Assembly: GCF_003675855.1 (NCBI RefSeq)
Contig: NZ_RCIH01000001.1
Span: forward strand, 186,001-250,000
DNA: 64,000 bases
Reading direction: 5' to 3'
Source: Halostella salina
GTDB lineage: Archaea > Halobacteriota > Halobacteria > Halobacteriales > Natronoarchaeaceae
Shown here: in pieces, positions 1 to 64,000 of the stretch
Numbering within the stretch: the stretch's first letter is position 1
How the letters are laid out: every line of letters starts with the position of its first letter
Position numbers and translations under genes: made by a program
The notes under the pieces: model-generated
What the model saw: only the letters and a program-made list of their open reading frames with translations
Databases searched by the model: none
Told to the model about the DNA's origin: nothing

Positions 1-339
1 GTTCGGCACCGCACAGAGGAACGCGCCCGGCTCGTCGCCCTCGTTCCGGTACCAGTGGACGACGCCCGCCGGGATCAGGAGGCTGTCGCCCGCGCCCACG
101 ACGCGCTCCTCGCCGTCGATCCCGACGACGTACTCGCCGTCCAGCACGTACTGCTCGTGTTCGACCGCGTTGGTGTGTTTCGGCACCGTCGCGCCGGGAT
201 CCAGGGTGAACCGCCGGATGGCGAAGTTGGGCGCACCGTCGCTCGCATCGACCAGCACGCCCTTCGAGAGGCCCTCTGCGGCGTCGACCGGTTCGTACTC
301 CACCTCGTCCGCGCGGCGGATCAATGGGTCCGCGTCCAT
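1..339 (-). CDS. Cupin-domain protein (C-terminus cut by window edge)
   Basis: The visible 113 residues form a single small cupin barrel; the frame runs off the left edge, so the C-terminus is unseen. Likely metal ligands are His55, His61/Glu62 and the second-motif His95 in 'GDSLLIPAGVVHWY', in the usual two-motif cupin arrangement. The start is the ATG of MDADPLIRRADEV. Such single-domain cupins bind a metal and small ligands, and the substrate cannot be predicted. It is transcribed away from the M50 protease gene to its right, with 83 bases between them. Confidence 0.8.
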   Translation of the reverse strand, partial: MDADPLIRRADEVEYEPVDAAEGLSKGVLVDASDGAPNFAIRRFTLDPGATVPKHTNAVEHEQYVLDGEYVVGIDGEERVVGAGDSLLIPAGVVHWYRNEGDEPGAFLCAVPN

Positions 340-388
340 AGCCGACCGTACGCGCCGACCGCCGTAGTCCTGTCGGGACCACGGGGAC

Positions 389-398
389 CGTTTTAATA
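389..398 (+). promoter_or_regulatory. TATA-like box for the M50 protease gene
   Basis: The run 'gttttaatag' is centred about 29 bases before the ATG. That spacing predicts a transcript that starts at or a few bases before the start codon, as is common in haloarchaea. Confidence 0.45.
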
Positions 399-422
399 GC
401 CAGCCCTCGAACATCCCACACC

Positions 423-1595
423 ATGCGAAGCTTCCGCATCGGCTCCCTGTTCGGGATCCCGATCAAGCTCGACCTCACGTTCCTGATCGTCTTGCCGTTG
501 TTCGCCTACCTGATCGGTTCGCAGGTCGGGCCGACGACGGACGTGTTGAACACCGTCTGGTCGGCCGGGATCACGACGGGACCGCTCACCGAGGGCGCGA
601 CGCCGTGGGTGCTCGGGTCGGCCGCCGCGGTCGGCCTGTTCGTCGGCGTCGTCCTCCACGAACTCGGCCACTCGCTCGTGGCGATGCGCTACGGGTTCCC
701 GATCGACTCGATCACGCTGTGGATCTTCGGCGGGATCGCCTCCTTTTCCGAGATGCCCGAGGACTGGAAGCAGGAACTGCAGATCGCCATCGCCGGCCCG
801 GTCGTCAGCGTGGCGGTCGGTGCGGTCTGTTACGCCGCGCTCGTCTCGCTCCCGGCGTCGCTGGACGCCGTCAAGTTCGTCGTCGGCTATCTCGCGATCC
901 TGAACTTCGTGCTGGCCGTCTTCAACATGCTGCCGGGGTTCCCGATGGACGGCGGGCGCGTCCTGCGGGCGCTGCTCGCCCGGAACAGGCCGTACGCTCG
1001 GGCGACCCAGATCGCCGCCGAGGTCGGGAAGGGCTTTGCCCTCCTGCTCGGGCTCTGGGGGCTGTTCAACTTCCAGATCCTGCTCGTCGGCATCGCCTTC
1101 TTCATCTACATCGGCGCGTCCAGCGAGTCCCAGCAGGTGACGATGAAGGCGGCCTTCCAGAACGTCACGGTCCGGGATCTGATGACGCCCCGGGAGGACC
1201 TCCACACGGTCGGTCCCGACGCCTCCGTCGCCGAACTGATGCAGCGGATGTTCACCGAGCGCCACACGGGCTACCCGGTCGTCGACGGCGACGACCTCGT
1301 GGGGCTGGTCACGCTGGACGACGCCCGCGAGGTCAAGGAGGTCGAGCGCGACGCCTACGAGGTGTCGGAGGTGATGAGCCGCGACCTGCGGACCGTCTCG
1401 CCCGACACCGACGCCATGACCGCGATCGAGGACATCCAGCGCCACGGGATCGGCCGCCTGCTCGTCGTCGACGACCGGGGCGACCTGGTCGGTCTCATCT
1501 CGCGGACCGACGTGATGACCGCGTTCAACATCATCCAGTCGACCGGGTCGCTTGAACCCGCCCGCGAGGCGGGGACGGCCGAGCGCGCCGACTGA
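423..1595 (+). CDS. Site-2-type M50 metalloprotease with a C-terminal CBS pair
   Basis: A 390-residue integral membrane zinc protease of the M50 (site-2 protease) family. The zinc-binding HELGH is at residues 79-83 inside a hydrophobic segment, and the third-ligand motif 'NMLPGFPMDGG' lies near residue 177. About five or six hydrophobic segments fill residues 15-235. Two CBS domains (about 245-370) follow; in this subfamily they usually sense adenine nucleotides or ionic state. Family members cut membrane-embedded substrates such as anti-sigma-like regulators. The substrate here is unknown and no partner gene adjoins it. Confidence 0.9.
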   Translation: MRSFRIGSLFGIPIKLDLTFLIVLPLFAYLIGSQVGPTTDVLNTVWSAGITTGPLTEGATPWVLGSAAAVGLFVGVVLHELGHSLVAMRYGFPIDSITLWIFGGIASFSEMPEDWKQELQIAIAGPVVSVAVGAVCYAALVSLPASLDAVKFVVGYLAILNFVLAVFNMLPGFPMDGGRVLRALLARNRPYARATQIAAEVGKGFALLLGLWGLFNFQILLVGIAFFIYIGASSESQQVTMKAAFQNVTVRDLMTPREDLHTVGPDASVAELMQRMFTERHTGYPVVDGDDLVGLVTLDDAREVKEVERDAYEVSEVMSRDLRTVSPDTDAMTAIEDIQRHGIGRLLVVDDRGDLVGLISRTDVMTAFNIIQSTGSLEPAREAGTAERAD

Positions 1596-1608
1596 GCGAC
1601 CGGGATCC

Positions 1609-1618
1609 GTCATATATA
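1609..1618 (+). promoter_or_regulatory. TATA-like box upstream of the phosphatase gene
   Basis: 'tcatatatag' lies about 60 bases before the next ATG. It predicts a leader of roughly 35 bases for the low-molecular-weight phosphatase gene. Confidence 0.4.
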
Positions 1619-1673
1619 GTTCTCGGGAGCGCACATAGCAACCGCTTTTCCCTGCTCCCCGAAAGACAGCGCC

Positions 1674-2099
1674 ATGAGCCACGACACGGTTCGATTCGGG
1701 TTCGTCTGCGTCCAGAACGCCGGCCGCAGCCAGATGTCGGCCGCCTTCGCCGAACGGGAGATCGAACGCCGCGGTCTCGGCGACCGCGCGGCGGTCCTCA
1801 CCGGCGGTACGCACCCCGCCGACGCGGTCCACGACGAGGTGGTCGAGACGATGCGGGAACGCGACATCGACCTCTCGGACCGTCAGCCTCGTGAGGTGAC
1901 GACCGGCGAACTGAACGACTGTGACGTGGTGGCGACGATGGGCTGTTCGACGCTCGAACTGGACGCCGACGTGGATACGCGGGACTGGGACCTCACCGAC
2001 CCCGACGGCAAAGCCCCCGACGAGGTCCGTGCGATCCGCGACGAGATCGAAGAGCGCGTTCGGGCGCTGTTCGACGAGCGGTTCGGCGAGGCGGCGTAG
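1674..2099 (+). CDS. Low-molecular-weight protein-tyrosine-phosphatase / ArsC-like protein
   Basis: A 141-residue protein with the P-loop CVQNAGRS near the N-terminus (Cys12, Arg18, Ser19), the C-x5-R-S signature of low-molecular-weight phosphatases and thioredoxin-type arsenate reductases. The late acidic motif 'DWDLTDPDGK' supplies the likely general-acid Asp. Phosphatase and arsenate-reductase members are hard to separate by sequence. The ArsN2-like acetyltransferase about 2.5 kb away is weak support for an arsenic role. The PHP-family gene starts 31 bases after its stop and is probably co-transcribed. Confidence 0.85.
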   Translation: MSHDTVRFGFVCVQNAGRSQMSAAFAEREIERRGLGDRAAVLTGGTHPADAVHDEVVETMRERDIDLSDRQPREVTTGELNDCDVVATMGCSTLELDADVDTRDWDLTDPDGKAPDEVRAIRDEIEERVRALFDERFGEAA

Positions 2100-2130
2100 T
2101 TTCAAGTCGCCGCCAGCCGTTCCTCCGGCC

Positions 2131-2907
2131 GTGCGGGACTATCACGTCCACTCGAACTACTCCGACGGCCGGTTCCTCCCGGCGATGGTCCGCGCGGCGA
2201 GCGACGCCGGACTCGACGCGGTCGGGTTCGCCGACCACTGCACCATCTCGGCCCGCGCGGAACCGCGGGCGATCCGCGCGAAACTGGGGTTCAATCTGGA
2301 CCGGACGTACGAGCGCCGCCGTCAGGGTATCGAGCAGGTGCGGGCCGATGCCGACATCGACGTGTACGACGCCGTCGAGATGGACTACGCCCCGGCGGAC
2401 GAGGAGCGAATCGCCGGCTTCCTCGACGAGGCGGGCTTCGACTACGCCGTCGGGAGCGTCCACGAGGTCCGCGGGCTGAACGTCCAGAACCCGGCGAACT
2501 TCAGGGGGATGGCCGACGCCGAGCGCGACGCCGTCGTCGACGAGTACTTCGACGCGCTCGTCGCCCTCGCCGAGTCGGAACTGTTCGACGTGGCGGCCCA
2601 TCCGGACCTGATAGAGCGCGTGCCGCCGTTGCGCGGCCGCGCGACCGCCGACCACTACCGCCGGGCGGCCCGGGCCTTTGCCGACTCCCCAACCGTCCCC
2701 GAGATAAACGCCGGACGCGCCCTGCGGGACGAGTCGGTCGTCCACCCCGAATCGGCGTTCCTCGACGCCCTCCGCGACCGCGACGTGTCCCTCACCGTCG
2801 GCACCGACTCGCACATGCCCGGAGAGATCGGCGAGCGCGCGGCGTTTCTCGACGATTTCCTCGCGGAACGGGGGATCGACCCGGTCGCTCCGCCGGCGCT
2901 TCGGTGA
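2131..2907 (+). CDS. PHP-domain phosphoesterase (histidinol-phosphatase-like)
   Basis: A 258-residue protein of the PHP superfamily, which hydrolyses phosphate esters at a multi-metal centre. The HxH motif is at the very start ('YHVHSNYSDG'), followed by 'FADHC', 'AVGSVHEV', 'DVAAHPDL' and the terminal 'VGTDSHMP', all expected metal ligands. The GTG start places the HxH at residues 5-7, as is usual for the family; an upstream in-frame start would add residues that overlap the phosphatase gene. Histidinol phosphatase is one possibility, but no other histidine-biosynthesis gene is nearby, so the substrate is open. Confidence 0.82.
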   Translation: MRDYHVHSNYSDGRFLPAMVRAASDAGLDAVGFADHCTISARAEPRAIRAKLGFNLDRTYERRRQGIEQVRADADIDVYDAVEMDYAPADEERIAGFLDEAGFDYAVGSVHEVRGLNVQNPANFRGMADAERDAVVDEYFDALVALAESELFDVAAHPDLIERVPPLRGRATADHYRRAARAFADSPTVPEINAGRALRDESVVHPESAFLDALRDRDVSLTVGTDSHMPGEIGERAAFLDDFLAERGIDPVAPPALR

Positions 2908-2997
2908 CGGTCGCGCCGCCGGGGCCACCGGTCAGCCGCATCGCGCGGTCGGTCCGGTAACACTCGTGTCACCTGGTTTCGCCCCCGTCCGAGAAAC

Positions 2998-3008
2998 CGT
3001 ATAAGCGC
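2998..3008 (+). promoter_or_regulatory. TATA-like box deciding a leaderless GTG start
   Basis: 'ccgtataagcg' is centred about 27 bases before the GTG of the dioxygenase gene. This spacing supports a leaderless transcript and that start codon. Confidence 0.5.
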
Positions 3009-3029
3009 CGGACCCCTAGGATCGCTATC

Positions 3030-3989
3030 GTGACCACCACACCCGACAGCGGGGACCGAACCGTCGGTCTCCACCACGTAACGGCGATAGCGAACGACCC
3101 CGGGGCAAACGTCGCGTTCTACACGGACGTTCTCGGGCTCCGTCTCGTCAAGCAAACGGTGAACTTCGACGACGTGGAGACGTACCACCTGTACTACGGC
3201 GACAAGGTCGGCACGCCCGGGACGGCGATGACCTTCTTCCCGTTCGCGAACGGCACTTCCGGGACCGTCGGCCGAGGCCAGCCGAGCGCGACGGCGTTCG
3301 TGATCCCGGAGGGGTCGGTCGACTACTGGACCGACCGACTCGAATCAGAGGGCGTCGACCGCGACGACCCCGTCGAGCGCTTCGGCGAGACGGTCGTCCC
3401 GTTCCGCGACCCGGACGGCCAGCCGCTCGAACTCGTCGTCGGCGAGAGCGACATCGAGCCGTGGGCGGACGGGCCGGTCCCGGCCGAGCACGCCGTCCGC
3501 GGGTTCCACGGCGTGACGCTGGATTCGCTCGACCCCGCCGCCACCGACGGCGCGCTGTCGGCGCTGGGCTACGAGGCCGTGGCCGAGGAGGGCGACCGGA
3601 CGCGCTACCGGGCGGCGGGCGACCGCGCCGCGGTCGTGGAGGTGCTCGACCGCCCCGACGGCCGCCACGGCCAGCAGGGGGTCGGCACCGTCCACCACGT
3701 CGCCTTCCGCGCGCCGGACGAGGAAACCCAGCTAGCGTGGCGGGAACGCCTCGTCGACGCCGGCTACCGCGTCACCGAGCAGAAGGACAGGCAGTACTTC
3801 AAGTCGATCTACTTCCGCGAGCCGGGCGGGATCCTCTTCGAGGTGGCGACGGACGGTCCCGGCTTCACCCGGGACGAGTCGGTCGACGAACTCGGCTCGG
3901 ACCTGCAACTCCCGCCGTGGCTCGAAGGCTCGCGCGAGTCGATCGAGGCGGCGCTGCCGCCGCTGGCGGGCGCGGAGGCGACACGATGA
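3030..3989 (+). CDS. Ring-cleaving dioxygenase of the VOC superfamily (MhqO-like)
   Basis: A 319-residue protein with two vicinal-oxygen-chelate halves. The first begins 'LHHVTAIANDP' (metal His15/16) and the second 'FHGVTLDSL', with later metal-ligand motifs 'GTVHHVAFR' and 'IYFREPGGILFEVAT'. This two-domain type includes Bacillus MhqA/MhqO, proposed to cleave hydroquinone or catechol rings. It overlaps the following hydrolase gene by four bases (ATGA), so the two are translationally coupled. In Bacillus the mhqN-mhqO-mhqD operon pairs the same two families, so a role in quinone or electrophile detoxification is inferred. Confidence 0.85.
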   Translation: MTTTPDSGDRTVGLHHVTAIANDPGANVAFYTDVLGLRLVKQTVNFDDVETYHLYYGDKVGTPGTAMTFFPFANGTSGTVGRGQPSATAFVIPEGSVDYWTDRLESEGVDRDDPVERFGETVVPFRDPDGQPLELVVGESDIEPWADGPVPAEHAVRGFHGVTLDSLDPAATDGALSALGYEAVAEEGDRTRYRAAGDRAAVVEVLDRPDGRHGQQGVGTVHHVAFRAPDEETQLAWRERLVDAGYRVTEQKDRQYFKSIYFREPGGILFEVATDGPGFTRDESVDELGSDLQLPPWLEGSRESIEAALPPLAGAEATR

Positions 3990-4627
3990 GCGGCCCGCAC
4001 CAGGATCAGCCGCTCGTCACCGCCGGCGCGGACATCGACGCGGCCGACGCCGCGGTGGTGCTGGCCCACGGCCGCGGCGCGACCGCCCGGAGCATCCTCG
4101 GGATGACCGCCGAGTTCGACGCCGACGGCGTCGCCTACCTCGCGCCGCAGGCCGCGCGCAACACCTGGTACCCCAACTCCTTCCTCGCGCCCGTCGAGCA
4201 GAACGAACCCGGTCGGACCTCGGGCCTGCAGGCGATCGAGGACGCGATCGAACGTGCCACCGACGCGGGGATCCCGGTCGAGCGCGTCGGCGTGATGGGG
4301 TTCTCGCAGGGCGGCTGTCTCGCCAGCGAGTTCGTCGCGCGCAACCCGCGGCGCTACGGGTTCCTCGCGGCGCTCTCGGGCGGCCTCATCGGCGAGACCG
4401 TCGACCCGGACGCGTACGAGGGGTCGGTCGAGGGGACGCCGGTGTTCCTCGGCTGCAGCGACGTGGACCCGCACATCCCGCTGGAGCGCGTCGAGGCGAC
4501 GACCGCCGCGTTCGAGCAACTCGGCGGCGACGTGACCGAGCGCATCTACGAGGGGATGGGCCACGGCGTCAACGAGGACGAGATCGAGTTCGTCGGCGGG
4601 CTGGTCGCCGACATCGCGTCGGCCTGA
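3986..4627 (+). CDS. Alpha/beta hydrolase (phospholipase/carboxylesterase family, MhqD-like)
   Basis: A 213-residue serine hydrolase. The nucleophile elbow GFSQGG has Ser107; the likely acid is in 'CSDVDPHIP' and the catalytic His in 'GMGHGVNEDE', completing the triad. 'LAHGRGATA' near residue 27 forms the oxyanion region. Its start overlaps the stop of the preceding dioxygenase gene, so the pair is one unit. The hydrolase probably acts on esters or ring-cleavage products; the exact substrate is not visible. Confidence 0.87.
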   Translation: MSGPHQDQPLVTAGADIDAADAAVVLAHGRGATARSILGMTAEFDADGVAYLAPQAARNTWYPNSFLAPVEQNEPGRTSGLQAIEDAIERATDAGIPVERVGVMGFSQGGCLASEFVARNPRRYGFLAALSGGLIGETVDPDAYEGSVEGTPVFLGCSDVDPHIPLERVEATTAAFEQLGGDVTERIYEGMGHGVNEDEIEFVGGLVADIASA

Positions 4628-4647
4628 CGGCAGCGACGCCGGCCCGG

Positions 4648-5088
4648 TCACAGCGACTTTCGCATGCACGTCGCCGCCGCGGGACAGAGGTCGTCGAATT
4701 CGGCGGTTCCCCGGAGCGCCGTCGGTGCGGCATCGCGTTCGACGACCTCGTACCCGCGGGCCGCGAAGAACGCCGCGGCGGTCGTCGTGAGCAAGTATAG
4801 CGTCCCGACGCCGTCGGCGCTGGCCTCTGCCTCCAGCGCCTCGCACAGCGCCGCGCCGTACCCCTCCCCACGGGCCGACCGATCGACCACGACCGAGCGG
4901 AGCAGGCCCGCGTCACCGTCTCGTTCGACGCCGCCGACGCCGACCCGCTCGTCGCCGTCCGATGCGACGTAGAAACAGTCCGGCTTCTCCCGCACGTCAG
5001 CCGTCGGCAGATCGTTCGCTGCCAGCAGCGTCTCGACGTAGTCGAGCGCGTCGTCGGCCGGACGGAGGGTGAGCAGCGCGTCGCTCAT
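4648..5088 (-). CDS. arsN2: GNAT acetyltransferase, ArsN2-like
   Basis: A 146-residue GNAT-fold protein. The acetyl-CoA pyrophosphate-binding loop is 'RSARGEGYGAALCEAL' (about residues 70-85). The C-terminal half with 'LYLLTTTAAAFFAARGY' and 'TAEFDDLCPAAATCM' matches the pattern of ArsN2 proteins, which are found with arsenic-resistance genes and are thought to acetylate organoarsenicals or related amines. It converges on the dioxygenase-hydrolase operon with about 20 bases between the stops. Generic GNAT activity on another substrate remains possible. Confidence 0.72.
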   Translation of the reverse strand: MSDALLTLRPADDALDYVETLLAANDLPTADVREKPDCFYVASDGDERVGVGGVERDGDAGLLRSVVVDRSARGEGYGAALCEALEAEASADGVGTLYLLTTTAAAFFAARGYEVVERDAAPTALRGTAEFDDLCPAAATCMRKSL

Positions 5089-5184
5089 GGGCCCACCTGA
5101 CGCGGGCGAGCGGCTAATAGCTTCCCCGGCGGTCGTCCTGCCGCCTGGTGAAGCTATTTCGGTCGCGCCGTCCAACGGCCACGT

Positions 5185-5505
5185 ATGACGTACTCCCACG
5201 TCAACTACGAGGACGTCGACGAGGTATCGGACGGGCTAACCTTCCTGCGCGACCCGCTGGACTGCGAGAACCTCGGCGTGTCCGTGCTGGAGTGCGATCC
5301 GGGCTGGGAGGGGATGGCTCACGACCACGGCGACGAGGGCCACGAGGAGGTGTACCTCCTCGTCGACGGCTCGGCGACGGTGACCGTCGACGGCGAGGAC
5401 GTGGCGATGGAGGCCGGCGACGCGATCCGCGTTCCGCCGGGTGCCGAGCGCCAGATCAGCAACGGCGACGCGGAGAGCACGTTCGTCCTGGCCGGCGCGC
5501 CGTAG
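5185..5505 (+). CDS. Small cupin-domain protein
   Basis: A 106-residue single-domain cupin. The first motif contains 'AHDHGDEGHEEVYLLVDG', giving several candidate metal ligands (His-x-His and a following Glu), and the second is 'GDAIRVPPGAERQI', where the usual histidine is replaced by Glu/Arg. The barrel may therefore bind its metal with fewer ligands or none. It stands alone between convergent and divergent neighbours. No substrate can be assigned. Confidence 0.8.
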   Translation: MTYSHVNYEDVDEVSDGLTFLRDPLDCENLGVSVLECDPGWEGMAHDHGDEGHEEVYLLVDGSATVTVDGEDVAMEAGDAIRVPPGAERQISNGDAESTFVLAGAP

Positions 5506-5549
5506 CCGCGCGCGCCGTCCTGTCGTCTGTCACCGACGAACGCGGCGGA

Positions 5550-7196
5550 TCAGCCGCCGTCGACAACATGAATGCGTCCGATCTTCTGCCCGTTGCGGGT
5601 TATCGCTAGCTCCTTCGGCGCTGCGAGCCCACCGACCGAGAACCGGACTTCCTCCGTCTCGCCCGCGGGGACGGTGACCGTCCTGTCCGCGAGCTTGTAG
5701 CCGACGTGTCGCAGACGGAACACCACCCGTTCGGCACTGTCGCCGGTGTTCGTGACGGTTATGGTCGCCTCGATCTCCGTTTCGGCCGGCACGTCGGCCG
5801 CGCTCACCGACACGTCGAGGTTCGGGGCCGTCCTGTGCCCCGAGAAGGCCGCCTCCTTCGTCGGCGGGGTCCCCTCCCAGGGGCTGTCGCCGCCGAGGTG
5901 GCCGACGCCGTCGCTGGTCGGGAGCCCGGAGGGGCACGACGACCCGGGCGCGGCGTCGGTGTACCCGTCGAACAGGTTGCCACAGATCGCCCGCTGGTCC
6001 GACGGTAGCGGGTTGCTGTCGCGGCCGGGCCGTGCCGACGCCCGGAGCAGGTCGACCGCGTCGCTTCTGTTGCCGGTGAACACGTTCCCGTAGATGGCGT
6101 GGCCCGTCCCCATCTGACGTTCCGTCTCAGTCTGGGGTTCCGCCAGATACGTTCCGGGGTCGCTCAGGAACGCCACCGGGCCGATCCCGACGGCCGTGCC
6201 TTTCGCGTTCCGGATCACGTTCCATCGAACGGTACAGTCACGCCCGCCGAGAGAGACCGACCGCGAGTAAAAGCTATCGTCCGACTGCACCCCGCCGGCG
6301 TCGGTACAGTACTCGACCGTGATGTTTCTCGTCCCCTCCTTGCAGTCGACGAGTTCGGCGTGTGGGTGTCCCTCGGAGTTGTCGATGTGGTGGACCCGGA
6401 CGTTGCGGGTGTGGTCGTAGTCCTCGAAGTTGCCGCGCCGCGCCAGGTTGTCGGCGGCCGTCCCGAGATACACGACCTCGCCGTAGTGGCCGTCACGCTC
6501 GCTGAACAGCCAGTACGCGCCCGCCGGACCGATGACTTTGAAGCCGCCGATCTCCGAGTTCTTGATGCGCTTGCTGTTGATGAGTGCGCCCCCGGCGTGA
6601 CCGATCCGGTGTGGCGAAACGACCAGCCCCTCGATGTAGCCGACCTCCGCGGCGGACGAATTGAGGAAGATGAGATGCGTCGGAGCGTACGACTCCGCTT
6701 GCTCCGGTTCGTCGGGGTTGTACAGGCCGCTAAACGTCAACCCCGTGATGTGGACGTAGCTCGCGTCCACGCCCAGCGCCTCCCACTCGTTGTCCCGTGG
6801 CGGTTTCAGGACGGCGTCGGGCGGTCCCGTGAGGGTGAGGGGTGCGTCCGGCTCCCCGCCGTCCTGTATTCTGACGTACTCGTAGTACTCGCCGGGGTGG
6901 ACGTACACCGTCTCGCCGGGGCCGGCCCGGTCGAGGGCAGTCTGGATCGATGCCAGCGGTTTCGCTTCGGTCCCGGGGTTCGCGTCGTCCCCGTCCAGCG
7001 ATACGTGTAACACGGCGGATCGGTCGTCGTCGGTCCGCTCCGAGTCGGCCGCCGAAGTCGGTGTCTGTGCCGTCCCCGTCGTTCCCGACGTCGTCGTGTC
7101 GGCGGTCGTCCCGGTCGGCGACGCCCCCTGACAGCCGCCGAGCGTGCCGGCGACCGCTGTCGCGAGCAGTTGACGGCGGGAGACACGTTGGTTCAT
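5550..7196 (-). CDS. Tat-exported lipoprotein with a right-handed beta-helix
   Basis: A 548-residue exported protein. The N-terminus has a twin-arginine motif (SRRQLL) followed by a hydrophobic stretch and a lipobox ending 'LGGC', so it is probably lipid-anchored outside the membrane. A Thr/Ser-rich linker (about residues 25-60) precedes a DUF1565-like start ('VSLDGDDANPGTEAKPLASIQTAL') and a right-handed parallel beta-helix (about 60-430), typical of pectate-lyase-like polysaccharide-binding or -cleaving proteins. Residues about 450-548 look like a CARDB-type beta-sandwich. No catalytic residues are clear. It resembles in design, not sequence, the second exported beta-helix protein at 26.8 kb. 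Confidence 0.82.
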   Translation of the reverse strand: MNQRVSRRQLLATAVAGTLGGCQGASPTGTTADTTTSGTTGTAQTPTSAADSERTDDDRSAVLHVSLDGDDANPGTEAKPLASIQTALDRAGPGETVYVHPGEYYEYVRIQDGGEPDAPLTLTGPPDAVLKPPRDNEWEALGVDASYVHITGLTFSGLYNPDEPEQAESYAPTHLIFLNSSAAEVGYIEGLVVSPHRIGHAGGALINSKRIKNSEIGGFKVIGPAGAYWLFSERDGHYGEVVYLGTAADNLARRGNFEDYDHTRNVRVHHIDNSEGHPHAELVDCKEGTRNITVEYCTDAGGVQSDDSFYSRSVSLGGRDCTVRWNVIRNAKGTAVGIGPVAFLSDPGTYLAEPQTETERQMGTGHAIYGNVFTGNRSDAVDLLRASARPGRDSNPLPSDQRAICGNLFDGYTDAAPGSSCPSGLPTSDGVGHLGGDSPWEGTPPTKEAAFSGHRTAPNLDVSVSAADVPAETEIEATITVTNTGDSAERVVFRLRHVGYKLADRTVTVPAGETEEVRFSVGGLAAPKELAITRNGQKIGRIHVVDGG

Positions 7197-7290
7197 AGGG
7201 CTACCGTCTCTCGATTAGCGCCTGCCGGTAATTATCCTACTGTGCGGGAACTGTGCACGCCGCGCACACCGAAGCAGTCCGCGCCGCCCG

Positions 7291-8349
7291 TCAGAACTCC
7301 GTCACGACCTCGACGCCGACCGCGTCGAACTCGCTCATCGCGGCGAGGCGGTCGGAGACGTCGCCCAGCGCGACGGTGTCGGTGACGAGCGCCTCCGGAT
7401 CGACCCGGCCGTTCGCCAGCAGGCGGAACAGCTCCTCGTAGCGCGTCGGCGGCATCCCGCGAGATCCCTCGACGGTCAGGTCGCGCTGGACGATGTCGTC
7501 GACGGGGAGCGGGATCTCGCCGCGGTCGTCGTCGCCGGTGAGGCCGACCTGCACGTGGACCCCGCCGCGGGCGAGCGAGTCGAGCGCCGTCCGACAGGTC
7601 TCGGCGGTCCCGAGCGCGTCGACGGAGACGTCGGCCCCGCCGACCAGTTCCCGGACGCGGCCCGGCACGTCGTCGACCGCGTCGGCGTTTATCGTCTCGA
7701 CCGCGCCCACGTCTTCGGCCAGTTCCAGTGGTGCGTCGCGTACGTCGACGGCGACCGGCGTGCCGCCGAGTGCCGCCGCCACCTGCACGGCCGAGAGCCC
7801 GACGCCGCCGCAGCCGACCACGACGACGCGGTCGCCGCCGTCCACGCCCGCCACCGCGTCCAGTCCCTCGAACGCCGTGACGAACCGGCAGCCGAGGCTG
7901 GCGGCCGCGGTCGCGGACACGTCGTCCGGGAGCGGGACGGCGTTCACGTCCGCGTTCGGGACGTGGAACGCCTCGGCGAACGCGCCCGGCGCGGCGGGGC
8001 CGAAGCCGAGCGCCGTGGCTCCCTCGCAGTAGTTGGTTTTCCCGCGGCGACACGCCGGGCAGGTGCCGTCCGCGAGGTTGAACGGGACGACGACGCGGTC
8101 GCCCGGTTCGACCGACTCGACTTCCTCGCCGACTTCGCGGACGACGCCGGCCGGCTCGTGGCCGAGCACCTGCCCGGTCGGGACGCGGTCGTCGACCCAG
8201 TCGCCGTGGCCCTGCCAGGCGTGCCAGTCGCTCCGGCAGATCCCGCAGGCCTCCGTCTCGACGACGACGCCGTCCGGGTCGGCCGTCGGCTCGGGCAGGT
8301 TGCGCTCCGCGAGCGGTTCGCCGTACGATTCGAGGACGAGCGCGCGCAT
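7291..8349 (-). CDS. Zinc-dependent alcohol dehydrogenase
   Basis: A 352-residue medium-chain dehydrogenase. The catalytic-zinc motif is 'CGICRSDWHAW', followed by 'GHEPAG'. The structural zinc lobe shows 'CPACRRGKTNYC', with three visible cysteines and a fourth position less clear. The Rossmann glycine motif is 'VVGCGGVGLSAVQVA' near residue 170. The family oxidises alcohols or polyols with NAD(P)+; sequence alone does not give the substrate. It faces the DUF3267 gene across a 127-base divergent intergenic region. Confidence 0.87.
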   Translation of the reverse strand: MRALVLESYGEPLAERNLPEPTADPDGVVVETEACGICRSDWHAWQGHGDWVDDRVPTGQVLGHEPAGVVREVGEEVESVEPGDRVVVPFNLADGTCPACRRGKTNYCEGATALGFGPAAPGAFAEAFHVPNADVNAVPLPDDVSATAAASLGCRFVTAFEGLDAVAGVDGGDRVVVVGCGGVGLSAVQVAAALGGTPVAVDVRDAPLELAEDVGAVETINADAVDDVPGRVRELVGGADVSVDALGTAETCRTALDSLARGGVHVQVGLTGDDDRGEIPLPVDDIVQRDLTVEGSRGMPPTRYEELFRLLANGRVDPEALVTDTVALGDVSDRLAAMSEFDAVGVEVVTEF

Positions 8350-8444
8350 GGCGGGGAATGGTCCGCCCGCGGGATTAGTGGTTGGGATGGCGGCGAACGG
8401 GGCGGCGAGCGCCGACGCGCCGCGCGGACCCGACAGCCGTGCGA

Positions 8445-8455
8445 TACGTTAAGGC
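8445..8455 (+). promoter_or_regulatory. TATA-like box for the DUF3267 gene
   Basis: The run 'tacgttaaggc' is centred about 27 bases before the ATG, consistent with a leaderless transcript. Confidence 0.4.
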
Positions 8456-8476
8456 TGGCCCCGTCGATGACGCGGT

Positions 8477-9400
8477 ATGGCAACGGCACAGGGGGACGAC
8501 GCCGAGACGGTGCTCGCGGACCTCGAACTGACGCGGAGCCTCACCATCCAGATGGCCGCGCTCTCGACGCTCGGGTTCGTCGTCGGCGCGGCCGTGCTCG
8601 GCGTCGTCTATCAGGCGGCCACGGGCCATCCGGCGGCGTTTCGGTTCGCGCCGGCCGGCGTCGGCTGGTGGACCGACGCGCTGAACCTGCTGGTGATCGC
8701 ATTTCTGGCGACGGCGTTTGTCGTGCCCCACGAACTGCTGCACGGGCTCGCGATCCGCCACTACGGCGGCGAGGCGCGGTACGGCGTCGGCGTCGCGCAC
8801 TTCATCCTCCCGTACGCCTACGCGACGACTGACCACGAGTTCACCCGCGACCAGTTCGTCGTCGTCCTCCTGACGCCGCTGGTCGTGCTGACGGCGGTCG
8901 GGCTGCCGGCGATGCTCGCCTTCGAATGGGGGTGGCTGATCGTCCCGCTCGCGGCCAACGCGGCCGGGGCGGTGGCGGACCTCTGGATGACGCTGACGCT
9001 GGTCGGCTACCCGTCACACGTCCGCCTGCAGGACCATCCCGACGGGGTCCGGATCCTCGGCCGGCCCGGCGACCGGCCGGGGACGCTGTCCGTGACGGCG
9101 CTGGTCTGGGACGCGCTCGCGGGGGCCGCCGTCGCCGCGCTCGGCGTACTGGTCCTGCTGGCGGTCGCCGGGCCGTTCGTGCTTTCGGCGCTCGGCGTCG
9201 AGTCGCTCACCGTCGGCACGCCCGGGACGATCACGTACCTGTTCTCGTTCGTGAACACGCCGACCGAAATATCGCTCGGCGTCGGTCCCGGCGTTCTGGT
9301 GGTCGGGGCCGTCGTGGGGCTGACGTACGCGTTCGCTCGGAGCTACCGGCGGAGCGCCGCGGCGGGCGAGCCACGCGCCGACGCGGACCCCGGCCGCTGA
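8477..9400 (+). CDS. DUF3267-family membrane protein with an HExxH motif
   Basis: A 307-residue polytopic membrane protein with about five or six hydrophobic segments. The motif 'VPHELLHGLAIRHYGG' near residue 95 is the HExxH signature of DUF3267, a family that resembles membrane zinc metalloproteases. 'GAVADLWMTLTLV' about 60 residues later could supply the third ligand. Protease activity is inferred only from the motif. It precedes the first MATE exporter in the same direction, with roughly 90 bases between. Confidence 0.8.
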   Translation: MATAQGDDAETVLADLELTRSLTIQMAALSTLGFVVGAAVLGVVYQAATGHPAAFRFAPAGVGWWTDALNLLVIAFLATAFVVPHELLHGLAIRHYGGEARYGVGVAHFILPYAYATTDHEFTRDQFVVVLLTPLVVLTAVGLPAMLAFEWGWLIVPLAANAAGAVADLWMTLTLVGYPSHVRLQDHPDGVRILGRPGDRPGTLSVTALVWDALAGAAVAALGVLVLLAVAGPFVLSALGVESLTVGTPGTITYLFSFVNTPTEISLGVGPGVLVVGAVVGLTYAFARSYRRSAAAGEPRADADPGR

Positions 9401-9490
9401 CACCGGTCGCCCCGCCGGGCGGTTCATCACCCGGTGTCGGGGGGTTCCTCGATCTCAAGACCTTTGACCGCGAGCGGCCGATCCGGGATC

Positions 9491-10960
9491 GTGTCGTGGA
9501 GCCGTCCGCCGAACCCGTTCCGGCTGGCGCTGCTGTGGGTCGGGACCCTGCTCGCGCGCGCCGGCCTGCTCGACCGCCGGAGAGCGGAGCGGACGACCGA
9601 CCTGGCGTGGCCCCGGATCGTCACGGGCGTCGCCCGAATGTCCAAGTCCGCGGCGGACGTGGCGATGGTCGGCGTCGCGCTCGGCCCGGCGGCGATCGCC
9701 GGCGTCGGCTTCGCCACGCCGTTCTGGGGGATCGCGTTCGCGCTCGGGGCCGGCGTCGCCGGCGCGACCATCGGCCTCGTCTCGCAGCGGTACGGGGCCG
9801 ACGCCGACGACCTGACGCTTGCCGTCACGACGAGCGCGCTGGTCGTCCTCGCGTTCACGCTGCCGGTCGCGGCGCTGTATCTCGCGGTCCCGCGGGAACT
9901 GATCGCGCTGCTCGGCGGCGACCCCGGGACGGTCGCGTACGGCGCTGACTACCTCGCGGTCGTCGCCGTCGCCGTCCCCGTCGCCGGGCTGAACCTGATC
10001 GCGAGTCGCACGCTCGTCGGGGCCGACGACGCGTGGACGCCGATGGTGCTCCGGACGGTCGGGGCCGCGGTCAACGTCGCCATCAACGCCGTGCTCATCT
10101 TCGGGCTCGACATGGGCGTCGTCGGGGCGGCGGCCGGCACCGTCGCCGCCAACGTGCTCGTCCTCTCGGCGTTTGCCGTCGGCTTCGCGGGCTGGCGGCT
10201 CCCCGTCGTCGGGGAGTTCCCCGTCACGCTGTCGCTCGCCGGCCCGCTCGTCACGCTCGCGGAGGTCCGCGACGTGGTGTCGATCGGCGTCCCGCTCGTG
10301 TTCACCAACCTCGCGCGCCGCGCCGCCCAGTTCCCGATGCTCGCCATCGTCGCGCTGTTCGGGTCGGACGTGGTCGCTGCGTTCGTCATCGCCCGGCGCG
10401 TCCGCGACCTGCTCGACACGCCCGGCTGGGGGTTCTCGCTGGCCTCCAGCAGCCTCGTCGGGCAGGAACTCGGCGTCGGCGACGAGGGCGACGCCGAGAC
10501 GTACGCCCGCGAGGTGCTCCGGTTCGGCGTCGCCGTCTACGTCCTCGGGGCCGCCGCGGTGTTGCTGCTCGCCGAGCAGGTCGGCCGGCTGTTCGTCGAC
10601 GACCCCTCGATCCTCCCGCTCGTGACGGCGTTCATCGTCGTCGCCTGCGTCAGCGTCGTGTTCCGCGGCGTGAGCGGCGGCGCGACCGGACCGCTCCGCG
10701 CCAGCGGCGACACGCGCTGGCCGTTCTACGGGCAGGCGCTCGGCCTCTACGCGTTCTCGCTACCCGTCGCCTATCTCGGCGCGGTGTCGGTGCCGGTCCC
10801 CGGGATCGGCACGCTGCCGGCGCTCGGTATCGGGGCGCTGTACGTCGCGCTGGTGCTGGAGACGCTCGTCCCCGCCGTCGTCACCTACTACCGGTTCGCC
10901 GGCGGCCGCTGGAAGGCGATCAGCCGGTCGTACCGACCCGAACCGTCGGCGGGGGATTAG
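9491..10960 (+). CDS. MATE-family efflux transporter (first of two)
   Basis: A 489-residue membrane protein with about twelve hydrophobic segments and the MATE pattern 'MSKSAADVAMVGVALGPAAIAGVGFATPFWG' near the N-terminus. MATE proteins export cationic compounds using Na+ or H+ gradients. I chose the GTG of VSWSRPPNPFRLALL because a weak TATA-like run lies 27 bases upstream and because the preceding extension is Ser/Gly-rich and atypical; an alternative GTG lies at 9434. A second, diverged MATE gene follows in the same direction. Confidence 0.85.
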   Translation: MSWSRPPNPFRLALLWVGTLLARAGLLDRRRAERTTDLAWPRIVTGVARMSKSAADVAMVGVALGPAAIAGVGFATPFWGIAFALGAGVAGATIGLVSQRYGADADDLTLAVTTSALVVLAFTLPVAALYLAVPRELIALLGGDPGTVAYGADYLAVVAVAVPVAGLNLIASRTLVGADDAWTPMVLRTVGAAVNVAINAVLIFGLDMGVVGAAAGTVAANVLVLSAFAVGFAGWRLPVVGEFPVTLSLAGPLVTLAEVRDVVSIGVPLVFTNLARRAAQFPMLAIVALFGSDVVAAFVIARRVRDLLDTPGWGFSLASSSLVGQELGVGDEGDAETYAREVLRFGVAVYVLGAAAVLLLAEQVGRLFVDDPSILPLVTAFIVVACVSVVFRGVSGGATGPLRASGDTRWPFYGQALGLYAFSLPVAYLGAVSVPVPGIGTLPALGIGALYVALVLETLVPAVVTYYRFAGGRWKAISRSYRPEPSAGD

Positions 10961-11114
10961 GGGCGGTCGCCCGTCCGACCTTCCCCGTTCGTCGGACTTT
11001 TGATGCGGCCGCCGATACGTTTCGACGTTCTATGCGAGCCGCCCCCTTCGCCTCCGTCCGGTCGCCCCCGGACCCGCGAACCGCCCCGAACGCCCCGCCG
11101 ACGGTGATCCGCGG

Positions 11115-12599
11115 ATGAGCGCAGGCGACGGTTCCGGGCCCGTCTCCCGGCTGGTCGCTGGCCTCCGCGCCCGCGTCGGGACGGTGTTCAAGACGCGCGA
11201 CGAGTTCGACCTCACCGAGGGCAGCATCGCCCGGCCGCTGTTCTACCTCTCGCTTCCCATCGTCGTCACGAACCTGCTCCAGACCGCGTACAACCTCGTC
11301 GACACGATCTGGCTGGGCCGGTACAGCACGGACGCGCTGGCGGCGATCAGCGTCGCCTTCCCGGTCGTCTTCTTCCTGATCTCGCTCGGACTCGGCATCT
11401 CCATCGCCGGGAGCATCCTCGTCGCCCAGAACGTCGGCGCGGACGACGAGGCCCAGGCCGAGTTCGCCGCCTCGCAGACGGTCACGTTCGCCGTCGTCGC
11501 GTCGGTGATCCTCGGCGGCGTCGGCTACTTCGTCGTCGAGGACATCCTCCGTCTGCTCGGCACCGACGCCGGCGTGTTGCCGGGCGCGACCGCGTACCTG
11601 CAGATCATCTCGCTCGGCATGGTGTTCATGTTCGCCTTCTTCGTGTTCATGTCGCTGATGCGGGGGTACGGCGACACGATCACGCCGATGGTCGTGATGT
11701 TCGTCACCGTCGTGGTCAACATGGTGCTCGACCCCTTCCTCATCTTCGGGTGGGGACCGTTCCCCCGGCTCGGCATCGAGGGGGCGGCGTACGCGACGGT
11801 GTTCTCGCGGGCGCTGGCGACCGTCATCGGGATGGGGATCATGTTCCGGGGCAACCGCGGCGTTCAGATCCGCCTCGGCCAGATGAAACCCGACCTCGGC
11901 TACCTCCGCAAGCTCCTGCGAGTCGGCGTTCCCGCCTCCGTCGAGGGGACCGGCAACGCCATCGCGGTGAACCTGATGCTCGTCATCGTCAACACGTTCC
12001 CCACCGTCGTCGTCGCCGCCTACGGCGTCGGCGTGCGGATGTTCTCGGTGATCTTCCTGCCCGCCATCGCCGTCGGCCGGGGCGTCGAGACGATGGCCGG
12101 GCAGAACATCGGTGCCGGCGAGGAGGACCGCGCGGCGACGGCCTCCCACTTCGCCGCCCGCGCGATGTTTTTCGTCCTCGCCGGGGCCGGCGTGCTCGTC
12201 TGGCTCGGCGCGGGGAACATCGTCGCGGTGTTCTCCGACGACCCGCAGGTCGTCGAGGTCGGGCGGCTGTTCCTGCGCTACGTCGCGCCGACCTTCGGCT
12301 TCACCGGCATCTTCCACGCCTACAAGGGGGCGTTCCGCGGTGCCGGGCAGACGCTCACGGCGGCGGCTGTCTCGATCGCCATGCTCGGCGGGATCCGCCT
12401 CCCGGTCGCCTGGTTCGCCGCCGGTCCGTTCGGCCCCGAGGGCATCTGGCTGGCCTTCGCGGTGTCGAACGTCTGCGGCGCGGTCATGGGGTACGCGTGG
12501 TACCGCCGCGGCACCTGGCGCGACGGCGACCTCACCGGGGATGCGGCCGCTCCCGGCGCGGCGGACGCCGGCGACGCCGACGTGGACCCGGTCGACTGA
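11115..12599 (+). CDS. MATE-family efflux transporter (second of two)
   Basis: A 494-residue membrane protein with about twelve segments. The core starts 'EGSIARPLFYLSLPIVVTNLLQTAYNLVDTIWLGRY', the typical first MATE helix, and the second half repeats it ('LRVGVPASVEGTGNAIAV'). The C-terminal tail is rich in Ala, Asp and Gly. It is not a close copy of the preceding MATE protein, so the pair is not a recent duplication. A 28-codon reading frame ends in its start codon. Confidence 0.88.
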   Translation: MSAGDGSGPVSRLVAGLRARVGTVFKTRDEFDLTEGSIARPLFYLSLPIVVTNLLQTAYNLVDTIWLGRYSTDALAAISVAFPVVFFLISLGLGISIAGSILVAQNVGADDEAQAEFAASQTVTFAVVASVILGGVGYFVVEDILRLLGTDAGVLPGATAYLQIISLGMVFMFAFFVFMSLMRGYGDTITPMVVMFVTVVVNMVLDPFLIFGWGPFPRLGIEGAAYATVFSRALATVIGMGIMFRGNRGVQIRLGQMKPDLGYLRKLLRVGVPASVEGTGNAIAVNLMLVIVNTFPTVVVAAYGVGVRMFSVIFLPAIAVGRGVETMAGQNIGAGEEDRAATASHFAARAMFFVLAGAGVLVWLGAGNIVAVFSDDPQVVEVGRLFLRYVAPTFGFTGIFHAYKGAFRGAGQTLTAAAVSIAMLGGIRLPVAWFAAGPFGPEGIWLAFAVSNVCGAVMGYAWYRRGTWRDGDLTGDAAAPGAADAGDADVDPVD

Positions 12600-12627
12600 C
12601 AGCGGTTGCGCTCGGCTGACGACGCCG

Positions 12628-12807
12628 CTACTCCACGCCCAGAACTCGTGCGATCTCGTCCTCGTCGAGCAGGTCGACCAGCGACGCCTCCTCGCTCCGG
12701 TAGGCGTCCAGTTCCTCGTCGGTCAGTCGCTCCCGGAGTTCCGCGTCGCCCAGTCGGGCTTCGAGCGTGTCGTCGATGTCTTCGGGGTCGTAGCCGGATA
12801 CTGGCAT
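12628..12807 (-). CDS. Small acidic protein, unknown function
   Basis: A 59-residue, highly acidic protein starting MPVSGYDPEDIDDTLEARL and ending EIARVLGVE. It is predicted to be helical with no membrane segment or cysteine. The composition fits haloarchaeal coding sequence and it sits convergent to the second MATE gene. I do not recognise a family. The short helix-rich form and 'DEDEIARVLG' ending could suit a small DNA- or protein-binding adaptor, but that is only a guess. Confidence 0.6.
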   Translation of the reverse strand: MPVSGYDPEDIDDTLEARLGDAELRERLTDEELDAYRSEEASLVDLLDEDEIARVLGVE

Positions 12808-13037
12808 GTGGTGGTGTACTACATGCGGAAACTTAGCGTTCCGGGCGCGTTCAGTGATACGTTCCGTGCTTCAGCGACTCGTTCGCGGGATTGATTTTGT
12901 CGATTCTCGTCGCCCTTGCCTCCGTTCTCGTGGTCTGTGTCGCTCCGGCGTGGCGGGTCGGCGAGGTCGTTCGATAGGCCAGAACGGAAATGCTGGCCTG
13001 TGTCTATAGGCGGAGCAGCCGAATGCCTCCGGGATGA

Positions 13038-13058
13038 CGAGAGAGCTTTGCTCTCTCG
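13038..13058. repeat. Perfect 9-bp stem hairpin
   Basis: Arms 'cgagagagc' and 'gctctctcg' are exactly complementary around a three-base loop. It sits in non-coding DNA and could be a terminator-like hairpin or an element remnant. Confidence 0.7.
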
Positions 13059-13535
13059 AACCACTTGACTTCGAGGCAGTTCACCGTACAGCAGCCCGCT
13101 TATCCGCAAGAATACGTGAATTCACCGAGTGTACTCCGCGGAATATGCCGTTCCGCTTGCGGGCGAACTACTGCACGAGCGCACCTGCAAAAAGCGCGAG
13201 AAACGGGACACTCGGTCGTCTTACAGTCGTTTGCCCCGGCCCGACCTGAACGGCCGGGACTGAGCTGAGGGGCGTTCCTTCGTCCGTTCGATCGAATACC
13301 GCAGATACGCCGTACATCTCCGTATAGACCCGTGATTTCGGGGGTTCGCCGACGACTATCGCGGATCTCGATGAAAGCCCGCGATACCCGGAAAACGCCG
13401 CGCTCAATGCTTTCAGGACGGGAATCCCTCGTCGAGCCACCAGCTGCCCAATACTACGCAAGCAGATATATCCGGGTGGTATCGTTCCTGTTGTGTTGTA
13501 CATCTACGTTCCGTCTTTCGATTACTCACTTTGCT

Positions 13536-13549
13536 ATTTTATATAAAAT
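13536..13549. promoter_or_regulatory. AT-only palindrome that can act as a TATA box on either strand
   Basis: 'attttatataaaat' reads the same on both strands. On the minus strand it lies 33 bases before the ATG of a 111-codon frame ending at 13168. Confidence 0.4.
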
Positions 13550-13710
13550 ATGCATTATTAGGTTTCGCCCCGTCCGAATTCGGGCAGTACAGGGCAACTC
13601 GTCCGAGCGGACGGGTCGACTTCGTACGTTTCGTCTTTGCAGTCGGCTTTTCGTGCTCCATCGATGCACAACCGGCTCCGAGACACCTCCTTACCGGAGA
13701 ATACGCTAGT

Positions 13711-13836
13711 TGTACGATTCCGGAGCATGTCCAAGAAGACGGATACTGCCCGCTCCACACTCGAAACCGGTGTATGGTGGGTGTACTGAACGGCATGGAC
13801 CCGGGCTCTCAGCAACCGGCATGCCGGAATCGTACA
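13711..13836. repeat. 13-bp inverted repeat with a 100-base spacer
   Basis: 'tgtacgattccgg' (13711-13723) is matched exactly in reverse complement at 13824-13836. The partner motif 'catg' adjoins each arm with a small offset. The layout resembles the ends of a very small non-autonomous element. Confidence 0.55.
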
Positions 13837-14038
13837 CCCCACGAACGTGTATCGGTACTCAGGGCTTCCGTCTGTTCCACCCAACTTTCGCTACGTCAGG
13901 TGTCCCCGATCGGTCACCAGTTGCAGTCGACACCATGCGTCCACCGTTCTCTCGGGACAGACAACACGACACGGAACTCGGACGCAGACTGTCGGTTTGT
14001 ACTCCTCGTCGATGATGCTACTGCACCCAGTGTTATCT

Positions 14039-14064
14039 GCGCGCCTGCACCGGTGCAGGCGCGC
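14039..14064. repeat. 26-bp perfect palindrome before the HNH gene
   Basis: Thirteen bases (gcgcgcctgcacc) are followed directly by their exact reverse complement with no loop. It ends 20 bases before the ATG of the HNH endonuclease gene, where the transcript start would be expected. A dimeric protein operator, a cleavage site or a cruciform are all possible. Confidence 0.8.
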
Positions 14065-14084
14065 TGTCGTGCCTGCGAGAACCA

Positions 14085-14912
14085 ATGAACATCGCTCTCG
14101 AAACGCCGGACTCGTGTCCACAGTGTAATCGAACGTTCGAAACCGAACGGGGACTGCGCGTCCACCACAGTCGCGTCCACGGGGAAACCCTGCCGAATCG
14201 GGTTTGCCCGATATGTCGGACAGAATTTCATTCGAGTTACGAGAAGACGTACTGCTCGCAAGCGTGCCTTGATGAGGGAACCTCGAACAGCGGGACCGAG
14301 AATCCGAACTACCGGGGCGGGAAGTCAGTAACCGCATGCACGCTTTGTGATTCGAAGTTCGAATACTACCCCTCGCAGAAGGCGGGTCTCTACTGCCCGG
14401 ACTGTGTCGAGACGGAACAGTGGCGAGTCGTCCCCGAACGCACCGGCGAACGGAATCCACAGTGGAACGGTGGAAAACGAGCCCTCGAATGTGCTGTCTG
14501 TGCGCAGTCTATCGACCGATATCCGAGCAACTTAGGCGAGGTCGCTGTCTGCGGCGAGGACTGTCGTCGTCAATGGTTGTCCGATTCGTTCACCGGTGAC
14601 GGGCATCCGAACTGGAACGGCGGCGGGAACGGTGCGTACGGGACGGGTTGGAGTGCGGTACGAAGGCAGGCTCTCGAACGAGATGGGTACCGCTGTATCG
14701 TCTGTGACACGTCCGCGGACGAACTCGGCCGAAACCCCGACGTCCATCATCTCGTCCCTGTCCGAACGTTCATCGAATCCGCGGACCACACCAGAGAGGA
14801 CGCGCATTTCCTCGATAACGTCGTCTCGCTGTGTATCAACTGTCACCGCAAAGCCGAGTTCGGCAAGATATCTCCGGAACGACTCCGAGCATTGCGGGAC
14901 GGTGATAACTGA
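14085..14912 (+). CDS. HNH endonuclease with N-terminal zinc finger and repeated CxxC modules
   Basis: A 275-residue protein, probably a DNA-cleaving nuclease. Residues 11-33 form a C2H2-type finger (CPQC ... HHSRVH). Three cysteine-pair modules follow, each closed by a repeated Asn-Pro-Asn/Gln-Trp/Tyr-x-Gly-Gly-Lys-type motif (NPNYRGGK, NPQWNGGK, HPNWNGGG). The C-terminal HNH nuclease has 'RDGYRCIVCD', 'VHHLVPV' and 'NVVSLCINCHRKAE', with metal-binding cysteines and catalytic His. No methylase or recombinase partner is nearby. The gene sits in the gene-poor stretch beside tRNA-His, which suggests that it arrived with a mobile element. Confidence 0.85.
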   Translation: MNIALETPDSCPQCNRTFETERGLRVHHSRVHGETLPNRVCPICRTEFHSSYEKTYCSQACLDEGTSNSGTENPNYRGGKSVTACTLCDSKFEYYPSQKAGLYCPDCVETEQWRVVPERTGERNPQWNGGKRALECAVCAQSIDRYPSNLGEVAVCGEDCRRQWLSDSFTGDGHPNWNGGGNGAYGTGWSAVRRQALERDGYRCIVCDTSADELGRNPDVHHLVPVRTFIESADHTREDAHFLDNVVSLCINCHRKAEFGKISPERLRALRDGDN

Positions 14913-14995
14913 ACAGGCGGCCTCTCGAATCGGAACCCGACACGAGACGACGCACTGTCTGGTTTAAATTCTAGTAGAATATGAATAAATTAAGG

Positions 14996-15069
14996 GTCCA
15001 GGTGCGAGAATTGAACCCGCGTCTCAGCCTCCACAAGGCTGAAGGATAGTCCACTACCCCAACCCGGAC
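14996..15069 (-). tRNA. tRNA-His (anticodon GTG)
   Basis: The 74-base gene folds as a cloverleaf. The anticodon stem CAGCC/GGCTG encloses the loop TTGTGGA, giving anticodon GTG for His. The T-arm is gcggg-ttcaatt-ctcgc, and the acceptor stem is tccgggt/acctgga with one G-U pair. A G immediately before position 1 pairs with C73, the histidine identity element, and is encoded in the DNA. CCA is not encoded. Transcription is toward the HNH gene. Confidence 0.93.
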
Positions 15070-15092
15070 ACATCTACGAGTAACAGACGAGG

Positions 15093-15100
15093 AATTAAAA
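15093..15100 (-). promoter_or_regulatory. TATA-like box for tRNA-His
   Basis: On the minus strand this reads 'ttttaatt' and is centred 27 bases before the tRNA 5' end. Confidence 0.6.
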
Positions 15101-15227
15101 TACGTTACGGCTCCGAGCTGTGGGTGACAAACGTCCACGTACCGGACGGTGCGCCGCGGACGAAGAAACCTGTACCGGGTGGTTCGTTGGCCCCCGATCC
15201 TATCCGTCGGGCGGCCGATCCCACGAT

Positions 15228-16250
15228 ATGCGCGCCGCGGCCTTCACTGAACTGACCGGCCCGGACGGGGTGTCGATCGTCGAACAGCCGACGCCGGATC
15301 CGGGGCCCGGCGAGGCGGTCGTCGACGTGGAGGCGTGTTCGATCAACCGCCACGACCTCTGGATACTGGAGGGGGACTCGGCGATGGTCGACGCCGACGA
15401 CCTGCCGTTCGTAAGCGGGCTCGACGTGGCCGGAACCGTGAGTGAGGTGGGTGCGGGAGTCGCGGAAGTTGAACCGGGCGACCGCGTCCTGCTCTGTCCG
15501 AACCAGACCTGCGGGCGCTGTCGGTTCTGCCGCGAGGGGCCGGAGAACCGCTGCGAATCGTTCTCGCTGTACCACGGCGGGCTGGCGGCGTCGGCACGCG
15601 TCGCGGCCGACCGCCTGATCCCGATCCCCGAGGGCGTCGACGCGACGACGGCGGCGACCCTGCCGACGGCGTACCTGACCGCCTATCACATGCTTCGGCA
15701 GGCCTCGGTCGAACCGGGCGACCTGCTGTTCGTGCCGGGCGCGACGGGCGGGGTGGGCGTCGCGAGCGTCCAGCTCGCCGACGTGCTCGGCGTCCGGACG
15801 GTCGGCACTTCGTCGTCGGCAGCGAAGCTCGACCGCGTCGCGGAGCTGGGCGCGGACCACACGGTGCTGGGAATCGATCCGGACGACCTCCGCGAATCGG
15901 TCGGTGCTGTCGGCGATCCGGACGCGGTCGTCAACCACCTCGGCGGCCCCTACACGGAACTCGGGCTCGACCTCCTCCGGCGCGGCGGGCGGATGGTCGT
16001 CTGCGGGCGCACCGCGGGCGGCCGGTCCGAGATAGACGTGCCCGACCTCTTTCTGGGCCACAAGCAGGTGATCGGCAGCACGATGGGCACACAGGCCGAT
16101 CTGGAGCGGCTCGTCGACCTGGTTGCGGCGGGGGACCTCGACCCGGCCGTCGACCGGACGTATCCCCTGTCAGAGACCGGTGCAGCCTTCGCCGCGATGC
16201 AGGACCGCGAGACGGTCGGCAAGATCGTGGTCACGAACGCCCGCGAGTGA
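15228..16250 (+). CDS. Zinc-binding alcohol dehydrogenase / quinone oxidoreductase
   Basis: A 340-residue medium-chain dehydrogenase/reductase. 'CSINRHDLWILEG' marks the catalytic lobe and 'CPNQTCGRCRFCREGPENRC' the four-cysteine structural zinc site. The Rossmann fingerprint 'VPGATGGVGVASVQLADVLG' is near residue 165. I chose the ATG of MRAAAFTEL, the usual family start; upstream in-frame codons look non-coding. The family reduces quinones or oxidises alcohols with NAD(P)H; substrate unknown. It is the paralogue of the dehydrogenase at 7.3 kb but is clearly diverged. Confidence 0.85.
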   Translation: MRAAAFTELTGPDGVSIVEQPTPDPGPGEAVVDVEACSINRHDLWILEGDSAMVDADDLPFVSGLDVAGTVSEVGAGVAEVEPGDRVLLCPNQTCGRCRFCREGPENRCESFSLYHGGLAASARVAADRLIPIPEGVDATTAATLPTAYLTAYHMLRQASVEPGDLLFVPGATGGVGVASVQLADVLGVRTVGTSSSAAKLDRVAELGADHTVLGIDPDDLRESVGAVGDPDAVVNHLGGPYTELGLDLLRRGGRMVVCGRTAGGRSEIDVPDLFLGHKQVIGSTMGTQADLERLVDLVAAGDLDPAVDRTYPLSETGAAFAAMQDRETVGKIVVTNARE

Positions 16251-16325
16251 CGGAACGGGGTGGGCCTGTCGCGGCATCGAGACGGTCGGTGCTTGCCCCA
16301 GACATGCCGTCCCCGGCTCATTCCG

Positions 16326-16336
16326 ACGTTTTAGTA
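16326..16336 (+). promoter_or_regulatory. TATA-like box before an upstream reading frame
   Basis: 'acgttttagta' is centred about 27 bases before an ATG at 16358, predicting a leaderless transcript that begins with a 14-codon frame rather than with the CBS/CorC gene. Confidence 0.4.
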
Positions 16337-16357
16337 GGTGGAGCGAGATAGGGGGGT

Positions 16358-16402
16358 ATGGACACACTGAACGGTCGCACTTCCGGCCCCTACCGATGGT
16401 AA
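16358..16402 (+). CDS. Possible 14-residue leader peptide (uORF)
   Basis: The frame encodes MDTLNGRTSGPYRW and its TAA overlaps the first codons of the downstream membrane-protein gene, which begins at 16396 in another frame. Its position relative to the TATA-like box fits a leaderless start. The overlap would couple translation of the two. No run of one amino acid or stalling motif is seen, so it may be chance. Confidence 0.3.
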   Translation: MDTLNGRTSGPYRW

Positions 16403-17757
16403 ACGTCGCACTCTCGGTCGGCCAACTCGTCGTTGCGCTGATCCTCGTGGTGCTGAACGGCTTTTTCGTCGCCTCGGAGTTCGCTTTTGTCAGGATCCGG
16501 GGCACGTCGGTCGAACAGCTCGCTGAAGAGGGACGGACCGGCGCGGCGACGCTACAGGAGGTGATGACGAACCTCGACGACTACCTCGCGACGACGCAGC
16601 TCGGCATCACCATCGCCTCGCTCGGGCTGGGGTGGGTCGGCGAGCCCGCCGTGGCGTCACTCATCGAGCCCGCGCTGGAACCGGTGCTCCCGCCCAACCT
16701 CATCCATCTCGTCGCCTTCGCGGTGGGCTTCAGCATCATCACGTTCCTGCACGTCGTCTTCGGCGAACTCGCGCCGAAGACGCTCGCGATCGCCCAGACC
16801 GAGCGCCTCTCGCTGTTCCTCGCCCCGCCGATGAAGTTCTTCTACTACATCCTCTATCCGGGGATCGTCGTCTTCAACGGGACGGCGAACGCGTTCACGC
16901 GCGCGCTCGGCGTCCCGCCCGCCTCCGAATCGGACGAGACGCTCGGCGAGCGGGAGCTACTTCGGGTACTCACGCGCTCCGGCGAGGAGGGCGACATCGA
17001 CGTGACGGAGGTGCGGATGATAGAGCGCGTGTTCGACCTCGACGACACCGCGGTCCGAGAGGTGATGGTTCCGCGGCCGGACGTGGTGAGCGTTCGGGCC
17101 GACGCCACGCTCTCGGAACTGCAGTCGGTCGTCCTCGAGGCCGGCCACACGCGCTATCCGGTGCTCGACGCCGACGACGGCGACCAGGTGGTCGGCTTCG
17201 TCGACGTCAAGGACATCCTGCGCGCGACGACGGACGGCGGTGACGCCGAGACGGTCGACGACATCGCCCGCGAGATCCGCATCGTTCCGGAGACGATGGC
17301 GATCAGCGACCTCCTGTTGCAGTTCCGCGAGGACCGCCAGCAGATGGCCGCGGTCATCGACGAATGGGGCGCGTTCGAGGGGATCGCGACGGTCGAGGAC
17401 GTCGTCGAGGCCCTCGTCGGGGACCTCCGGGACGGCTTCGACGTGGACGAGCGCGAACACTCGATACGCCAGCGCGACGACGGGGGGTACGACATCGACG
17501 GCGGCGTCTCGCTGTCGGACGTCAACGACGCTCTCGACGAGACGTTCGAAAGCGAGGAGGTCGAAACGATCGGCGGGCTGGTGCTCGGACGGCTCAACCG
17601 CGTGCCGGAGCGCGGCGACAGCGTCGAGATCGACGGTCTCGTCGTCGAGGTGACGGCCATCGACGGGAGCCGCATTTCGACGGTGCGAGTCCACGAACGG
17701 GACGGCGATGAACTCGCCGGCGACGAACTGGACGGCGACGACCCGGCGGCGGAGTGA
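16396..17757 (+). CDS. CNNM/CorC-type membrane protein with CBS pair (hemolysin family)
   Basis: A 453-residue protein in the three-part DUF21-CBS-CorC order. Residues about 1-190 carry three or four membrane segments and the DUF21 motifs 'NGFFVASEFAFVRIR' and 'TTQLGITIASLGLGWVGEPA'. Two CBS domains cover about 215-340 ('MVPRPDVVSV ... GFVDVKDIL', then 'IDEWGAFEGIATVEDVVEALVGDL'). The CorC_HlyC domain ends the protein ('DGGVSLSDVNDAL'). Relatives move or regulate Mg2+ or Co2+. The downstream DNA and the next operon are on the same strand but 150 bases away. Confidence 0.9.
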   Translation: MVNVALSVGQLVVALILVVLNGFFVASEFAFVRIRGTSVEQLAEEGRTGAATLQEVMTNLDDYLATTQLGITIASLGLGWVGEPAVASLIEPALEPVLPPNLIHLVAFAVGFSIITFLHVVFGELAPKTLAIAQTERLSLFLAPPMKFFYYILYPGIVVFNGTANAFTRALGVPPASESDETLGERELLRVLTRSGEEGDIDVTEVRMIERVFDLDDTAVREVMVPRPDVVSVRADATLSELQSVVLEAGHTRYPVLDADDGDQVVGFVDVKDILRATTDGGDAETVDDIAREIRIVPETMAISDLLLQFREDRQQMAAVIDEWGAFEGIATVEDVVEALVGDLRDGFDVDEREHSIRQRDDGGYDIDGGVSLSDVNDALDETFESEEVETIGGLVLGRLNRVPERGDSVEIDGLVVEVTAIDGSRISTVRVHERDGDELAGDELDGDDPAAE

Positions 17758-17867
17758 GCGGGGCGCTCCGGCTGGTTTCACGACTCTCCCGGCGGAGTCG
17801 TTCCCGCCGGCCGACTGACGACGCTGTTCCCGGGGTGCTGGCCGTCTCCGCCGCGAACTATTGTTGG

Positions 17868-17880
17868 CGAACGTTAATGA
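17868..17880 (+). promoter_or_regulatory. TATA-like box for the TIM-barrel/cupin/Tm-1 operon
   Basis: 'cgaacgttaatga' lies about 33 bases before the first ATG of the operon and would give a leader of only a few bases. Confidence 0.4.
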
Positions 17881-17907
17881 TGGATGCGGTGGTCGCTACC
17901 TAGTGTC

Positions 17908-18744
17908 ATGCACTTCGACCGCGAGGAGTCGCTTTCGCGGCTCCGCGAGACAGTGGAATCGGGGGAGCCGATCATCGGTGCCGGCGCGGGGACGGGGATG
18001 TCAGCGAAGTTCGCCGAGCGCGGCGGCGTCGACCTGCTGATCATCTACAACTCCGGACGCTACCGGATGAACGGGCGCGGGTCGCTCGCCGGCCTGCTGC
18101 CGTACGGCGACGCGAACGAGATCGTCGTCGACATGGGGCGGCAGGTGCTGCCCGTCGTCGAGGATACGCCCGTGCTGGCCGGCGTCAACGGGACCGACCC
18201 ATTCCGGGAGATGGACGTGTTCATCGAGGACCTCAAGCGCCGGGGATTCTCGGGCGTCCAGAACTTCCCGACGGTGGGGCTGATCGACGAGGACAGCGGG
18301 TTCCGGCAGAACCTGGAGGAGACGGGGATGGGGTACGACAGGGAGGTCGAGATGATCCGCGAGGCCGCCGACCAGGGGATGCTCACCTGCCCGTACGTGT
18401 TCACCGAGGAGCAGGCCCGCACGATGGCCGAGGCGGGGGCGGACGTGGTCGTCTCGCACATGGGCCTGACGACCTCCGGCGACATCGGGGCGGAGACGGC
18501 GCTCGACCTCGAAACCGCCGCCGAGCGCGTGCAGGCCCACCACGACGCCGCGAAGGAGGTGAACGAGGACGTCATGGTGATCTGCCACGGCGGCCCGATC
18601 GCCTGGCCCGACGACGCCGAGTACGTCCTGCAGCACACCGAGGGCGTGGTCGGCTTCTTCGGCGCGTCCAGCATCGAGCGCCTCCCGACCGAGGAGGCCA
18701 TCGAGAACCAGACGCGGGAGTTCAAGGGGATCGATCTCGGATGA
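17908..18744 (+). CDS. Phosphoenolpyruvate hydrolase family TIM-barrel protein
   Basis: A 278-residue TIM barrel of the PEP-hydrolase family (formerly 'TIM-barrel signal transduction protein'). Family landmarks include '[31 protein letters not shown]', '[16 protein letters not shown]', '[12 protein letters not shown]', '[15 protein letters not shown]' and '[18 protein letters not shown]'. The same barrel forms the C-terminal half of the plant protein Tm-1, the other half of which is encoded two genes downstream here. Its enzymatic reaction is not established. Its stop overlaps the following cupin start by four bases (ATGA). Confidence 0.88.
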
Positions 18745-19187
18745 GCAACGCCGACGCGGGGCGCTTCGTCGCGCCCGACGACGTGGAGAGCCAGGCGTTC
18801 GACTGGGGCGTCCTGAAGTGGCTGAGCACGCCCGACGTGACCGGCGGCGAGCGGTTCAGCGCCGGCGTCGTGCGGCTCGAACCCGGCAAGGGCCACGAGC
18901 GACACACCCACCCCGACAGCGACGAGATCCTCTACGTGATCAGCGGGACCGGCGAGCAGGAACTCGGCGACGAGCGCCGGGAGATCGGCCCGGGCGAACT
19001 GGTCTACGTCCCCGAGGGCGTCGAACACGGTACGGCAAACACCGGCTGGGAGCCGCTCGTATTGCTGGCGGTGTACGCGCCGCCCGGACCCGAGGCGGAG
19101 CTCCGGGACCTCCCGGGCTGCGAGATCGTCCCGCCGGGCGAACTGCCGGCGGCGAACCGCGGCGAGTCGACGGGTGGTGAGCCATGA
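18741..19187 (+). CDS. Cupin between the TIM-barrel and Tm-1-like genes
   Basis: A 148-residue single-domain cupin with a complete first motif ('[23 protein letters not shown]', ligand His-x-His and Glu) and a second motif '[21 protein letters not shown]' with its histidine. The ligand set is complete, so metal-dependent activity or binding is likely. It overlaps the genes on both sides by four bases. That makes it a structural member of the operon; it could isomerise or bind the shared substrate. Confidence 0.87.
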
Positions 19188-20401
19188 GTATCGTCCTCGT
19201 CGGCACGCTGGACACGAAGGCCGAGGAGTTCGCGTTCGCCCGCGACGTGATCGCGGCGCAGGGCGTCGACGTGCACGTGGTCGACACCGGCGTCATGGGC
19301 GATCCCGGGTTCGAACCGGACACCAGCGCCGCCGAAGTGGCCGAGGCTGCCGGGGCCGACCTCGACGACCTGCGCGACCGGGGCGACCGCGGCGAGGCGA
19401 TGGACGCCATGGGTCGCGGCGCGGCCGAGGTCGCAACCCGACTCCACGAGGACGGCGTGCTGGACGGGATCCTCGGGCTGGGCGGCTCCGGGAACACGTC
19501 CATCGCCACGACAGCGATGCGCGAACTGCCAGTCGGCGTCCCGAAGGTGATGGTGTCGACGATGGCCTCGGGCGACGTGGAGCCGTACGTCGGCGCGACC
19601 GACGTGACGATGATGTACTCCGTCGCCGACGTCGAGGGGCTGAACCAGCTCTCGCGGCGGATCATCGCCAACGCGGCGCTTGCGACCGTCGGCATGGTGA
19701 CGAACGAGGCCGACGTCGACGTCGAGGAGCGGCCGACAGTCGGGCTCACGATGTTCGGCGTCACGACGCCCTGCGTCCAGACCGCCCGCGAGTACCTCGA
19801 ATCGGAGGGGTACGAGACCATCGTCTTCCACGCGACCGGTACCGGGGGCAAGGCGATGGAGGACCTCGTCCGGCAGGGCGTCATCGACGGCGTCCTCGAC
19901 GTAACGACGACCGAGTGGGCCGACGAGCACGTCGGCGGCGTCCTCAACGCCGGCCCGGACCGGCTGGACGCACCCGGCGAGGTCGGGATCCCCCACGTCG
20001 TCTCCGTCGGCGCGCTCGACATGGTGAACTTCGGGCCGCCCGACTCGGTGCCCGACGAGTTCGCCGACCGGACGTTCCACGAGCACAACCCGCAGGTGAC
20101 GCTGATGCGGACGACGCCCGACGAGACCGAAGCGATCGGCGAGATTATCGCCGGAAAGCTGAACGACGCCGACGGCACCGTGGCGGTGTACCTCCCGCTT
20201 TCGGGCGTCTCCATGCTGGACGTGGCGGGCGAGGAGTTCCACGACCCCGAGGCGGACGCCGCCCTGTTCGACGCGCTCCGGGAGCATCTGGCCGAAGACG
20301 TGGACCTCGTCGAGATGGAGACCGACGTCAACGACGACGAGTTCGCGCTGGCGATGGCGCGGCGGCTGGACGAACTCATGCGCGAGACGGGGCGGGCCTG
20401 A
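19184..20401 (+). CDS. Tm-1-like ATP-binding protein (UPF0261)
   Basis: A 405-residue protein of the Tm-1-like/UPF0261 family. The N-terminus has 'VLVGTLDTKAEEFAFARDVI', with 'GLGGSGNTSIATTAMRELP', 'LTMFGVTTPCVQTAREYLES', and 'FHATGTGGKAMEDLV' forming an ATP-binding two-lobed fold. In tomato Tm-1 this region is fused to the TIM barrel and blocks tobamovirus RNA replication; in microbes its metabolic role is unknown. Here it completes the operon with the barrel and cupin. It converges with an MFS transporter about 50 bases away. Confidence 0.88.
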   Translation: MSIVLVGTLDTKAEEFAFARDVIAAQGVDVHVVDTGVMGDPGFEPDTSAAEVAEAAGADLDDLRDRGDRGEAMDAMGRGAAEVATRLHEDGVLDGILGLGGSGNTSIATTAMRELPVGVPKVMVSTMASGDVEPYVGATDVTMMYSVADVEGLNQLSRRIIANAALATVGMVTNEADVDVEERPTVGLTMFGVTTPCVQTAREYLESEGYETIVFHATGTGGKAMEDLVRQGVIDGVLDVTTTEWADEHVGGVLNAGPDRLDAPGEVGIPHVVSVGALDMVNFGPPDSVPDEFADRTFHEHNPQVTLMRTTPDETEAIGEIIAGKLNDADGTVAVYLPLSGVSMLDVAGEEFHDPEADAALFDALREHLAEDVDLVEMETDVNDDEFALAMARRLDELMRETGRA

Positions 20402-20450
20402 GTGGGACGCGCCGCGGACCGTCCGCGGCCTCCGGCGGTTCCCTGTGGCG

Positions 20451-21782
20451 TCAGTCGTCGCCGGGGGCGCTCTCCGTGCCGCCGGCGTCGCCCCAGTCGA
20501 GGAGCCCGTCGACGGTGGCGCGCTCGGCGATCTTCGGGCGGTACACCCAGGCGTTGAGCAGGACGATAGGCACCATGATCGCCGCGACGATGGCGTAGCC
20601 GACGTGGAGGTTCGGGAGGTCGAGCACCGCCCCGGAGTAGATGAGCGGGAAGACGATGCCCCCGACCGTCCCCACGCCGCCGACGATGCCCGCGACCGAG
20701 CCGGAACTGTTGGGGAACATCGCGGGCACCTGGGCGAAGATGGCTCCCTCGGCGAACGCACAGGCCATACCCACCAGGAAGCCGGCCACGACCGTCACCA
20801 GCACCACGCCGGAGAGGCCCGCGGCGGTCATGCCCAGCATCGCGACGACGATGAAACACAGCGAGAGGAACGTCCACTGCTCGCGGTAGCGTCCCTCGAA
20901 CACGGGCAGGATGTTCTTCTCCTTCCGCGCCAGCACGTCGCTGACGTAGCCGCCGATGGGACGCAGGAGGCCCGCAGCGATCGAGAACGTCCCCGCGAAC
21001 GTGCTCGCGAGCACCAGGTCCCCCGTCGAGAACGCCCGCTGGTAGTACGTCGTCAGCCAGCTGGCCATCGACAGTTCGAGGCCGAAGCTCATCACGTACG
21101 CCAGCGCGGCCACGACCGTCCCGTAGCGCGTCGCGGTGTGGACCCACTGCTTGAGGGTGGCGCTGTCGGCGGTCGCCTGCCGGCGCTCCTCGGTCTTCGC
21201 CGCCTCGCCGAGCGCGTAGTAGACGACCGCGAGCAGGATCGAGACGACGCCCGTGTAGAAGAAGGCGGCCCGCCAGTTCGTCTGGAACAGCGGCCCGCTC
21301 CACTCCGGGCCGAACGCCCGCGGGAGGATCAGTGCGCCGCCCGCCGCGCCGGCGTTGCCGACGCCGGCGTAGATCCCCTCGGCGGTGCCGAGCTGTTCCT
21401 CCGGGAACCACTCCGCGACGTGCTGGATGCCGACGACGAACGTGATCCCCGCTGTCGCGACGATCAGGCGCTCGACGAAGAAGACCGTGTAGGACTGCGC
21501 GAACGCGCTCGCCATCGAGAAGACGCCGACGTACGCGAGCACGATGGCGAACACCGTCGGCGCGCCGTACTTGTCCGAGAGCCACCCCGTCAGCATCCGG
21601 CCGAAGGGCGCGAGCCAGATGGCGGCGCTCGCGAGGATCCCGATCTCCGCCGTCGACAGCCCGAACTCCGCGGCCATCGGGCCCGTGAACGGTGCGAACG
21701 AGAACCAGATGAGGAAGGAGAAATTAAAGCCGACAGTGGCGAGCACCAGCGTCCGCCACTTCGTCATCGGGATCAGGCCCAT
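20451..21782 (-). CDS. MFS transporter, nitrate/nitrite-porter-like (NNP family)
   Basis: A 443-residue membrane transporter with about twelve segments. NNP-family features include '[19 protein letters not shown]', '[17 protein letters not shown]' and '[36 protein letters not shown]'. That family moves nitrate and nitrite, but no nitrate or nitrite reductase is in the window. Its convergent placement beside the barrel-cupin-Tm-1 operon raises the alternative that it carries that operon's substrate. It is about 300 bases from the next gene and has its own upstream region. Confidence 0.85.
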
Positions 21783-22087
21783 GTGACGCCCCCCGTGACC
21801 GTGTTCCCACGACCCGGCCAGTGGGTGCCCGGTTCCATAATGGTCGTTGGTACGGATTTGTTCTGGACGAGTGAACTCATTTTGGCTGTTTAGGTAGAGA
21901 AAAGCAGACTACTAAACGGTACGCGTTGACAATCGTCCCGTATCCCTGAGATCGATGCCCGGTTCGCCCGATCCTCTATCGTGTTTTGCCTCCTTAAGGA
22001 CGTATTCCCGACGGCCCGTGGGCCGGCGGCTCGCGTGTCGTCCATCCGGGAGGCTTTTGCGCGCCGCTGCCGTATCGCGGAGCAACT
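21783..22087. other. Divergent intergenic region
   Basis: About 305 bases between divergent genes. I see no credible gene. It must hold the promoters for the MFS transporter (minus) and the DUF5814-like protein (plus, a weak 'gcttttgc' 33 bases before its GTG). A short GC palindrome (cggcccgtgggccg, 22012-22025) lies near the middle. Confidence 0.55.
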
Positions 22088-22543
22088 GTGGCGATCACGG
22101 ACAAGATCTACGTCAAGAACCACCGCCAGCTCAGCTCCCAGCTGGACACGAACATTCCGAAAGGGGCGTTCAAGGGCGCGACGCTCGACGTGCTGTTCAC
22201 CGGTGACGGGCTGGAGAAGCTGAACGAGGCGACCCGCGACAAGGTGCTCGACTTCGCGGAGGACTTCCTCGACTGCGACTGCGACAACAACCCCTACTGT
22301 GGCCACCCGGAGGAGAAGTTCATCCGCTATCTGCTGGAACTGCGCGCGCAGGGCCTCGGCCCGTCAGCCATCGTCGACGTGATGGGCGACGACTACATGC
22401 TGTACGCCTACGAGGGCGACGTGCTCTCCTTCCTCGACAACGGCGTGCGGACGCTTGAGGCGGCCGAGGAACTCGCCGATGTCGAGGGCAACGACGAGAT
22501 GCGCCGGCGGATCCGCGAGGAGAAGCAGACGCTCTCCGGTTAG
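22088..22543 (+). CDS. DUF5814-like conserved haloarchaeal protein
   Basis: A 151-residue acidic protein. It has an unusual cysteine cluster 'DCDCDNNPYCGHPEEK' (about residues 65-80) that may bind a metal, followed by a helical region. I recall the DUF5814 domain, found alone and with archaeal helicase proteins, as the best match, but not with certainty. It begins with GTG and converges with the RHH protein, overlapping it by four bases at the stops. Role unknown; a DNA- or RNA-linked function is only suggested by that family association. Confidence 0.65.
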   Translation: MAITDKIYVKNHRQLSSQLDTNIPKGAFKGATLDVLFTGDGLEKLNEATRDKVLDFAEDFLDCDCDNNPYCGHPEEKFIRYLLELRAQGLGPSAIVDVMGDDYMLYAYEGDVLSFLDNGVRTLEAAEELADVEGNDEMRRRIREEKQTLSG

Positions 22544-22959
22544 GTGAACCGGTAGGACTGCTCGTCCTCGTCGTCCTCGTCGTCTAGCTCCTCCAGCTGG
22601 ATCACGTCCTCGTCGTCGTCGCTTTGCTCCTCCAGGCGTTCGCGGAGTTCGGTGACGTAGCGTTTGTGCTCCTCTAGCTGTTCGCGGAGGTGGTCGGCCT
22701 CCAGTTCGAGCCGCTCGTGTTCGCGGACGAAGCTCTTCGGGACCTCGACTTTCGGCGGGAACGCGGAGGTGTCTTCCTCCCCCTCGTTTAGCTCGTGCTC
22801 CGGAACGACCCGGACCTTGCCGTCGTGGGCAACGAGCGTGTCCACGTAGTCGCGGAACACCGCCGACAGCGAGAGGTCGCGCTCCTCCGCGATCTCCCGG
22901 AGCGTCTCGAAGGCGTCCTCGTTGACGCGGAAGGAGATCGTCTTGTTCTTGTTGCCCAT
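22540..22959 (-). CDS. Ribbon-helix-helix protein with a C-terminal coiled coil
   Basis: A 139-residue putative DNA-binding protein. The N-terminal 45 residues (MGNKNKTISFRVNEDAFETLREIAEE...) match a CopG-type ribbon-helix-helix, with a short beta strand then two helices. Residues about 80-120 form a Glu/Leu-rich coiled coil ('REHERLELEADHLREQLEEHKRYVTELRERLEEQ'), ending in an acidic tail. It probably dimerises twice. It is the last conserved gene before the glycan island and could regulate a neighbour, though no target site is evident. Confidence 0.78.
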   Translation of the reverse strand: MGNKNKTISFRVNEDAFETLREIAEERDLSLSAVFRDYVDTLVAHDGKVRVVPEHELNEGEEDTSAFPPKVEVPKSFVREHERLELEADHLREQLEEHKRYVTELRERLEEQSDDDEDVIQLEELDDEDDEDEQSYRFT

Positions 22960-23144
22960 CTCTCTCCGAGGATCTAATCCCAATCCACTTAATCGTTTGT
23001 CAGACGACACCACGGAATGCTGCGATCGGCTCGCTCGACCGTCCTCACCGTTCCGACTGATCCAAACGACAAACGACCGGTTTGTGTCCGCCTTCGGCCG
23101 ATAACTACCCAATAACCAAACGGATCCAGGCGGGCTTGTCTCCA

Positions 23145-24326
23145 ATGGCTCCCTCGGTTCAGGGATCGGCCCCACGGGTCTGTATCGTCACCACGGCTCA
23201 CCATACGACTGATTCGCGGGTCGTTCACCGGGAAGCGATCTCGCTTGAGCGGGCCGGGTACGATGTCACCTACTACACTCCGTTCGCCGACGATTGTCCG
23301 GTCGATGCCGTCACATACGCCGATCACGCCTCGGGTTCCATTCCGTCGATCCGCGAGCGGCTGTTCTTCGTGGTGAAGCTCATGCACATGTTGTGGGGCA
23401 CGGATTACGACGTCTACCACCTCCACAGCGTCGAATTACTTCCGCTCGGGGGTCTCCTCGGGGCCGTCTCCGATGGGTGCGTCGTCTACGACGTCCACGA
23501 GAACGTCGAGGACGCACTGACGCACAAGGAGTTCCTTCCCGACCCGGTGAACTCCCACTTCGCGACGGTCGCCTCGGCGGTGGAACTCACGTTGACACGG
23601 TTACTCGACGCCGTCATCGTCGCCTCCCCCGACTTGCTCGAACGCTTCGATTCAAACGATGAGGTGACCGTGGTGACGAACTACCCTCGACGCGGACTGG
23701 CCGAAGGGACGTCGATGAAGGGTCGACACGAAGACAACGGGGAGCCGACCCAGTTCGTCTACTGCGGGCATCTCGCTGAGTACAGGGGTATCCTGACGCT
23801 GATCGATGCGGTCGACAGGCTCCCGGACCGGTACGACGTTTCGCTCGTCCTCGGGGGCGAGTACGCCTCGGACGGGATCCGGGAGCGGATTCAGCGTCGC
23901 GCGGCGGAGACCGACCGGGTCCGACTCGTCGGGTGGTTACCGACGTTCGACGACATGATCGAACTATTTCGGCGGTCGGACGTCGGGCTCATGTGCTTCC
24001 ATCCCGACCCGAACAAGACCGATGCGGTTCACCGTTCGAACAAGCTCTTCCAGTACATGGCTACTGCTCTCCCGGTCATCGTGTCCGATGTAGGGGAGTG
24101 GGAACAGTTCGTCGCAGACATCGGTTTCGGCGTCGCAGTCGACCCACACGACCCCGAGGCGATCGCGACGGCGATGGCCGAACTCGCGGACGATCCCGAC
24201 CGTCGTGCCGAGCTCGGCCGAAACGGACACGAGGCAGCCCTCGACCGCTACAACTGGGAGTCGCAGTGCGAAACGTTACTCGCACTCTACCGACGGTTGG
24301 CCCCCGGGTCTGACCGACAAGAGTGA
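23145..24326 (+). CDS. Glycosyltransferase family 4 (first in island)
   Basis: A 393-residue GT-B glycosyltransferase. The N-terminal Rossmann lobe has 'CIVTTAHHTTDSRVVHREAISLERAGYDVTYY'; the C-terminal GT4 lobe has 'YCGHLAEYRGILTLIDAVDRL', 'VGLMCFHPDPNKTDAVHRSNKLFQYMATALPVIVSDVG' with an E-x7-E-type acid region, and a final helix. It transfers a sugar from a nucleotide donor to a lipid-linked or cell-surface acceptor. The start is the ATG 30 bases after an AT-rich run. It is convergent with the YdjM-type gene. Confidence 0.88.
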   Translation: MAPSVQGSAPRVCIVTTAHHTTDSRVVHREAISLERAGYDVTYYTPFADDCPVDAVTYADHASGSIPSIRERLFFVVKLMHMLWGTDYDVYHLHSVELLPLGGLLGAVSDGCVVYDVHENVEDALTHKEFLPDPVNSHFATVASAVELTLTRLLDAVIVASPDLLERFDSNDEVTVVTNYPRRGLAEGTSMKGRHEDNGEPTQFVYCGHLAEYRGILTLIDAVDRLPDRYDVSLVLGGEYASDGIRERIQRRAAETDRVRLVGWLPTFDDMIELFRRSDVGLMCFHPDPNKTDAVHRSNKLFQYMATALPVIVSDVGEWEQFVADIGFGVAVDPHDPEAIATAMAELADDPDRRAELGRNGHEAALDRYNWESQCETLLALYRRLAPGSDRQE

Positions 24327-24440
24327 TCTGCCTCGCAACTGATCCGCCCTGCAATCGATCCGACCGACCGAGACGCACGGGTGTCGACTGTCGGGGCCGT
24401 AATGACGTGGTCGAAACGACTCCGGTCGGACGACGATCGG

Positions 24441-24995
24441 TTACCCCGTGATGCGGTGTACGACGACGGACAGCGCGGACCGAAGGGTTGCCAACCCCGG
24501 ACGCCCGTCACGGTCCCAAACGACGAACGCGAGGGCGACCAACGCGAAATCGAGCAAAACGAACGGACCGTGTTCGACCAGAGAGAGACGTGCCACGAAC
24601 GAAAGCTCCGTGTCGTACGGCGGGACCGACGTCACCGGCCACAGAAGCGTTCCGAGGACCGTCTCGTCCCCGAGAGCGATCGCCGGAACGACGTCCATCG
24701 CCGTGTGGGAAACCCACCCGACACCGAGCGGAATCACATATCTGCGATCAGTCGGAGCTAAGAGATACCAGAGGCCGCCGAGCACGACTCCCGCAGTGAG
24801 CAGGGAGTGTGCGAACGTTCGCCCGGTTGGGAGTACGAAGAACAGCCAAGCCAGCGGCTTGTCGACGAGGTCAGGCAACTGCGTCCCGAAGAGGGCGACG
24901 AGCGTCGCGGGTCCGGTCGGCGGCCTGCCTCCGCCGTGCCGACACAGCAACGAGTACGCCAGATACCCCACCGCCGCGTGTCCCGTCGGTAACAT
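24441..24995 (-). CDS. YdjM/DUF457-type membrane protein
   Basis: A 184-residue membrane protein with about four hydrophobic segments. The start 'MLPTGHAAVGYLAYSLLCRHGG' and the Asp/His-bearing motif 'FGTQLPDLVDKPLAW' and 'SHTAMDVVPA' are typical of the metal-dependent hydrolase family that includes Escherichia coli YdjM. Metal-dependent hydrolysis is inferred from the family; its natural substrate is unknown. It lies convergent to the first GT4 and upstream of the second GT4 by 168 bases. Confidence 0.82.
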   Translation of the reverse strand: MLPTGHAAVGYLAYSLLCRHGGGRPPTGPATLVALFGTQLPDLVDKPLAWLFFVLPTGRTFAHSLLTAGVVLGGLWYLLAPTDRRYVIPLGVGWVSHTAMDVVPAIALGDETVLGTLLWPVTSVPPYDTELSFVARLSLVEHGPFVLLDFALVALAFVVWDRDGRPGLATLRSALSVVVHRITG

Positions 24996-25163
24996 GGTAA
25001 TCTTAGCCCGTGATCGGAAATCAGTCTAGGGTCAAGGCGGCGTAGGTAGCGGTTCGCCGGCCGAGTGTAACGACCTGGACTGTCGTGGGGTCGCTCCCGA
25101 TAGCGGTCCACGCAACGTGCCGTCCGCTGTCCGAAACGCCATCAGTCGAGCCACGGCTGTCTA

Positions 25164-26276
25164 CTACTCGCCGTACGCTTCGTGCAGCAACCGCTCACCG
25201 ATACTCTTCCAGTCCATATGTCGGTTCTTGAACTCGTACCCGTTCCGACCCATGGTCTTCGCCTTATCGGCATCCTTCAGTAGCGAGGCGCACGCGGTGG
25301 CCAGTTCCTCCGGATTCTCGGGTTCGACTAGCAGCCCCGTCTTCCCGTGGTCGACGACTTCCGGCAATCCGCCGACCGCCGTCGCGATCACCGGTTTCTT
25401 GAACGAGTACGCGATCGGAACGATACCCGACTGTGATGCCTCTCTGTACGGCAGGACAACGGCTCGGCACCGACTGAATAGTTCACAGACGGTCTCGTTC
25501 GGAATGAACTCGTTGCGCACTGTCACGTGCTCGTCAGCAGCGTTCTCGTCGTCCAGCGGCCCGTTTCCCGCGACGATCATGGAGTACTCGTCGACCGATT
25601 CCGCCAAGTGTTGGTTCGCCTCGAGCAACGTATCGACGCCTTTGTACGGGCGGATCCGTCCGAAGAACAGCAGCGAGTCGTCGTAGCGGAGAGCCGAGTC
25701 ACAGTACCGGCGGAAAAACGAGTAGTCGCCGTGGTTGATCCGGACGAGTCGGTCGCCGATACCGAACCGCTGTTCGCACGCCGCGGCGTTGTACTCCCCG
25801 TGGACGACGACTCGATCGACGCTACGGACGAGCAACGAACGGGTGATAGCCTTGCGAAGTTTCCTTTCGCCGGGGTGGTCGGTCACGTCGTGGAGCGTGA
25901 ACACCGTCCGTCGTCCTCGGAGCGCGAGTAACGAGGGAACGATGAGCGGGTCCAGGATCGTCGCGTGGACCACGTCGACCCCACGGTCCGATAACCGCCG
26001 GTACAGTCTGGTCCACATCCGGACGACACTCGGTCGCAGTTCCGATACCGACCGCGGGAAATCGAATTCCTCGACGGTTACATCGCTCTTGAACAGCGAT
26101 CGGTCCGCCCCGCTGCCGACGATGGCGGAGACGTCGGCGATCCGGGAGAGGGCGTTTGCCGTCTGCGAACAGTAGTGCAACATCCCGCCGTCATCGGCCG
26201 TCGTGACGACGGTGACGGTCACGTCGTTCGCCGTGGGCCGGTCCGCCCTCTCCGCACCGACACTTCTATCCGCCAC
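25164..26276 (-). CDS. Glycosyltransferase family 4 (second in island)
   Basis: A 370-residue GT-B enzyme. The nucleotide-sugar lobe includes 'LLFFGRIRPYKGVDTLLEANQHLAES' and the acidic/Gly-rich GT4 signature 'VLPYREASQSGIVPIAYSFKKPVIATAVGGLPEVVDHGKTGLLVEP'. The N-terminal lobe begins 'VTVVTTADDGGMLHYCSQTANALSRIAD'. It resembles the first island GT4 only in the fold. It is transcribed away from the exported beta-helix gene across a 513-base gap. Confidence 0.88.
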   Translation of the reverse strand: MADRSVGAERADRPTANDVTVTVVTTADDGGMLHYCSQTANALSRIADVSAIVGSGADRSLFKSDVTVEEFDFPRSVSELRPSVVRMWTRLYRRLSDRGVDVVHATILDPLIVPSLLALRGRRTVFTLHDVTDHPGERKLRKAITRSLLVRSVDRVVVHGEYNAAACEQRFGIGDRLVRINHGDYSFFRRYCDSALRYDDSLLFFGRIRPYKGVDTLLEANQHLAESVDEYSMIVAGNGPLDDENAADEHVTVRNEFIPNETVCELFSRCRAVVLPYREASQSGIVPIAYSFKKPVIATAVGGLPEVVDHGKTGLLVEPENPEELATACASLLKDADKAKTMGRNGYEFKNRHMDWKSIGERLLHEAYGE

Positions 26277-26789
26277 GATCCGCGTTCCCGCTTCGTTTCT
26301 CCTCGGGTTTGCGTTCCCGCGCTCGCGAAGGTCGACTGGCTGTCATGTGGGCTGATTCGGGATCGGGATTTAGCCGAGCACGCATCTTGGTTATGTTCCG
26401 CGTAGTGTGGCCGGGTCGGTGTCGCTGCGGATCTGGTGGCTGGTTCGCGCCTCGGTCGAACTACTCCCACTGGTTCGCAATCCCTACGAAACGAAGCAGC
26501 CGGTGCAACGCGACCGGGGTCTGGTCGTCGTGCGCGTTTCCGGAACCGGTGTGCGGATTTCACCCGGTAAGGACTGCTTACGAGCGATCTGCGGTGGGAA
26601 ACCGAGTTCAAAACCGGCCGACGGACAGGAACTCTCGATAGCCCATCGTTGAAAGTACACTTCATGGTAAGTAAAGTAATGCAGATGAGGCGGAATTGAG
26701 AGACAAAAAGGTAGCAACAGTAATCAACCCTGACTAAATGAGGCTAAACCGGAATAATATTTTTCAGTAAAAACTCAATTCTCTCTGGT
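26277..26789. other. Divergent gap with an AT-rich right end
   Basis: About 513 bases with no supportable gene. The left part is GC-rich; from about 26660 to 26790 base composition falls and the run 'ggaataatattttt' (26751-26764) sits about 32 bases before the GTG of the exported beta-helix gene, a likely TATA box. Frames that look tRNA-like in translation around 26540-26590 do not fold into a tRNA. Confidence 0.55.
26751..26764 (+). promoter_or_regulatory. TATA-like box for the exported beta-helix gene
   Basis: 'ggaataatattttt' is the strongest AT run before the GTG start and predicts a leader of a few bases. Confidence 0.45.
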
Positions 26790-28610
26790 GTGCCAGAAGA
26801 TAAGGAACGTGGTACGGACAGTAAGTTAAGCCTAAATTCGGAAAGTGATCGCGGAACAAACAGTACTTCGCGAAGAGGATACATGAAAACGGCTGGTGCG
26901 GTCATCGGTTCCGCCGCCCTTCTATCCAACAACGCCTCTGCGTCGCAGAGCGACCCCACGAACGTCCTGACGATCCACGGCGACCAGGGGAAAGCGCGCT
27001 ATCAGTTCACCGTCAGCGGCGAACTCGAGAAGAACACGGACTCCGACGCATCGATCAACAGTAACGACAAGATCTCAGGAAGCTCCGCCGAAGGGCAGGT
27101 TTGGGGCGGCAGGGACAGCTACCGGTTCTCCGGAGAGGTCACCCAGTTCGACTTCTCGAAGGGCGTGGGGACGCTGTACCTCAACGGGGAGGAGGTGACC
27201 GTATCCGAACTTCTCGCTTCGACGGGAGGTGACGACTCCGGGCTCTCGCAGATCGAGTTATCCCTCTCCTCGCTCAGCCAGACCTACACGCACTACACGA
27301 TCGACGTCGCAGCAGCGAACCCGCCGAAAGTGGTGACGAGCGACGACGAGGTCGAAAGCCGCCTGTTGGCCGAGGACGACGACGTCGTCACTGAGGTCAG
27401 CGACGGCCACTACCGGATCGAGGGCCAGACCGGAACCGGGAGTGGAACCCCGCCCGCATACGGTGACACCTTCCGCTGGGAGACGTCCGAGGAGATGTGG
27501 GGTATCCTCGACTTCGCCTACGAGGGTGCGTCCGCGTCGGACCTGGAGATAACCATCTCGCCGTTGGGATCGGTACAGTCCTCCACCGACGAGTCCAGTT
27601 CCGATTCGGATTCGGATTCGGATTCGGATTCGGATTCGGGGTCTGGTTCGAACACGGTCGTCGGCGGTGGAGATAACTACTCGAACACCGTACCTCAGTC
27701 GGAGGCGTCGGTGGTGGTTTCGTCGAGTAGCGAACTCGTGAACGCGCTCGGATCCACGTCGAGCGGCGATGTCGTCTACGTCCGCGGCGACTCGACGATC
27801 ACGCTCGACCGCCGCCTGGACGTTCCGTCCGGCGTTACGCTGGCGTCGGACCGCGGGATCGACGGATCGTCCGGTGGGGAGATCAGGACCGAGAGCGCGC
27901 TGTGGCCCTTCCTCGCAGCGGCCAACGGTGCCCGCGTCACTGGTGTGCAGATCAGCGGCCCGCACACGCAGCACAGCTCCGACTCTAGCCGCAGTCTCTC
28001 CATCGGTATCGACGCGAAGGGATCGTCGGGCGTCGAGATCGACAACTGCGAGGTGTCCGGGTTCAGGTACGCCGGCGTCCGCGCCGGGAGCGACACGAAC
28101 GTCAGTCACAGTCACATCCATCACTGCTCCCTGTCGGGGTACGGATACGGGGTCGAGACCACCGTTGGGCACCCGATCGTCGAGTACAACTACATCAACT
28201 ACACTCGGCACGGTGTCATGTCTAACGGGGAGAACGGCTACACGTGCCGGTATAACCACTTCGGCCCGGACGCGATCGGTCACGTGATCGACGTTCACGA
28301 ACCGGGCGGAACGACGACGAAGATCCATCACAACACCGTCGAGGCGGCGACGTACCATGAGGATGCGACGGCGTCCTGGTACCCTAGCGGCGAGCCAGCC
28401 ATCCAGGTGATGGTCCAGGGCAGCCCCGACGACGTGGCCGACATCCACCACAACTGGTTCTACAATTCTAACGCCCCGGAGGCGGGCAACACCGGGGACA
28501 ACCAGTCGGCGATCGTCCAGAAGGGGCCCAGCGAGTGGACGAACGTGTCGCACTCCGAGAACCACTACGGTACCGACGACCCCGGTTCCGGAATCGGCCA
28601 TCCTCGATAG
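26790..28610 (+). CDS. Tat-exported protein with Ser-Asp linker and beta-helix
   Basis: A 606-residue exported protein. The signal contains twin arginines at 28-29 in 'SRRGYMK' and a hydrophobic stretch ending 'NNASASQS', likely cut there; the GTG start is needed to keep the Arg pair. Residues about 60-260 form a beta-rich domain of unknown family. A linker of Ser-Asp dipeptides (about 270-285) leads to a right-handed parallel beta-helix ('IHHCSLSGYGYGVETT', 'EYNYINYTRHGVMSNG', repeated NosD/pectate-lyase-like turns). It probably binds or modifies polysaccharide. It lies amid glycan genes. Confidence 0.85.
   Translation: MPEDKERGTDSKLSLNSESDRGTNSTSRRGYMKTAGAVIGSAALLSNNASASQSDPTNVLTIHGDQGKARYQFTVSGELEKNTDSDASINSNDKISGSSAEGQVWGGRDSYRFSGEVTQFDFSKGVGTLYLNGEEVTVSELLASTGGDDSGLSQIELSLSSLSQTYTHYTIDVAAANPPKVVTSDDEVESRLLAEDDDVVTEVSDGHYRIEGQTGTGSGTPPAYGDTFRWETSEEMWGILDFAYEGASASDLEITISPLGSVQSSTDESSSDSDSDSDSDSDSGSGSNTVVGGGDNYSNTVPQSEASVVVSSSSELVNALGSTSSGDVVYVRGDSTITLDRRLDVPSGVTLASDRGIDGSSGGEIRTESALWPFLAAANGARVTGVQISGPHTQHSSDSSRSLSIGIDAKGSSGVEIDNCEVSGFRYAGVRAGSDTNVSHSHIHHCSLSGYGYGVETTVGHPIVEYNYINYTRHGVMSNGENGYTCRYNHFGPDAIGHVIDVHEPGGTTTKIHHNTVEAATYHEDATASWYPSGEPAIQVMVQGSPDDVADIHHNWFYNSNAPEAGNTGDNQSAIVQKGPSEWTNVSHSENHYGTDDPGSGIGHPR
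27603..27638 (+). repeat. Six tandem copies of the hexamer gattcg
   Basis: Six in-frame copies of gattcg encode alternating Asp and Ser. Gain or loss of a unit changes linker length by two residues without a frameshift. Confidence 0.9.
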
Positions 28611-28678
28611 GAGCCGTTACCCGATCAGGCTCTCTTCCTGTGGGCAGTCACTCCGTGGCGGTCGGCGCGGCCACCGCC

Positions 28679-30652
28679 TCATGGCGTAGTGCACATGACG
28701 ACGTCTTCGGCCGTGTACACGTAGTTACGATCCCGCGGACAGACCCGTTCCTGCGGGAGTCGTCCGGTAGTGAGGAACCCATCCGGACCCAGATACACCG
28801 GACGACCTTCGGACTGGTACGCGCGGTAGACGACCGGGCTCTCCTCCGGGGTCACTTGACCGTCGTCGGTCACAGTGAACATGTAGGCCGAAAACGAGTA
28901 CTCTTCCTCGAAGCGTCTCTCGGGGTCCTCGTTGACCCTGGTGAGTGCCCGGAAATAGGGGTTGTCCGTGTAGATCGGCTCCCCGTCCGCCGGGATGGTT
29001 TCGTGGAAAGTCTCGCCGGCGGCCACTTCTGGAGCCGTGTGGGCCCACTTCTGCCACTGCCGTTCGAACGTCGGGTTGTCGATAGTCGCGGGCTGGGAGA
29101 CCATCATCGCCGTTGGGAACACCAACAGAAAGACGATGAGGACGACGGCGACGTCGTGGGCTCCGAGGCGGATCACGAAGTGCCTGATTCCGGCGGCACC
29201 GACGACGACCATCGGTGCGTACATGAACGCGTACCAGCGGGGAGGGACCAGGAACCGAAAGCCGAACAGCGGGAGCCCCATCAGGAACACCATCGTGGCC
29301 GTGATCGCGCCGATGAAGGTGTACGTCGCGACGGATCGGTCGCGCTGGAGCATCGTCAGACAGCCGTAAGCCGCGACCGCCAGGAGGAGGAAGAACCCGA
29401 TCTTGTCCACGTACGCCGCGATCCGGGCCACGACCCCCGTCGACACCGGCTCGCCGCCCCGAGTCGGAACGTCCTGCACCAGATTGAGGAACCCGACCGA
29501 TTCCGAGATCCACCGCTGTGAGATCTCGATGACGCCAGTGATGAAGAGGCCGCCGAGCCACGGCGTGACGGCCCACTGGACCAGGACAAAAGCCAGGAAA
29601 ATGCCGAACGCACCCAGTAGGTACCGCTCGTCGCTGGGGATGCTCATCCCCTCGACGAACCGGGCCGCGAACAGGACGACGGTGGTCGTTCCGAGGAAGA
29701 CGAGCGTGATGAACGCCGACACCTGATGCGTGAGTGCGACGACGATGCTGAAGGCGGCCAGCAGGGCGAAGTCGACCCGGTCGACCTCCGTGTACAGCGC
29801 TCGGGTGAGGAAAAACAGGACGGCGAGAAAGAAGACCAGGCCGAGGCTGGTCGTGCTGATGTAGAGCCCCCAGTAGATGACGTAATCGGACCCGGCGAAC
29901 AGCGCGGTCGCGAACAGCGCCCACCTGACGCCCGTGACGTACCGCGTCGTCGCGTACACGAACAACACAGAAAGTGGCATGACGAGTCCGATACCGAGAT
30001 AGAGCGCGGCCCGGAGCGAGACGTCGAACAGTTCGGCAGCGGCGACCGTCAGAAGGTGATAAAACGGCGCAGTGTAGTACTTCACCCCTGAGATGGCAGA
30101 GAGCGACCCCGTTTCCTGGATCGCGGCGGCGTAGCTTGTCACGTGCGTCCAGTTGTCGAATCCGATGAACCCTGGGGTGGTCAACAGCCCCGCGTACCGC
30201 ACGACGACCGCGAGAGCGACGATTTCGACGAGGACGACCCGATAGTCGAGCTCCTCGACGCTTGCGAAGACGATCTGGGCCAGCACAAGGCTCCCGACGG
30301 TGCCGGCGACCAGGTGAAACGCGACGGGCCGACCGCCGGCCGCGGCCGCGATGACGACCAGACTCGACAAGCCGACAACGACGAACCGCGGCACCAGCCT
30401 CGAGACTGGAACCGTCGTCCGAAACGACGCGACGCCCGCGGTTCGTGATGACGTCCGCGAGTCAGATCGTACCGCGAGGAGATAGAGCAAACACCCGACG
30501 CCCAGGGCGGTCGGGATCCCCTGCACGAGGATGTCCGTGGTGACGAATCCGAGCGGGAGGAGCGCCACCGAGAGGACGAAGCCGACCGCTGCGGCGAGCA
30601 CGTCGGTCTCGGCCTCGACCAGCCGTTCGAGCTTCTCCCGTACGCTTCTCAT
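28679..30652 (-). CDS. Large multi-pass membrane protein, GT-C-like
   Basis: A 657-residue protein with about twelve or more membrane segments and an extracytoplasmic C-terminal tail of about 130 residues. After the first segments, 'GFDNWTHVTSYAAAIQETGSLSAI' resembles the first acidic loop of GT-C glycosyltransferases and oligosaccharyltransferase-like proteins. A lipid-linked sugar transferase is the best inference; no family name is assured. The start is the ATG of MRSVREKLE; upstream in-frame residues overlap no signal. It precedes the flippase by 183 bases on the same strand. Confidence 0.72.
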   Translation of the reverse strand: MRSVREKLERLVEAETDVLAAAVGFVLSVALLPLGFVTTDILVQGIPTALGVGCLLYLLAVRSDSRTSSRTAGVASFRTTVPVSRLVPRFVVVGLSSLVVIAAAAGGRPVAFHLVAGTVGSLVLAQIVFASVEELDYRVVLVEIVALAVVVRYAGLLTTPGFIGFDNWTHVTSYAAAIQETGSLSAISGVKYYTAPFYHLLTVAAAELFDVSLRAALYLGIGLVMPLSVLFVYATTRYVTGVRWALFATALFAGSDYVIYWGLYISTTSLGLVFFLAVLFFLTRALYTEVDRVDFALLAAFSIVVALTHQVSAFITLVFLGTTTVVLFAARFVEGMSIPSDERYLLGAFGIFLAFVLVQWAVTPWLGGLFITGVIEISQRWISESVGFLNLVQDVPTRGGEPVSTGVVARIAAYVDKIGFFLLLAVAAYGCLTMLQRDRSVATYTFIGAITATMVFLMGLPLFGFRFLVPPRWYAFMYAPMVVVGAAGIRHFVIRLGAHDVAVVLIVFLLVFPTAMMVSQPATIDNPTFERQWQKWAHTAPEVAAGETFHETIPADGEPIYTDNPYFRALTRVNEDPERRFEEEYSFSAYMFTVTDDGQVTPEESPVVYRAYQSEGRPVYLGPDGFLTTGRLPQERVCPRDRNYVYTAEDVVMCTTP

Positions 30653-30835
30653 GCGTTCTCCCCCGACGATCCCCGGCTTGGGGCGGTCGCAATCCTCGTG
30701 TGCACCACATTCGGTATCGGTTGGTTGTAATGACCACGTTACAGCGGGTAAGGCCGACTTGTCTGGCCGCCGAGGACGACCGGTGCGGGCTGACAACCAC
30801 CGTGGCAAGGACGGGGGGACGGGCGATTGAGCCCG

Positions 30836-32314
30836 TCATTTGGAGACGACGCCGACCCGCGTCAGCAACGTCCGGACCTCCCACCCGTCGATAGCGCCGC
30901 TGAGCAGGGCAGCGATCAGGTGGACTGCGAATCCGACCAGGGGGACGAGAACGAGCGCTAGGAGGTCCCCAGTGATCGCTGCGGAGAGCGAAACCACGAC
31001 GGCCGCCGTAACGATGGTCGTCGCTACGACGCGTCCGACCCGGACGTCGCCGAGCGGGTCGTATCCGATACGCCGGGCGGTCACTACGTGGAATACGAGC
31101 ATCGATCCGTAACCAACGCTCGTCGCGACAGCCGCGCCGACCATGGCGTACTGCGGGATCAGGGCCGCGTTTAGCGCGAGGTTGAGCAGGGATGCGCTCC
31201 CGGTCGCGACGATTAACGGGAGGAGGTTACCCCGCGCCTGACTGATCGCTATCAGCGGGCGCGCGGCGGCGAAGCCGATAGTTCCGGGAAGCAACCATAT
31301 CAGCGGACCGATAACGGGCGCGAAGTCGGAACCGTAGTACAGCGGAACGAACCGGTCCGCTAACGTCGCGATCCCGACCGCGAGTAGCCCGGAAAACAGC
31401 ATCGTGTACCGTGTGACCTGCGCGGCTAACTCGTTGATACGCTCGTACGCCTCGTCGCTCCAGAGCGTGGAGGCCGAGTGAAGCAACAGCGTCTGAAGGG
31501 AGATCGGCACGATCCAGAGGTACTCCGCGAGCGACAGCGCCGCCTTGTAGTACCCCGTCTGTTCGCTTCCCGCGAACGTTCGGAGCATTACGATATCGAC
31601 GTGAAACAGCGACATCGTCAGGAGCACGAGGACGATGTTGAGCACGTTGAACGAGAGTAGTTCGTCCCGCGGGAAATCGCTCGGTGGGAGGGTGAGGACG
31701 CTCCGTACCGGCACTCGGCGAAAAACCAACGACAGGCCGACCGCGGCGATCACCACGTTCGCGACCGCGATACCGCCCAACATCCCCACGACGCCGTAGC
31801 CGACGGCAGCGAGTCCGAGTCCGACCCCTCTCGAAAGGGCTTCGTTCACCGCTTCGAGCGTCTCGGAGTACCGTTCGAGGCCGTAGCCCATCAGCGTCCG
31901 CCGCGCTAACATCCGATACTGAATCACGACGAGGAGGACCGCCAACAGGTAGAACTCGGCCTCCAGCTCCGCGCTGAAGAGGCGCTGGACGACCCCTGAC
32001 CCGGTGAGGAGAACCACACCGCCCGCGCCTGCGACCGCGAGGACTGTCGCCAGCCTCGCGTAGAATCCGAACACGTTTGGGTACCATCCGGTAGCGTCGC
32101 GGTTCTCACCGATGTACTTCTGTACCCCTTCCGTGACTCCCGAACTGACGACCACTATGCTCAACGAAAGGACAGACATGATGAACGCGTAGTCACCGTA
32201 GCCACCGGGACCGAGTACGCGAACGATGAACGGTAACGTGACGATCGAGATCACCGAAACCAACAGCCTGGACCCGAGGATCGAAACGAACCCCTCGATC
32301 AGGCTCCGCCCCAC
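30836..32314 (-). CDS. Oligosaccharide flippase (Wzx/MATE-like)
   Basis: A 492-residue membrane protein with about fourteen segments, of the polysaccharide-transporter (Wzx, MurJ/MATE superfamily) type. The first segments 'GRSLIEGFVSILGSRLLVSVISIVTLPFIVRVLGPGGYGDYAFI' are typical. It would flip a lipid-linked glycan across the membrane. The gene begins with GTG. It adjoins the GT-C-like membrane gene and converges or diverges with GT genes on both sides, fitting the island's glycan role. Confidence 0.87.
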   Translation of the reverse strand: MGRSLIEGFVSILGSRLLVSVISIVTLPFIVRVLGPGGYGDYAFIMSVLSLSIVVVSSGVTEGVQKYIGENRDATGWYPNVFGFYARLATVLAVAGAGGVVLLTGSGVVQRLFSAELEAEFYLLAVLLVVIQYRMLARRTLMGYGLERYSETLEAVNEALSRGVGLGLAAVGYGVVGMLGGIAVANVVIAAVGLSLVFRRVPVRSVLTLPPSDFPRDELLSFNVLNIVLVLLTMSLFHVDIVMLRTFAGSEQTGYYKAALSLAEYLWIVPISLQTLLLHSASTLWSDEAYERINELAAQVTRYTMLFSGLLAVGIATLADRFVPLYYGSDFAPVIGPLIWLLPGTIGFAAARPLIAISQARGNLLPLIVATGSASLLNLALNAALIPQYAMVGAAVATSVGYGSMLVFHVVTARRIGYDPLGDVRVGRVVATTIVTAAVVVSLSAAITGDLLALVLVPLVGFAVHLIAALLSGAIDGWEVRTLLTRVGVVSK

Positions 32315-32870
32315 GGTGTTACTTCCCGTCCGGGGAGACCCGCGACACGGAGTCGGGCCTCGTCCACTCGGTTCGCGTTTCTCCCCGCTGCAGATCCGTT
32401 ACGAGGTGGCTGGGCTGACCGCTACCCTCCGTTTCGGCCCGAGTCAGTCGTGTCAGAAAGACAGCCATGTCTACCAGCCTGTACACGACTCCAGGCATCC
32501 GGACGGTTTTGTTATTCTGTCGGTACGCCGGAGATCGGTCCCATTACGTTCCGTCCGGGTGTGTGAAGATGAGCCTCCGTAGCGGGGTCGACGTGTCTAT
32601 CTCCCCGTTCACGCGACTCGGCTCTGACTGGGTGAGAACACCGTCTTCCCTTTCGGGAGCCGATCCGTCGAAGTCACGCAGCCAACGATCCCGACCCCAC
32701 CGCTGTGACGGCCAGTTGCATAAGTCTACGTTATGCGGAGTAGCGATTCAATAACAAAGTGCGCACGAACAATGTCTTGAACAGGTTCCCAAGCGATCGC
32801 CTCGGGTCCTGATAGCGGACCGACCGCTCGTCGGGGACTCGGATTCGATGCCGGACGGGAAGAGATCTAC
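32315..32870. other. Divergent gap between flippase and third glycosyltransferase
   Basis: About 556 bases without a credible gene. An AT-richer section from about 32700 to 32765 includes a short hairpin (gcataa ... ttatgc, 32718-32736) and the run 'attcaataacaaag', a possible promoter for the third GT4 with a leader near 100 bases. A plus-strand frame of 95 codons (32467-32754) lacks a domain and haloarchaeal bias. Confidence 0.5.
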
Positions 32871-33842
32871 ATGTCGAACGAACCGACGCTGCGAACGCTT
32901 CAGCTCGTCACCACTCCCCGACCCTTCTTCGAGCAACAGATCCGGGTGCTCGAAGGGAACGGTATCTCGTGTACGACCGTCTCCGTTCCCGGAGTGAAGG
33001 GCGAACGGACCCTGAAAGAGTACGTCCGGTTTTACGGCCGTACGATCCGCCGAGCGGTTGGTTCTGACTTCGATATCGTTCAGGCGAACTATGGACTCAC
33101 CGCTCCCGCAGCCATTGCACAACCGAAGCGACCGGTGGTTCTCTGGTTCTGGGGGACCGAACTCTTCGGGCAGTACAGCCGGATCAACAAACTCTGTGCC
33201 GAGTACGCCGACGCGGTGATCGTGATGTCCGAGGAGATGGCCGGCCGTCTTGATCGTCCGACCTACATCATTCGACACGGGGTCGACACGGACCGGTTCA
33301 GGCCGCTCCCACGTGACGAGGCGCTAGCCGAACTCGGGTGGAATCCCGACGCGAAACACGTGTTGTTCCCGTACGACCCGGGCCGAGAACTCAAGAACTA
33401 CCCCCGTGCGAAAGCGGTCGTTGATACGACCGCCGAGCGAATCAGTTCCGACGTCGAACTTCACGCCGTCCACGGCGTCGCACACGAGCGGATCCCGGTG
33501 TACATGAACGCCGCTGACGCGCTGCTTCTCACCTCGAAAACGGAGGGCTCCCCCAATTCAGTGAGGGAAGCGCTCGCCTGCAATCTCCCGATCATCTCCG
33601 TTGATGTCGGCGACGTCAGGGAGCGGACACTCGGAGTCGACAACTGCCACGTCTGTGACGCGGACGACGAACTCGTCGCGAGCCTCGGGGACGTTCTGGA
33701 GAGTGATGAGCGCTCGTCCGGTCGAGAGCGGATCGACGAATTTAGCCTGGATCGGATGACCCGGGACCTCCTCACAGTGTACGACGACGTCCTCCCGGAT
33801 TTCCAGCGGGAAGGGTCCCGACTCATACGAGATGAACGATGA
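32871..33842 (+). CDS. Glycosyltransferase family 4 (third in island)
   Basis: A 323-residue GT-B enzyme, shorter than many GT4 proteins. It has 'VVLWFWGTELFGQYSRINKL' and the acceptor-lobe start 'TLQLVTTPRPFFEQQIRVLE', followed by 'VLFPYDPGRELKNYPRAKAVVD' and the GT4 signature 'ALLLTSKTEGSPNSVREALACNLPIISVDVGDV'. It probably adds one sugar in the chain built by the island. It is followed in the same direction by the DUF1616 gene after about 50 bases. Confidence 0.86.
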   Translation: MSNEPTLRTLQLVTTPRPFFEQQIRVLEGNGISCTTVSVPGVKGERTLKEYVRFYGRTIRRAVGSDFDIVQANYGLTAPAAIAQPKRPVVLWFWGTELFGQYSRINKLCAEYADAVIVMSEEMAGRLDRPTYIIRHGVDTDRFRPLPRDEALAELGWNPDAKHVLFPYDPGRELKNYPRAKAVVDTTAERISSDVELHAVHGVAHERIPVYMNAADALLLTSKTEGSPNSVREALACNLPIISVDVGDVRERTLGVDNCHVCDADDELVASLGDVLESDERSSGRERIDEFSLDRMTRDLLTVYDDVLPDFQREGSRLIRDER

Positions 33843-33896
33843 ACCGCAGGCCCGTTCCGCGGTCGACCGGAACTACCACATGGCACACTCGCTGTC

Positions 33897-35003
33897 ATGA
33901 CTGATACCGAACCCTGGCCCCCGATGTTCACCGACCTCGCCGCGGGGATCCTTTTTATCGGGGCGTTACTCACCGTAGCGCTCGTCTCCGACCACGTTCA
34001 GTTCACGTCCGTGATTCAGCTATTGGTCGGCGTTCCGGTGTTCCTGTTCGTTCCCGGGTATCCGATCACCCTTGTGCTCTTTCCTCGCACGCGGCCGGAG
34101 GCGGTTCGGACGAGCGAGTCCGTCGCGGACTCGTTTCATCAACGAGCCCTCAGCCCGGTCGAGCGGTTCGCTCTCTCGGTCGTGACGAGCGTAGTGGTAG
34201 TGGCAGTCGTCACGCTCGCTGTGACCCTGCTCCCGTCCGGGATCAGCGAGTTGTCGATTGTGAGCGGGATCGCTGCGGTGACCCTTCTGTTCACCGCGGC
34301 CGCGGCGACGGGGCACCGACGAGTGCCGCCCGAAGATCGGCCTACCGGGCTGCTCAACGCGATACCGACCCCCACTCCCGAACGCACGTGGTCCGAGCAA
34401 CCGAAACTGACGCTCCTGAACCTCATGGTCGTCCTCAGCGTGATTCTCGCGGCGTCAGTAGTGGTGTTTCAACCGTTCGGCCCGCCGGCGTCGGAGCCGT
34501 TCTCGGAGTATCAACTACTGGTGGAGCAACCGGACGGTGATCTAGCTGCCACCGACTACCCGGGCCAGTTCACCGCGGGCGAGAACGAGTCGCTCTCCGT
34601 TCGCATACGGAACCACGAGGGGCAAGCGGTAAACTACACCGTGGTTGTCCGAGTCGAGCGACTAACTGGGACAGATGAGTCCCCGTCGGGTCGGGTGATA
34701 CGACGCGATCGGTTCCACGTTCCGGTTGAGGCTGGCGGCTCGCGTACGGTCCGTCGCTCACCGTCGTTGTCGACCAGCGGTGATTACCGTCTCGTCTACC
34801 TGTTCTACGAGGACTCTCCTGCCGGCGCACCCGACCGCGAAAGCGCCGACGGTGCGCTTCACCTGCGGATCTCGGTCTCCGAGCCATCGAACCGTGTTTC
34901 TCTTCCGAACGAACGCACGGTCCCAGTTTCATCCCCGATTTCCCTGTCTTTTGTGCCGAACACCGCTTATAAATATTCGAGTATTCACGGTTCCCGATCG
35001 TAA
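33897..35003 (+). CDS. DUF1616-family membrane protein
   Basis: A 368-residue protein with about four membrane segments in the first half ('VPVFLFVPGYPITLVLFP' is the family signature, 'SPVERFALSVVTSVVVV') and an extracytoplasmic C-terminal beta-rich domain containing N-x-S/T sites (NESLS, NYTVV). DUF1616 proteins are often beside haloarchaeal protein-glycosylation genes; their function is not established. The next gene's TATA-like box lies within its last codons. Confidence 0.85.
   Translation: MTDTEPWPPMFTDLAAGILFIGALLTVALVSDHVQFTSVIQLLVGVPVFLFVPGYPITLVLFPRTRPEAVRTSESVADSFHQRALSPVERFALSVVTSVVVVAVVTLAVTLLPSGISELSIVSGIAAVTLLFTAAAATGHRRVPPEDRPTGLLNAIPTPTPERTWSEQPKLTLLNLMVVLSVILAASVVVFQPFGPPASEPFSEYQLLVEQPDGDLAATDYPGQFTAGENESLSVRIRNHEGQAVNYTVVVRVERLTGTDESPSGRVIRRDRFHVPVEAGGSRTVRRSPSLSTSGDYRLVYLFYEDSPAGAPDRESADGALHLRISVSEPSNRVSLPNERTVPVSSPISLSFVPNTAYKYSSIHGSRS
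34966..34978 (+). promoter_or_regulatory. Promoter inside the end of the DUF1616 gene
   Basis: 'gcttataaatatt' is a strong TATA box inside the preceding coding sequence, about 66 bases before the first possible ATG of the GT2 gene. It predicts a transcript start near 34998 and independent expression of that gene. Confidence 0.55.
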
Positions 35004-35037
35004 TACGGCGTTGTGGTGTCCTTAGCAATCAATAACT

Positions 35038-36090
35038 ATGGGTGCTCCGATGCTACCAGTTCGAAGATTCTCGATGTACGAAGGCAGAACGGTCGGCGTC
35101 GTCGTACCGGCTTACAATGAAGCCGACCACGTCGGGCACGTGATCCGGAAGATGCCATCGTTTGTTGACCGCATCTACGTGGTTGACGACGCGTCGACCG
35201 ACAACACTTGGGAGGAGATCAGGGGGGCAGCGGAACGGTTGAACGAACACGGGCACGCCGAAGTGGACCGACACCTGTCGGGTCGGGGTACCCTGGTTAC
35301 CGGGGGACGAGTCATCCCGATACGTCACGAAACGAACCGGGGGGTCGGCGGTGCGATCAAGACCGGATATCTCTCCGCACTTGCCGACGAGATGGACGTG
35401 ACGGCCGTTATCGCCGGCGACGATCAAATGGACCAAACGCTGCTGAAATCGCTTCTCGAACCGATCGTACAGGGACGGGCCGACTACGCAAAGGGCAACC
35501 GGTTCCTCTCGGCGGAGGACCGGGAGAACGTGCCCCGATTCCGTCTCTTTGGCAACGCCATGCTCTCGTTTCTCACGAAGGTTGCCAGCGGGTACTGGAC
35601 GATCAGCGATTCACAGAACGGGTACACGGCGATCTCCCGCGAGGCGCTCGAATCGATCGAAACCGATCGAATGTACGAATTTTACGGGTACTGCAACGAC
35701 ATTCTGGTCCGACTCAACGTGGCGGGGATGACAGTCGTCGACGTGCCGCTGCCTATCAGCTACGAGGACGAATCGAGTAATATAAATTATTTTACATATG
35801 TTCCCCACGTCTCCGGGATGCTACTGCGAAACTTCCTCTGGCGGTTGAAAACAAAGTACGTATTGAGGGACTTCCACCCGCTCGTCCTGCTGTACGGCTT
35901 TGGTGCCGTCGGAAGTATCGCTTTTGCCCTCCAGTCGTTCAACGCGGCTCGTTCGGAGGACGGGCCCCAGCTGTCAACGACTGTGAACAACGGATTAGTG
36001 GCTGGCCTGCTGCTCGTTCTGGCGATGGTCTTTGATAGGATCGACAACGACCATCTTGACGAAAGCTGGATCGAAGACTCGGAGGTATAA
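35038..36090 (+). CDS. Glycosyltransferase family 2 with two C-terminal membrane helices
   Basis: A GT-A enzyme of up to 350 residues. 'GVVVPAYNEADHVGHVIRKMPSFVDRIYVVDDASTDNTW' is the GT2 start, 'IAGDDQMDQTLLKSLLEPI' contains the DxD-like motif, and 'SDSQNGYTAISREAL' is the acceptor region of dolichol-phosphate sugar transferases. Two hydrophobic segments at 275-325 anchor it to the membrane. It resembles the enzyme that loads the first sugar onto dolichol phosphate. ATG codons at 35038, 35050 and 35074 are all possible starts. Confidence 0.86.
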   Translation: MGAPMLPVRRFSMYEGRTVGVVVPAYNEADHVGHVIRKMPSFVDRIYVVDDASTDNTWEEIRGAAERLNEHGHAEVDRHLSGRGTLVTGGRVIPIRHETNRGVGGAIKTGYLSALADEMDVTAVIAGDDQMDQTLLKSLLEPIVQGRADYAKGNRFLSAEDRENVPRFRLFGNAMLSFLTKVASGYWTISDSQNGYTAISREALESIETDRMYEFYGYCNDILVRLNVAGMTVVDVPLPISYEDESSNINYFTYVPHVSGMLLRNFLWRLKTKYVLRDFHPLVLLYGFGAVGSIAFALQSFNAARSEDGPQLSTTVNNGLVAGLLLVLAMVFDRIDNDHLDESWIEDSEV

Positions 36091-36165
36091 TCGAACCCCA
36101 ACGAGCTCGGTGATGCGGGACCCAAAAGGAATCGGTCGACGGCACCCTGTACGGCGCGGTCACCG

Positions 36166-37788
36166 TTACGAGCGGATCGCACTCCAGTAATTGAGCTTTG
36201 CGATGGCGAGAAGCGTATCCGGCCCGGGGTCGAACCGGTCCCGGTTTTGCTCGAAGAGCGAAGCGCTGTGACTGAAGACCTCCTCGTTCCAGGGGGAAAG
36301 ACCGGCCCATATCGCGGTTTTGGTCTCGTGATCCCCGTCTGTGGCCCCGGTGCCGTTCACGTGGTAGTTCGCTGCCTGTGAGCCGTCCTCCGTGACCGCG
36401 ACGTTCCGTGTGTACGTCCTCGCGAGACGGATCATATCCTCCGCAGTAAACGGTGACCCTCGCTCTCCGGCCTCCGTCCGGTTGTATAGCGATGTAGCGA
36501 ACTCGATGTCAATGTGCCCGTGGTTGATGTCCTCTGGCCGGTCTTCGACTGCATCGTCCAGTCCAGGAGCCCAGGGCCGGTATTCCGAGGCAGGATCCGC
36601 AGTCGACCACCCGTCCGCAAACTGTCCTTTCGACCAGTAGTACGACCAGACGTATGCACCGGACTCATCGACCCGTAAGTCGTTTCTGAAGGTGCGAGCC
36701 AGCCGCTGGGCCCTTTTGGCGTACGACGAGTCGCCGGTGACCGCCGCGAGCGTGGACAGTGACAGGCCGAGCGCGAGCGACTGGTTGTGTGGCAGTTCGA
36801 CCGATTCGTTCGGTGTCGGGGATCCGGGCGTAAAGACGTAGTACCCCTCCCTCTCGTCCTTCAGTCGCCACTGAGGGTCGTGGACCCGAACCGCTCGCTC
36901 GGCGGCTCGCCGGTACTGGCTGGCGCGCTCCTCGTAACGGGGACGTTCACGAAGCTCCGACGTCTCGGCGACCAGTCGTGCGAAGGTGGCCAGCGGCAGC
37001 GTTATCAACCCCGTGTGAACGGCGAAAATATAGTGCGGTGAGTCGAGTCCGTACTCCCCGGCGACAGGCGTTCCGACATCGTCCGCTGTACTCTGGATAT
37101 CTCTGACCGTGACGAGACAGGAATCGGGCGTTTCCTCGGGAAACCCCTCGTGATTTATCCGCGTCACGGCGTAGTTCACGTCGTCCGGATCCATGGTAAG
37201 ACCCTCGTAAGACGTTGTTCGTCCGAGGGCGGAGTTCCGGACAACCAGATCGAAGCCATCGGAACCGGACGCCGTCGAGACTGTGGCCGTCGATCGATCG
37301 CCGTACGCAGCTGCGGTGCGAACTTCGAGGGACGGCTGTCCGGCCTCGTCGGGCAGGCGGACTCGGCCGATCGTGTACGGCGAGTCGGCTCGCCACACCG
37401 GAAGCGACTTGCCGCGGTAGTCGGTTACGCCTCGCTCGCTGTCACGGTTCTGGAGAACTGCGTCCGCGTGTTCGATGAACGCGTCCAGATACGACTCGTC
37501 GTCGTGGGCGAGATACATCAGTAAATACGCCCGCATAACGTACGACTCCCCCCAGGCAAGGAGTCCGCTCTCGCTCGTCCCCTCGCTATCGTTGGTCACT
37601 CCGGTAAGCCCGCCACCGTCGTGAAACTCGGCGTCGAATTCGTCGAACGTCGTGGCCATCTCGAAGTGGCTCTTGTCCGGGACGTCCGCGCTGTCTCGGG
37701 GAGCGATCGTGCAGCCCGTGAGGGACACTCCCGCAGCCGAAATAGTATTTTTAATCATACTTCTACGGGTAACCCGTGAATCCCTCAT
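36166..37788 (-). CDS. Tat-exported lipoprotein, probable alpha/alpha-toroid enzyme
   Basis: A 540-residue exported protein. The start MRDSRVTRRSMIKN gives a twin-arginine motif, and the lipobox ends 'SLTGC', so it is likely lipid-anchored outside. The mature part is mostly helical pairs with conserved aromatic and acid residues ('LLAWGESYVMRAYLLMYLAHDDESYL', 'HNQSLALGLSLSTLAAVTGDSSYAKRAQRLARTF', 'NHGHIDIEF'). It resembles the alpha/alpha barrel of glucuronyl epimerases and hydrolases. Action on the surface glycan is inferred; no catalytic pair is certain. It converges with the GT2 gene. Confidence 0.65.
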   Translation of the reverse strand: MRDSRVTRRSMIKNTISAAGVSLTGCTIAPRDSADVPDKSHFEMATTFDEFDAEFHDGGGLTGVTNDSEGTSESGLLAWGESYVMRAYLLMYLAHDDESYLDAFIEHADAVLQNRDSERGVTDYRGKSLPVWRADSPYTIGRVRLPDEAGQPSLEVRTAAAYGDRSTATVSTASGSDGFDLVVRNSALGRTTSYEGLTMDPDDVNYAVTRINHEGFPEETPDSCLVTVRDIQSTADDVGTPVAGEYGLDSPHYIFAVHTGLITLPLATFARLVAETSELRERPRYEERASQYRRAAERAVRVHDPQWRLKDEREGYYVFTPGSPTPNESVELPHNQSLALGLSLSTLAAVTGDSSYAKRAQRLARTFRNDLRVDESGAYVWSYYWSKGQFADGWSTADPASEYRPWAPGLDDAVEDRPEDINHGHIDIEFATSLYNRTEAGERGSPFTAEDMIRLARTYTRNVAVTEDGSQAANYHVNGTGATDGDHETKTAIWAGLSPWNEEVFSHSASLFEQNRDRFDPGPDTLLAIAKLNYWSAIRS

Positions 37789-38087
37789 ACTCGGAAACAC
37801 GTCTATCCGTCCTAAGATAGTCGCTTTCGACGTATAACTCGAAGGGTGAACGGCCGAAAATAATATCAAAGAAAACTGGTATTTGCTGGGAATCCCACCC
37901 CATCCCGTCGCAGGCCTCCTTTGCATTCCCGTCACCTGACGTTACCGCGGGTCGGCCCCGTGGCAAATCGGTACAAAGGGGTGCATTACAACGGCGGGCG
38001 GAGTTGCATTCCGAACAGCAGTGACTGGGTGTGTCTGGGCATCCCCGCGGAACGCCGGTCACACTCGCGGAACCATTCAGCAAGCCA

Positions 38088-39161
38088 ATGAGTATACACA
38101 CACCGACAGACGGACTTCGCGTGTCGGAACGGGTCACGACGCCGGACCGGTGGAAACCGGTGGAGAGAGCAGGCTCCACGGTCTATTCGACGTGGGAGTG
38201 GGGGACGATCTGTGAGGAGTTTGGCCACGAACGTTACTATCTCGGGATTGTGGAGAACGACGAACTCGTTGCGGGGGTGCCCCTGATGCACGTTGAGAGC
38301 AGGCTATTCGGGAGCGAACTGGTTTCGATGCCCTACGCTCCGTACGGCGCTTTCTACCTCTCCGAGGAGCTCGCCGATCCGGACGAGTACCGGGACCGGT
38401 TGTTGGCTGACGTACGACGGCTTTCGGACGCGCTCGGGGTCACACAGATGACGATCCGGGGCAACGAGATCGAGTCCGCCCTCGACGATATCCGTCACAC
38501 GTCCCGGTTCGTCACCTTCGAACGGGACCTCTCGGAGGGCGTCGAAGAAGCCTGGGAGTCCGTTTCGTCCCGGTTCCGCCGTTCCGTCCGTAAGGCCAGA
38601 AAAAACGGGGTCCGTGTCGAGCGGGGCTTCGACAGTTCGGCGTTCGATGCCTACTACGAGATGTATCTCGACAACATGCGCTACTACGGAACCCCTCCCT
38701 ACTCGCGCCGGTTCTTTCGGAACGTCCACGAGTATCTCGGCCGCGAGGGCGCGTTCGAGATGTACCTCGCCTACGACCCGGATGGAAAGCCGATCAACGG
38801 GGTAACCGTCTTCCTTTCGGGCTCGAAAGCGATCTACTGGACGGGCGTGTCCGACCACGAGTACAGGGACCTCAACGGTGGGAGCCTGTTACTCTGGGAG
38901 GCGATCACCGATAGTTGCGCCCGCGACTTTCCGGTGTTCGATCTTGGACGGACACGGGAGGGGACCGGCGTGTACGACTACAAGAAGGGGATCGGGGAAC
39001 CGGTCGACCTCGTGGACACCCATTATGCACCCGACGGTGATCTTGACCTAACCGATCCCGCGAATGACAGCTACGAGAAGTACAAACGCGTCTGGCAGCA
39101 GCTTCCGCTTCGCGCCACGGAGTACGTCGGCCCGCACATTCGAAAGCGGTTGAGTCTGTGA
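38088..39161 (+). CDS. FemAB/GNAT-like transferase (exosortase-cluster type)
   Basis: A 357-residue protein made of two GNAT-like lobes, as in FemAB peptidyltransferases. Key features are 'SRFRRSVRKARKNGVRVERG' (about residue 165) and 'VFDLGRTREGTGVYDYKKGIGEPV' near the C-terminus. In bacteria this type lies with exosortase/PEP-CTERM extracellular polysaccharide genes. Halobacteria lack peptidoglycan, so acylation or aminoacylation of another surface polymer is inferred. The start is the ATG of MSIHTPTDG; an upstream start would add odd sequence. It is four bases from the end of the deacetylase gene. Confidence 0.82.
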   Translation: MSIHTPTDGLRVSERVTTPDRWKPVERAGSTVYSTWEWGTICEEFGHERYYLGIVENDELVAGVPLMHVESRLFGSELVSMPYAPYGAFYLSEELADPDEYRDRLLADVRRLSDALGVTQMTIRGNEIESALDDIRHTSRFVTFERDLSEGVEEAWESVSSRFRRSVRKARKNGVRVERGFDSSAFDAYYEMYLDNMRYYGTPPYSRRFFRNVHEYLGREGAFEMYLAYDPDGKPINGVTVFLSGSKAIYWTGVSDHEYRDLNGGSLLLWEAITDSCARDFPVFDLGRTREGTGVYDYKKGIGEPVDLVDTHYAPDGDLDLTDPANDSYEKYKRVWQQLPLRATEYVGPHIRKRLSL

Positions 39162-39164
39162 GAG

Positions 39165-40085
39165 CTACGGTCCAAACGCGGAGTCGGCGACGTGCCTACA
39201 CGGTCTCTGATCGTGTGGGATCGAGCGTAGCAGCTTCCGGATCCGGTTTTCGGCTGTCGCTCCCTTAAATAGCCAGAATACCGGCCGTCGGTTTACACTC
39301 CCGACGTCTGGGAAGGATCCGCGGGCGATGTCGAGCGGATGGAAATAGAAGACCGAGTGTCCTTTCCCGAGGCTCTGTTTGATCCCTCTCTCCAGGATTC
39401 GCCGACCGAATATCCTGATGAGCGGCCCACCGGCTGTCGGGACCCGCGCCCCCGGGAAGCGGAAGTACGGCCACGGTAGTTCGACTAGGTCGCGGCTTCC
39501 TCCGGGGCTGAGCGTCCCGTTTTCCGGCACGTACGGCGTTCGGCCAACGTCGCCGAGCGACTGATCCGTCTTGTTGTACAGCGAGTTCCGCGCGACTGAG
39601 CTGTCGTATTCGAAGCCCAGATCCTCTACGATGTCGAGCATCCACCCGGCGACGTACACCGCGGGGGCTCTGAACCCTGTAACGTCCTGCCCCGAAGTAG
39701 ATTCCAGTATGGACTTAGCCCGGATGAGGCGGTCGCGGTACTCGTCCTCGGTGAAACGCGGTTCCTTCGTGTCGGGGTGGATCGCAAACTCGTGGTGGAG
39801 GCCGTGGCAGCCGATCTCGTGGCCGCGTGAGGCAATCTCCTCTACGAGGCCCGGGTAGTTCTCGACGATGTCCGCGACGACGAAAAACGTCGCAGTGATG
39901 CCCAGTTCGTCGAACAGGTCGAGCGTTCGCTTCGTCGGACTGGTCAAGTAATCGTACTTCCCGTCCCACGAGTCGAGGAACTCCGACGCTGACGGATACG
40001 GCGAAAACGGAGCGCCGGATACCGTCGGTACGTGATACCAGTCCTCGACGTCGACCGAGACGGCCAGTTTACTGGCCTCGCTCAT
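39165..40085 (-). CDS. Polysaccharide deacetylase with DUF3473 C-terminus
   Basis: A 306-residue NodB-type carbohydrate esterase. The catalytic start is 'SVDVEDWYH' (two Asp), the zinc motif is 'GHEIGCHGLHHEF', and 'GFRAPAVYVA' supplies the Arg. Later 'PWPYFRFPGARVPTAGG' and 'HPLDI' match the DUF3473 tail typical of exosortase-linked deacetylases. It removes N-acetyl groups from amino sugars. It converges with the FemAB-like gene. A TATA-like box (minus strand 'gggttttagac') is 26 bases before the ATG, so it is probably leaderless. Confidence 0.88.
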   Translation of the reverse strand: MSEASKLAVSVDVEDWYHVPTVSGAPFSPYPSASEFLDSWDGKYDYLTSPTKRTLDLFDELGITATFFVVADIVENYPGLVEEIASRGHEIGCHGLHHEFAIHPDTKEPRFTEDEYRDRLIRAKSILESTSGQDVTGFRAPAVYVAGWMLDIVEDLGFEYDSSVARNSLYNKTDQSLGDVGRTPYVPENGTLSPGGSRDLVELPWPYFRFPGARVPTAGGPLIRIFGRRILERGIKQSLGKGHSVFYFHPLDIARGSFPDVGSVNRRPVFWLFKGATAENRIRKLLRSIPHDQRPCRHVADSAFGP

Positions 40086-40104
40086 CTCTCTCCCATCGTT
40101 GCAC

Positions 40105-40115
40105 GTCTAAAACCC
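40105..40115 (-). promoter_or_regulatory. TATA-like box for the deacetylase gene
   Basis: Read on the minus strand, 'gggttttagac' is centred about 26 bases before the ATG. Confidence 0.45.
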
Positions 40116-40293
40116 CGGCTATCGTAATAAATGCACTACGTGTGAATTCTGGAACGTTCGCCAGTGAGACCTGTACTGCGGCGGGCTGAGGGCCGGTCCT
40201 CCACCGGCTCCGAGCGACTGAGTGTCCCTACTTTCGCTCATGCGGTTTTCCAGCTCCGTCCCTAGTTTATCAGCCATGGACCGCCAAGCGCCG

Positions 40294-40938
40294 CTACAGG
40301 TAGCCCGCGAACGCCTCGACCACCTTCCGCTCGGCGCGTCGGAGGTGGTCCTCGGCGGTCCGGCGCTCCACGCCGACCGATTCGGCGATCGCTGCCGTCG
40401 TGGTTCCACGCGGTAGCTCGTAGTAGCCATTCTCGACGGCGGTCAGCATCACCTCTCGCTGCCGCGCGGTCAGTTCGGGTACCACGCCGCCGGGGTCCAG
40501 TAGCGGGCCGTCGCCGGTGACGGCATCGACCCCACGTTTCGACTCGACGGTGACTTGGTGGCCGTCGTCGACGAGGTCGCGGTACACGCGACTCAGCGCC
40601 TCGCCCGACAGCGCAAGGACCCGGGAGATCCGCTCGCCGTCGGCGTAGCGAAGCGGCGGGAGGAGCAGACAGCCGTGCCGGCCGACGTAGCGCTCGACGT
40701 TGTCCGACCGCTGCGCGGCGAGACAGCCCTCGGTCACCGCGACCTGTTCGTCGCCGTCCCGCACCCGGTCGGCGATCCCGACCGTCTCCGCCACGTCCGC
40801 GAGGGCGGCGTCGGCGTCCGCCCCCACCGCGCGCACGAGGTCGCAGTGGTCGTTGCACCAGAGGTCGACGCAGACCTCGCGGCCGGCGGTGGGGATCGGC
40901 TGTGCCGCGTCGCCGACGCGGAAGGTGGCCTCGTACAC
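40294..40938 (-). CDS. HTH_10-family regulator (bacterio-opsin-activator type), divergent from hut
   Basis: A protein of about 214 residues. The C-terminal helix-turn-helix is 'LTARQREVMLTAVENGYYELPRGTTTAAIAESVGVERRTAEDHLRRAE', the HTH_10 pattern of Bat-like haloarchaeal regulators. The N-terminal part has no GAF or PAS signature. I set the start at the GTG of VYEATFRVGDAAQP because a TATA box lies exactly 26 bases upstream; a longer ATG start at 40959 would lie on the TATA box itself. Its divergent position suggests that it controls hutUGIH. Confidence 0.83.
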   Translation of the reverse strand: MYEATFRVGDAAQPIPTAGREVCVDLWCNDHCDLVRAVGADADAALADVAETVGIADRVRDGDEQVAVTEGCLAAQRSDNVERYVGRHGCLLLPPLRYADGERISRVLALSGEALSRVYRDLVDDGHQVTVESKRGVDAVTGDGPLLDPGGVVPELTARQREVMLTAVENGYYELPRGTTTAAIAESVGVERRTAEDHLRRAERKVVEAFAGYL

Positions 40939-40958
40939 GTTCGGCCGTCGCCGCCCCA

Positions 40959-40969
40959 TATTTATAAAA
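40959..40969. promoter_or_regulatory. Bidirectional TATA box between hut and its regulator
   Basis: 'tatttataaaa' contains the palindrome tttataaa. On the plus strand it predicts a start near 40990, 34 bases before hutU; on the minus strand it lies 26 bases before the regulator GTG. Confidence 0.55.
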
Positions 40970-40972
40970 CCC

Positions 40973-40986
40973 ACTCCGCATGGAGT
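40973..40986. promoter_or_regulatory. Candidate operator between TATA box and hut transcript start
   Basis: The inverted repeat actcc-gcat-ggagt has perfect five-base arms. It lies just downstream of the TATA box where a repressor or activator could act. Confidence 0.4.
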
Positions 40987-41023
40987 CCAGTAGCTTTCTC
41001 CCTGTGATCCCGTAGCACCGTGC

Positions 41024-42772
41024 ATGGGAGACCAACGACAGCAGGCGTCCGCCGGCGTCGGCACGCCCAGCGACCAGTGGCGCGAGTACCGCGGCGCGCC
41101 GACGGGTACGGACATCGAATGCGAAGGCTGGCGACAGGAGGCGGCGCTGCGCGTCCTGAACAACAACCTCGACCCAGAGGTCGCCGAGAAGCCCGAGGAC
41201 CTCGTCGTGTACGGCGGCACGGGTCGGGCGGCCCGGAGCTGGGACGCGTACGACGCCATCGTCGACGAACTCCGCGAACTGGACGACGAGGAGACGCTGC
41301 TGGTCCAGAGCGGCAAGCCGGTCGGGCGCTTCCGGACGCACGGGATGGCCCCGCGGGTGCTCATCGCCAACTCCAACCTCGTCGGGAAGTGGGACGGCTG
41401 GGAGCATTTCCACGAACTGGAGGCGAAGGGGCTGATCATGTACGGGCAGATGACCGCGGGGTCGTGGGCGTACATCGGCACCCAGGGGATCATTCAGGGC
41501 ACCTACGAGACGCTCGCCGAACTCGCCCGCGACGAGTACGATGGGGACCTCCAGGGGCGGATCGTCGCCACGGGTGGCCTCGGCGGGATGGGCGGCGCAC
41601 AGCCGCTGGCCGTCACGATGAACGGGGGCGTCTGCATCGCCGCCGAGGTCGACGAGAGCCGCATCGACCGCCGGATCGAGACGGGCTACTGCATGGAGAA
41701 GGCCGACGACCTGGACGACGCGCTCTCACGCGCCCGCGAGGCCGCTGAGGCCGGCGAGGCCTACAGCGTCGGCGTCCACGTCAACGCGGCCGATATGCTG
41801 GAGGCGATGCTCGAACGCGACTTCGTCCCGGACGTGGTCACGGACCAGACCAGCGCCCACGACGAACTGGAGGGGTACTACCCCAGCGGCTACACGGTCG
41901 CGGAGGCCGACGACCTGCGCGAGCGCGACCCCGACCGCTACCGCGAGGAGAGCCTCGACACGATGGAACGGCACGTCGACGCCATCCTCGAACTGCAGGA
42001 GCGCGGCGCGACGGCGTTCGAGTACGGCAACAACATCCGCGGACAGGTCAAAGAGCACCGCGGCGCGGACGACGCGTTCGACTACCCCGGCTTCGTCCCG
42101 GCGTACATCCGCCCGCAGTTCTGCCGCGGCCGCGGCCCGTTCCGCTGGATGGCGCTGTCGGGGGACCCCGCGGACATCCACCGGACCGACGAGGCGGTGA
42201 AGGAGCTGTTCCCCGAGAAGGAGTCGCTGCACCGCTGGATCGACCTCGCACAGGAGCAGGTCGAGTTTCAGGGGCTCCCGGCGCGGGTGTGCTGGCTCGG
42301 GTACCAGTCGGAAGCGGCCGACGAGCGCGACGGCGACGCCCTCACCGAGCGTGCCCGCTTCGCCCTGCGGATCAACGACCTCGTCCGCGAGGGGGAGATC
42401 AGCGCGCCCATCGTCGTCACCCGCGACCACCTCGACGCGGGCAGCGTCGCCAGTCCGAACCGCGAGACGGAGGCGATGAAAGACGGGTCGGACGCGATAG
42501 CCGACTGGCCGATCCTGAACGCCCTGCTGAACTGCGCGGCGGGGGCCGACATCGTCGCGGTGCACGACGGCGGCGGTGTCGGCATCGGGAACGCGCTCCA
42601 CGCGAACAACCACGTCGTGCTGGACGGCACGGATCTGGCGGCGCGCAAGGCCCGCCGGGTGTTCACGACGGACCCCGGGATGGGCGTGATACGGCACGCC
42701 GACGCGGGCTACGACGAGGCCGAGCAGGAGGCCCGCGAGTCGAACGTCGCCGTCCCCATGGACGACCGATGA
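41024..42772 (+). CDS. hutU: Urocanate hydratase
   Basis: A 582-residue urocanase, the second step of histidine degradation, converting urocanate to imidazolone propionate with tightly bound NAD+. It has the full family length. Landmarks are '[17 protein letters not shown]', the glycine-rich NAD motif '[21 protein letters not shown]', and '[13 protein letters not shown]'. It is first in an operon in which each later gene overlaps the previous one, so translation is coupled. The gene order U-G-I-H is a complete pathway. Confidence 0.95.
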
Positions 42773-43728
42773 GCCTCGGCGACGCCCCCCGCTGGGAGGG
42801 GCCGTCCGACGACCCCGCCGACGAGCAGTTCGGCGACGTCGTCGAACCGACGGCGCTCGACGCGGCGGACGGCTACGACGCCGTCCTCGTCGGCGAGCCG
42901 TACGACGGCGCAGTGATCGGCCGCCGCGGCGCGGCCGACGGGCCGACGGGGATTCGGAACGCCCTCGCCGGCGTGAAGACCCACCACTTCGACGCCGGGC
43001 CGGTTGGCTCCGTCGGCGACCTCGGGGACGTGTCGCTCCCCGACGGGAGCGGGACGGCCGCGGACGGCGACGCACCGGCAGCCGGCGACGTGGCGGCGGT
43101 CCAGGACGCGGTCACCGAGACGACCCGCGCCGTCCACGAGTCCGACGCCCTTCCGGTATTCCTCGGCGGCGATAACTCGCTGACCGTCCCGAACGCCGCG
43201 CCGCTGCTGGACCGGGGGAGCCTCGGCGTGATCAACTTCGACGCACACCTCGACTGTCGCGAGGTCCGGGACGGGCCGACGAGCGGCACGCCGTACCGCC
43301 AGCTGTTCGACCGCGGCCTCGACGCCTACGCCCCCGTCGGCGCGCGACACTTCGAGACGTCGACGGCGTACGCCGAGTACGTCCGGGAGCAGGGCGGCGA
43401 GGTCGTCACCGCCGAGGAGGTCGGGGACGGCGTCGTCGGGGCGGTCGACCGCGCGCTGGAGACCGTCCGCGGCGTCGACGCGCTGTACGTCAGCGTCGAC
43501 CTGGACGTCCTCGACGCGGCCGCCGCGCCCGGCGTGAGCGCGCCGACGCCCGGCGGCCTGTCCACGCGGGAGCTGTTCCGGGCGCTCCGACTCGTCGCCG
43601 CGGACGACCGCGTCGCCGGGTTCGAGGTGGTCGAGTGCGCGCCGCCGCTGGACGACGGGACGCTGACGGCCGACGCCGGAGCGCGGGCCGTCGCGCACTT
43701 CCTCGCAGCCGCGGGGGTGGGGCGATGA
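42769..43728 (+). CDS. hutG: Formimidoylglutamase
   Basis: A 319-residue arginase-family metalloenzyme that hydrolyses N-formimidoyl-glutamate to glutamate and formamide. Metal-ligand motifs are 'GGDNSLTVP', '[14 protein letters not shown]' and '[22 protein letters not shown]'. The start ATG overlaps the hutU stop by four bases. It is the last step of the hut pathway. The alternative, an agmatinase, is less likely in this operon. Confidence 0.93.
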
Positions 43729-44942
43729 CCGACCTCGTCGTCCACGACGCGAGCGAGGTCGTGGTCGGACCCGATGGCGACGGCGGGCTGGACGTACGGG
43801 AGAATGCGGCTGTCGTCGTCGACGACGGCGAGGTGGCCCGGGTCGGTGACACGGACGCGGTGACCCGCGAGTACCCCCCGGCGAACGCCGACCGCGCGGT
43901 CGATGCGGCCGGGCGGGCGATCGTCCCGGGGTTCGTCGACCCGCACACCCACGCGGTCTTCGCGGGCGACCGGGCCGACGAGTTCGCCACGAAGCTCCGC
44001 GGGAAAACCTACCAGGAGATCCTCGCGGAGGGCGGCGGGATCCTGCGGACCGTCCGCGCCACCCGCGCGGCGAGCGACGAGGCACTCCTGACGAACCTGC
44101 TCGGCCACCTCGATGCGATGCTCGCCAACGGAACGACGACCGTCGAGGTGAAGTCGGGGTACGGGCTCGACACGGAGACGGAACTGCGACTGCTGGACGC
44201 GATCGGTCGGGCCGACGAACAGCACCCTGTCGACGTGGTGCCGACGTTCATGGGCGCACACGCCGTCCCCGAGGACCGGGACGCGGACGACTACGTCGAC
44301 GAGGTGGTCGACGAGCAGATTCCCGCGGTGGCCGACCAGGGCGTCGCCGAGTGCTGCGACGTTTTCTGCGAGGCCGACGCCTTCTCCGTCGAGGGGTCCC
44401 GGCGCGTGCTCGAAGCCGGTCGCGACGCCGGACTGACGCCGAAGGTCCACGCCGAGGAGTTCACCCGCCTCGGCGGCGCGCAACTCGCCGCCGACGTTGG
44501 CGCGGTCAGCGCGGACCACCTGCTCCACGCGACGGCCGAGGACGCCCGCGCGCTGGCAGACGCCGGTGTCGTCCCGACGCTGCTCCCCGCGACGGCGTTC
44601 GGCCTCGGCGCGGACTACGCCGACCCCGAGCCGTTCCGCGAGGCCGGGTCGCCGGTCGCGCTCGCAACCGACTTCAACCCGAACTGCTTCTCGCGGGACC
44701 AGGCCTTTACCGCGACGCTCGCCTGCGTGGAGATGGGACTGGAACCCGCCGCGGCGCTCCGCGGGATCACCCGCGACTCGGCGCTCGCAGTCGACCGCAC
44801 GGACGGCACCGGCACGCTCCGCGAGGGCGCGCCGGGCGACCTCGTCGTCCTTGACGCGCCGTCGCACCTGCACATTCCGTACCGGTTCGACGGGGCCGTG
44901 GCGGACACCGTCGTCAAGTCGGGGGTGGTCGTCCATGAGTGA
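43725..44942 (+). CDS. hutI: Imidazolonepropionase
   Basis: A 405-residue amidohydrolase that opens the imidazolone ring to give formimino-glutamate. The metal motif is '[19 protein letters not shown]', with '[18 protein letters not shown]' and '[13 protein letters not shown]' at the expected positions. It overlaps hutG by four bases and hutH by eight. It has the usual family length. The start ATG follows the hutG stop overlap. Confidence 0.94.
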
Positions 44943-46554
44943 GGTCGTCCTCGACGGCGAGTCGCTGACGCCCGCCGAGGTGGCTGCCGTCGCTCGTGAC
45001 GACGCCACCGTTCGGATCGCGGACGACGCACGCGAGGCGGTCCGCAAGTCCCGCGAGCGCGTCGCGGACGTGCTCGACAGCGGCGAGACGGTGTACGGCA
45101 TCAACACCGGGTTCGGCGAACTCGTCGACGAGCGCATCCCGCCCGAGGACGTGGCGCAGCTCCAGACCAACCTCGTCCGCAGCCACGCGGCCGGCGCGGG
45201 CCGCGAACTCGACCGCGAGGAGGTCCGCGCGATGCTCGTCACCCGCGTCAACGCCCTCGTCAAGGGGTACTCCGGGATCCGCGAGGTCGTCGTCGACCAC
45301 CTCGTGACGATGCTGAACGAGCGCGTCCATCCGGTCGTGAAATCCCGGGGTAGCCTCGGCGCGAGCGGCGACCTCGCGCCGCTGGCCCACATGGCGCTCG
45401 TGTTGCTCGGCGAGGGCGAGGCCCGCGTCGAGGACGGCGACACCGACCGCCTCCCCGGCGACGCCGCGCTCGCCCGCGCCGACCTCGAACCCCTCGCGCT
45501 CGAAGCCAAGGAGGGGCTGGCGCTCATCAACGGCACCCAGCTCACCGTCGGGCTCGCCGCGCTGGCAGTCGTCGACAGCGAGCGCGCCGTCCGCGCGGCC
45601 GACGCCGCGGGCGCGCTGACGACGGAGGTGACGCTCGGCACGACGGCGGCCTGCGACGACGCGATCCAGGCGGTCCGCCCCCACCGCGGCCAGCGCGTCA
45701 GCGCCCGGAACGTCAAGCGGCTCACCGAGGCGTCGGGGATCGTCGAGGCACACCGCAACTGCGACCGCGTGCAGGACGCCTACTCGATCCGCTGTCTCCC
45801 GCAGGTCCACGGGGCGGTCCGGGACGCCGTGTCCCACCTCCGGGACGCGGTCGAGACGGAACTGAACAGCGCCACGGACAACCCGCTCGTCTTCCCGCCC
45901 GGAGCCGTCGACGACCGCGCCAGCGGGACCGACGAGGCGGCAGTGCTCTCCGGCGGGAACTTCCACGGCGAACCGCTGGCGCTCCGGCTGGACTACCTCA
46001 CCAGTGCCGTCACCGAACTCGCCGCCATCTGCGAGCGCCGCGTCGACCGGTTGCTCAACCCGAACCTGCAGGAGTCACACTTGCCGCCGTTTCTCACACC
46101 CGAGAGCGGACTCCAGTCCGGGTACATGATCGCGCAGTACACCGCCGCGGCGCTGGTCAACGAATGTCGTTCGATCGGCCGCCCGTCGACCGACAACACG
46201 CCGGTCAGCGGCGGACAGGAGGACCACGTCAGCATGAGCGGCCAGTCCGCGCTCGACGCCCGCCGCGCGGTCGCGAACGCGACGACGGTCGTCGGCGTCG
46301 AACTGCTGTGTGCGGCCCAGGCCGCGGAGTTCGTCACGCCCGAGGCGGTGCGGGCGGCGACGCCGGGCGGCGACGGCCCGGACGACGACGTCGACCTCGA
46401 CCACGGCGACGGCACCGCGCGCGTCTACGAGGCGGTCCGCGAGGTCGTCTCGCCGCTCGATGCGGACCGGCCGGTCCACGAGGACATCGATCTCGCCCGG
46501 GCCGTCGTCGCGGCCGGCGCGCTCGACGCGGCGCTCGGTGACCTGGTCGAGTGA
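44935..46554 (+). CDS. hutH: Histidine ammonia-lyase
   Basis: A 539-residue enzyme that deaminates L-histidine to urocanate, the entry step. The catalytic methylidene-imidazolone group would form from Ala143-Ser144-Gly145 in 'GSLGASGDLAPLAHMAL'. 'YGINTGFGELVDERI' and 'QDAYSIRCLPQVHG' are typical. It is of normal length. It ends the operon, overlapping hutI by eight bases; no histidine transporter follows. Confidence 0.95.
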   Translation: MSEVVLDGESLTPAEVAAVARDDATVRIADDAREAVRKSRERVADVLDSGETVYGINTGFGELVDERIPPEDVAQLQTNLVRSHAAGAGRELDREEVRAMLVTRVNALVKGYSGIREVVVDHLVTMLNERVHPVVKSRGSLGASGDLAPLAHMALVLLGEGEARVEDGDTDRLPGDAALARADLEPLALEAKEGLALINGTQLTVGLAALAVVDSERAVRAADAAGALTTEVTLGTTAACDDAIQAVRPHRGQRVSARNVKRLTEASGIVEAHRNCDRVQDAYSIRCLPQVHGAVRDAVSHLRDAVETELNSATDNPLVFPPGAVDDRASGTDEAAVLSGGNFHGEPLALRLDYLTSAVTELAAICERRVDRLLNPNLQESHLPPFLTPESGLQSGYMIAQYTAAALVNECRSIGRPSTDNTPVSGGQEDHVSMSGQSALDARRAVANATTVVGVELLCAAQAAEFVTPEAVRAATPGGDGPDDDVDLDHGDGTARVYEAVREVVSPLDADRPVHEDIDLARAVVAAGALDAALGDLVE

Positions 46555-46625
46555 GTCACGTCGAAAAGCGGGAGTGAGAAGCCGGCGGCTCCGGTGCTCA
46601 ACTGACGTATCGGAACCGAGACCGT

Positions 46626-46754
46626 CTATCGGTCCCGGTCGGCTATCGAGCGCCGGTCGGGGATATCCGCCCGGCACTTCGGACAGCGTCGGTTGACGCT
46701 GTTGTTGACCAGTCGACCGCAGTTGGGGCATTCCGAGACGTTCGAGTCAACCAT
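46626..46754 (-). CDS. Zinc-ribbon micro-protein
   Basis: A 42-residue protein (MVDSNVSECPNCGRLV ... CPKCRADIPDRR) with two CxxC motifs, CPNC and CPKC, in the form of a CPxCG-related zinc ribbon. Such short zinc-finger proteins are common in haloarchaea and often affect surface or stress traits; its own role is unknown. It begins with ATG 72 bases before the RPA-associated gene on the same strand, and converges with the hut operon. Confidence 0.7.
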   Translation of the reverse strand: MVDSNVSECPNCGRLVNNSVNRRCPKCRADIPDRRSIADRDR

Positions 46755-46826
46755 CCAATACTACCCGGCACAACGGTTTGTTTGATAAATTATTCGGTTC
46801 CGAGTAGTGTTTCGGGGCGGTCCCCC

Positions 46827-47429
46827 CTACTCCGCCTCGACCTGCTCCTCCTCGGGGTCGCCGTCGCCCTCGAGGCTCTCCAGGGCGGTGACGACGTCCC
46901 GCCGGTAGTTCTCGACGGGCAGGTCGTACTGCTCGTCGGCCATCCCGGCGTACTCGTCGGTCTCGGCGTCGAACGCGTCGACCCGGTCGAGCGTCCGCTC
47001 GGCCGTCTCGACGACCCAGCGGTCCCGGGTCGCGGCGTCGACCACGGTGATCGATTCGGGCCGGACGGAGACGTTGACCGTGCCGTCGTCCGTCTCGTAG
47101 GTTCGGGGCTTCCCGACGACAGCGACGTACTCCGGTGGTTCAAGGTCCCGGAGCATGCCGGCCGCGTCTGGCTGGTACTGGCCGGCGTACATGAAGAACG
47201 TGCCGGTGGGGTCGACCACGCGGCCGCGCCAGTACTCGCTGTCCTCGCCCACGTCCTCCTTCTCGGTGAGCGTGCCGACCACGAACACGCGGTTGGCGCG
47301 CTCGCCCGTCGGCAGGAGCGCGTAGTTGGGCGCGCGCTCGTCGTCGGACTCCTTGAACGTGTAGCCGGCGTCGTTGAACTCGCTGGCGAAGACGCGCCGC
47401 GCGACTTCGCGGGTGGGTGCGTCGCTCAT
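46827..47429 (-). CDS. RPA-associated protein (Rpap)
   Basis: A 200-residue protein of the archaeal RPA-associated family (COG3390). It has an OB-fold-like core ('ANRVFVVGTLTEKEDVGEDSEYWRGRVVDPTGTFFMYAGQYQPDAAGMLR') and an acidic C-terminal tail. In Haloferax an Rpap gene is paired with each RPA and both help with DNA repair. Here it follows the RPA gene directly, with one base between the stop and its start, so the two are one operon. Confidence 0.86.
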   Translation of the reverse strand: MSDAPTREVARRVFASEFNDAGYTFKESDDERAPNYALLPTGERANRVFVVGTLTEKEDVGEDSEYWRGRVVDPTGTFFMYAGQYQPDAAGMLRDLEPPEYVAVVGKPRTYETDDGTVNVSVRPESITVVDAATRDRWVVETAERTLDRVDAFDAETDEYAGMADEQYDLPVENYRRDVVTALESLEGDGDPEEEQVEAE

Positions 47430-47430
47430 C

Positions 47431-48360
47431 TCAGATCGACCTCGCTCTGATGAGGGCGTCCTCGTGGTCGACTGGCCCGTCCAGTTCCTCGACCTCGTCG
47501 GCCAAGACGTAGCGGCCGAACACCGGCCCGGCGACGCGGTAGTAGCGGCCGAGCACGTCCTCGGCCATCTCGTCCGCGACGACGGTGGTGTCGAGCGCGT
47601 CCATCGCCATGTCCTTGGCCTCTTCGAGGCTCATGCCGGTCAGGTCCTCGGTCGCCTCCTTGTCGAAGATGACCTCGTGGGCGTCCTCGCCGTCGTCCAG
47701 CACGCCCTTGATCCGGAGGTCGAACTCGCCCTCGACCTCGCCGTGTTCCTGACAGCGCCCGTTCTGGAGGACGCGGGTGCAGTCGTCCTCGGGACAGCGC
47801 TTGATGAGGCCGCTGCCGCTCTGGATGTCGACCAGCGCGCCCGCCACCTCCTCGGTGTCGTCGCCGACCTCGATATCCTCGTCCAGCTCCTCGATGACGG
47901 TGGTGCTGTTCAGCTTCACCGAGAACTGGCCCTCGTACTCGTCGGTGACGACGTTCTCCAGACGGTACACCGCGCCCTCCTCCAGTGCGGGGAGGTCGGA
48001 TTTGGCCCACTTGGTGAACTTGATCGTGCCGGTCTCGTCGCCGATGAGGCCGACCTGCGCGACGGCGTCGCTCCGGGGGTCCCAGAGGTCGACGACCTTC
48101 GCGGTCACGTCGATCCACTCCTCCGGGGCGTCGACCTCTGCGAGGCCCGGCTCCGCGTTGCTGCCGCCGCTGCCGAGGGCGTCGCGGTCCATGTCGGCCT
48201 CGTCGAGGTAGTGGTTCGTCACGCTCCGGCGCGCCTCCTCGACCGGCACCTTGTACTCGTCGACCAGCGTCGAGAGGCGGTCCTCCACGTCGTCGACGGT
48301 GATATCTAGATGGTCCGAGAACTGTTCGTGTACGTCTTCCGCGTGTTCGCGTAGCGTCAT
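47431..48360 (-). CDS. rpa3: Replication protein A (single-strand DNA-binding), RPA3-type
   Basis: A 309-residue ssDNA-binding protein. An N-terminal helical part precedes an OB fold (about 70-170, 'WIDVTAKVVDLWDPRSDAVAQVGLIGDETGTIKFTKWA') and a zinc finger ('CPEDDCTRVLQNGRCQEHG', about 190-208), then a further C-terminal OB-like part. Its length and single zinc finger fit Haloferax RPA3 rather than the larger RPA1 or RPA2. It lies before its Rpap partner. A TATA-like 'tttttatgca' on the minus strand is about 60 bases upstream. Confidence 0.86.
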   Translation of the reverse strand: MTLREHAEDVHEQFSDHLDITVDDVEDRLSTLVDEYKVPVEEARRSVTNHYLDEADMDRDALGSGGSNAEPGLAEVDAPEEWIDVTAKVVDLWDPRSDAVAQVGLIGDETGTIKFTKWAKSDLPALEEGAVYRLENVVTDEYEGQFSVKLNSTTVIEELDEDIEVGDDTEEVAGALVDIQSGSGLIKRCPEDDCTRVLQNGRCQEHGEVEGEFDLRIKGVLDDGEDAHEVIFDKEATEDLTGMSLEEAKDMAMDALDTTVVADEMAEDVLGRYYRVAGPVFGRYVLADEVEELDGPVDHEDALIRARSI

Positions 48361-48417
48361 TGTTGCCTCGTGTCTCCGCCTGGTTTCGTCGGGAGACGGT
48401 CGCCGCTTGGTCGCCTT

Positions 48418-48427
48418 TGCATAAAAA
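48418..48427 (-). promoter_or_regulatory. TATA-like box for the RPA operon
   Basis: On the minus strand this reads 'tttttatgca' and sits about 60 bases before the ATG, leaving a leader of about 35 bases. Confidence 0.4.
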
Positions 48428-48637
48428 CCCTCGCAGAGCGCGGCGGAAGTGAAGACGAGCCGTAGCGGCGCGCAGGGCGTCGGTCCAGTCGGATTGCTAC
48501 CGGGTACGTGCCGTTCGCCTGCGGTCGGTTCCGCGGTGCTTCCACCGAAGCTGCGAACGGTTGCGGAACCCTGTTCCTAACCCGGGTAACCTCCGTAGAA
48601 CAAAAGCCGCCCCGCCCCTCCATACGGCTGGTTTACC

Positions 48638-49438
48638 GTGGGGAACGTGCACGAGGTCGACACGATAGAGGTCGCCATGCCGACCGCCGACAGCGGGAGC
48701 GTCATCGACGAGACGCTGGCGCGCCTCCGGCGGTCCGTGACGGCGACGGACGTGACGGTCGCGCGCCTGCTGCTGGTCGACGACGAGAGCGACGACGATA
48801 CCCGAGCCGTCGCCCGTCGGCACGCAGCGGAAGCCGGGTGGCCCGTCGAGATACGGTCCCGCCCCTGCTCGCTGCCGCGCGCCCGGGAGGTGGCCATCGG
48901 GGCGGTCGAGACGGACTGGTTCCTCTTCCTCGACGACGACGCCCGGGTAAGCGAGTCCTACGTCGGCGACCTGCTCGCCGCGACGGCCCCGCTGGTCGGC
49001 GGCGTCCAGGGGCGGAAGGCCGCGCGCACCGAGCGCCCGTCCGACTGGGTCCGCCGGCGGTCGCGGCGGGCGGGCACGCACGCGACGCTGCTCCGGCGCG
49101 CGGCGGTGCAGGACCTCTCGTTCCCGTCGGATCTCCACGTGCTGGAGGACGAGTACCTGCGGCGACACGTCGAGGACCGGGGCTACCTCTGGACGTTCAA
49201 CCACCGCGCCACCTTCGAGCACGCGAACCAGGAGCGCCACCCGATCGGCTGGCAGGAGGGGTATCTCGGCGCGAAGTACGGCCTCTCGCGGTTCCACGAC
49301 GTGGCGCTGAACGTGCCCTTCGCGGCCGCCACGGGACGCAACCCCGCGCCGCACGCGAAGCGCGCCGCCGGCTGGGTCGCGGGACGGATTGCGCGGTCGG
49401 CAGGAGGTGAGACGGATGTCGACCCCGCGAACGCTTGA
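48638..49438 (+). CDS. Glycosyltransferase family 2
   Basis: A 266-residue GT-A enzyme. It starts with GTG in 'MGNVHEVDTIEVAMPTADSGSVIDETL', followed by the acidic 'LLLVDDESDDDTRAV' and the DDD motif 'WFLFLDDDARVSESYVGDLLAA'. The last ~70 residues lie after 'ANQERHPIGWQEGYLGAKYG'. No membrane helix is seen, so it is a soluble sugar transferase. A second GTG three codons later is possible. It opens an operon of four further genes with overlapping or touching starts. Confidence 0.85.
   Translation: MGNVHEVDTIEVAMPTADSGSVIDETLARLRRSVTATDVTVARLLLVDDESDDDTRAVARRHAAEAGWPVEIRSRPCSLPRAREVAIGAVETDWFLFLDDDARVSESYVGDLLAATAPLVGGVQGRKAARTERPSDWVRRRSRRAGTHATLLRRAAVQDLSFPSDLHVLEDEYLRRHVEDRGYLWTFNHRATFEHANQERHPIGWQEGYLGAKYGLSRFHDVALNVPFAAATGRNPAPHAKRAAGWVAGRIARSAGGETDVDPANA
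49403..49410 (+). promoter_or_regulatory. Strong Shine-Dalgarno inside the GT2 gene
   Basis: 'ggaggtga' lies five bases before the ATG of the methyltransferase, within the preceding reading frame. It fixes the start choice. Confidence 0.6.
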
Positions 49439-49982
49439 CGTCGGCTGCGGCGACAACAAGCGCGACCCCGACGCCGTCGGGCTGGACGTCCGCCCGTACG
49501 ACGCCGTCGACGTGGTGTACGACGTCAGCGCGACGCCGTGGCCGTTCCGCGACGACACGTTCGACCGCGTGCTCGCCTACTCGGTACTCGAACACCTGCC
49601 GGACCTCCCCGCTGCGATGGCGGAGATCCACCGCGTCTGCCGCGACAGGGCGACCGTCGTCGGGAAGGTCCCCCACTGGACGGACCGGAACGCGTACGTC
49701 GACCCGACCCACGTCGCCCGCCCGCGGGGGACCCTCGCGGACGGCGGCGACGGCGTGACGCTCCCGTGGGCACTCGCCGACGAGACGGGGCCCGACGCGC
49801 CGCCGGTGACGATGGTCGCGGGGTTCGACGAGCGCACCTTCGAGTTCTGGGACCCGACGACCGAGCTGGGTGCGCGGGGCTACTTCGACCCCGAGTTCCG
49901 CGTCCGCCGTGCCGAGCGGATCCGTCGCGTCCGGTTCTGGAAGTCCCGCCCCGTCGAGTTCGATCTGGAGGTGCGGAAGTGA
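49416..49982 (+). CDS. SAM-dependent methyltransferase
   Basis: A 188-residue class I methyltransferase. 'TLDVGCGDNKRDPDAVGLDVRP' contains the SAM-binding glycine motif, and 'FDRVLAYSVLEHLPDLPAAMAEIHRV' is motif IV-like. It starts inside the GT2 gene, with a Shine-Dalgarno sequence just upstream. Methylation of a sugar or lipid made by the operon is inferred. No separate regulatory element is visible. Confidence 0.85.
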   Translation: MSTPRTLDVGCGDNKRDPDAVGLDVRPYDAVDVVYDVSATPWPFRDDTFDRVLAYSVLEHLPDLPAAMAEIHRVCRDRATVVGKVPHWTDRNAYVDPTHVARPRGTLADGGDGVTLPWALADETGPDAPPVTMVAGFDERTFEFWDPTTELGARGYFDPEFRVRRAERIRRVRFWKSRPVEFDLEVRK

Positions 49983-50995
49983 CCACGGTCGTCCTCGGCT
50001 GGGACGGGCTGGACGCCGACCTCGTCGAGGCGTTCGACCTCGGCGGGGCGTTCGGCGACCACGACCGCCGGATCGACACGTTCGACAACCCCGTCCTCGG
50101 CAAGCCCCACACGTACGAGGTGTGGCCCTCCATCGTCACCGGCCGTCCGCCGAGCGCCCACGGCGTCCGGGCGGCCACCGAGGAGGACGGCGTGGCGTGG
50201 GCCAACCCCGCCATCGCGACGACCGCGCGCCTCGCGCGTCGCGTCGTCCCGGAGTCGCTCCGGACCCGGGTCGGGGCGCTGCTCCGCCAGCGCGGGGCCG
50301 GCCTCGACTTCAAGACCCCCGAGTGGTACCGGGAGCGCGGCGTCGACACGGTGTTCGACGGGCGGACGGCCCGGGCGGTCACGGTGCCGAACTATGTCAC
50401 GGCCCGCGACGAGCGCCTCGGCCTCGACGCCGACCGCGGCGCGGCGCTCGGCGACTTCCTCGCCGTGGGGGAGGGAGACGACGAGGGAACGGTCCACGCG
50501 CCCAGGGTCTCCGTCCCCGAACTGGAGGAGCGGCTGGTCGGCGAGGCAACCGAGAAACTCGGCGTCGTCCGCGCCTGCGTCCAGCGCGAGTACGACATCG
50601 TCTTCGTCTGGCTGGGCTACCTCGACACCGTCGGCCACCTCGCGCCGGTCGTCGACGAGGGGGGCTGGCAGGAGCGCGCGTACCGCCTCGCAGCCGCGCT
50701 GACGGACGAGGTGGCCGGCGCGCTCGCGCCCGGGGACACGCTGGTCTGTCTCTCCGACCACGGGCTGCAGGACGGCGACCACACCCACGACGCGTACCTC
50801 GCGGCCGACGACGCCGCGGCGGTCCGGGACGTGCAGTCCGTCCTCGACGCGCGCGAGGGGCTGGAGCGCGTCACCCCCGCGTCCGGCGAGCGCGAGGACC
50901 CGCCGGTCCGCGAGCGGTTCCGGGGCGAGAGCACCGCCGCCTCGAAGGACGCCGCGGCGGTCCGCGACCAGCTCGAGGACCTGGGCTACCTCTGA
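49979..50995 (+). CDS. Alkaline-phosphatase-superfamily phosphodiesterase
   Basis: A 338-residue protein of the type I phosphodiesterase/nucleotide-pyrophosphatase fold. The metal motif is at the N-terminus ('TVVLGWDGLDADLVEAF'), the nucleophile segment is 'YEVWPSIVTGRPPSAHGV' (Ser or Thr), and 'CLSDHGLQDGDHTHDAYL' supplies the late Asp-His ligands. It begins with GTG overlapping the methyltransferase stop. A phosphate-ester or phosphoglycan linkage is a plausible substrate. Confidence 0.85.
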   Translation: MTTVVLGWDGLDADLVEAFDLGGAFGDHDRRIDTFDNPVLGKPHTYEVWPSIVTGRPPSAHGVRAATEEDGVAWANPAIATTARLARRVVPESLRTRVGALLRQRGAGLDFKTPEWYRERGVDTVFDGRTARAVTVPNYVTARDERLGLDADRGAALGDFLAVGEGDDEGTVHAPRVSVPELEERLVGEATEKLGVVRACVQREYDIVFVWLGYLDTVGHLAPVVDEGGWQERAYRLAAALTDEVAGALAPGDTLVCLSDHGLQDGDHTHDAYLAADDAAAVRDVQSVLDAREGLERVTPASGEREDPPVRERFRGESTAASKDAAAVRDQLEDLGYL

Positions 50996-51125
50996 GGCGC
51001 GGTCGGTCGTCGACGACGGCTCCACCCTGCCCGTCGGCGACGGCGCTTCTCCCCGGGTCCGGCGGGAAGCCTATGTGGATCGCCCGCCACCGATCCGGTA
51101 TGTTCGCGTCCCCGGAGGGATCGCC

Positions 51126-51401
51126 GTGAGCGACGACCGCGTCTCGCGGTTCATCAGGTCGACGGCCCGCAAGGCGGGCGAGCAGTACGGCGAGGCCAGA
51201 CGCGCGTACCGCTCGGCGCGCCTCCAGCACGGCCTGCCGACCGACGACGCCGGCCGCGCCCGGATCGTCTGCCGGCGCTACGCCCAGAAGCGGACCGCCG
51301 CGATAGACGACCGCGGCCGCCCGGCCTGCTTCGAAGCCGGTCACCCCGACTGCGAGGGCTGCGCCGAGGACGTGCGCGAGGGGCGGATCGAGACGTGGTG
51401 A
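51126..51401 (+). CDS. Small Cys-containing haloarchaeal protein
   Basis: A 91-residue protein starting with GTG, 'SDDRVSRFIRSTARKAGEQYGEARRAYRSARLQHG', rich in Arg and Ala, ending 'CFEAGHPDCEGCAEDVREGRIETW' with a Cys-x6-Cys-x2-Cys arrangement. The basic helix and cysteines could fit a nucleic-acid or metal-binding protein, but I do not recognise the family. It overlaps the next gene's start by a few bases and lies 130 bases after the phosphodiesterase. Confidence 0.65.
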   Translation: MSDDRVSRFIRSTARKAGEQYGEARRAYRSARLQHGLPTDDAGRARIVCRRYAQKRTAAIDDRGRPACFEAGHPDCEGCAEDVREGRIETW

Positions 51402-52435
51402 GGGCGCTCGCCGACCGGACGCTCGTCGCCGTGATACTCGCCGGCGGGACCGGCACGCGGCTCTACCCCGCGAGCAGGAGCGACCGGCCCAAGCAGTTCC
51501 GCGCGTTCGGCAACGACCGGTCGCTGCTGGCCCGGACGGCCGACCGCGTCGCCTTCGCCGACGAGACGGTCGTGCTCACGCGCGAGGCGTTCGCCGACGA
51601 CGTACCCGACCACGCGCCCGACGCCGACGTGCTGGTCGAACCCGCGGCGCGGGACACCGGCCCGGCCTTGGTCTACGCCGCGGCCCGTCTCCGCGAGCGC
51701 TTCCCGGACGCCGTCCTGTGCTGCGTCCCGAGCGACCACCACGTCTGGGGCGACTTCGCGGGGGCTGCGCGCCGCGCCGCTCGCGTCGCCGCCGCGACGG
51801 ACGGACTGGTGACGCTCGGCGTCGAGCCGACCCGCCCGGCGACGGAGTACGGGTACATCGCGCCCGGCCCGGAGCGCGAGACGACAGACGGCGACGCCTA
51901 CGCGCCGGTCGAACGATTCCGGGAGAAACCGGACCGCGAGGCGGCCGCGGACCTCGTTGCCGACTGCTACTGGAACGCCGGCGTCTTCGCGTGGACGCCC
52001 GACGCCTTCCTCCGGGAGTGCCGCGGGACGCCGCTCGCGGCCGTGGCGGACGCGGCCGACGCCGACGACCCGGACGCGCTCCGGGCCGCCGTCGAGGCGG
52101 TCGACCCGGTCAGCGTCGACTACGCCGTTATGGAGCGCACCGACGACGCGTACGTCGTCCCGGCGGAGATGGAGTGGGACGACCTCGGGTCGTGGGACGC
52201 GCTGGAGCGCGTGCTGGAGACGGACGCGGACGGCAACGCCGTTCTCGGCGACGCGCTGACGGTCGACGCGTCGGGCACCGTGGTCGCCACGGGCGGCGAG
52301 GCGCACGTCTCCGTGGTCGGCGCGGACGACCTCGTCGTCGCGGCGTACGGCGACCGCGTGCTGGTCGTGCCGAAAGCCGAGGCCCAGCGCGTTCGGGAGG
52401 TCGTGGACCGACTCCGCGAAGAAAATTCGTTCTAG
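51395..52435 (+). CDS. Mannose-1-phosphate guanylyltransferase-like enzyme
   Basis: A 346-residue nucleotidyltransferase. 'VILAGGTGTRLYPASRSDRPKQF' is the pyrophosphorylase signature; 'VEPAARDTGPALVYAAARL', 'CVPSDHHV' and 'EYGYIAPG' complete the mannose-1-phosphate guanylyltransferase pattern, and 'ERFREKPD' is the sugar-binding signature. It probably makes GDP-mannose for the operon's transferase. The start is one of two adjacent GTG codons (51395 or 51398) that overlap the preceding stop. Confidence 0.88.
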   Translation: MVRALADRTLVAVILAGGTGTRLYPASRSDRPKQFRAFGNDRSLLARTADRVAFADETVVLTREAFADDVPDHAPDADVLVEPAARDTGPALVYAAARLRERFPDAVLCCVPSDHHVWGDFAGAARRAARVAAATDGLVTLGVEPTRPATEYGYIAPGPERETTDGDAYAPVERFREKPDREAAADLVADCYWNAGVFAWTPDAFLRECRGTPLAAVADAADADDPDALRAAVEAVDPVSVDYAVMERTDDAYVVPAEMEWDDLGSWDALERVLETDADGNAVLGDALTVDASGTVVATGGEAHVSVVGADDLVVAAYGDRVLVVPKAEAQRVREVVDRLREENSF

Positions 52436-52441
52436 TTCGCG

Positions 52442-52693
52442 CTACTCCGCGGTGCCGTCCGGCGGTTCGCCGTCCGCGTCGCCCGCGTCGTTTCGCGCTT
52501 CGAGCTCCGCCACGCGCGCTTCGAGGTCGGCGATCCGCTCGTCCTGGCTCCGAACGTAGCCCCAGGCCCCGCCGAGGAGGAGCATCACCGGCAGGAATCC
52601 GAACAGGAACACTATCGGGCCGAACAGCGCAAGGACGAAGCCCCCGAGGGGGATCGCGAGGAAGACGACCAGCAGTCGGAGACCGGTGTTCAT
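52442..52693 (-). CDS. Small membrane protein with coiled-coil tail
   Basis: An 83-residue protein. The first 45 residues form two hydrophobic segments ('MNTGLRLLVVFLAIPLGGFVLALFGPIVFLFGFLPVMLLLGGAWGYVRS'); a coiled coil 'DERIADLEARVAELEARN' follows, then an acidic tail. It converges with the guanylyltransferase gene. Function is not evident; assembly with another membrane protein through the coiled coil is possible. Confidence 0.7.
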   Translation of the reverse strand: MNTGLRLLVVFLAIPLGGFVLALFGPIVFLFGFLPVMLLLGGAWGYVRSQDERIADLEARVAELEARNDAGDADGEPPDGTAE

Positions 52694-52792
52694 GCGTATC
52701 CGTCAAGCCGTCCGACAGTTGGATTTTTCGCCGTTCGCCGTCGACGGAACCGTCTCGAAGTCGGTTAAATCGCCCCGCTGCCCCCCGGACGA

Positions 52793-52936
52793 CTACCGTC
52801 GCCACACGAACACCACGACGCCGAGCACCAGCAGTCCGACGCCCCACCACACCGAGTCACCCGGCAGGTACGCCAGCAGGAGCGTGACGACGCCCGAACT
52901 GATGAGCGACCAGCCGACCGTGGTTCGATAGCTCAC
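52793..52936 (-). CDS. 47-residue two-helix membrane protein
   Basis: The frame starts with GTG and encodes MSYRTTVGWSLISSGVVTLL ... FVWRR, with two hydrophobic segments separated by 'YLPGDSVWWG'. Many haloarchaeal genomes hold similar very short membrane proteins, without known function. It sits 100 bases from the preceding small membrane gene on the same strand. Confidence 0.6.
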   Translation of the reverse strand: MSYRTTVGWSLISSGVVTLLLAYLPGDSVWWGVGLLVLGVVVFVWRR

Positions 52937-53022
52937 GGCTGCCCTACCACGGGAAGCGGGTCGTTCGTTTCGCCTCCGCGGCCCGCTCGCCGCGGCGTCG
53001 GCCGCCCGTCGACGCCGGGACG

Positions 53023-53808
53023 CTACGACCGCAGGCGGCCGCCGTCGACCGGCATCGCCACGCCGTTGACGAAGCTCGCGCGCTCGCTGGAGAGGAAGGC
53101 GACGGCGTCGCCGAGTTCCATCGGGTCGCCGACCCGGCCGAGCGGGATGTCCGACGACCAGTCGTCCAGTCCCTCGTCGTAGCTGTCGTACTCGCCGCGG
53201 TCGAGCGCCTGCTCGACGAGTTCCTGAATGCGGGGCGTTTCGTGTGCGCCCGGCAGGACGGCGTTCGCCCGCACGTCCGGGGCGAACTCCCGCGAGACGG
53301 TCTTGACGGTGCCGATGACCGCCCGGCGGACGGCGTTCGAGAGGATCAGCCCGTCGATGGCCTCGCGGACGCTGGTGGAGGTGATCGAGACGATGCTCCC
53401 GGCGTCGCTTTCTTCGAGGTGGGGGTACGCCTCCTTCAGCGTCCAGACGTGGCTCATCACGAGCATGTCGTAGGCGCTGTACCAGTCCTGTTCGTCCATG
53501 TCGAGGAAGGCCCCGCTCGGGACGCCACCGGCGGAGGTGACGACGTGGTCGATCCCGCCGAACGCGTCTGCGGTCTCCTCAACCAGCGCGACGACCTCCT
53601 TCCGGTTCGTGATGTCGGCCGGGAGTGCGCGCACCTCGCCGTCGGCGACCGCTTCGACTTCCTCCCGGGCGTCGTCGAGTCGGTCCTCGCTCCGGCCGCA
53701 GATGGCCACGTTCGCGCCCTCGCGGGCGAGCGCCTTCGCGCTCGCGAGGCCCAGTCCGCTCGAACTCGCCGTGACGAGCGCCCCGTTGCCGTCTATTCCG
53801 AGATCCAT
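53023..53808 (-). CDS. SDR-family oxidoreductase
   Basis: A 261-residue short-chain dehydrogenase. The Rossmann start 'NGALVTASSSGLGLASAKALAREGANVAICGR' has a Ser-rich variant of the usual Gly-x3-Gly-x-Gly turn. 'SAGGVPSG' replaces the usual NNAG. The catalytic Ser is in 'VSITSTSV', but the expected Tyr-x3-Lys is replaced: after 'DGLILSNAVRRAVIGTVK', Ser occupies the Tyr place and Arg the Lys place. Catalytic activity may therefore be changed. The C-terminus 'ASFVNGVAMPVDGG' is normal. Confidence 0.83.
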   Translation of the reverse strand: MDLGIDGNGALVTASSSGLGLASAKALAREGANVAICGRSEDRLDDAREEVEAVADGEVRALPADITNRKEVVALVEETADAFGGIDHVVTSAGGVPSGAFLDMDEQDWYSAYDMLVMSHVWTLKEAYPHLEESDAGSIVSITSTSVREAIDGLILSNAVRRAVIGTVKTVSREFAPDVRANAVLPGAHETPRIQELVEQALDRGEYDSYDEGLDDWSSDIPLGRVGDPMELGDAVAFLSSERASFVNGVAMPVDGGRLRS

Positions 53809-53921
53809 ATCCGGCCCAACGCGGGCCGGTCACTAATTTTCGGGGGCCGCGGCAGCCCGCGGCCGGTTCGCAGCCGGCGGACCACCCACTTCTTTACCGC
53901 CGCCGGTCGCACGACGAGGGG

Positions 53922-54617
53922 ATGTCGACGATCACGACCGGCCGCCCCCTCGACGAGGACGGCACCCCGACCGACGGTCCTGCCCTCCAGCTTGACCCCG
54001 ACGGCCCCGCCGCAGACCTGCTCCGCGAATCCTCCCGTCCCCTCGCGTCCAGCCCCGGCGCTGGGCTGTGGGCGACGATACTGTCGTATCCGGACGACGA
54101 CGCGACGCCCCCGGAACTGCTCCTGTTTCTCGCGCCCGACGCGCTCGAACTTCCGTCCCACGTCCACCCCGACGACCCCGAGACGTTCCGCGCTGTCGAG
54201 GGCGAGTTCACGCTCGTCGTCGAGGGGGAACCCCAGCGGCTCGCACCGGGCGAGTCCTACACCGTCGATCCTGGGCAGGAACACGGCTTCCGCAACGACA
54301 CCGACGGGTTCGTCGCGGTCCACGCGACGCTGCCCTGGACGCTGACGATAGACACGCAGTACACCTTCTTCGGACTGGACCACGAGGGACAGTTCGGCGA
54401 CGACGGCGAGTACGGCGAACCGGGCTTCCTCCACGGGATGGTGATGAGTGAGGCCATCAGCGACGGCACGAAGATCGCAGGGCTGCCGACTGCCGTCCAG
54501 CGACTCCTGTGGGCCACCGTCGGCCGGGTTGCGAAGGCGCGTGGCCACGCCGCCGTCGACGAGCGGTACCTCCGCGACGAGTTCTGGCGGGCGAACGTCG
54601 AGCAGCCGGACCTGTAG
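53922..54617 (+). CDS. Cupin-domain protein
   Basis: A 231-residue protein whose central cupin has 'LPSHVHPDDPETFRAVEGEFTLVVEG' (His-x-His and Glu) and 'GESYTVDPGQEHGFRN' with the second-motif His. The C-terminal region (about 145-231) is helical and may cover the barrel. The metal site looks complete; the substrate is unknown. It is divergent from the SDR gene across 113 bases and convergent with the Tfx gene. Confidence 0.8.
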   Translation: MSTITTGRPLDEDGTPTDGPALQLDPDGPAADLLRESSRPLASSPGAGLWATILSYPDDDATPPELLLFLAPDALELPSHVHPDDPETFRAVEGEFTLVVEGEPQRLAPGESYTVDPGQEHGFRNDTDGFVAVHATLPWTLTIDTQYTFFGLDHEGQFGDDGEYGEPGFLHGMVMSEAISDGTKIAGLPTAVQRLLWATVGRVAKARGHAAVDERYLRDEFWRANVEQPDL

Positions 54618-54641
54618 CCGGCCCGGGGCTTGCCGACCGCC

Positions 54642-55130
54642 TCACTCCGGCTGTCGGACCCGGACGTTGCCGTCGCTGGTGACGCCGACGAGCAGCGCCG
54701 TCCGCACTTCGCGGCCGGTGACCGCGTCGCCGGCGGCGTCGCTGACGGTCTTCATCAGGTCGGGGGCGGTGTAGCTCACCTTCACGCCCGCCTCGTCGCA
54801 GGCGTCGTAGACGCGCTGGGGCACGTCGTACAGGTCCGTCCCGGGGTCGACCTCGACCTGTACCGGCGCTTTCAGCGCGTCGGCGAACGCCACCGTCTCC
54901 CGGGCCTTCTCGACGTTGGTCCGCGCGCTCGCCTCGACGCTGGAGACGTTCGCCCGGGAGGTGCCGAGCAGGTCGGCGATGGCGGACTGGGCCGCGCCGC
55001 GCTGCCGCAGCGCCAGCACCTCCGCCTGCCGGCGGGTCAGCACGCTCTCGGCCGGGTCGAACCCGACCCGGTCCAGCAGCCCGTCGACGCCGCCCTCGAT
55101 CCCCGCTACTGCGTCGTCCCCGTCGCTCAT
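54642..55130 (-). CDS. Tfx-family DNA-binding regulator
   Basis: A 162-residue regulator. The Tfx helix-turn-helix is near the N-terminus, 'ESVLTRRQAEVLALRQRGAAQSAIADLLGTSRANVSSVEASARTN', and a C-terminal sensor-like part is 'LKAPVQVEVDPGTDLYDVPQRVYDACDEAGVKV'. The archetype binds promoter DNA in molybdenum-dependent methanogenesis control, but haloarchaeal members have no assigned targets. It is upstream-unlinked to the TRAM gene by 75 bases, with an AT run ('gtttttcgc' on minus) near its start. Confidence 0.83.
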   Translation of the reverse strand: MSDGDDAVAGIEGGVDGLLDRVGFDPAESVLTRRQAEVLALRQRGAAQSAIADLLGTSRANVSSVEASARTNVEKARETVAFADALKAPVQVEVDPGTDLYDVPQRVYDACDEAGVKVSYTAPDLMKTVSDAAGDAVTGREVRTALLVGVTSDGNVRVRQPE

Positions 55131-55204
55131 CGGTCTAACTTACGGGCGCAGCGCGAAAAACGGTCGGGACTGTCCATGCGGTCGGCGACGAGGGGTCGGC
55201 GCCG

Positions 55205-55660
55205 TCACGACCCCCAGAAGTTGTCTCGGCTCCCGAGCTGTTCCCGGGGACTGCTGCCGTCCTCGTCCGCGGTTTCGGTGTCATCGATGTCGTCGCCGTC
55301 GTCGCCCTCGTCGGTGTCGTCGTCCTCCATCGGGAGGCGCTCGACCTCCTCGGCGCGGGCGTGGTTCGAGTGGACCTCGGTGATCTGCACCTTCGCCCGC
55401 GCCTCCGGGAGGACGCCGTCGACGAGCACGATGAACCCGTCCTCGGTGCGGCCGACGCCCGCACCGCTCTCGTGGATGTCCTCCACGTCGACGACCAGCT
55501 TCTCCTTCGGCTTCACGGGCTGGGTCTTCAGGTCCTCTATCGGCTGGCTGTAGTGGTTGCACCACTCCTTTCCGCCGCGGTCGCCGTAGTGCTGGCACCC
55601 CATTCCCTCGATCCGCTCGGAGAAACTGGGGCATTCGTCGGCGAGTGGACAGTCCGCCAT
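55205..55660 (-). CDS. TRAM-domain protein with Cys-rich N-terminus
   Basis: A 151-residue protein. The N-terminal part has cysteines in 'ADCPLADECPSFSERIEGMGCQHYGDRGGKEWCNH', which may bind zinc. The TRAM domain (about 45-110, 'EKLVVDVEDIHESGAGVGRTEDGFIVLVDGVLPEARAKVQITEVHSN') binds RNA in related proteins. The tail is very acidic. It probably helps RNA folding or turnover, as do other haloarchaeal TRAM proteins. Confidence 0.82.
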   Translation of the reverse strand: MADCPLADECPSFSERIEGMGCQHYGDRGGKEWCNHYSQPIEDLKTQPVKPKEKLVVDVEDIHESGAGVGRTEDGFIVLVDGVLPEARAKVQITEVHSNHARAEEVERLPMEDDDTDEGDDGDDIDDTETADEDGSSPREQLGSRDNFWGS

Positions 55661-55766
55661 GGGGTACGGTATTCCGCCGGGCGATTAAACGCTTGCGGCT
55701 TTTCGGGCGCGGCCCGGGTGCGTCGGTAAGTCGTCCCAGCGCCGGCGGGGCGTTCGGCTGCGGCGG

Positions 55767-57008
55767 TTAGCCCTCGGCCCGCTTTCGGACGGCCCGGAGC
55801 AGCACCTCGGTCCCCGCGACCACGTCGTCCCACTCGGTGAACTCGCTCTCGCGGTGGCTGACGCCGTCGACGCTCGGGACGAAGATCATGCTCGTCGGCG
55901 TCACCGTGTTGAGGTAGTTGGCGTCGTGGCCCGCGCCGCTGACCAGCCGCGTGTACTCGCAGCCGGCGTCCTCGGCGGCCTCGACGACCGTCTCGATGCA
56001 GCCCTCGTCGAACGGGTCCGCGTCGATGCGCATGATCTCCTCGACCTCGTGGTCGAGCCCCTCCCGCTCGGCGGCCCACGCGACCTCGTTGCGGACGCGC
56101 TCGACGGCGGCAGCGACGGTCGCGTTGTCGTACGACCGGAGGTCGACCGTGAACTCGACGCGCTCGGGGATGACGTTGATCGCGTTCGGCCATACGTCGA
56201 CGCTGCCGACCGTGCCGACGAGGTCCGTGCCTTCGGTCGCGGTCAGCTCCCGGACCGCCTTCGTCACGTCGGCCGCCCCGACGAAGGCGTCGCGGCGCAT
56301 GGTCATCGGCGTCGGGCCGGCGTGGTTGGCCTGCCCCTCGAACGTGACGTTCAGCCAGGCGAAGCCGTACACGCCCTCGACGGCCGCCACGGGGACGCCC
56401 TCCCGTTCGAGGAACGGCCCCTGCTCGACGTGCAACTCGAAGTAACAGTGGAGGTCGCCCGGCTCGCAGGGCGCGTCGCCCCTGTAGCCGATCCGCTCCA
56501 GTTCCTCGCCGAAGGTCCGCCCCTCGTCGTCCTCGCGCCCGTAGGCGTACTCCAGGTCGAACTCGGCGGCGTACACGCCGCTGCCGAGCATGTCCGGCTG
56601 GAAGCGGACGCCCTCCTCGTTGCTCCAGGCGACGATCTCTATGGGGCGGTCGGTCTCGACGCCGGCGTCGTTCAGCGCCTCGACGACCTCCAGCGCGCCG
56701 AGCACGCCGACGACCCCGTCGTACCGGCCGCCGTTGTACTGGCTGTCGACGTGCGAGCCGAACAGGACGGTTGCGGCGTCCGGATCGCGGCCCTCGCGCC
56801 GGCCGAAGATGTTGCCCATCGCGTCGACCCGCACGTCCAGCCCCGCCTCGCGGAACCACTCGACGAGGCGGTCCCGAGCCTGCTTGTTCGCGTCCGAGAG
56901 CGCCGGCCGGTTCACCCCACCGGCCTCCGTCGCGCCGATCTCGTTGAACGCGTCGAACCGGTCGCGGAACCGGTCCCCGTCGACCGTGACCGACGTATCC
57001 GCGGTCAC
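55767..57008 (-). CDS. Zn-dependent M20 hydrolase (carbamoyl-amino-acid/allantoate amidohydrolase type)
   Basis: A 413-residue dimetal amidohydrolase. 'FGSHVDSQYNGGRYDGVVGVLGAL' holds the first metal ligands; 'WSNEEGVRFQPDMLGSGVY' contains the Glu pair; 'HVEQGPFLEREG' and the C-terminal 'SGAGHDANYLNTVTPTSMIFVP' complete the site. The family removes carbamoyl groups from amino acids, or hydrolyses allantoate. The GTG start overlaps the threonine synthase stop by four bases, so it is co-translated with that gene. Confidence 0.88.
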   Translation of the reverse strand: MTADTSVTVDGDRFRDRFDAFNEIGATEAGGVNRPALSDANKQARDRLVEWFREAGLDVRVDAMGNIFGRREGRDPDAATVLFGSHVDSQYNGGRYDGVVGVLGALEVVEALNDAGVETDRPIEIVAWSNEEGVRFQPDMLGSGVYAAEFDLEYAYGREDDEGRTFGEELERIGYRGDAPCEPGDLHCYFELHVEQGPFLEREGVPVAAVEGVYGFAWLNVTFEGQANHAGPTPMTMRRDAFVGAADVTKAVRELTATEGTDLVGTVGSVDVWPNAINVIPERVEFTVDLRSYDNATVAAAVERVRNEVAWAAEREGLDHEVEEIMRIDADPFDEGCIETVVEAAEDAGCEYTRLVSGAGHDANYLNTVTPTSMIFVPSVDGVSHRESEFTEWDDVVAGTEVLLRAVRKRAEG

Positions 57009-58267
57009 TCCGCACCCTCCGTTGCGGGGTCCGGTCCGCCGTACAGCGCCGACACCTCCTCGATCCGGGGGTCGATCGGGGTGACGCCCTCGGTCGCCCG
57101 CTGTGCGCCCGCGGTGTCCTTCAGCCCGAAGCCGGTCGAGTTGACGACGACCGTCTCGTCGCGGTCGATCACGCCCTCCGCCACCGCCTGCCTGACGCCG
57201 GCGACCGCCGCCGCGCCGGCCGGTTCGGCGTAGATCCCTTCGGTCCGGCCGAGCAGCGTCTCGGCGTCGAGGATGGCCTCGTCGTCCACGAGGACGGCGG
57301 TGCCGTCGCTCTCCTCCAGCGCCCGGCAGGCCTTGACGGTGTTTCGCGGTCGCCCGACGGCGATGCTGTCGGCCACCGTCTCCGCGACCTCGTCGGCGTC
57401 GCCGTGCTCGTGGAACGCGTCGTGGATCGCCGACGCGCCCTCGGCCTGCACGCCGAGCATCTTCGGGGTGTCGTCGACGTAGCCGAGTTCGTGGAACTCC
57501 CGGAACCCCTTCCACGCGCCGGCGGTCGTGCAGCCGTCGCCCATCGAGAAGGCGATCCAGTCGGGCACCTCGCCGCGGACGGCCGACTGCTCGGCGAGTT
57601 CGTGGCCGACCGTGCGCTTGCCCTCGACCTGGAACGGGTTGATCGCCGCGTTCCGGTTGTACCAGCCGTACGCGTCGGTCACGTCGACGCTCAGGTCGTA
57701 CGCCTCGTCGTAGGAGCCCTCGACCGCGAGCACGTCCGCGCCGTAGACGAGCGGCTGGGCGAGCTTCCCCTCGGGCGCGTCGCCGGGGACGAAGATCCGG
57801 CAGTCGAGGCCGCCGCGGGCGGCGTAGCCCGCGAGCGACGCCGCGGCGTTGCCGGTCGACGCGCAGGTGACCACGTCTCTGCCGGCCCGCTTCGCCTTCG
57901 TGACCGCGATCGAACTCGCCCGGTCCTTGAAGCAGCCGGTCGGGTTCCGACCGTCGTCCTTGACGAGCGTCTCGACGCCGAGCGCGTCGCTCAGGTGCGG
58001 CGCGTCGAACAGGTCCGTGCCGCCCTCGCCGAGCGTGACGACTTCGGCGTCGTCGTGGACCGGCAGGAACGCCTCGTACTTCCACTGGCTGTCGATGACG
58101 CCGTCCACGTCGGCGTCGAACGCGTCGTTGATGGCGTCGTAGTCGTAGATCACTTCCAGAATGCCCGCGACGCCCTCGTGCTCCGGGCAGGTGTACATCA
58201 CCTGGTCCGGGTCGTACTCGGCCTCACAGAGAGTACACTCCAGCGTCTCCACGTGGTCCATTGTCAT
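57005..58267 (-). CDS. thrC: Threonine synthase-like PLP enzyme
   Basis: A 420-residue fold-type II PLP enzyme. An N-terminal Cys-containing section ('LECTLCEAEYDPDQVMYTCPEHEG') is a zinc-ribbon-like extension. The catalytic Lys is in 'NPTGCFKDRASSIAVTKAK' and the PLP phosphate loop is 'VTCASTGNAAASLAGYAA'. It makes threonine from O-phosphohomoserine. ATG starts at 58267 or 58261 are possible. It overlaps the M20 hydrolase; no other threonine-pathway gene is nearby, so a distinct beta-elimination substrate is possible. Confidence 0.86.
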   Translation of the reverse strand: MTMDHVETLECTLCEAEYDPDQVMYTCPEHEGVAGILEVIYDYDAINDAFDADVDGVIDSQWKYEAFLPVHDDAEVVTLGEGGTDLFDAPHLSDALGVETLVKDDGRNPTGCFKDRASSIAVTKAKRAGRDVVTCASTGNAAASLAGYAARGGLDCRIFVPGDAPEGKLAQPLVYGADVLAVEGSYDEAYDLSVDVTDAYGWYNRNAAINPFQVEGKRTVGHELAEQSAVRGEVPDWIAFSMGDGCTTAGAWKGFREFHELGYVDDTPKMLGVQAEGASAIHDAFHEHGDADEVAETVADSIAVGRPRNTVKACRALEESDGTAVLVDDEAILDAETLLGRTEGIYAEPAGAAAVAGVRQAVAEGVIDRDETVVVNSTGFGLKDTAGAQRATEGVTPIDPRIEEVSALYGGPDPATEGAE

Positions 58268-58344
58268 ACCGGGTGGAGGGGAAGCCGGGGCATAAAGGGG
58301 CCGGCGGCGGCAGCACGGGCCGTTTCGCGTGGCCCTCGGCCCGA

Positions 58345-59514
58345 TTACCTCTCCAGTAGCTCACGCGTCGCACCATCCAGCACCGCCAGCCCCGTCTCGA
58401 CCGCGTCCAGTTCCACGAACTCGTCGACCGTGTGGGCCTGCGCGAGGCTGCCCGGCCCCCACGTGACCGCCTCCATGCCGGCGTCGTTGACGAAGTTGCG
58501 CACGTCCGTCGCGGCCTTGATGCCGAACGGCTCCGGCGCGACGCCCGCGATGTCGGCGGAATGCGCCCGGAACGTCTCGGCGAGCGGGCTGTCGACGGGG
58601 ACCGCCGCCGACTCGTACGTCGTGTCCCGCTCCCACTCGACGTCGACGCTGTGCTCGCGCTGGACGGCCGCGAGCATGTCGTCGACCTCGCGGTCGACGG
58701 TCTCGATCGACTCGTCGGGCAGCACGCGGCGGTCGAGCGTGAACCGTGCGGTCTCGGGGAGGATGCCACGGTTCGACCCGACGCCGGCCTCGAAGTCGGT
58801 CACGGTAGCGTACGCCGACCCGACGAGGTCGTCGCTTCGCTCGCGCAGTTCGGCGTCGTACGCGGCGACCGCGTCGAGCACCGGTTCGGCGTTGCGGACC
58901 GCGTTCGACCCCTGGTCCGGCCTGCTCGCGTGGGACGCCTCCCCGCCGACGATGACCTCGTACCAGCCCAGCCCCTTCGCGCTCGTCGCCGTCCGCATCC
59001 CGGTCGGTTCGAGGACGACGCCGTAGTCGCCGTCGTACCCCTGCTCCAGCAACGTCTCCGTCCCCGGCACGCCGGTCTCCTCGCCGATCGCCGCGTGGAC
59101 GACGACGGAACCGTCGAGCGCGCCGGAGTCGAGGTCGTCCTGCAGGTCCGCCGCGACAAGCATGGCGATCGCCAGCCCCGCCTTCATGTCGACGGCCCCG
59201 CGGCCGTACATTCGGCCGTCCTCGACCGTCGGGTCGTACGGGTCGTGGGTCCACGCGTCCGGGTCGTCGACGGGGACCACGTCGAGGTGACCGTTCAGCA
59301 CCACTGTCGGGTCGCCGTCGCCGACCCGCGCCGCCGCCTGCGGGCGGTCTGCGTCCGGCTCGAACACGAGCGACGCGTCGATCCCACGCTCCGCGAACCA
59401 GTCGACGACGAAGCGAGCCAGCTCTCCCTCGTTGCCGGGCGGGTTCTCGGTCTCGATCGCCACCATGTCCGCTAGCAGCCGTTCGAGCCGCTCCCGCCGC
59501 GATGTCTCGGCCAT
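58345..59514 (-). CDS. M20 metallopeptidase (ArgE/DapE-like)
   Basis: A 389-residue M20 hydrolase. 'VLNGHLDVVPVDDPDAW' has the first metal His, 'YGRGAVDMKAGLAIAM' the bridging Asp, and 'AAIGEETGVPGTETLL' the catalytic Glu pair. It acts on peptides or N-acyl amino acids. The start is the ATG of MAETSRRERLERLL; upstream in-frame residues are Arg-rich and non-coding in look. It is divergent from the next membrane gene, only 83 bases away. Confidence 0.88.
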   Translation of the reverse strand: MAETSRRERLERLLADMVAIETENPPGNEGELARFVVDWFAERGIDASLVFEPDADRPQAAARVGDGDPTVVLNGHLDVVPVDDPDAWTHDPYDPTVEDGRMYGRGAVDMKAGLAIAMLVAADLQDDLDSGALDGSVVVHAAIGEETGVPGTETLLEQGYDGDYGVVLEPTGMRTATSAKGLGWYEVIVGGEASHASRPDQGSNAVRNAEPVLDAVAAYDAELRERSDDLVGSAYATVTDFEAGVGSNRGILPETARFTLDRRVLPDESIETVDREVDDMLAAVQREHSVDVEWERDTTYESAAVPVDSPLAETFRAHSADIAGVAPEPFGIKAATDVRNFVNDAGMEAVTWGPGSLAQAHTVDEFVELDAVETGLAVLDGATRELLER

Positions 59515-59597
59515 ACTCTCCCGATTTCGGGATGGGTGAAAAGTGTATCTGCCGCCGCCGTCGCAACGCTTTTTCCCGGCCGCACCAACCCGCCGAC

Positions 59598-60197
59598 ATG
59601 ACCCGCCGCGTCCCCGAACTCGCACTCGTCGTCGGGCTGGTGCTCGCCGGGTCGTTCGTCGCGGCCGTCGTCGCGCTCGAACCCGGCTTCCTCCGCGACC
59701 CGGCGAGCCTGCTGGTGACGGTCGCCATCGCCGTCGCGGTGCTGTACCCCTTCGCGGCGTTCACGGCAGTCCGGATGGACGACCCGGAGTGGCTCCTGCC
59801 GCCGGACGCCGTGCTCGCGGCCGCGCTCGTCGCCGGGGTCGGGGTCGCCCTGCTGGGCGCGACGGCGGCCAGCGCGTCGCTCGCGCTCGCCGTGGCGACG
59901 CTCCTCGTCGCCCCGCCGGCCGCCTACAACGCGACCCACGGCGGCCGCCTCCACTCCATGCCCGCCTTCCCGGCGCTGGTCGGGTCGGCCGCCACCGGCG
60001 TCGCGGTGTTCGGCCTCGGCGCGGCGACCGGCGCGAACCCGCTGGTGTACGGGCTCGTCGCCGCCGCCCTGTTGCTGCTCGGCGGCGCGTACTACACCGA
60101 CCGCGTGCCGGGACGGCGCGCCGAGCGCCGGGCCGGCGTCGTCGTCTCGGGCGGGTTCGTCGCCTGCGCTGCGGAGTATGTGCTGTTCGCGCTGTAG
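59598..60197 (+). CDS. Six- or seven-segment membrane protein, unknown function
   Basis: A 199-residue hydrophobic protein with about six membrane segments, starting MTRRVPELALVVGLVLAGSF. A polar stretch 'AYNATHGGRLHSMPAFPALV' separates the two halves. No catalytic motif is visible and I do not recognise a family. It is convergent with the next membrane gene by nine bases. Confidence 0.68.
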   Translation: MTRRVPELALVVGLVLAGSFVAAVVALEPGFLRDPASLLVTVAIAVAVLYPFAAFTAVRMDDPEWLLPPDAVLAAALVAGVGVALLGATAASASLALAVATLLVAPPAAYNATHGGRLHSMPAFPALVGSAATGVAVFGLGAATGANPLVYGLVAAALLLLGGAYYTDRVPGRRAERRAGVVVSGGFVACAAEYVLFAL

Positions 60198-60206
60198 CGT
60201 CCCGTC

Positions 60207-61022
60207 CTATCCGTTGACCGATTCCGCGAACACGACGACGATTCGCGGCTCCGAGACGGCCGACTCGGCGGGGCACGAGTCCGCGCGCTCGACGGGTATC
60301 GTCCCGTTCCCGACCGCCGCACGCTCCTCGTCGCTCAGCCAGGTCCACAGCTCCACCTCGGCGGTGCCGCCGCCCCCGACGCTGTCGGGCGTCGACCAGT
60401 AGTCGCCGTCGTCGCGGTACTCGACGGGCCGGTCCCGTCGCTCGTCGGTGTACACGCACGCCGTGGCCCGCGGGAAGTCGGCCGTCTCGCGGAACACGAA
60501 CCCGTTCTCGGCCGTCACCGTGCCCAGCGCGACGCCCTGGCGGTCGTCGACCACCGCCTCGTCGGCCACGGTGGCAGTGTAGACGAGACCGCCGACCGCA
60601 AGATCCACCGCGACGAGCAGCGCCGCGACGGCGAGCAGGACGGCGACCGCGCGCCGTGCCGTCCCGGTGTCAGTCCGGAGGCCGCGCTCGCGGTGCAGAT
60701 AGCCGAGCCCCACGAACAGCGCCGACGACGCCGCCAGCGCGACGAACACGCCGGACTCGCCGAACTCGAACCGGCTCAGGAGGTAGGCGACGAAGGCGAC
60801 GTACGTCGCCGCCGACAGCACGTACAGCACCGCGTCCAGTCCCGCCCGACGGACCGCCGTCGCCGCGACGAACAGCGCGAGAAAGCCGACCAGAAACAGG
60901 GCCGCCTTCACCGTCAGCGAGAGGTCGAACACGAGGTCGCGCGCGAAGTAGACGAGCGCCGCGACGCCGAAGACAACCCCGACGGCGTACAGCACTTTCG
61001 AGCCGTCGAACTCGAACTTCAC
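60207..61022 (-). CDS. Membrane protein with extracytoplasmic C-terminal domain
   Basis: A 271-residue protein. Five hydrophobic segments occupy residues about 10-155; the remainder is a soluble acidic domain beginning 'TATVADEAVVDDRQGVALGTVTAENGFVFRETADFPRATACVYTDER', with two cysteines. The shape suggests an outward-facing sensor or binding domain. No family is recognised. It starts with ATG and is separated from the radical SAM gene by the non-coding stretch with the repeated gene end. Confidence 0.66.
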   Translation of the reverse strand: MKFEFDGSKVLYAVGVVFGVAALVYFARDLVFDLSLTVKAALFLVGFLALFVAATAVRRAGLDAVLYVLSAATYVAFVAYLLSRFEFGESGVFVALAASSALFVGLGYLHRERGLRTDTGTARRAVAVLLAVAALLVAVDLAVGGLVYTATVADEAVVDDRQGVALGTVTAENGFVFRETADFPRATACVYTDERRDRPVEYRDDGDYWSTPDSVGGGGTAEVELWTWLSDEERAAVGNGTIPVERADSCPAESAVSEPRIVVVFAESVNG

Positions 61023-61113
61023 GCCGCGGACACCCCGCTGCCGGTGGGTCGCATCGTCACCATGAACGCTCCGAGTCCCGATAAAACGGCGGGCTTAGGT
61101 GTCAGAAAATCAA

Positions 61114-61280
61114 GCCAGCGGCGTCCGTTCGACCACCGTCCCAGTACGACCTTTTCCGTCGTCGGGTGGCCTCGGGGGCTCGGCCACCGCTCCTCGCAAA
61201 AGCTCGACCAAAACACCCGCTCGCTCCCTGCGGTCGCTCCCGGCTCTCTACGCCAGCGGCGTCCGCTCGACCACCGTCCC
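61114..61280. repeat. 29-bp direct repeat: duplicated 3' end of the radical SAM gene
   Basis: The sequence gccagcggcgtccg-t/c-tcgaccaccgtccc is at 61114-61142 and again at 61252-61280, with one mismatch. Both copies encode GTVVERTPLA plus stop on the minus strand, one ending TAG and the outer one TGA. The copies are 138 bases apart, exactly 46 codons, so both are in one frame, with no stop between the TAG and the outer TGA. The 109 bases between are not similar to the gene. Confidence 0.85.
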
Positions 61281-62240
61281 GTCGACGCTCGGGTACTGCT
61301 CGACGATTTCGCCTTCCTCAAGGTCGCCTTCCTCGACCATCTCCTCCAGGAGCCACCAGGCGAGTTCGACGTGGTCCGATTTGACGCTGTAGAACTCCTC
61401 GGGGACGCCGAGCTCCGCCAGGCGCTCCTCGGTCTCCCAGGTCTTGCCGTAGACGATCGTGCCGTCGTCGGTCACCTCGTCGAACTCCCGGCGGATGTTT
61501 CGGGCCATCCGCTTCATGCGGTTTCTGTGCTGGGCGGCGTCCTTGAACACGCTGGTGCAGAAGTACACCTGCTCGTGGTCGCCCATCGCGTCGAGGATCT
61601 CCTTCGAGCCGTCGACGGCGCTCATGTGGCCGTCCTGCAGTTCGTACCCCTTCTCCTGCATCCGGCGGTAGTTGCCGTCGGACATCTCGAACTCGTTGAT
61701 GTTGCAGAAGTCGGCCGCGCCCTCGTCGAGGAAGTCGAGGAACTCCTGCTCGGCGCGGATACCGGGGATCTCGAACGCGGGCGTCAGCCCCTCCTCGCGG
61801 GCGACGTAGAGGATCTCCTCCCACTCGGTGCCGTGCATGTCGCCCCACAGGTCAAGCGGCGGGTGGAACCGGATCTCGTCCAGTCCAGCCTCCGAGAGGC
61901 GGCGCATGTTCTCGCGGCCGCCGGTGATCCCGGTGTAGAGGTGCGTGTGGTGGTCCTCGCCGAACTCCTCTTTCAGCAGGGAGAGGTAGTGACAGGTGCG
62001 GTCCAGCGCTTCCTGGGGTTCGCCGCCGGTGATGGACGTGCCCAGCGCGTCCATCCGTTTTGCCTCGGCGATCACGTCCTCGTCGGACTCGACCTTCCGC
62101 TCGTTGGCGTACACGTCGGTGACGTTCTTGCGGTTCTCGCCGAGGGGGCAGTAGAAGCAGTCGCGCTGGTCACAGTAGCCGTAGACGAACATGACCATCT
62201 TGCCGCCTTTCGCGCACTGCTCACAGCCCTTCGATATCAT
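61248..62240 (-). CDS. Radical SAM protein with CX4CX2C cluster motif
   Basis: A 330-residue radical SAM protein. The iron-sulfur motif reads CDQRDCFYC, that is Cys-x4-Cys-x2-Cys, in 'MFVYGYCDQRDCFYCPLGENRKN'; the usual spacing is Cys-x3-Cys-x2-Cys. Two more cysteines (CEQC) precede it. 'ALGTSITGGEPQEAL' is the SAM-binding GGE motif. The remainder is a TIM-barrel fold, resembling COG2108 proteins. A TATA-like run lies 28 bases before the ATG. Its target is unknown. Confidence 0.85.
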   Translation of the reverse strand: MISKGCEQCAKGGKMVMFVYGYCDQRDCFYCPLGENRKNVTDVYANERKVESDEDVIAEAKRMDALGTSITGGEPQEALDRTCHYLSLLKEEFGEDHHTHLYTGITGGRENMRRLSEAGLDEIRFHPPLDLWGDMHGTEWEEILYVAREEGLTPAFEIPGIRAEQEFLDFLDEGAADFCNINEFEMSDGNYRRMQEKGYELQDGHMSAVDGSKEILDAMGDHEQVYFCTSVFKDAAQHRNRMKRMARNIRREFDEVTDDGTIVYGKTWETEERLAELGVPEEFYSVKSDHVELAWWLLEEMVEEGDLEEGEIVEQYPSVDGTVVERTPLA

Positions 62241-62360
62241 TCGTTGCACCGTCCTACCGCCCCGAGCGTCAAAAGCGGACCGGAACAGCGACGGCGGCCG
62301 TGCGGTCGCGGCGTCGCCGGTGGACCACGGTGCGGGCCGGCGACCGTCACCCCCAAAGGC

Positions 62361-62370
62361 AGATAAACAT
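62361..62370 (+). promoter_or_regulatory. TATA-like box for the DUF373 gene
   Basis: 'agataaacat' is centred about 27 bases before the ATG, a leaderless spacing. Confidence 0.4.
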
Positions 62371-62390
62371 CGTCCGCGAACTACCGCCCG

Positions 62391-63491
62391 ATGCTGCTGG
62401 TGCTCTGTGTCGACCTCGACGACGACCTCGGCCGCAAGACCGACGTGGAGACGCCGGTCGTCGGCCGCGACGCCGTCGAGGACGCCGCCGTCGCGCTGGC
62501 GACCGAGGACCCCGAGGACAGCGACGTGAACGTACTGTTCCAGGGCATCCACGTCGCGAACGAGGTGACCGACGAGGAGGTCACCGTCGCGGCCGTCACC
62601 GGCAACGACGGCGGCGACGTGAGCGCCAACCGCGAGGTCGGCGAGGAGGTCGACGAGGTGCTGGCCGGCCTCTCGACCGGCGAGGGCGTCACCGCGCTGA
62701 TCGTCACGGACGGCGCGCAGGACGAGAGCGTCGTCCCGGTGATCCGCTCGCGGGTCACCGTCGACGGCGTCCGCCGGGTCGTCGTCCGGCAGGCACAGGA
62801 CCTCGAATCGGTGTACTACACGATGAAGCAGGTGCTTGACGACCCGGAGACACGCGGGACGATCCTCATCCCGATGGGCATTCTCCTGCTCATCTATCCC
62901 CTCGCCGTGATCGCTAGCATGTTCGAACTGCCCGGCGGCGTGGTGTTCGGCGTCGTCTCGGCGCTGCTCGGTTTCTACCTCCTCTCGCGGGGACTCGGCC
63001 TGATGCAGACGATGGACGCGCTCGTCGGCCGGGCGCGAAACAGCCTCTACGCCGGCCGGGTGACGATAATCACCTACCTCGTCGCGGCCGTTCTGCTGGT
63101 GATCGGTGGCGTCAGCGGCGTGGGCAGGCTGGAAACCGTCCGGATGGACGCCGCCGGCACGCTCGGCGCGCTGGAGGTGCTTGCGGCACTCGTCTACGGC
63201 GCTGTCCAGTGGTTCGCCGCCGCCGGGATCACCACGAGCCTCGGCCAGATCACCGACGAGTACCTCGCGGACCGCCTTGAGTGGCGCTACCTGAACGCCC
63301 CGTTCTACGTCCTCTCCATCGCCGTCGTGCTGGACGCGGTCAGCGCCTACTTCCTCGACCTGGTGAACCTCTCGTACCTCGCCGCGGCGCTGACCGGTGG
63401 GACGCTGCTGGGACTGGTGAGCACGCTCGCCTTCGCGGTCGCGGAGTCGCGGTTCCCGAGAAACGCCGAGCGGGACCGGGACCCGGCCTGA
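62391..63491 (+). CDS. DUF373-family membrane protein
   Basis: A 366-residue protein. The soluble N-terminal half starts 'LLVLCVDLDDDLGRKTDVETPVVGRDAVEDAA', a DUF373 mark, and a central 'VTDGAQDESVVPVIRSRVTVDGVRRVVVRQAQDLESVYYTMKQVL'. Six or seven membrane segments follow from about residue 160. The family is restricted to archaea and its function is unknown. It is divergent from the radical SAM gene across 150 bases. Confidence 0.85.
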   Translation: MLLVLCVDLDDDLGRKTDVETPVVGRDAVEDAAVALATEDPEDSDVNVLFQGIHVANEVTDEEVTVAAVTGNDGGDVSANREVGEEVDEVLAGLSTGEGVTALIVTDGAQDESVVPVIRSRVTVDGVRRVVVRQAQDLESVYYTMKQVLDDPETRGTILIPMGILLLIYPLAVIASMFELPGGVVFGVVSALLGFYLLSRGLGLMQTMDALVGRARNSLYAGRVTIITYLVAAVLLVIGGVSGVGRLETVRMDAAGTLGALEVLAALVYGAVQWFAAAGITTSLGQITDEYLADRLEWRYLNAPFYVLSIAVVLDAVSAYFLDLVNLSYLAAALTGGTLLGLVSTLAFAVAESRFPRNAERDRDPA

Positions 63492-63522
63492 CGGCGCGCT
63501 GGTCGGTCCTGCCGACCGCGCC

Positions 63523-64000
63523 CTACCGCTCCCGCACGACGACGAACCGCGCGAGGTCCTGCAGGTACTCGCGGGCCTGCGTGTCCGCGGTGTCGACACG
63601 ATCTAGCGCCGACAGCGCCCGGTCGGCCTCCTCGCGGGCGCGGTCGTTTGCCTCCTCCGGCGTCAGGTCGGTCACCTGCACCACGGAGGGGCGGTCCATC
63701 TCCGCGTCGATCCCCGTCGGCTTCCCGAGGTCCTCGGCGTCGGCGGTCGCGTCGAGCACGTCGTCCCGGATCTGGAAGGCGACGCCGACGCGCTCGGCGT
63801 ACTCGCCGAACGCCTCGACCGCGAACGGGTCGGCGTCGGCGGCGATGGCACCGAGTTCGGCGGCAGCCCGGAACAGCGCGCCCGTCTTCCGGCGGGCCAG
63901 TTCCATGTACTCCTCCTCGTTCGTCGGCTGGGCGACGAGTTCGGTCGCCTCGCCCTCGCCGAGTTCGACCATCGACTCGGCGACGACCTGCATCGCCGCG
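63523..64000 (-). CDS. Polyprenyl synthetase, C-terminal part (N-terminus beyond window)
   Basis: The visible part of a trans-prenyl diphosphate synthase of the GGPP/FPP type. It includes the second Asp-rich motif 'FQIRDDVLDATADAEDLGKPTG', which binds Mg-diphosphate, and the helical C-terminus ending 'LARFVVVRER'. The first Asp-rich motif and the start codon lie outside the right edge. In Halobacteria it supplies isoprenoid chains for membrane lipids, carotenoids or dolichol. Confidence 0.85.
   Translation of the reverse strand, partial: AAMQVVAESMVELGEGEATELVAQPTNEEEYMELARRKTGALFRAAAELGAIAADADPFAVEAFGEYAERVGVAFQIRDDVLDATADAEDLGKPTGIDAEMDRPSVVQVTDLTPEEANDRAREEADRALSALDRVDTADTQAREYLQDLARFVVVRER

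Follow-up and report, generated by a model that had tools for sequence, protein, structure and literature searches.

Deacetylases and FemAB-like proteins are known as neighbours in bacterial exopolysaccharide clusters, where a table in PMC3684757 lists consecutive nodB and femA genes in Rubrivivax, Thauera and Rhodoferax. For the holdfast of Caulobacter, a two-step scheme has been proposed in which HfsH deacetylates and HfsK then acylates; HfsK is described there as ending in a 25-residue extension that FemX lacks and without which HfsK neither associates with the membrane nor is active (PMC5362036). The holdfast of Hirschia baltica showed no phenotype when hfsK and its paralogues were deleted, while hfsH mattered (PMC8449245), so the two steps can be uncoupled. 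Orf11, another FemABX relative, is described as aminoacylating a streptothricin-type antibiotic precursor from Gly-tRNA, and the title of the cited paper calls the acceptor an amino sugar.

Haloarchaeal pairs bear on the role of FemAB-like proteins outside peptidoglycan, since they remove both peptidoglycan and the exosortase and leave the deacetylase, which makes a two-step hypothesis directly testable. The literature we searched on FemAB, archaea and haloarchaeal exopolysaccharide, mostly titles and the beginnings of abstracts, yielded no archaeal deacetylase–FemAB pair, and we found no enzyme assay of the archaeal FemAB-like family in it. Six deacetylases are described in Natrialba magadii, and the accessible part of that paper does not mention a FemAB-like partner (PMC3403918).

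Here we analyse a 64,000-nucleotide stretch of the Halostella salina genome (the window), in which an earlier note had picked out a FemAB-like gene and a DUF3473 deacetylase gene, four bases apart and convergent, and had suggested that they act in series on a surface glycan. The genome is 3.7 Mb in size and 99% complete, and its relatives within the order are haloarchaea. The observation is confirmed and its interpretation partly supported: orientation and outer coordinates stand, the stop codons being separated by three bases instead of four; the XrtA nodB–femA pair (PMC3684757) is, like Caulobacter HfsH/HfsK, a close bacterial precedent; and serial action is supported, as an idea already put forward for HfsH and HfsK (PMC5362036). 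Both reading frames are intact from ATG to stop, that of the FemAB-like gene ending with a TGA at 39161.

The pair closes a stretch of about 18 kb (window 22000-40100) with a GC content of 0.619, compared with 0.707 (1-12000) and 0.712 (40100-64000) in the flanks. Besides the pair, it holds three GT4 genes, a GT2 gene, a Wzx-like flippase gene, a DUF1616 gene and genes for unclassified membrane and secreted proteins (Table 1). On the strength of its low GC and its glycosyltransferase, flippase and DUF1616 content, this stretch is therefore a surface-glycan island. The 540-residue protein encoded next to the FemAB-like gene has no match in Pfam or NCBIfam and nothing convincing in the PDB, and its start presumably represents a Tat lipoprotein signal. 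GT4 genes of the kind found at 25164..26276 adjoin many homologous FemAB genes. Directly past the right edge of the island lies an HTH_10 regulator gene, followed by what we take to be histidine-utilisation genes. Beside the same downstream genes, one congener carries a different gene set (L084).

Table 1. Features of the surface-glycan island, in window coordinates
Feature	Position	Strand	Basis or remark
GT4 glycosyltransferase	23082..24326	+	
GT4 glycosyltransferase	25164..26276	-	
Large membrane protein, 657 aa, hydrophobic and multi-pass-looking	28679..30652	-	No family match; homologues in related islands
Wzx-like polysaccharide flippase	30836..32314	-	PF01943; weak HfsF match, 28.8 bits
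GT4-type glycosyltransferase	32871..33842	+	
DUF1616 membrane protein	33897..35003	+	212 bits
GT2 glycosyltransferase, weakly AglJ-like	35038..36090	+	58.9 bits, cut-off 325
Unclassified protein, 540 aa, divergent from the FemAB-like gene	36166..37788	-	
FemABX-fold (double-GNAT) N-acyltransferase-like protein, 357 aa, basic C-terminal extension (residues 326-357)	38088..39161	+	Pfam, TIGR03019, predicted structure
CE4 polysaccharide deacetylase with DUF3473, 306 aa	39165..40085	-	Pfam, TIGR03006, alignment, predicted structure

Pfam places the FemAB-like protein in PF13480 (Acetyltransf_6; 81.6 bits, cut-off 22) and PF02388 (FemAB; 34.2 bits, cut-off 24), and the deacetylase in PF01522 (68.0 bits, cut-off 23.1) and DUF3473 (PF11959; 39.2 bits, cut-off 29.6). 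As in the XrtA/PEP-CTERM system, both also match the XrtA-associated NCBIfam models over their full length, the FemAB-like protein reaching 198.7 bits against TIGR03019 (model positions 11-329 of 330), below the cut-off of 260.35, and the deacetylase 135.1 bits against TIGR03006, below the cut-off of 276.2. TIGR03019 is matched by all 30 aligned FemAB sequences at E <= 0.001, and two operon-type haloarchaeal deacetylases score about 210 bits against TIGR03006. Many haloarchaeal pairs share the deacetylase-first order of the XrtA system, whereas the window pair is convergent, with a deacetylase that scores below the operon-type ones. On these profile scores, orthology of the pair with the XrtA proteins is not supported. 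We reject the exosortase context that the note had invoked, because both genes fall below the equivalog cut-offs and the host genome has no PF09721 match at E <= 0.001. Other sorting homologues do occur in the genome, namely archaeosortase A, on a different contig from the window, and 13 PGF-CTERM matches, 10 of them over the cut-off; as none of these lies in the window, they lend no support to a sorting role, and the archaeosortase link was dropped. The pair represents, in an archaeal version, a pairing known from bacteria, and it is uncoupled here from both the exosortase and peptidoglycan.

The AF2 model of the FemAB-like protein (pLDDT 90.4, pTM 0.88) superposes on FemX of S. aureus (6snr; Z 27.6, rmsd 3.7 A over 303 residues) and of W. 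viridescens (Z 27.5, 3.1 A over 295), on FemA (Z 26.4) and on Sba18 (9wqy; Z 26.4, 2.3 A over 272, the lowest rmsd among the 50 matches listed). Since these scores are far above those of the first MprF match (Z 19.9) and of the tandem acyl-CoA GNATs (Z 17.4 or less), the predicted structure is that of a FemABX double lobe and not of a generic GNAT, the latter being an outcome that the note had named as refuting its reading. A profile of the protein and 29 homologues likewise had no PDB matches other than FemX, FemA and the entries 9wqw-9wqy, titled 'aminoacyl-tRNA-dependent peptide synthases' (nine distinct sequences in all). The fold is shared with FemX and FemA over about 300 residues at a sequence identity of 12-18%, and the window protein differs from them in that its acceptor cannot be a peptidoglycan stem peptide, the host presumably lacking peptidoglycan. 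Sba18/Sbb17 and Orf11 are FemABX relatives too, and act on a soluble antibiotic precursor instead of a surface glycan.

In the HMMER alignment, Phe304 and Lys305 of FemX correspond to Y298 and K299 of the window protein, the role assigned to Phe304 being our assumption. K299, the equivalent of the catalytic Lys305, is present in 30/30 homologues, and position 298 is F in 29 of them, with the window protein carrying the Y. FemX Lys36, which we take to contact the UDP precursor, falls on C42 and on V, C, A, I, T or S throughout the 30 sequences, never on lysine; the N-terminal match to W. viridescens FemX is weak here (-0.2 bits), and the S. aureus FemX alignment agrees. As this precursor lysine is not kept, peptidoglycan-type chemistry is not indicated, despite the kept catalytic lysine.

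As to the donor, the predicted fold slightly favours aminoacyl-tRNA, because the closest solved folds (FemX, FemA and Sba18/Sbb17) belong to enzymes that are annotated or described as depending on aminoacyl-tRNA; the chief alternative is acyl-CoA. Haloarchaea would then aminoacylate a surface polysaccharide, the deacetylase baring the amine of an amino sugar and the FemABX-fold enzyme loading it with an amino acid from aminoacyl-tRNA, a full scheme that we put forward tentatively and consider unlikely. If an amino acid were placed on a glycan, this would amount to tRNA-dependent glycan modification in Archaea, and would give an archaeal glycan peptide-type side groups by way of the enzyme fold behind the cross-links of bacterial walls, with neither peptidoglycan nor an exosortase involved. 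As evidence for the donor we dropped the idea of a conserved tRNA-binding helix of positive charge, since the charge seen in the window protein is not shared by its relatives.

The protein may instead be, like ordinary GNATs, an acyl-CoA-dependent N-acyltransferase that transfers acetyl, formyl or longer acyl groups, so that the pair would swap an acetyl group without any tRNA, which we judge possible if somewhat unlikely. In the position of the GNAT pyrophosphate loop, judged from the strand–helix order of the AF2 model, the clade of the window protein carries the segment R260-D-L-N-G264-G265-S, with R, G and G in 19/30 aligned sequences and the two glycines absent from FemX and Sba18 in the alignments; such an R-D-x-x-G-G loop could hold the CoA pyrophosphate. 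The helix matched to the proposed tRNA helix of FemX, with a net charge of +7 in the window protein and -3 to +4 in the other 29, also speaks for acyl-CoA, while the tandem acyl-CoA GNATs lying ten Z units below the FemX-type enzymes and the invariance of the catalytic lysine of tRNA-dependent enzymes speak against it; neither of these two points settles the donor.

Superpositions on FemX extend no further than residues 322-326, and residues 326-357 form a conserved C-terminal tail with a net charge of +4, compared with -20 for the core, and with Gly348-Pro349 in 30/30 sequences. By analogy with HfsK, this basic tail probably holds the enzyme at the membrane. The window pair shares with HfsH/HfsK the double GNAT fold, the extra C-terminal extension and the deacetylase partner, as judged from published descriptions of HfsK; it differs in that hfsK lies outside the hfs locus and that HfsK binds c-di-GMP. 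By eye, neither window protein has an N-terminal signal peptide, so both enzymes should work in the cytoplasm.

The deacetylase model is of lower confidence (mean pLDDT only 77 (77.3), pTM 0.85) and resembles 3rxz (Z 24.4), H. pylori HP0310 (Z 23.5, 2.6 A over 246 residues) and ArnD (Z 19.7). With HP0310 and other CE4 deacetylases it shares the fold and the D-x-E/D and H-x3-H patterns, which we take to be the CE4 motifs, and it differs from them in carrying a C-terminal DUF3473. Across 23 aligned deacetylases, D12, E14, H98, R139 and H249 are invariant and H94 is kept in at least 90%; we assume that these six residues are the base, the metal ligands and the catalytic residues, as in CE4 enzymes.

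From these features we lean, by a little, towards a reading in which the products of the two genes carry out successive steps of a single glycan modification: cytoplasmic deacetylation, re-acylation and export. The CE4 deacetylase would remove the N-acetyl group from an amino sugar in the cytoplasm, on an unexported sugar or a lipid-linked glycan; the FemABX-fold enzyme, probably membrane-held by its basic tail, would put another acyl group on the freed amine; and the flippase would export the product to become a surface polysaccharide or exopolysaccharide.

The presence of a FemAB-like protein in an organism without peptidoglycan, which the note singled out, is less odd than it may seem in view of its distribution: homologues occur in 142/293 genomes of the order at E <= 0.001, most of them distant, and deacetylase homologues in 161/293 at the same threshold. 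We analysed the neighbours of the best FemAB match per genome at >= 60 bits, which gave 29 haloarchaeal loci including the window, a match at a contig end (L037) being dropped. The immediate FemAB neighbour is a deacetylase in 17/29 loci; in 16 of the 29 it lies directly upstream on the same strand, several of these pairs overlapping by four bases, and the one convergent pair is the window's own. A further scan of named genomes covered 15 loci, six of them new and nine on contigs that, by their length, had already been counted. Among the new loci, the same-strand order recurs in Halogranum rubrum, Haloarcula amylovorans and Haloferax massiliensis, the Halorubrum coriense pair is convergent with 50 bp between the genes, and no deacetylase adjoins FemAB in Natronolimnohabitans or on a 4.6-kb contig that bears a Gammaproteobacteria label. 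Homologous same-strand pairs occur in Haloferax species, namely H. massiliensis (L099) and Haloferax mucosum (L101).

A deacetylase lies within 10 kb of 13/18 strong FemAB homologues, compared with 0/20 flippase-centred and 0/20 GT2-centred control loci (Fisher p 1.6e-6 against each set). The controls were the 20 best flippase loci and the 20 top GT2 loci, of which L129 and L145 overlap in the same genome and some genomes recur in both sets. FemAB-linked proteins made up most of the first deacetylase profile (A2), and a second one, from 15 unlinked deacetylases, gave the same counts. Five of the 18 loci have no deacetylase within 10 kb. In four genomes (G040, G014, G057 and G029) one lies farther out, at about 10.6-13.7 kb, and in G057 and G029 it adjoins a second FemAB gene; three of the 20-kb loci (L069, L070 and L071) had been cut to include a deacetylase already known at 10.6-13.7 kb, and counting them gives 16/18. 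The fifth genome, the congener G070, has no deacetylase in the stretch around its FemAB gene. The linkage between FemAB and deacetylase thus holds against the controls, which bears out the co-conservation of the pair, whose absence the note had named as its other refuting outcome. For the window itself the operon argument fails, as its genes are convergent, and the case for linkage rests on the relatives.

Several of these loci have a composition of their own. The clusters of L070 and L071 each contain two FemAB-like genes that belong to different subfamilies, one adjoining the deacetylase and the other 13-14 kb off. In L027, L033 and L083, where the FemAB-like gene has no deacetylase beside it, its neighbour encodes a short protein that is hydrophobic near its N-terminus, and in L027 and L083 a gene that looks aminotransferase-like by eye lies nearby, which suggests another source of a free amino sugar.

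The deacetylase partners do not form a single lineage. In a quick tree of 47 deacetylases with long inner branches, 21 same-strand partners fall within one group of 25 (support 97), the window deacetylase groups with those of G207 and G043, and that of Halorubrum coriense belongs to a third group; a single clade of all 23 adjacent deacetylases is rejected (p-AU 6e-82). FemAB genes therefore adjoin deacetylases of at least three lineages, which we take as evidence of a functional tie, with the second and third lineages represented by one convergent case each, as chance within a cluster could give. The window deacetylase is 65-66% identical to those of G207 and G043, whose genes come after a GT2 gene homologous to that at 35038..36090 and have no FemAB within 10 kb; its identity to an operon-type partner is about 30%. 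FemAB genes seem to have paired anew with unrelated deacetylases, the window's being one such re-pairing.

The same data bear on a second alternative, that the two enzymes decorate different sugars, or act at different times, within the same pathway, and that they came to adjoin each other in the window through gene shuffling in a variable island. Convergent adjacency, seen in only 2/35 loci (the 29 best and the six further ones), could arise by chance within a cluster, and together with the FemAB-free surroundings of the closest deacetylase relatives it counts against serial action. The island does vary, with its GC of 0.619 against 0.71 on both sides: it differs between species of the genus, in which only 2/5 genomes (the host's and G070) have a strong FemAB, that of G070 standing without a deacetylase beside the same downstream genes. 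Yet the deacetylase-first, same-strand arrangement in 16/29 loci, often with a four-base overlap, and the 0/40 controls speak against mere parallel action, which we regard as unlikely, and we retain consecutive steps as the preferred reading.

It is very unlikely that the target of the FemAB-like protein is a lipid or an anchor protein and not the glycan, in an MprF-like or sorting-related role, since its linkage is to deacetylases and glycosyltransferases, the window has neither a PGF-CTERM match nor an archaeosortase and the genome lacks an exosortase. In favour of such a role, the MprF aminoacyl-lipid synthases rank next by fold (Z about 20), the genome encodes archaeosortase A and PGF-CTERM proteins, and for HfsK itself an anchor protein was not fully excluded as the target by its authors (PMC5362036).

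Elsewhere in the host genome (G000), two more Acetyltransf_6 proteins are encoded within 12 kb on another contig (C10:58294-69870; L003 and L001), near another GT2 gene (C10:61253). A contig labelled as a Gammaproteobacteria metagenome-assembled genome (L090) encodes a FemAB that is 42% identical to that of the window, and is possibly a haloarchaeal contaminant or the result of a transfer.
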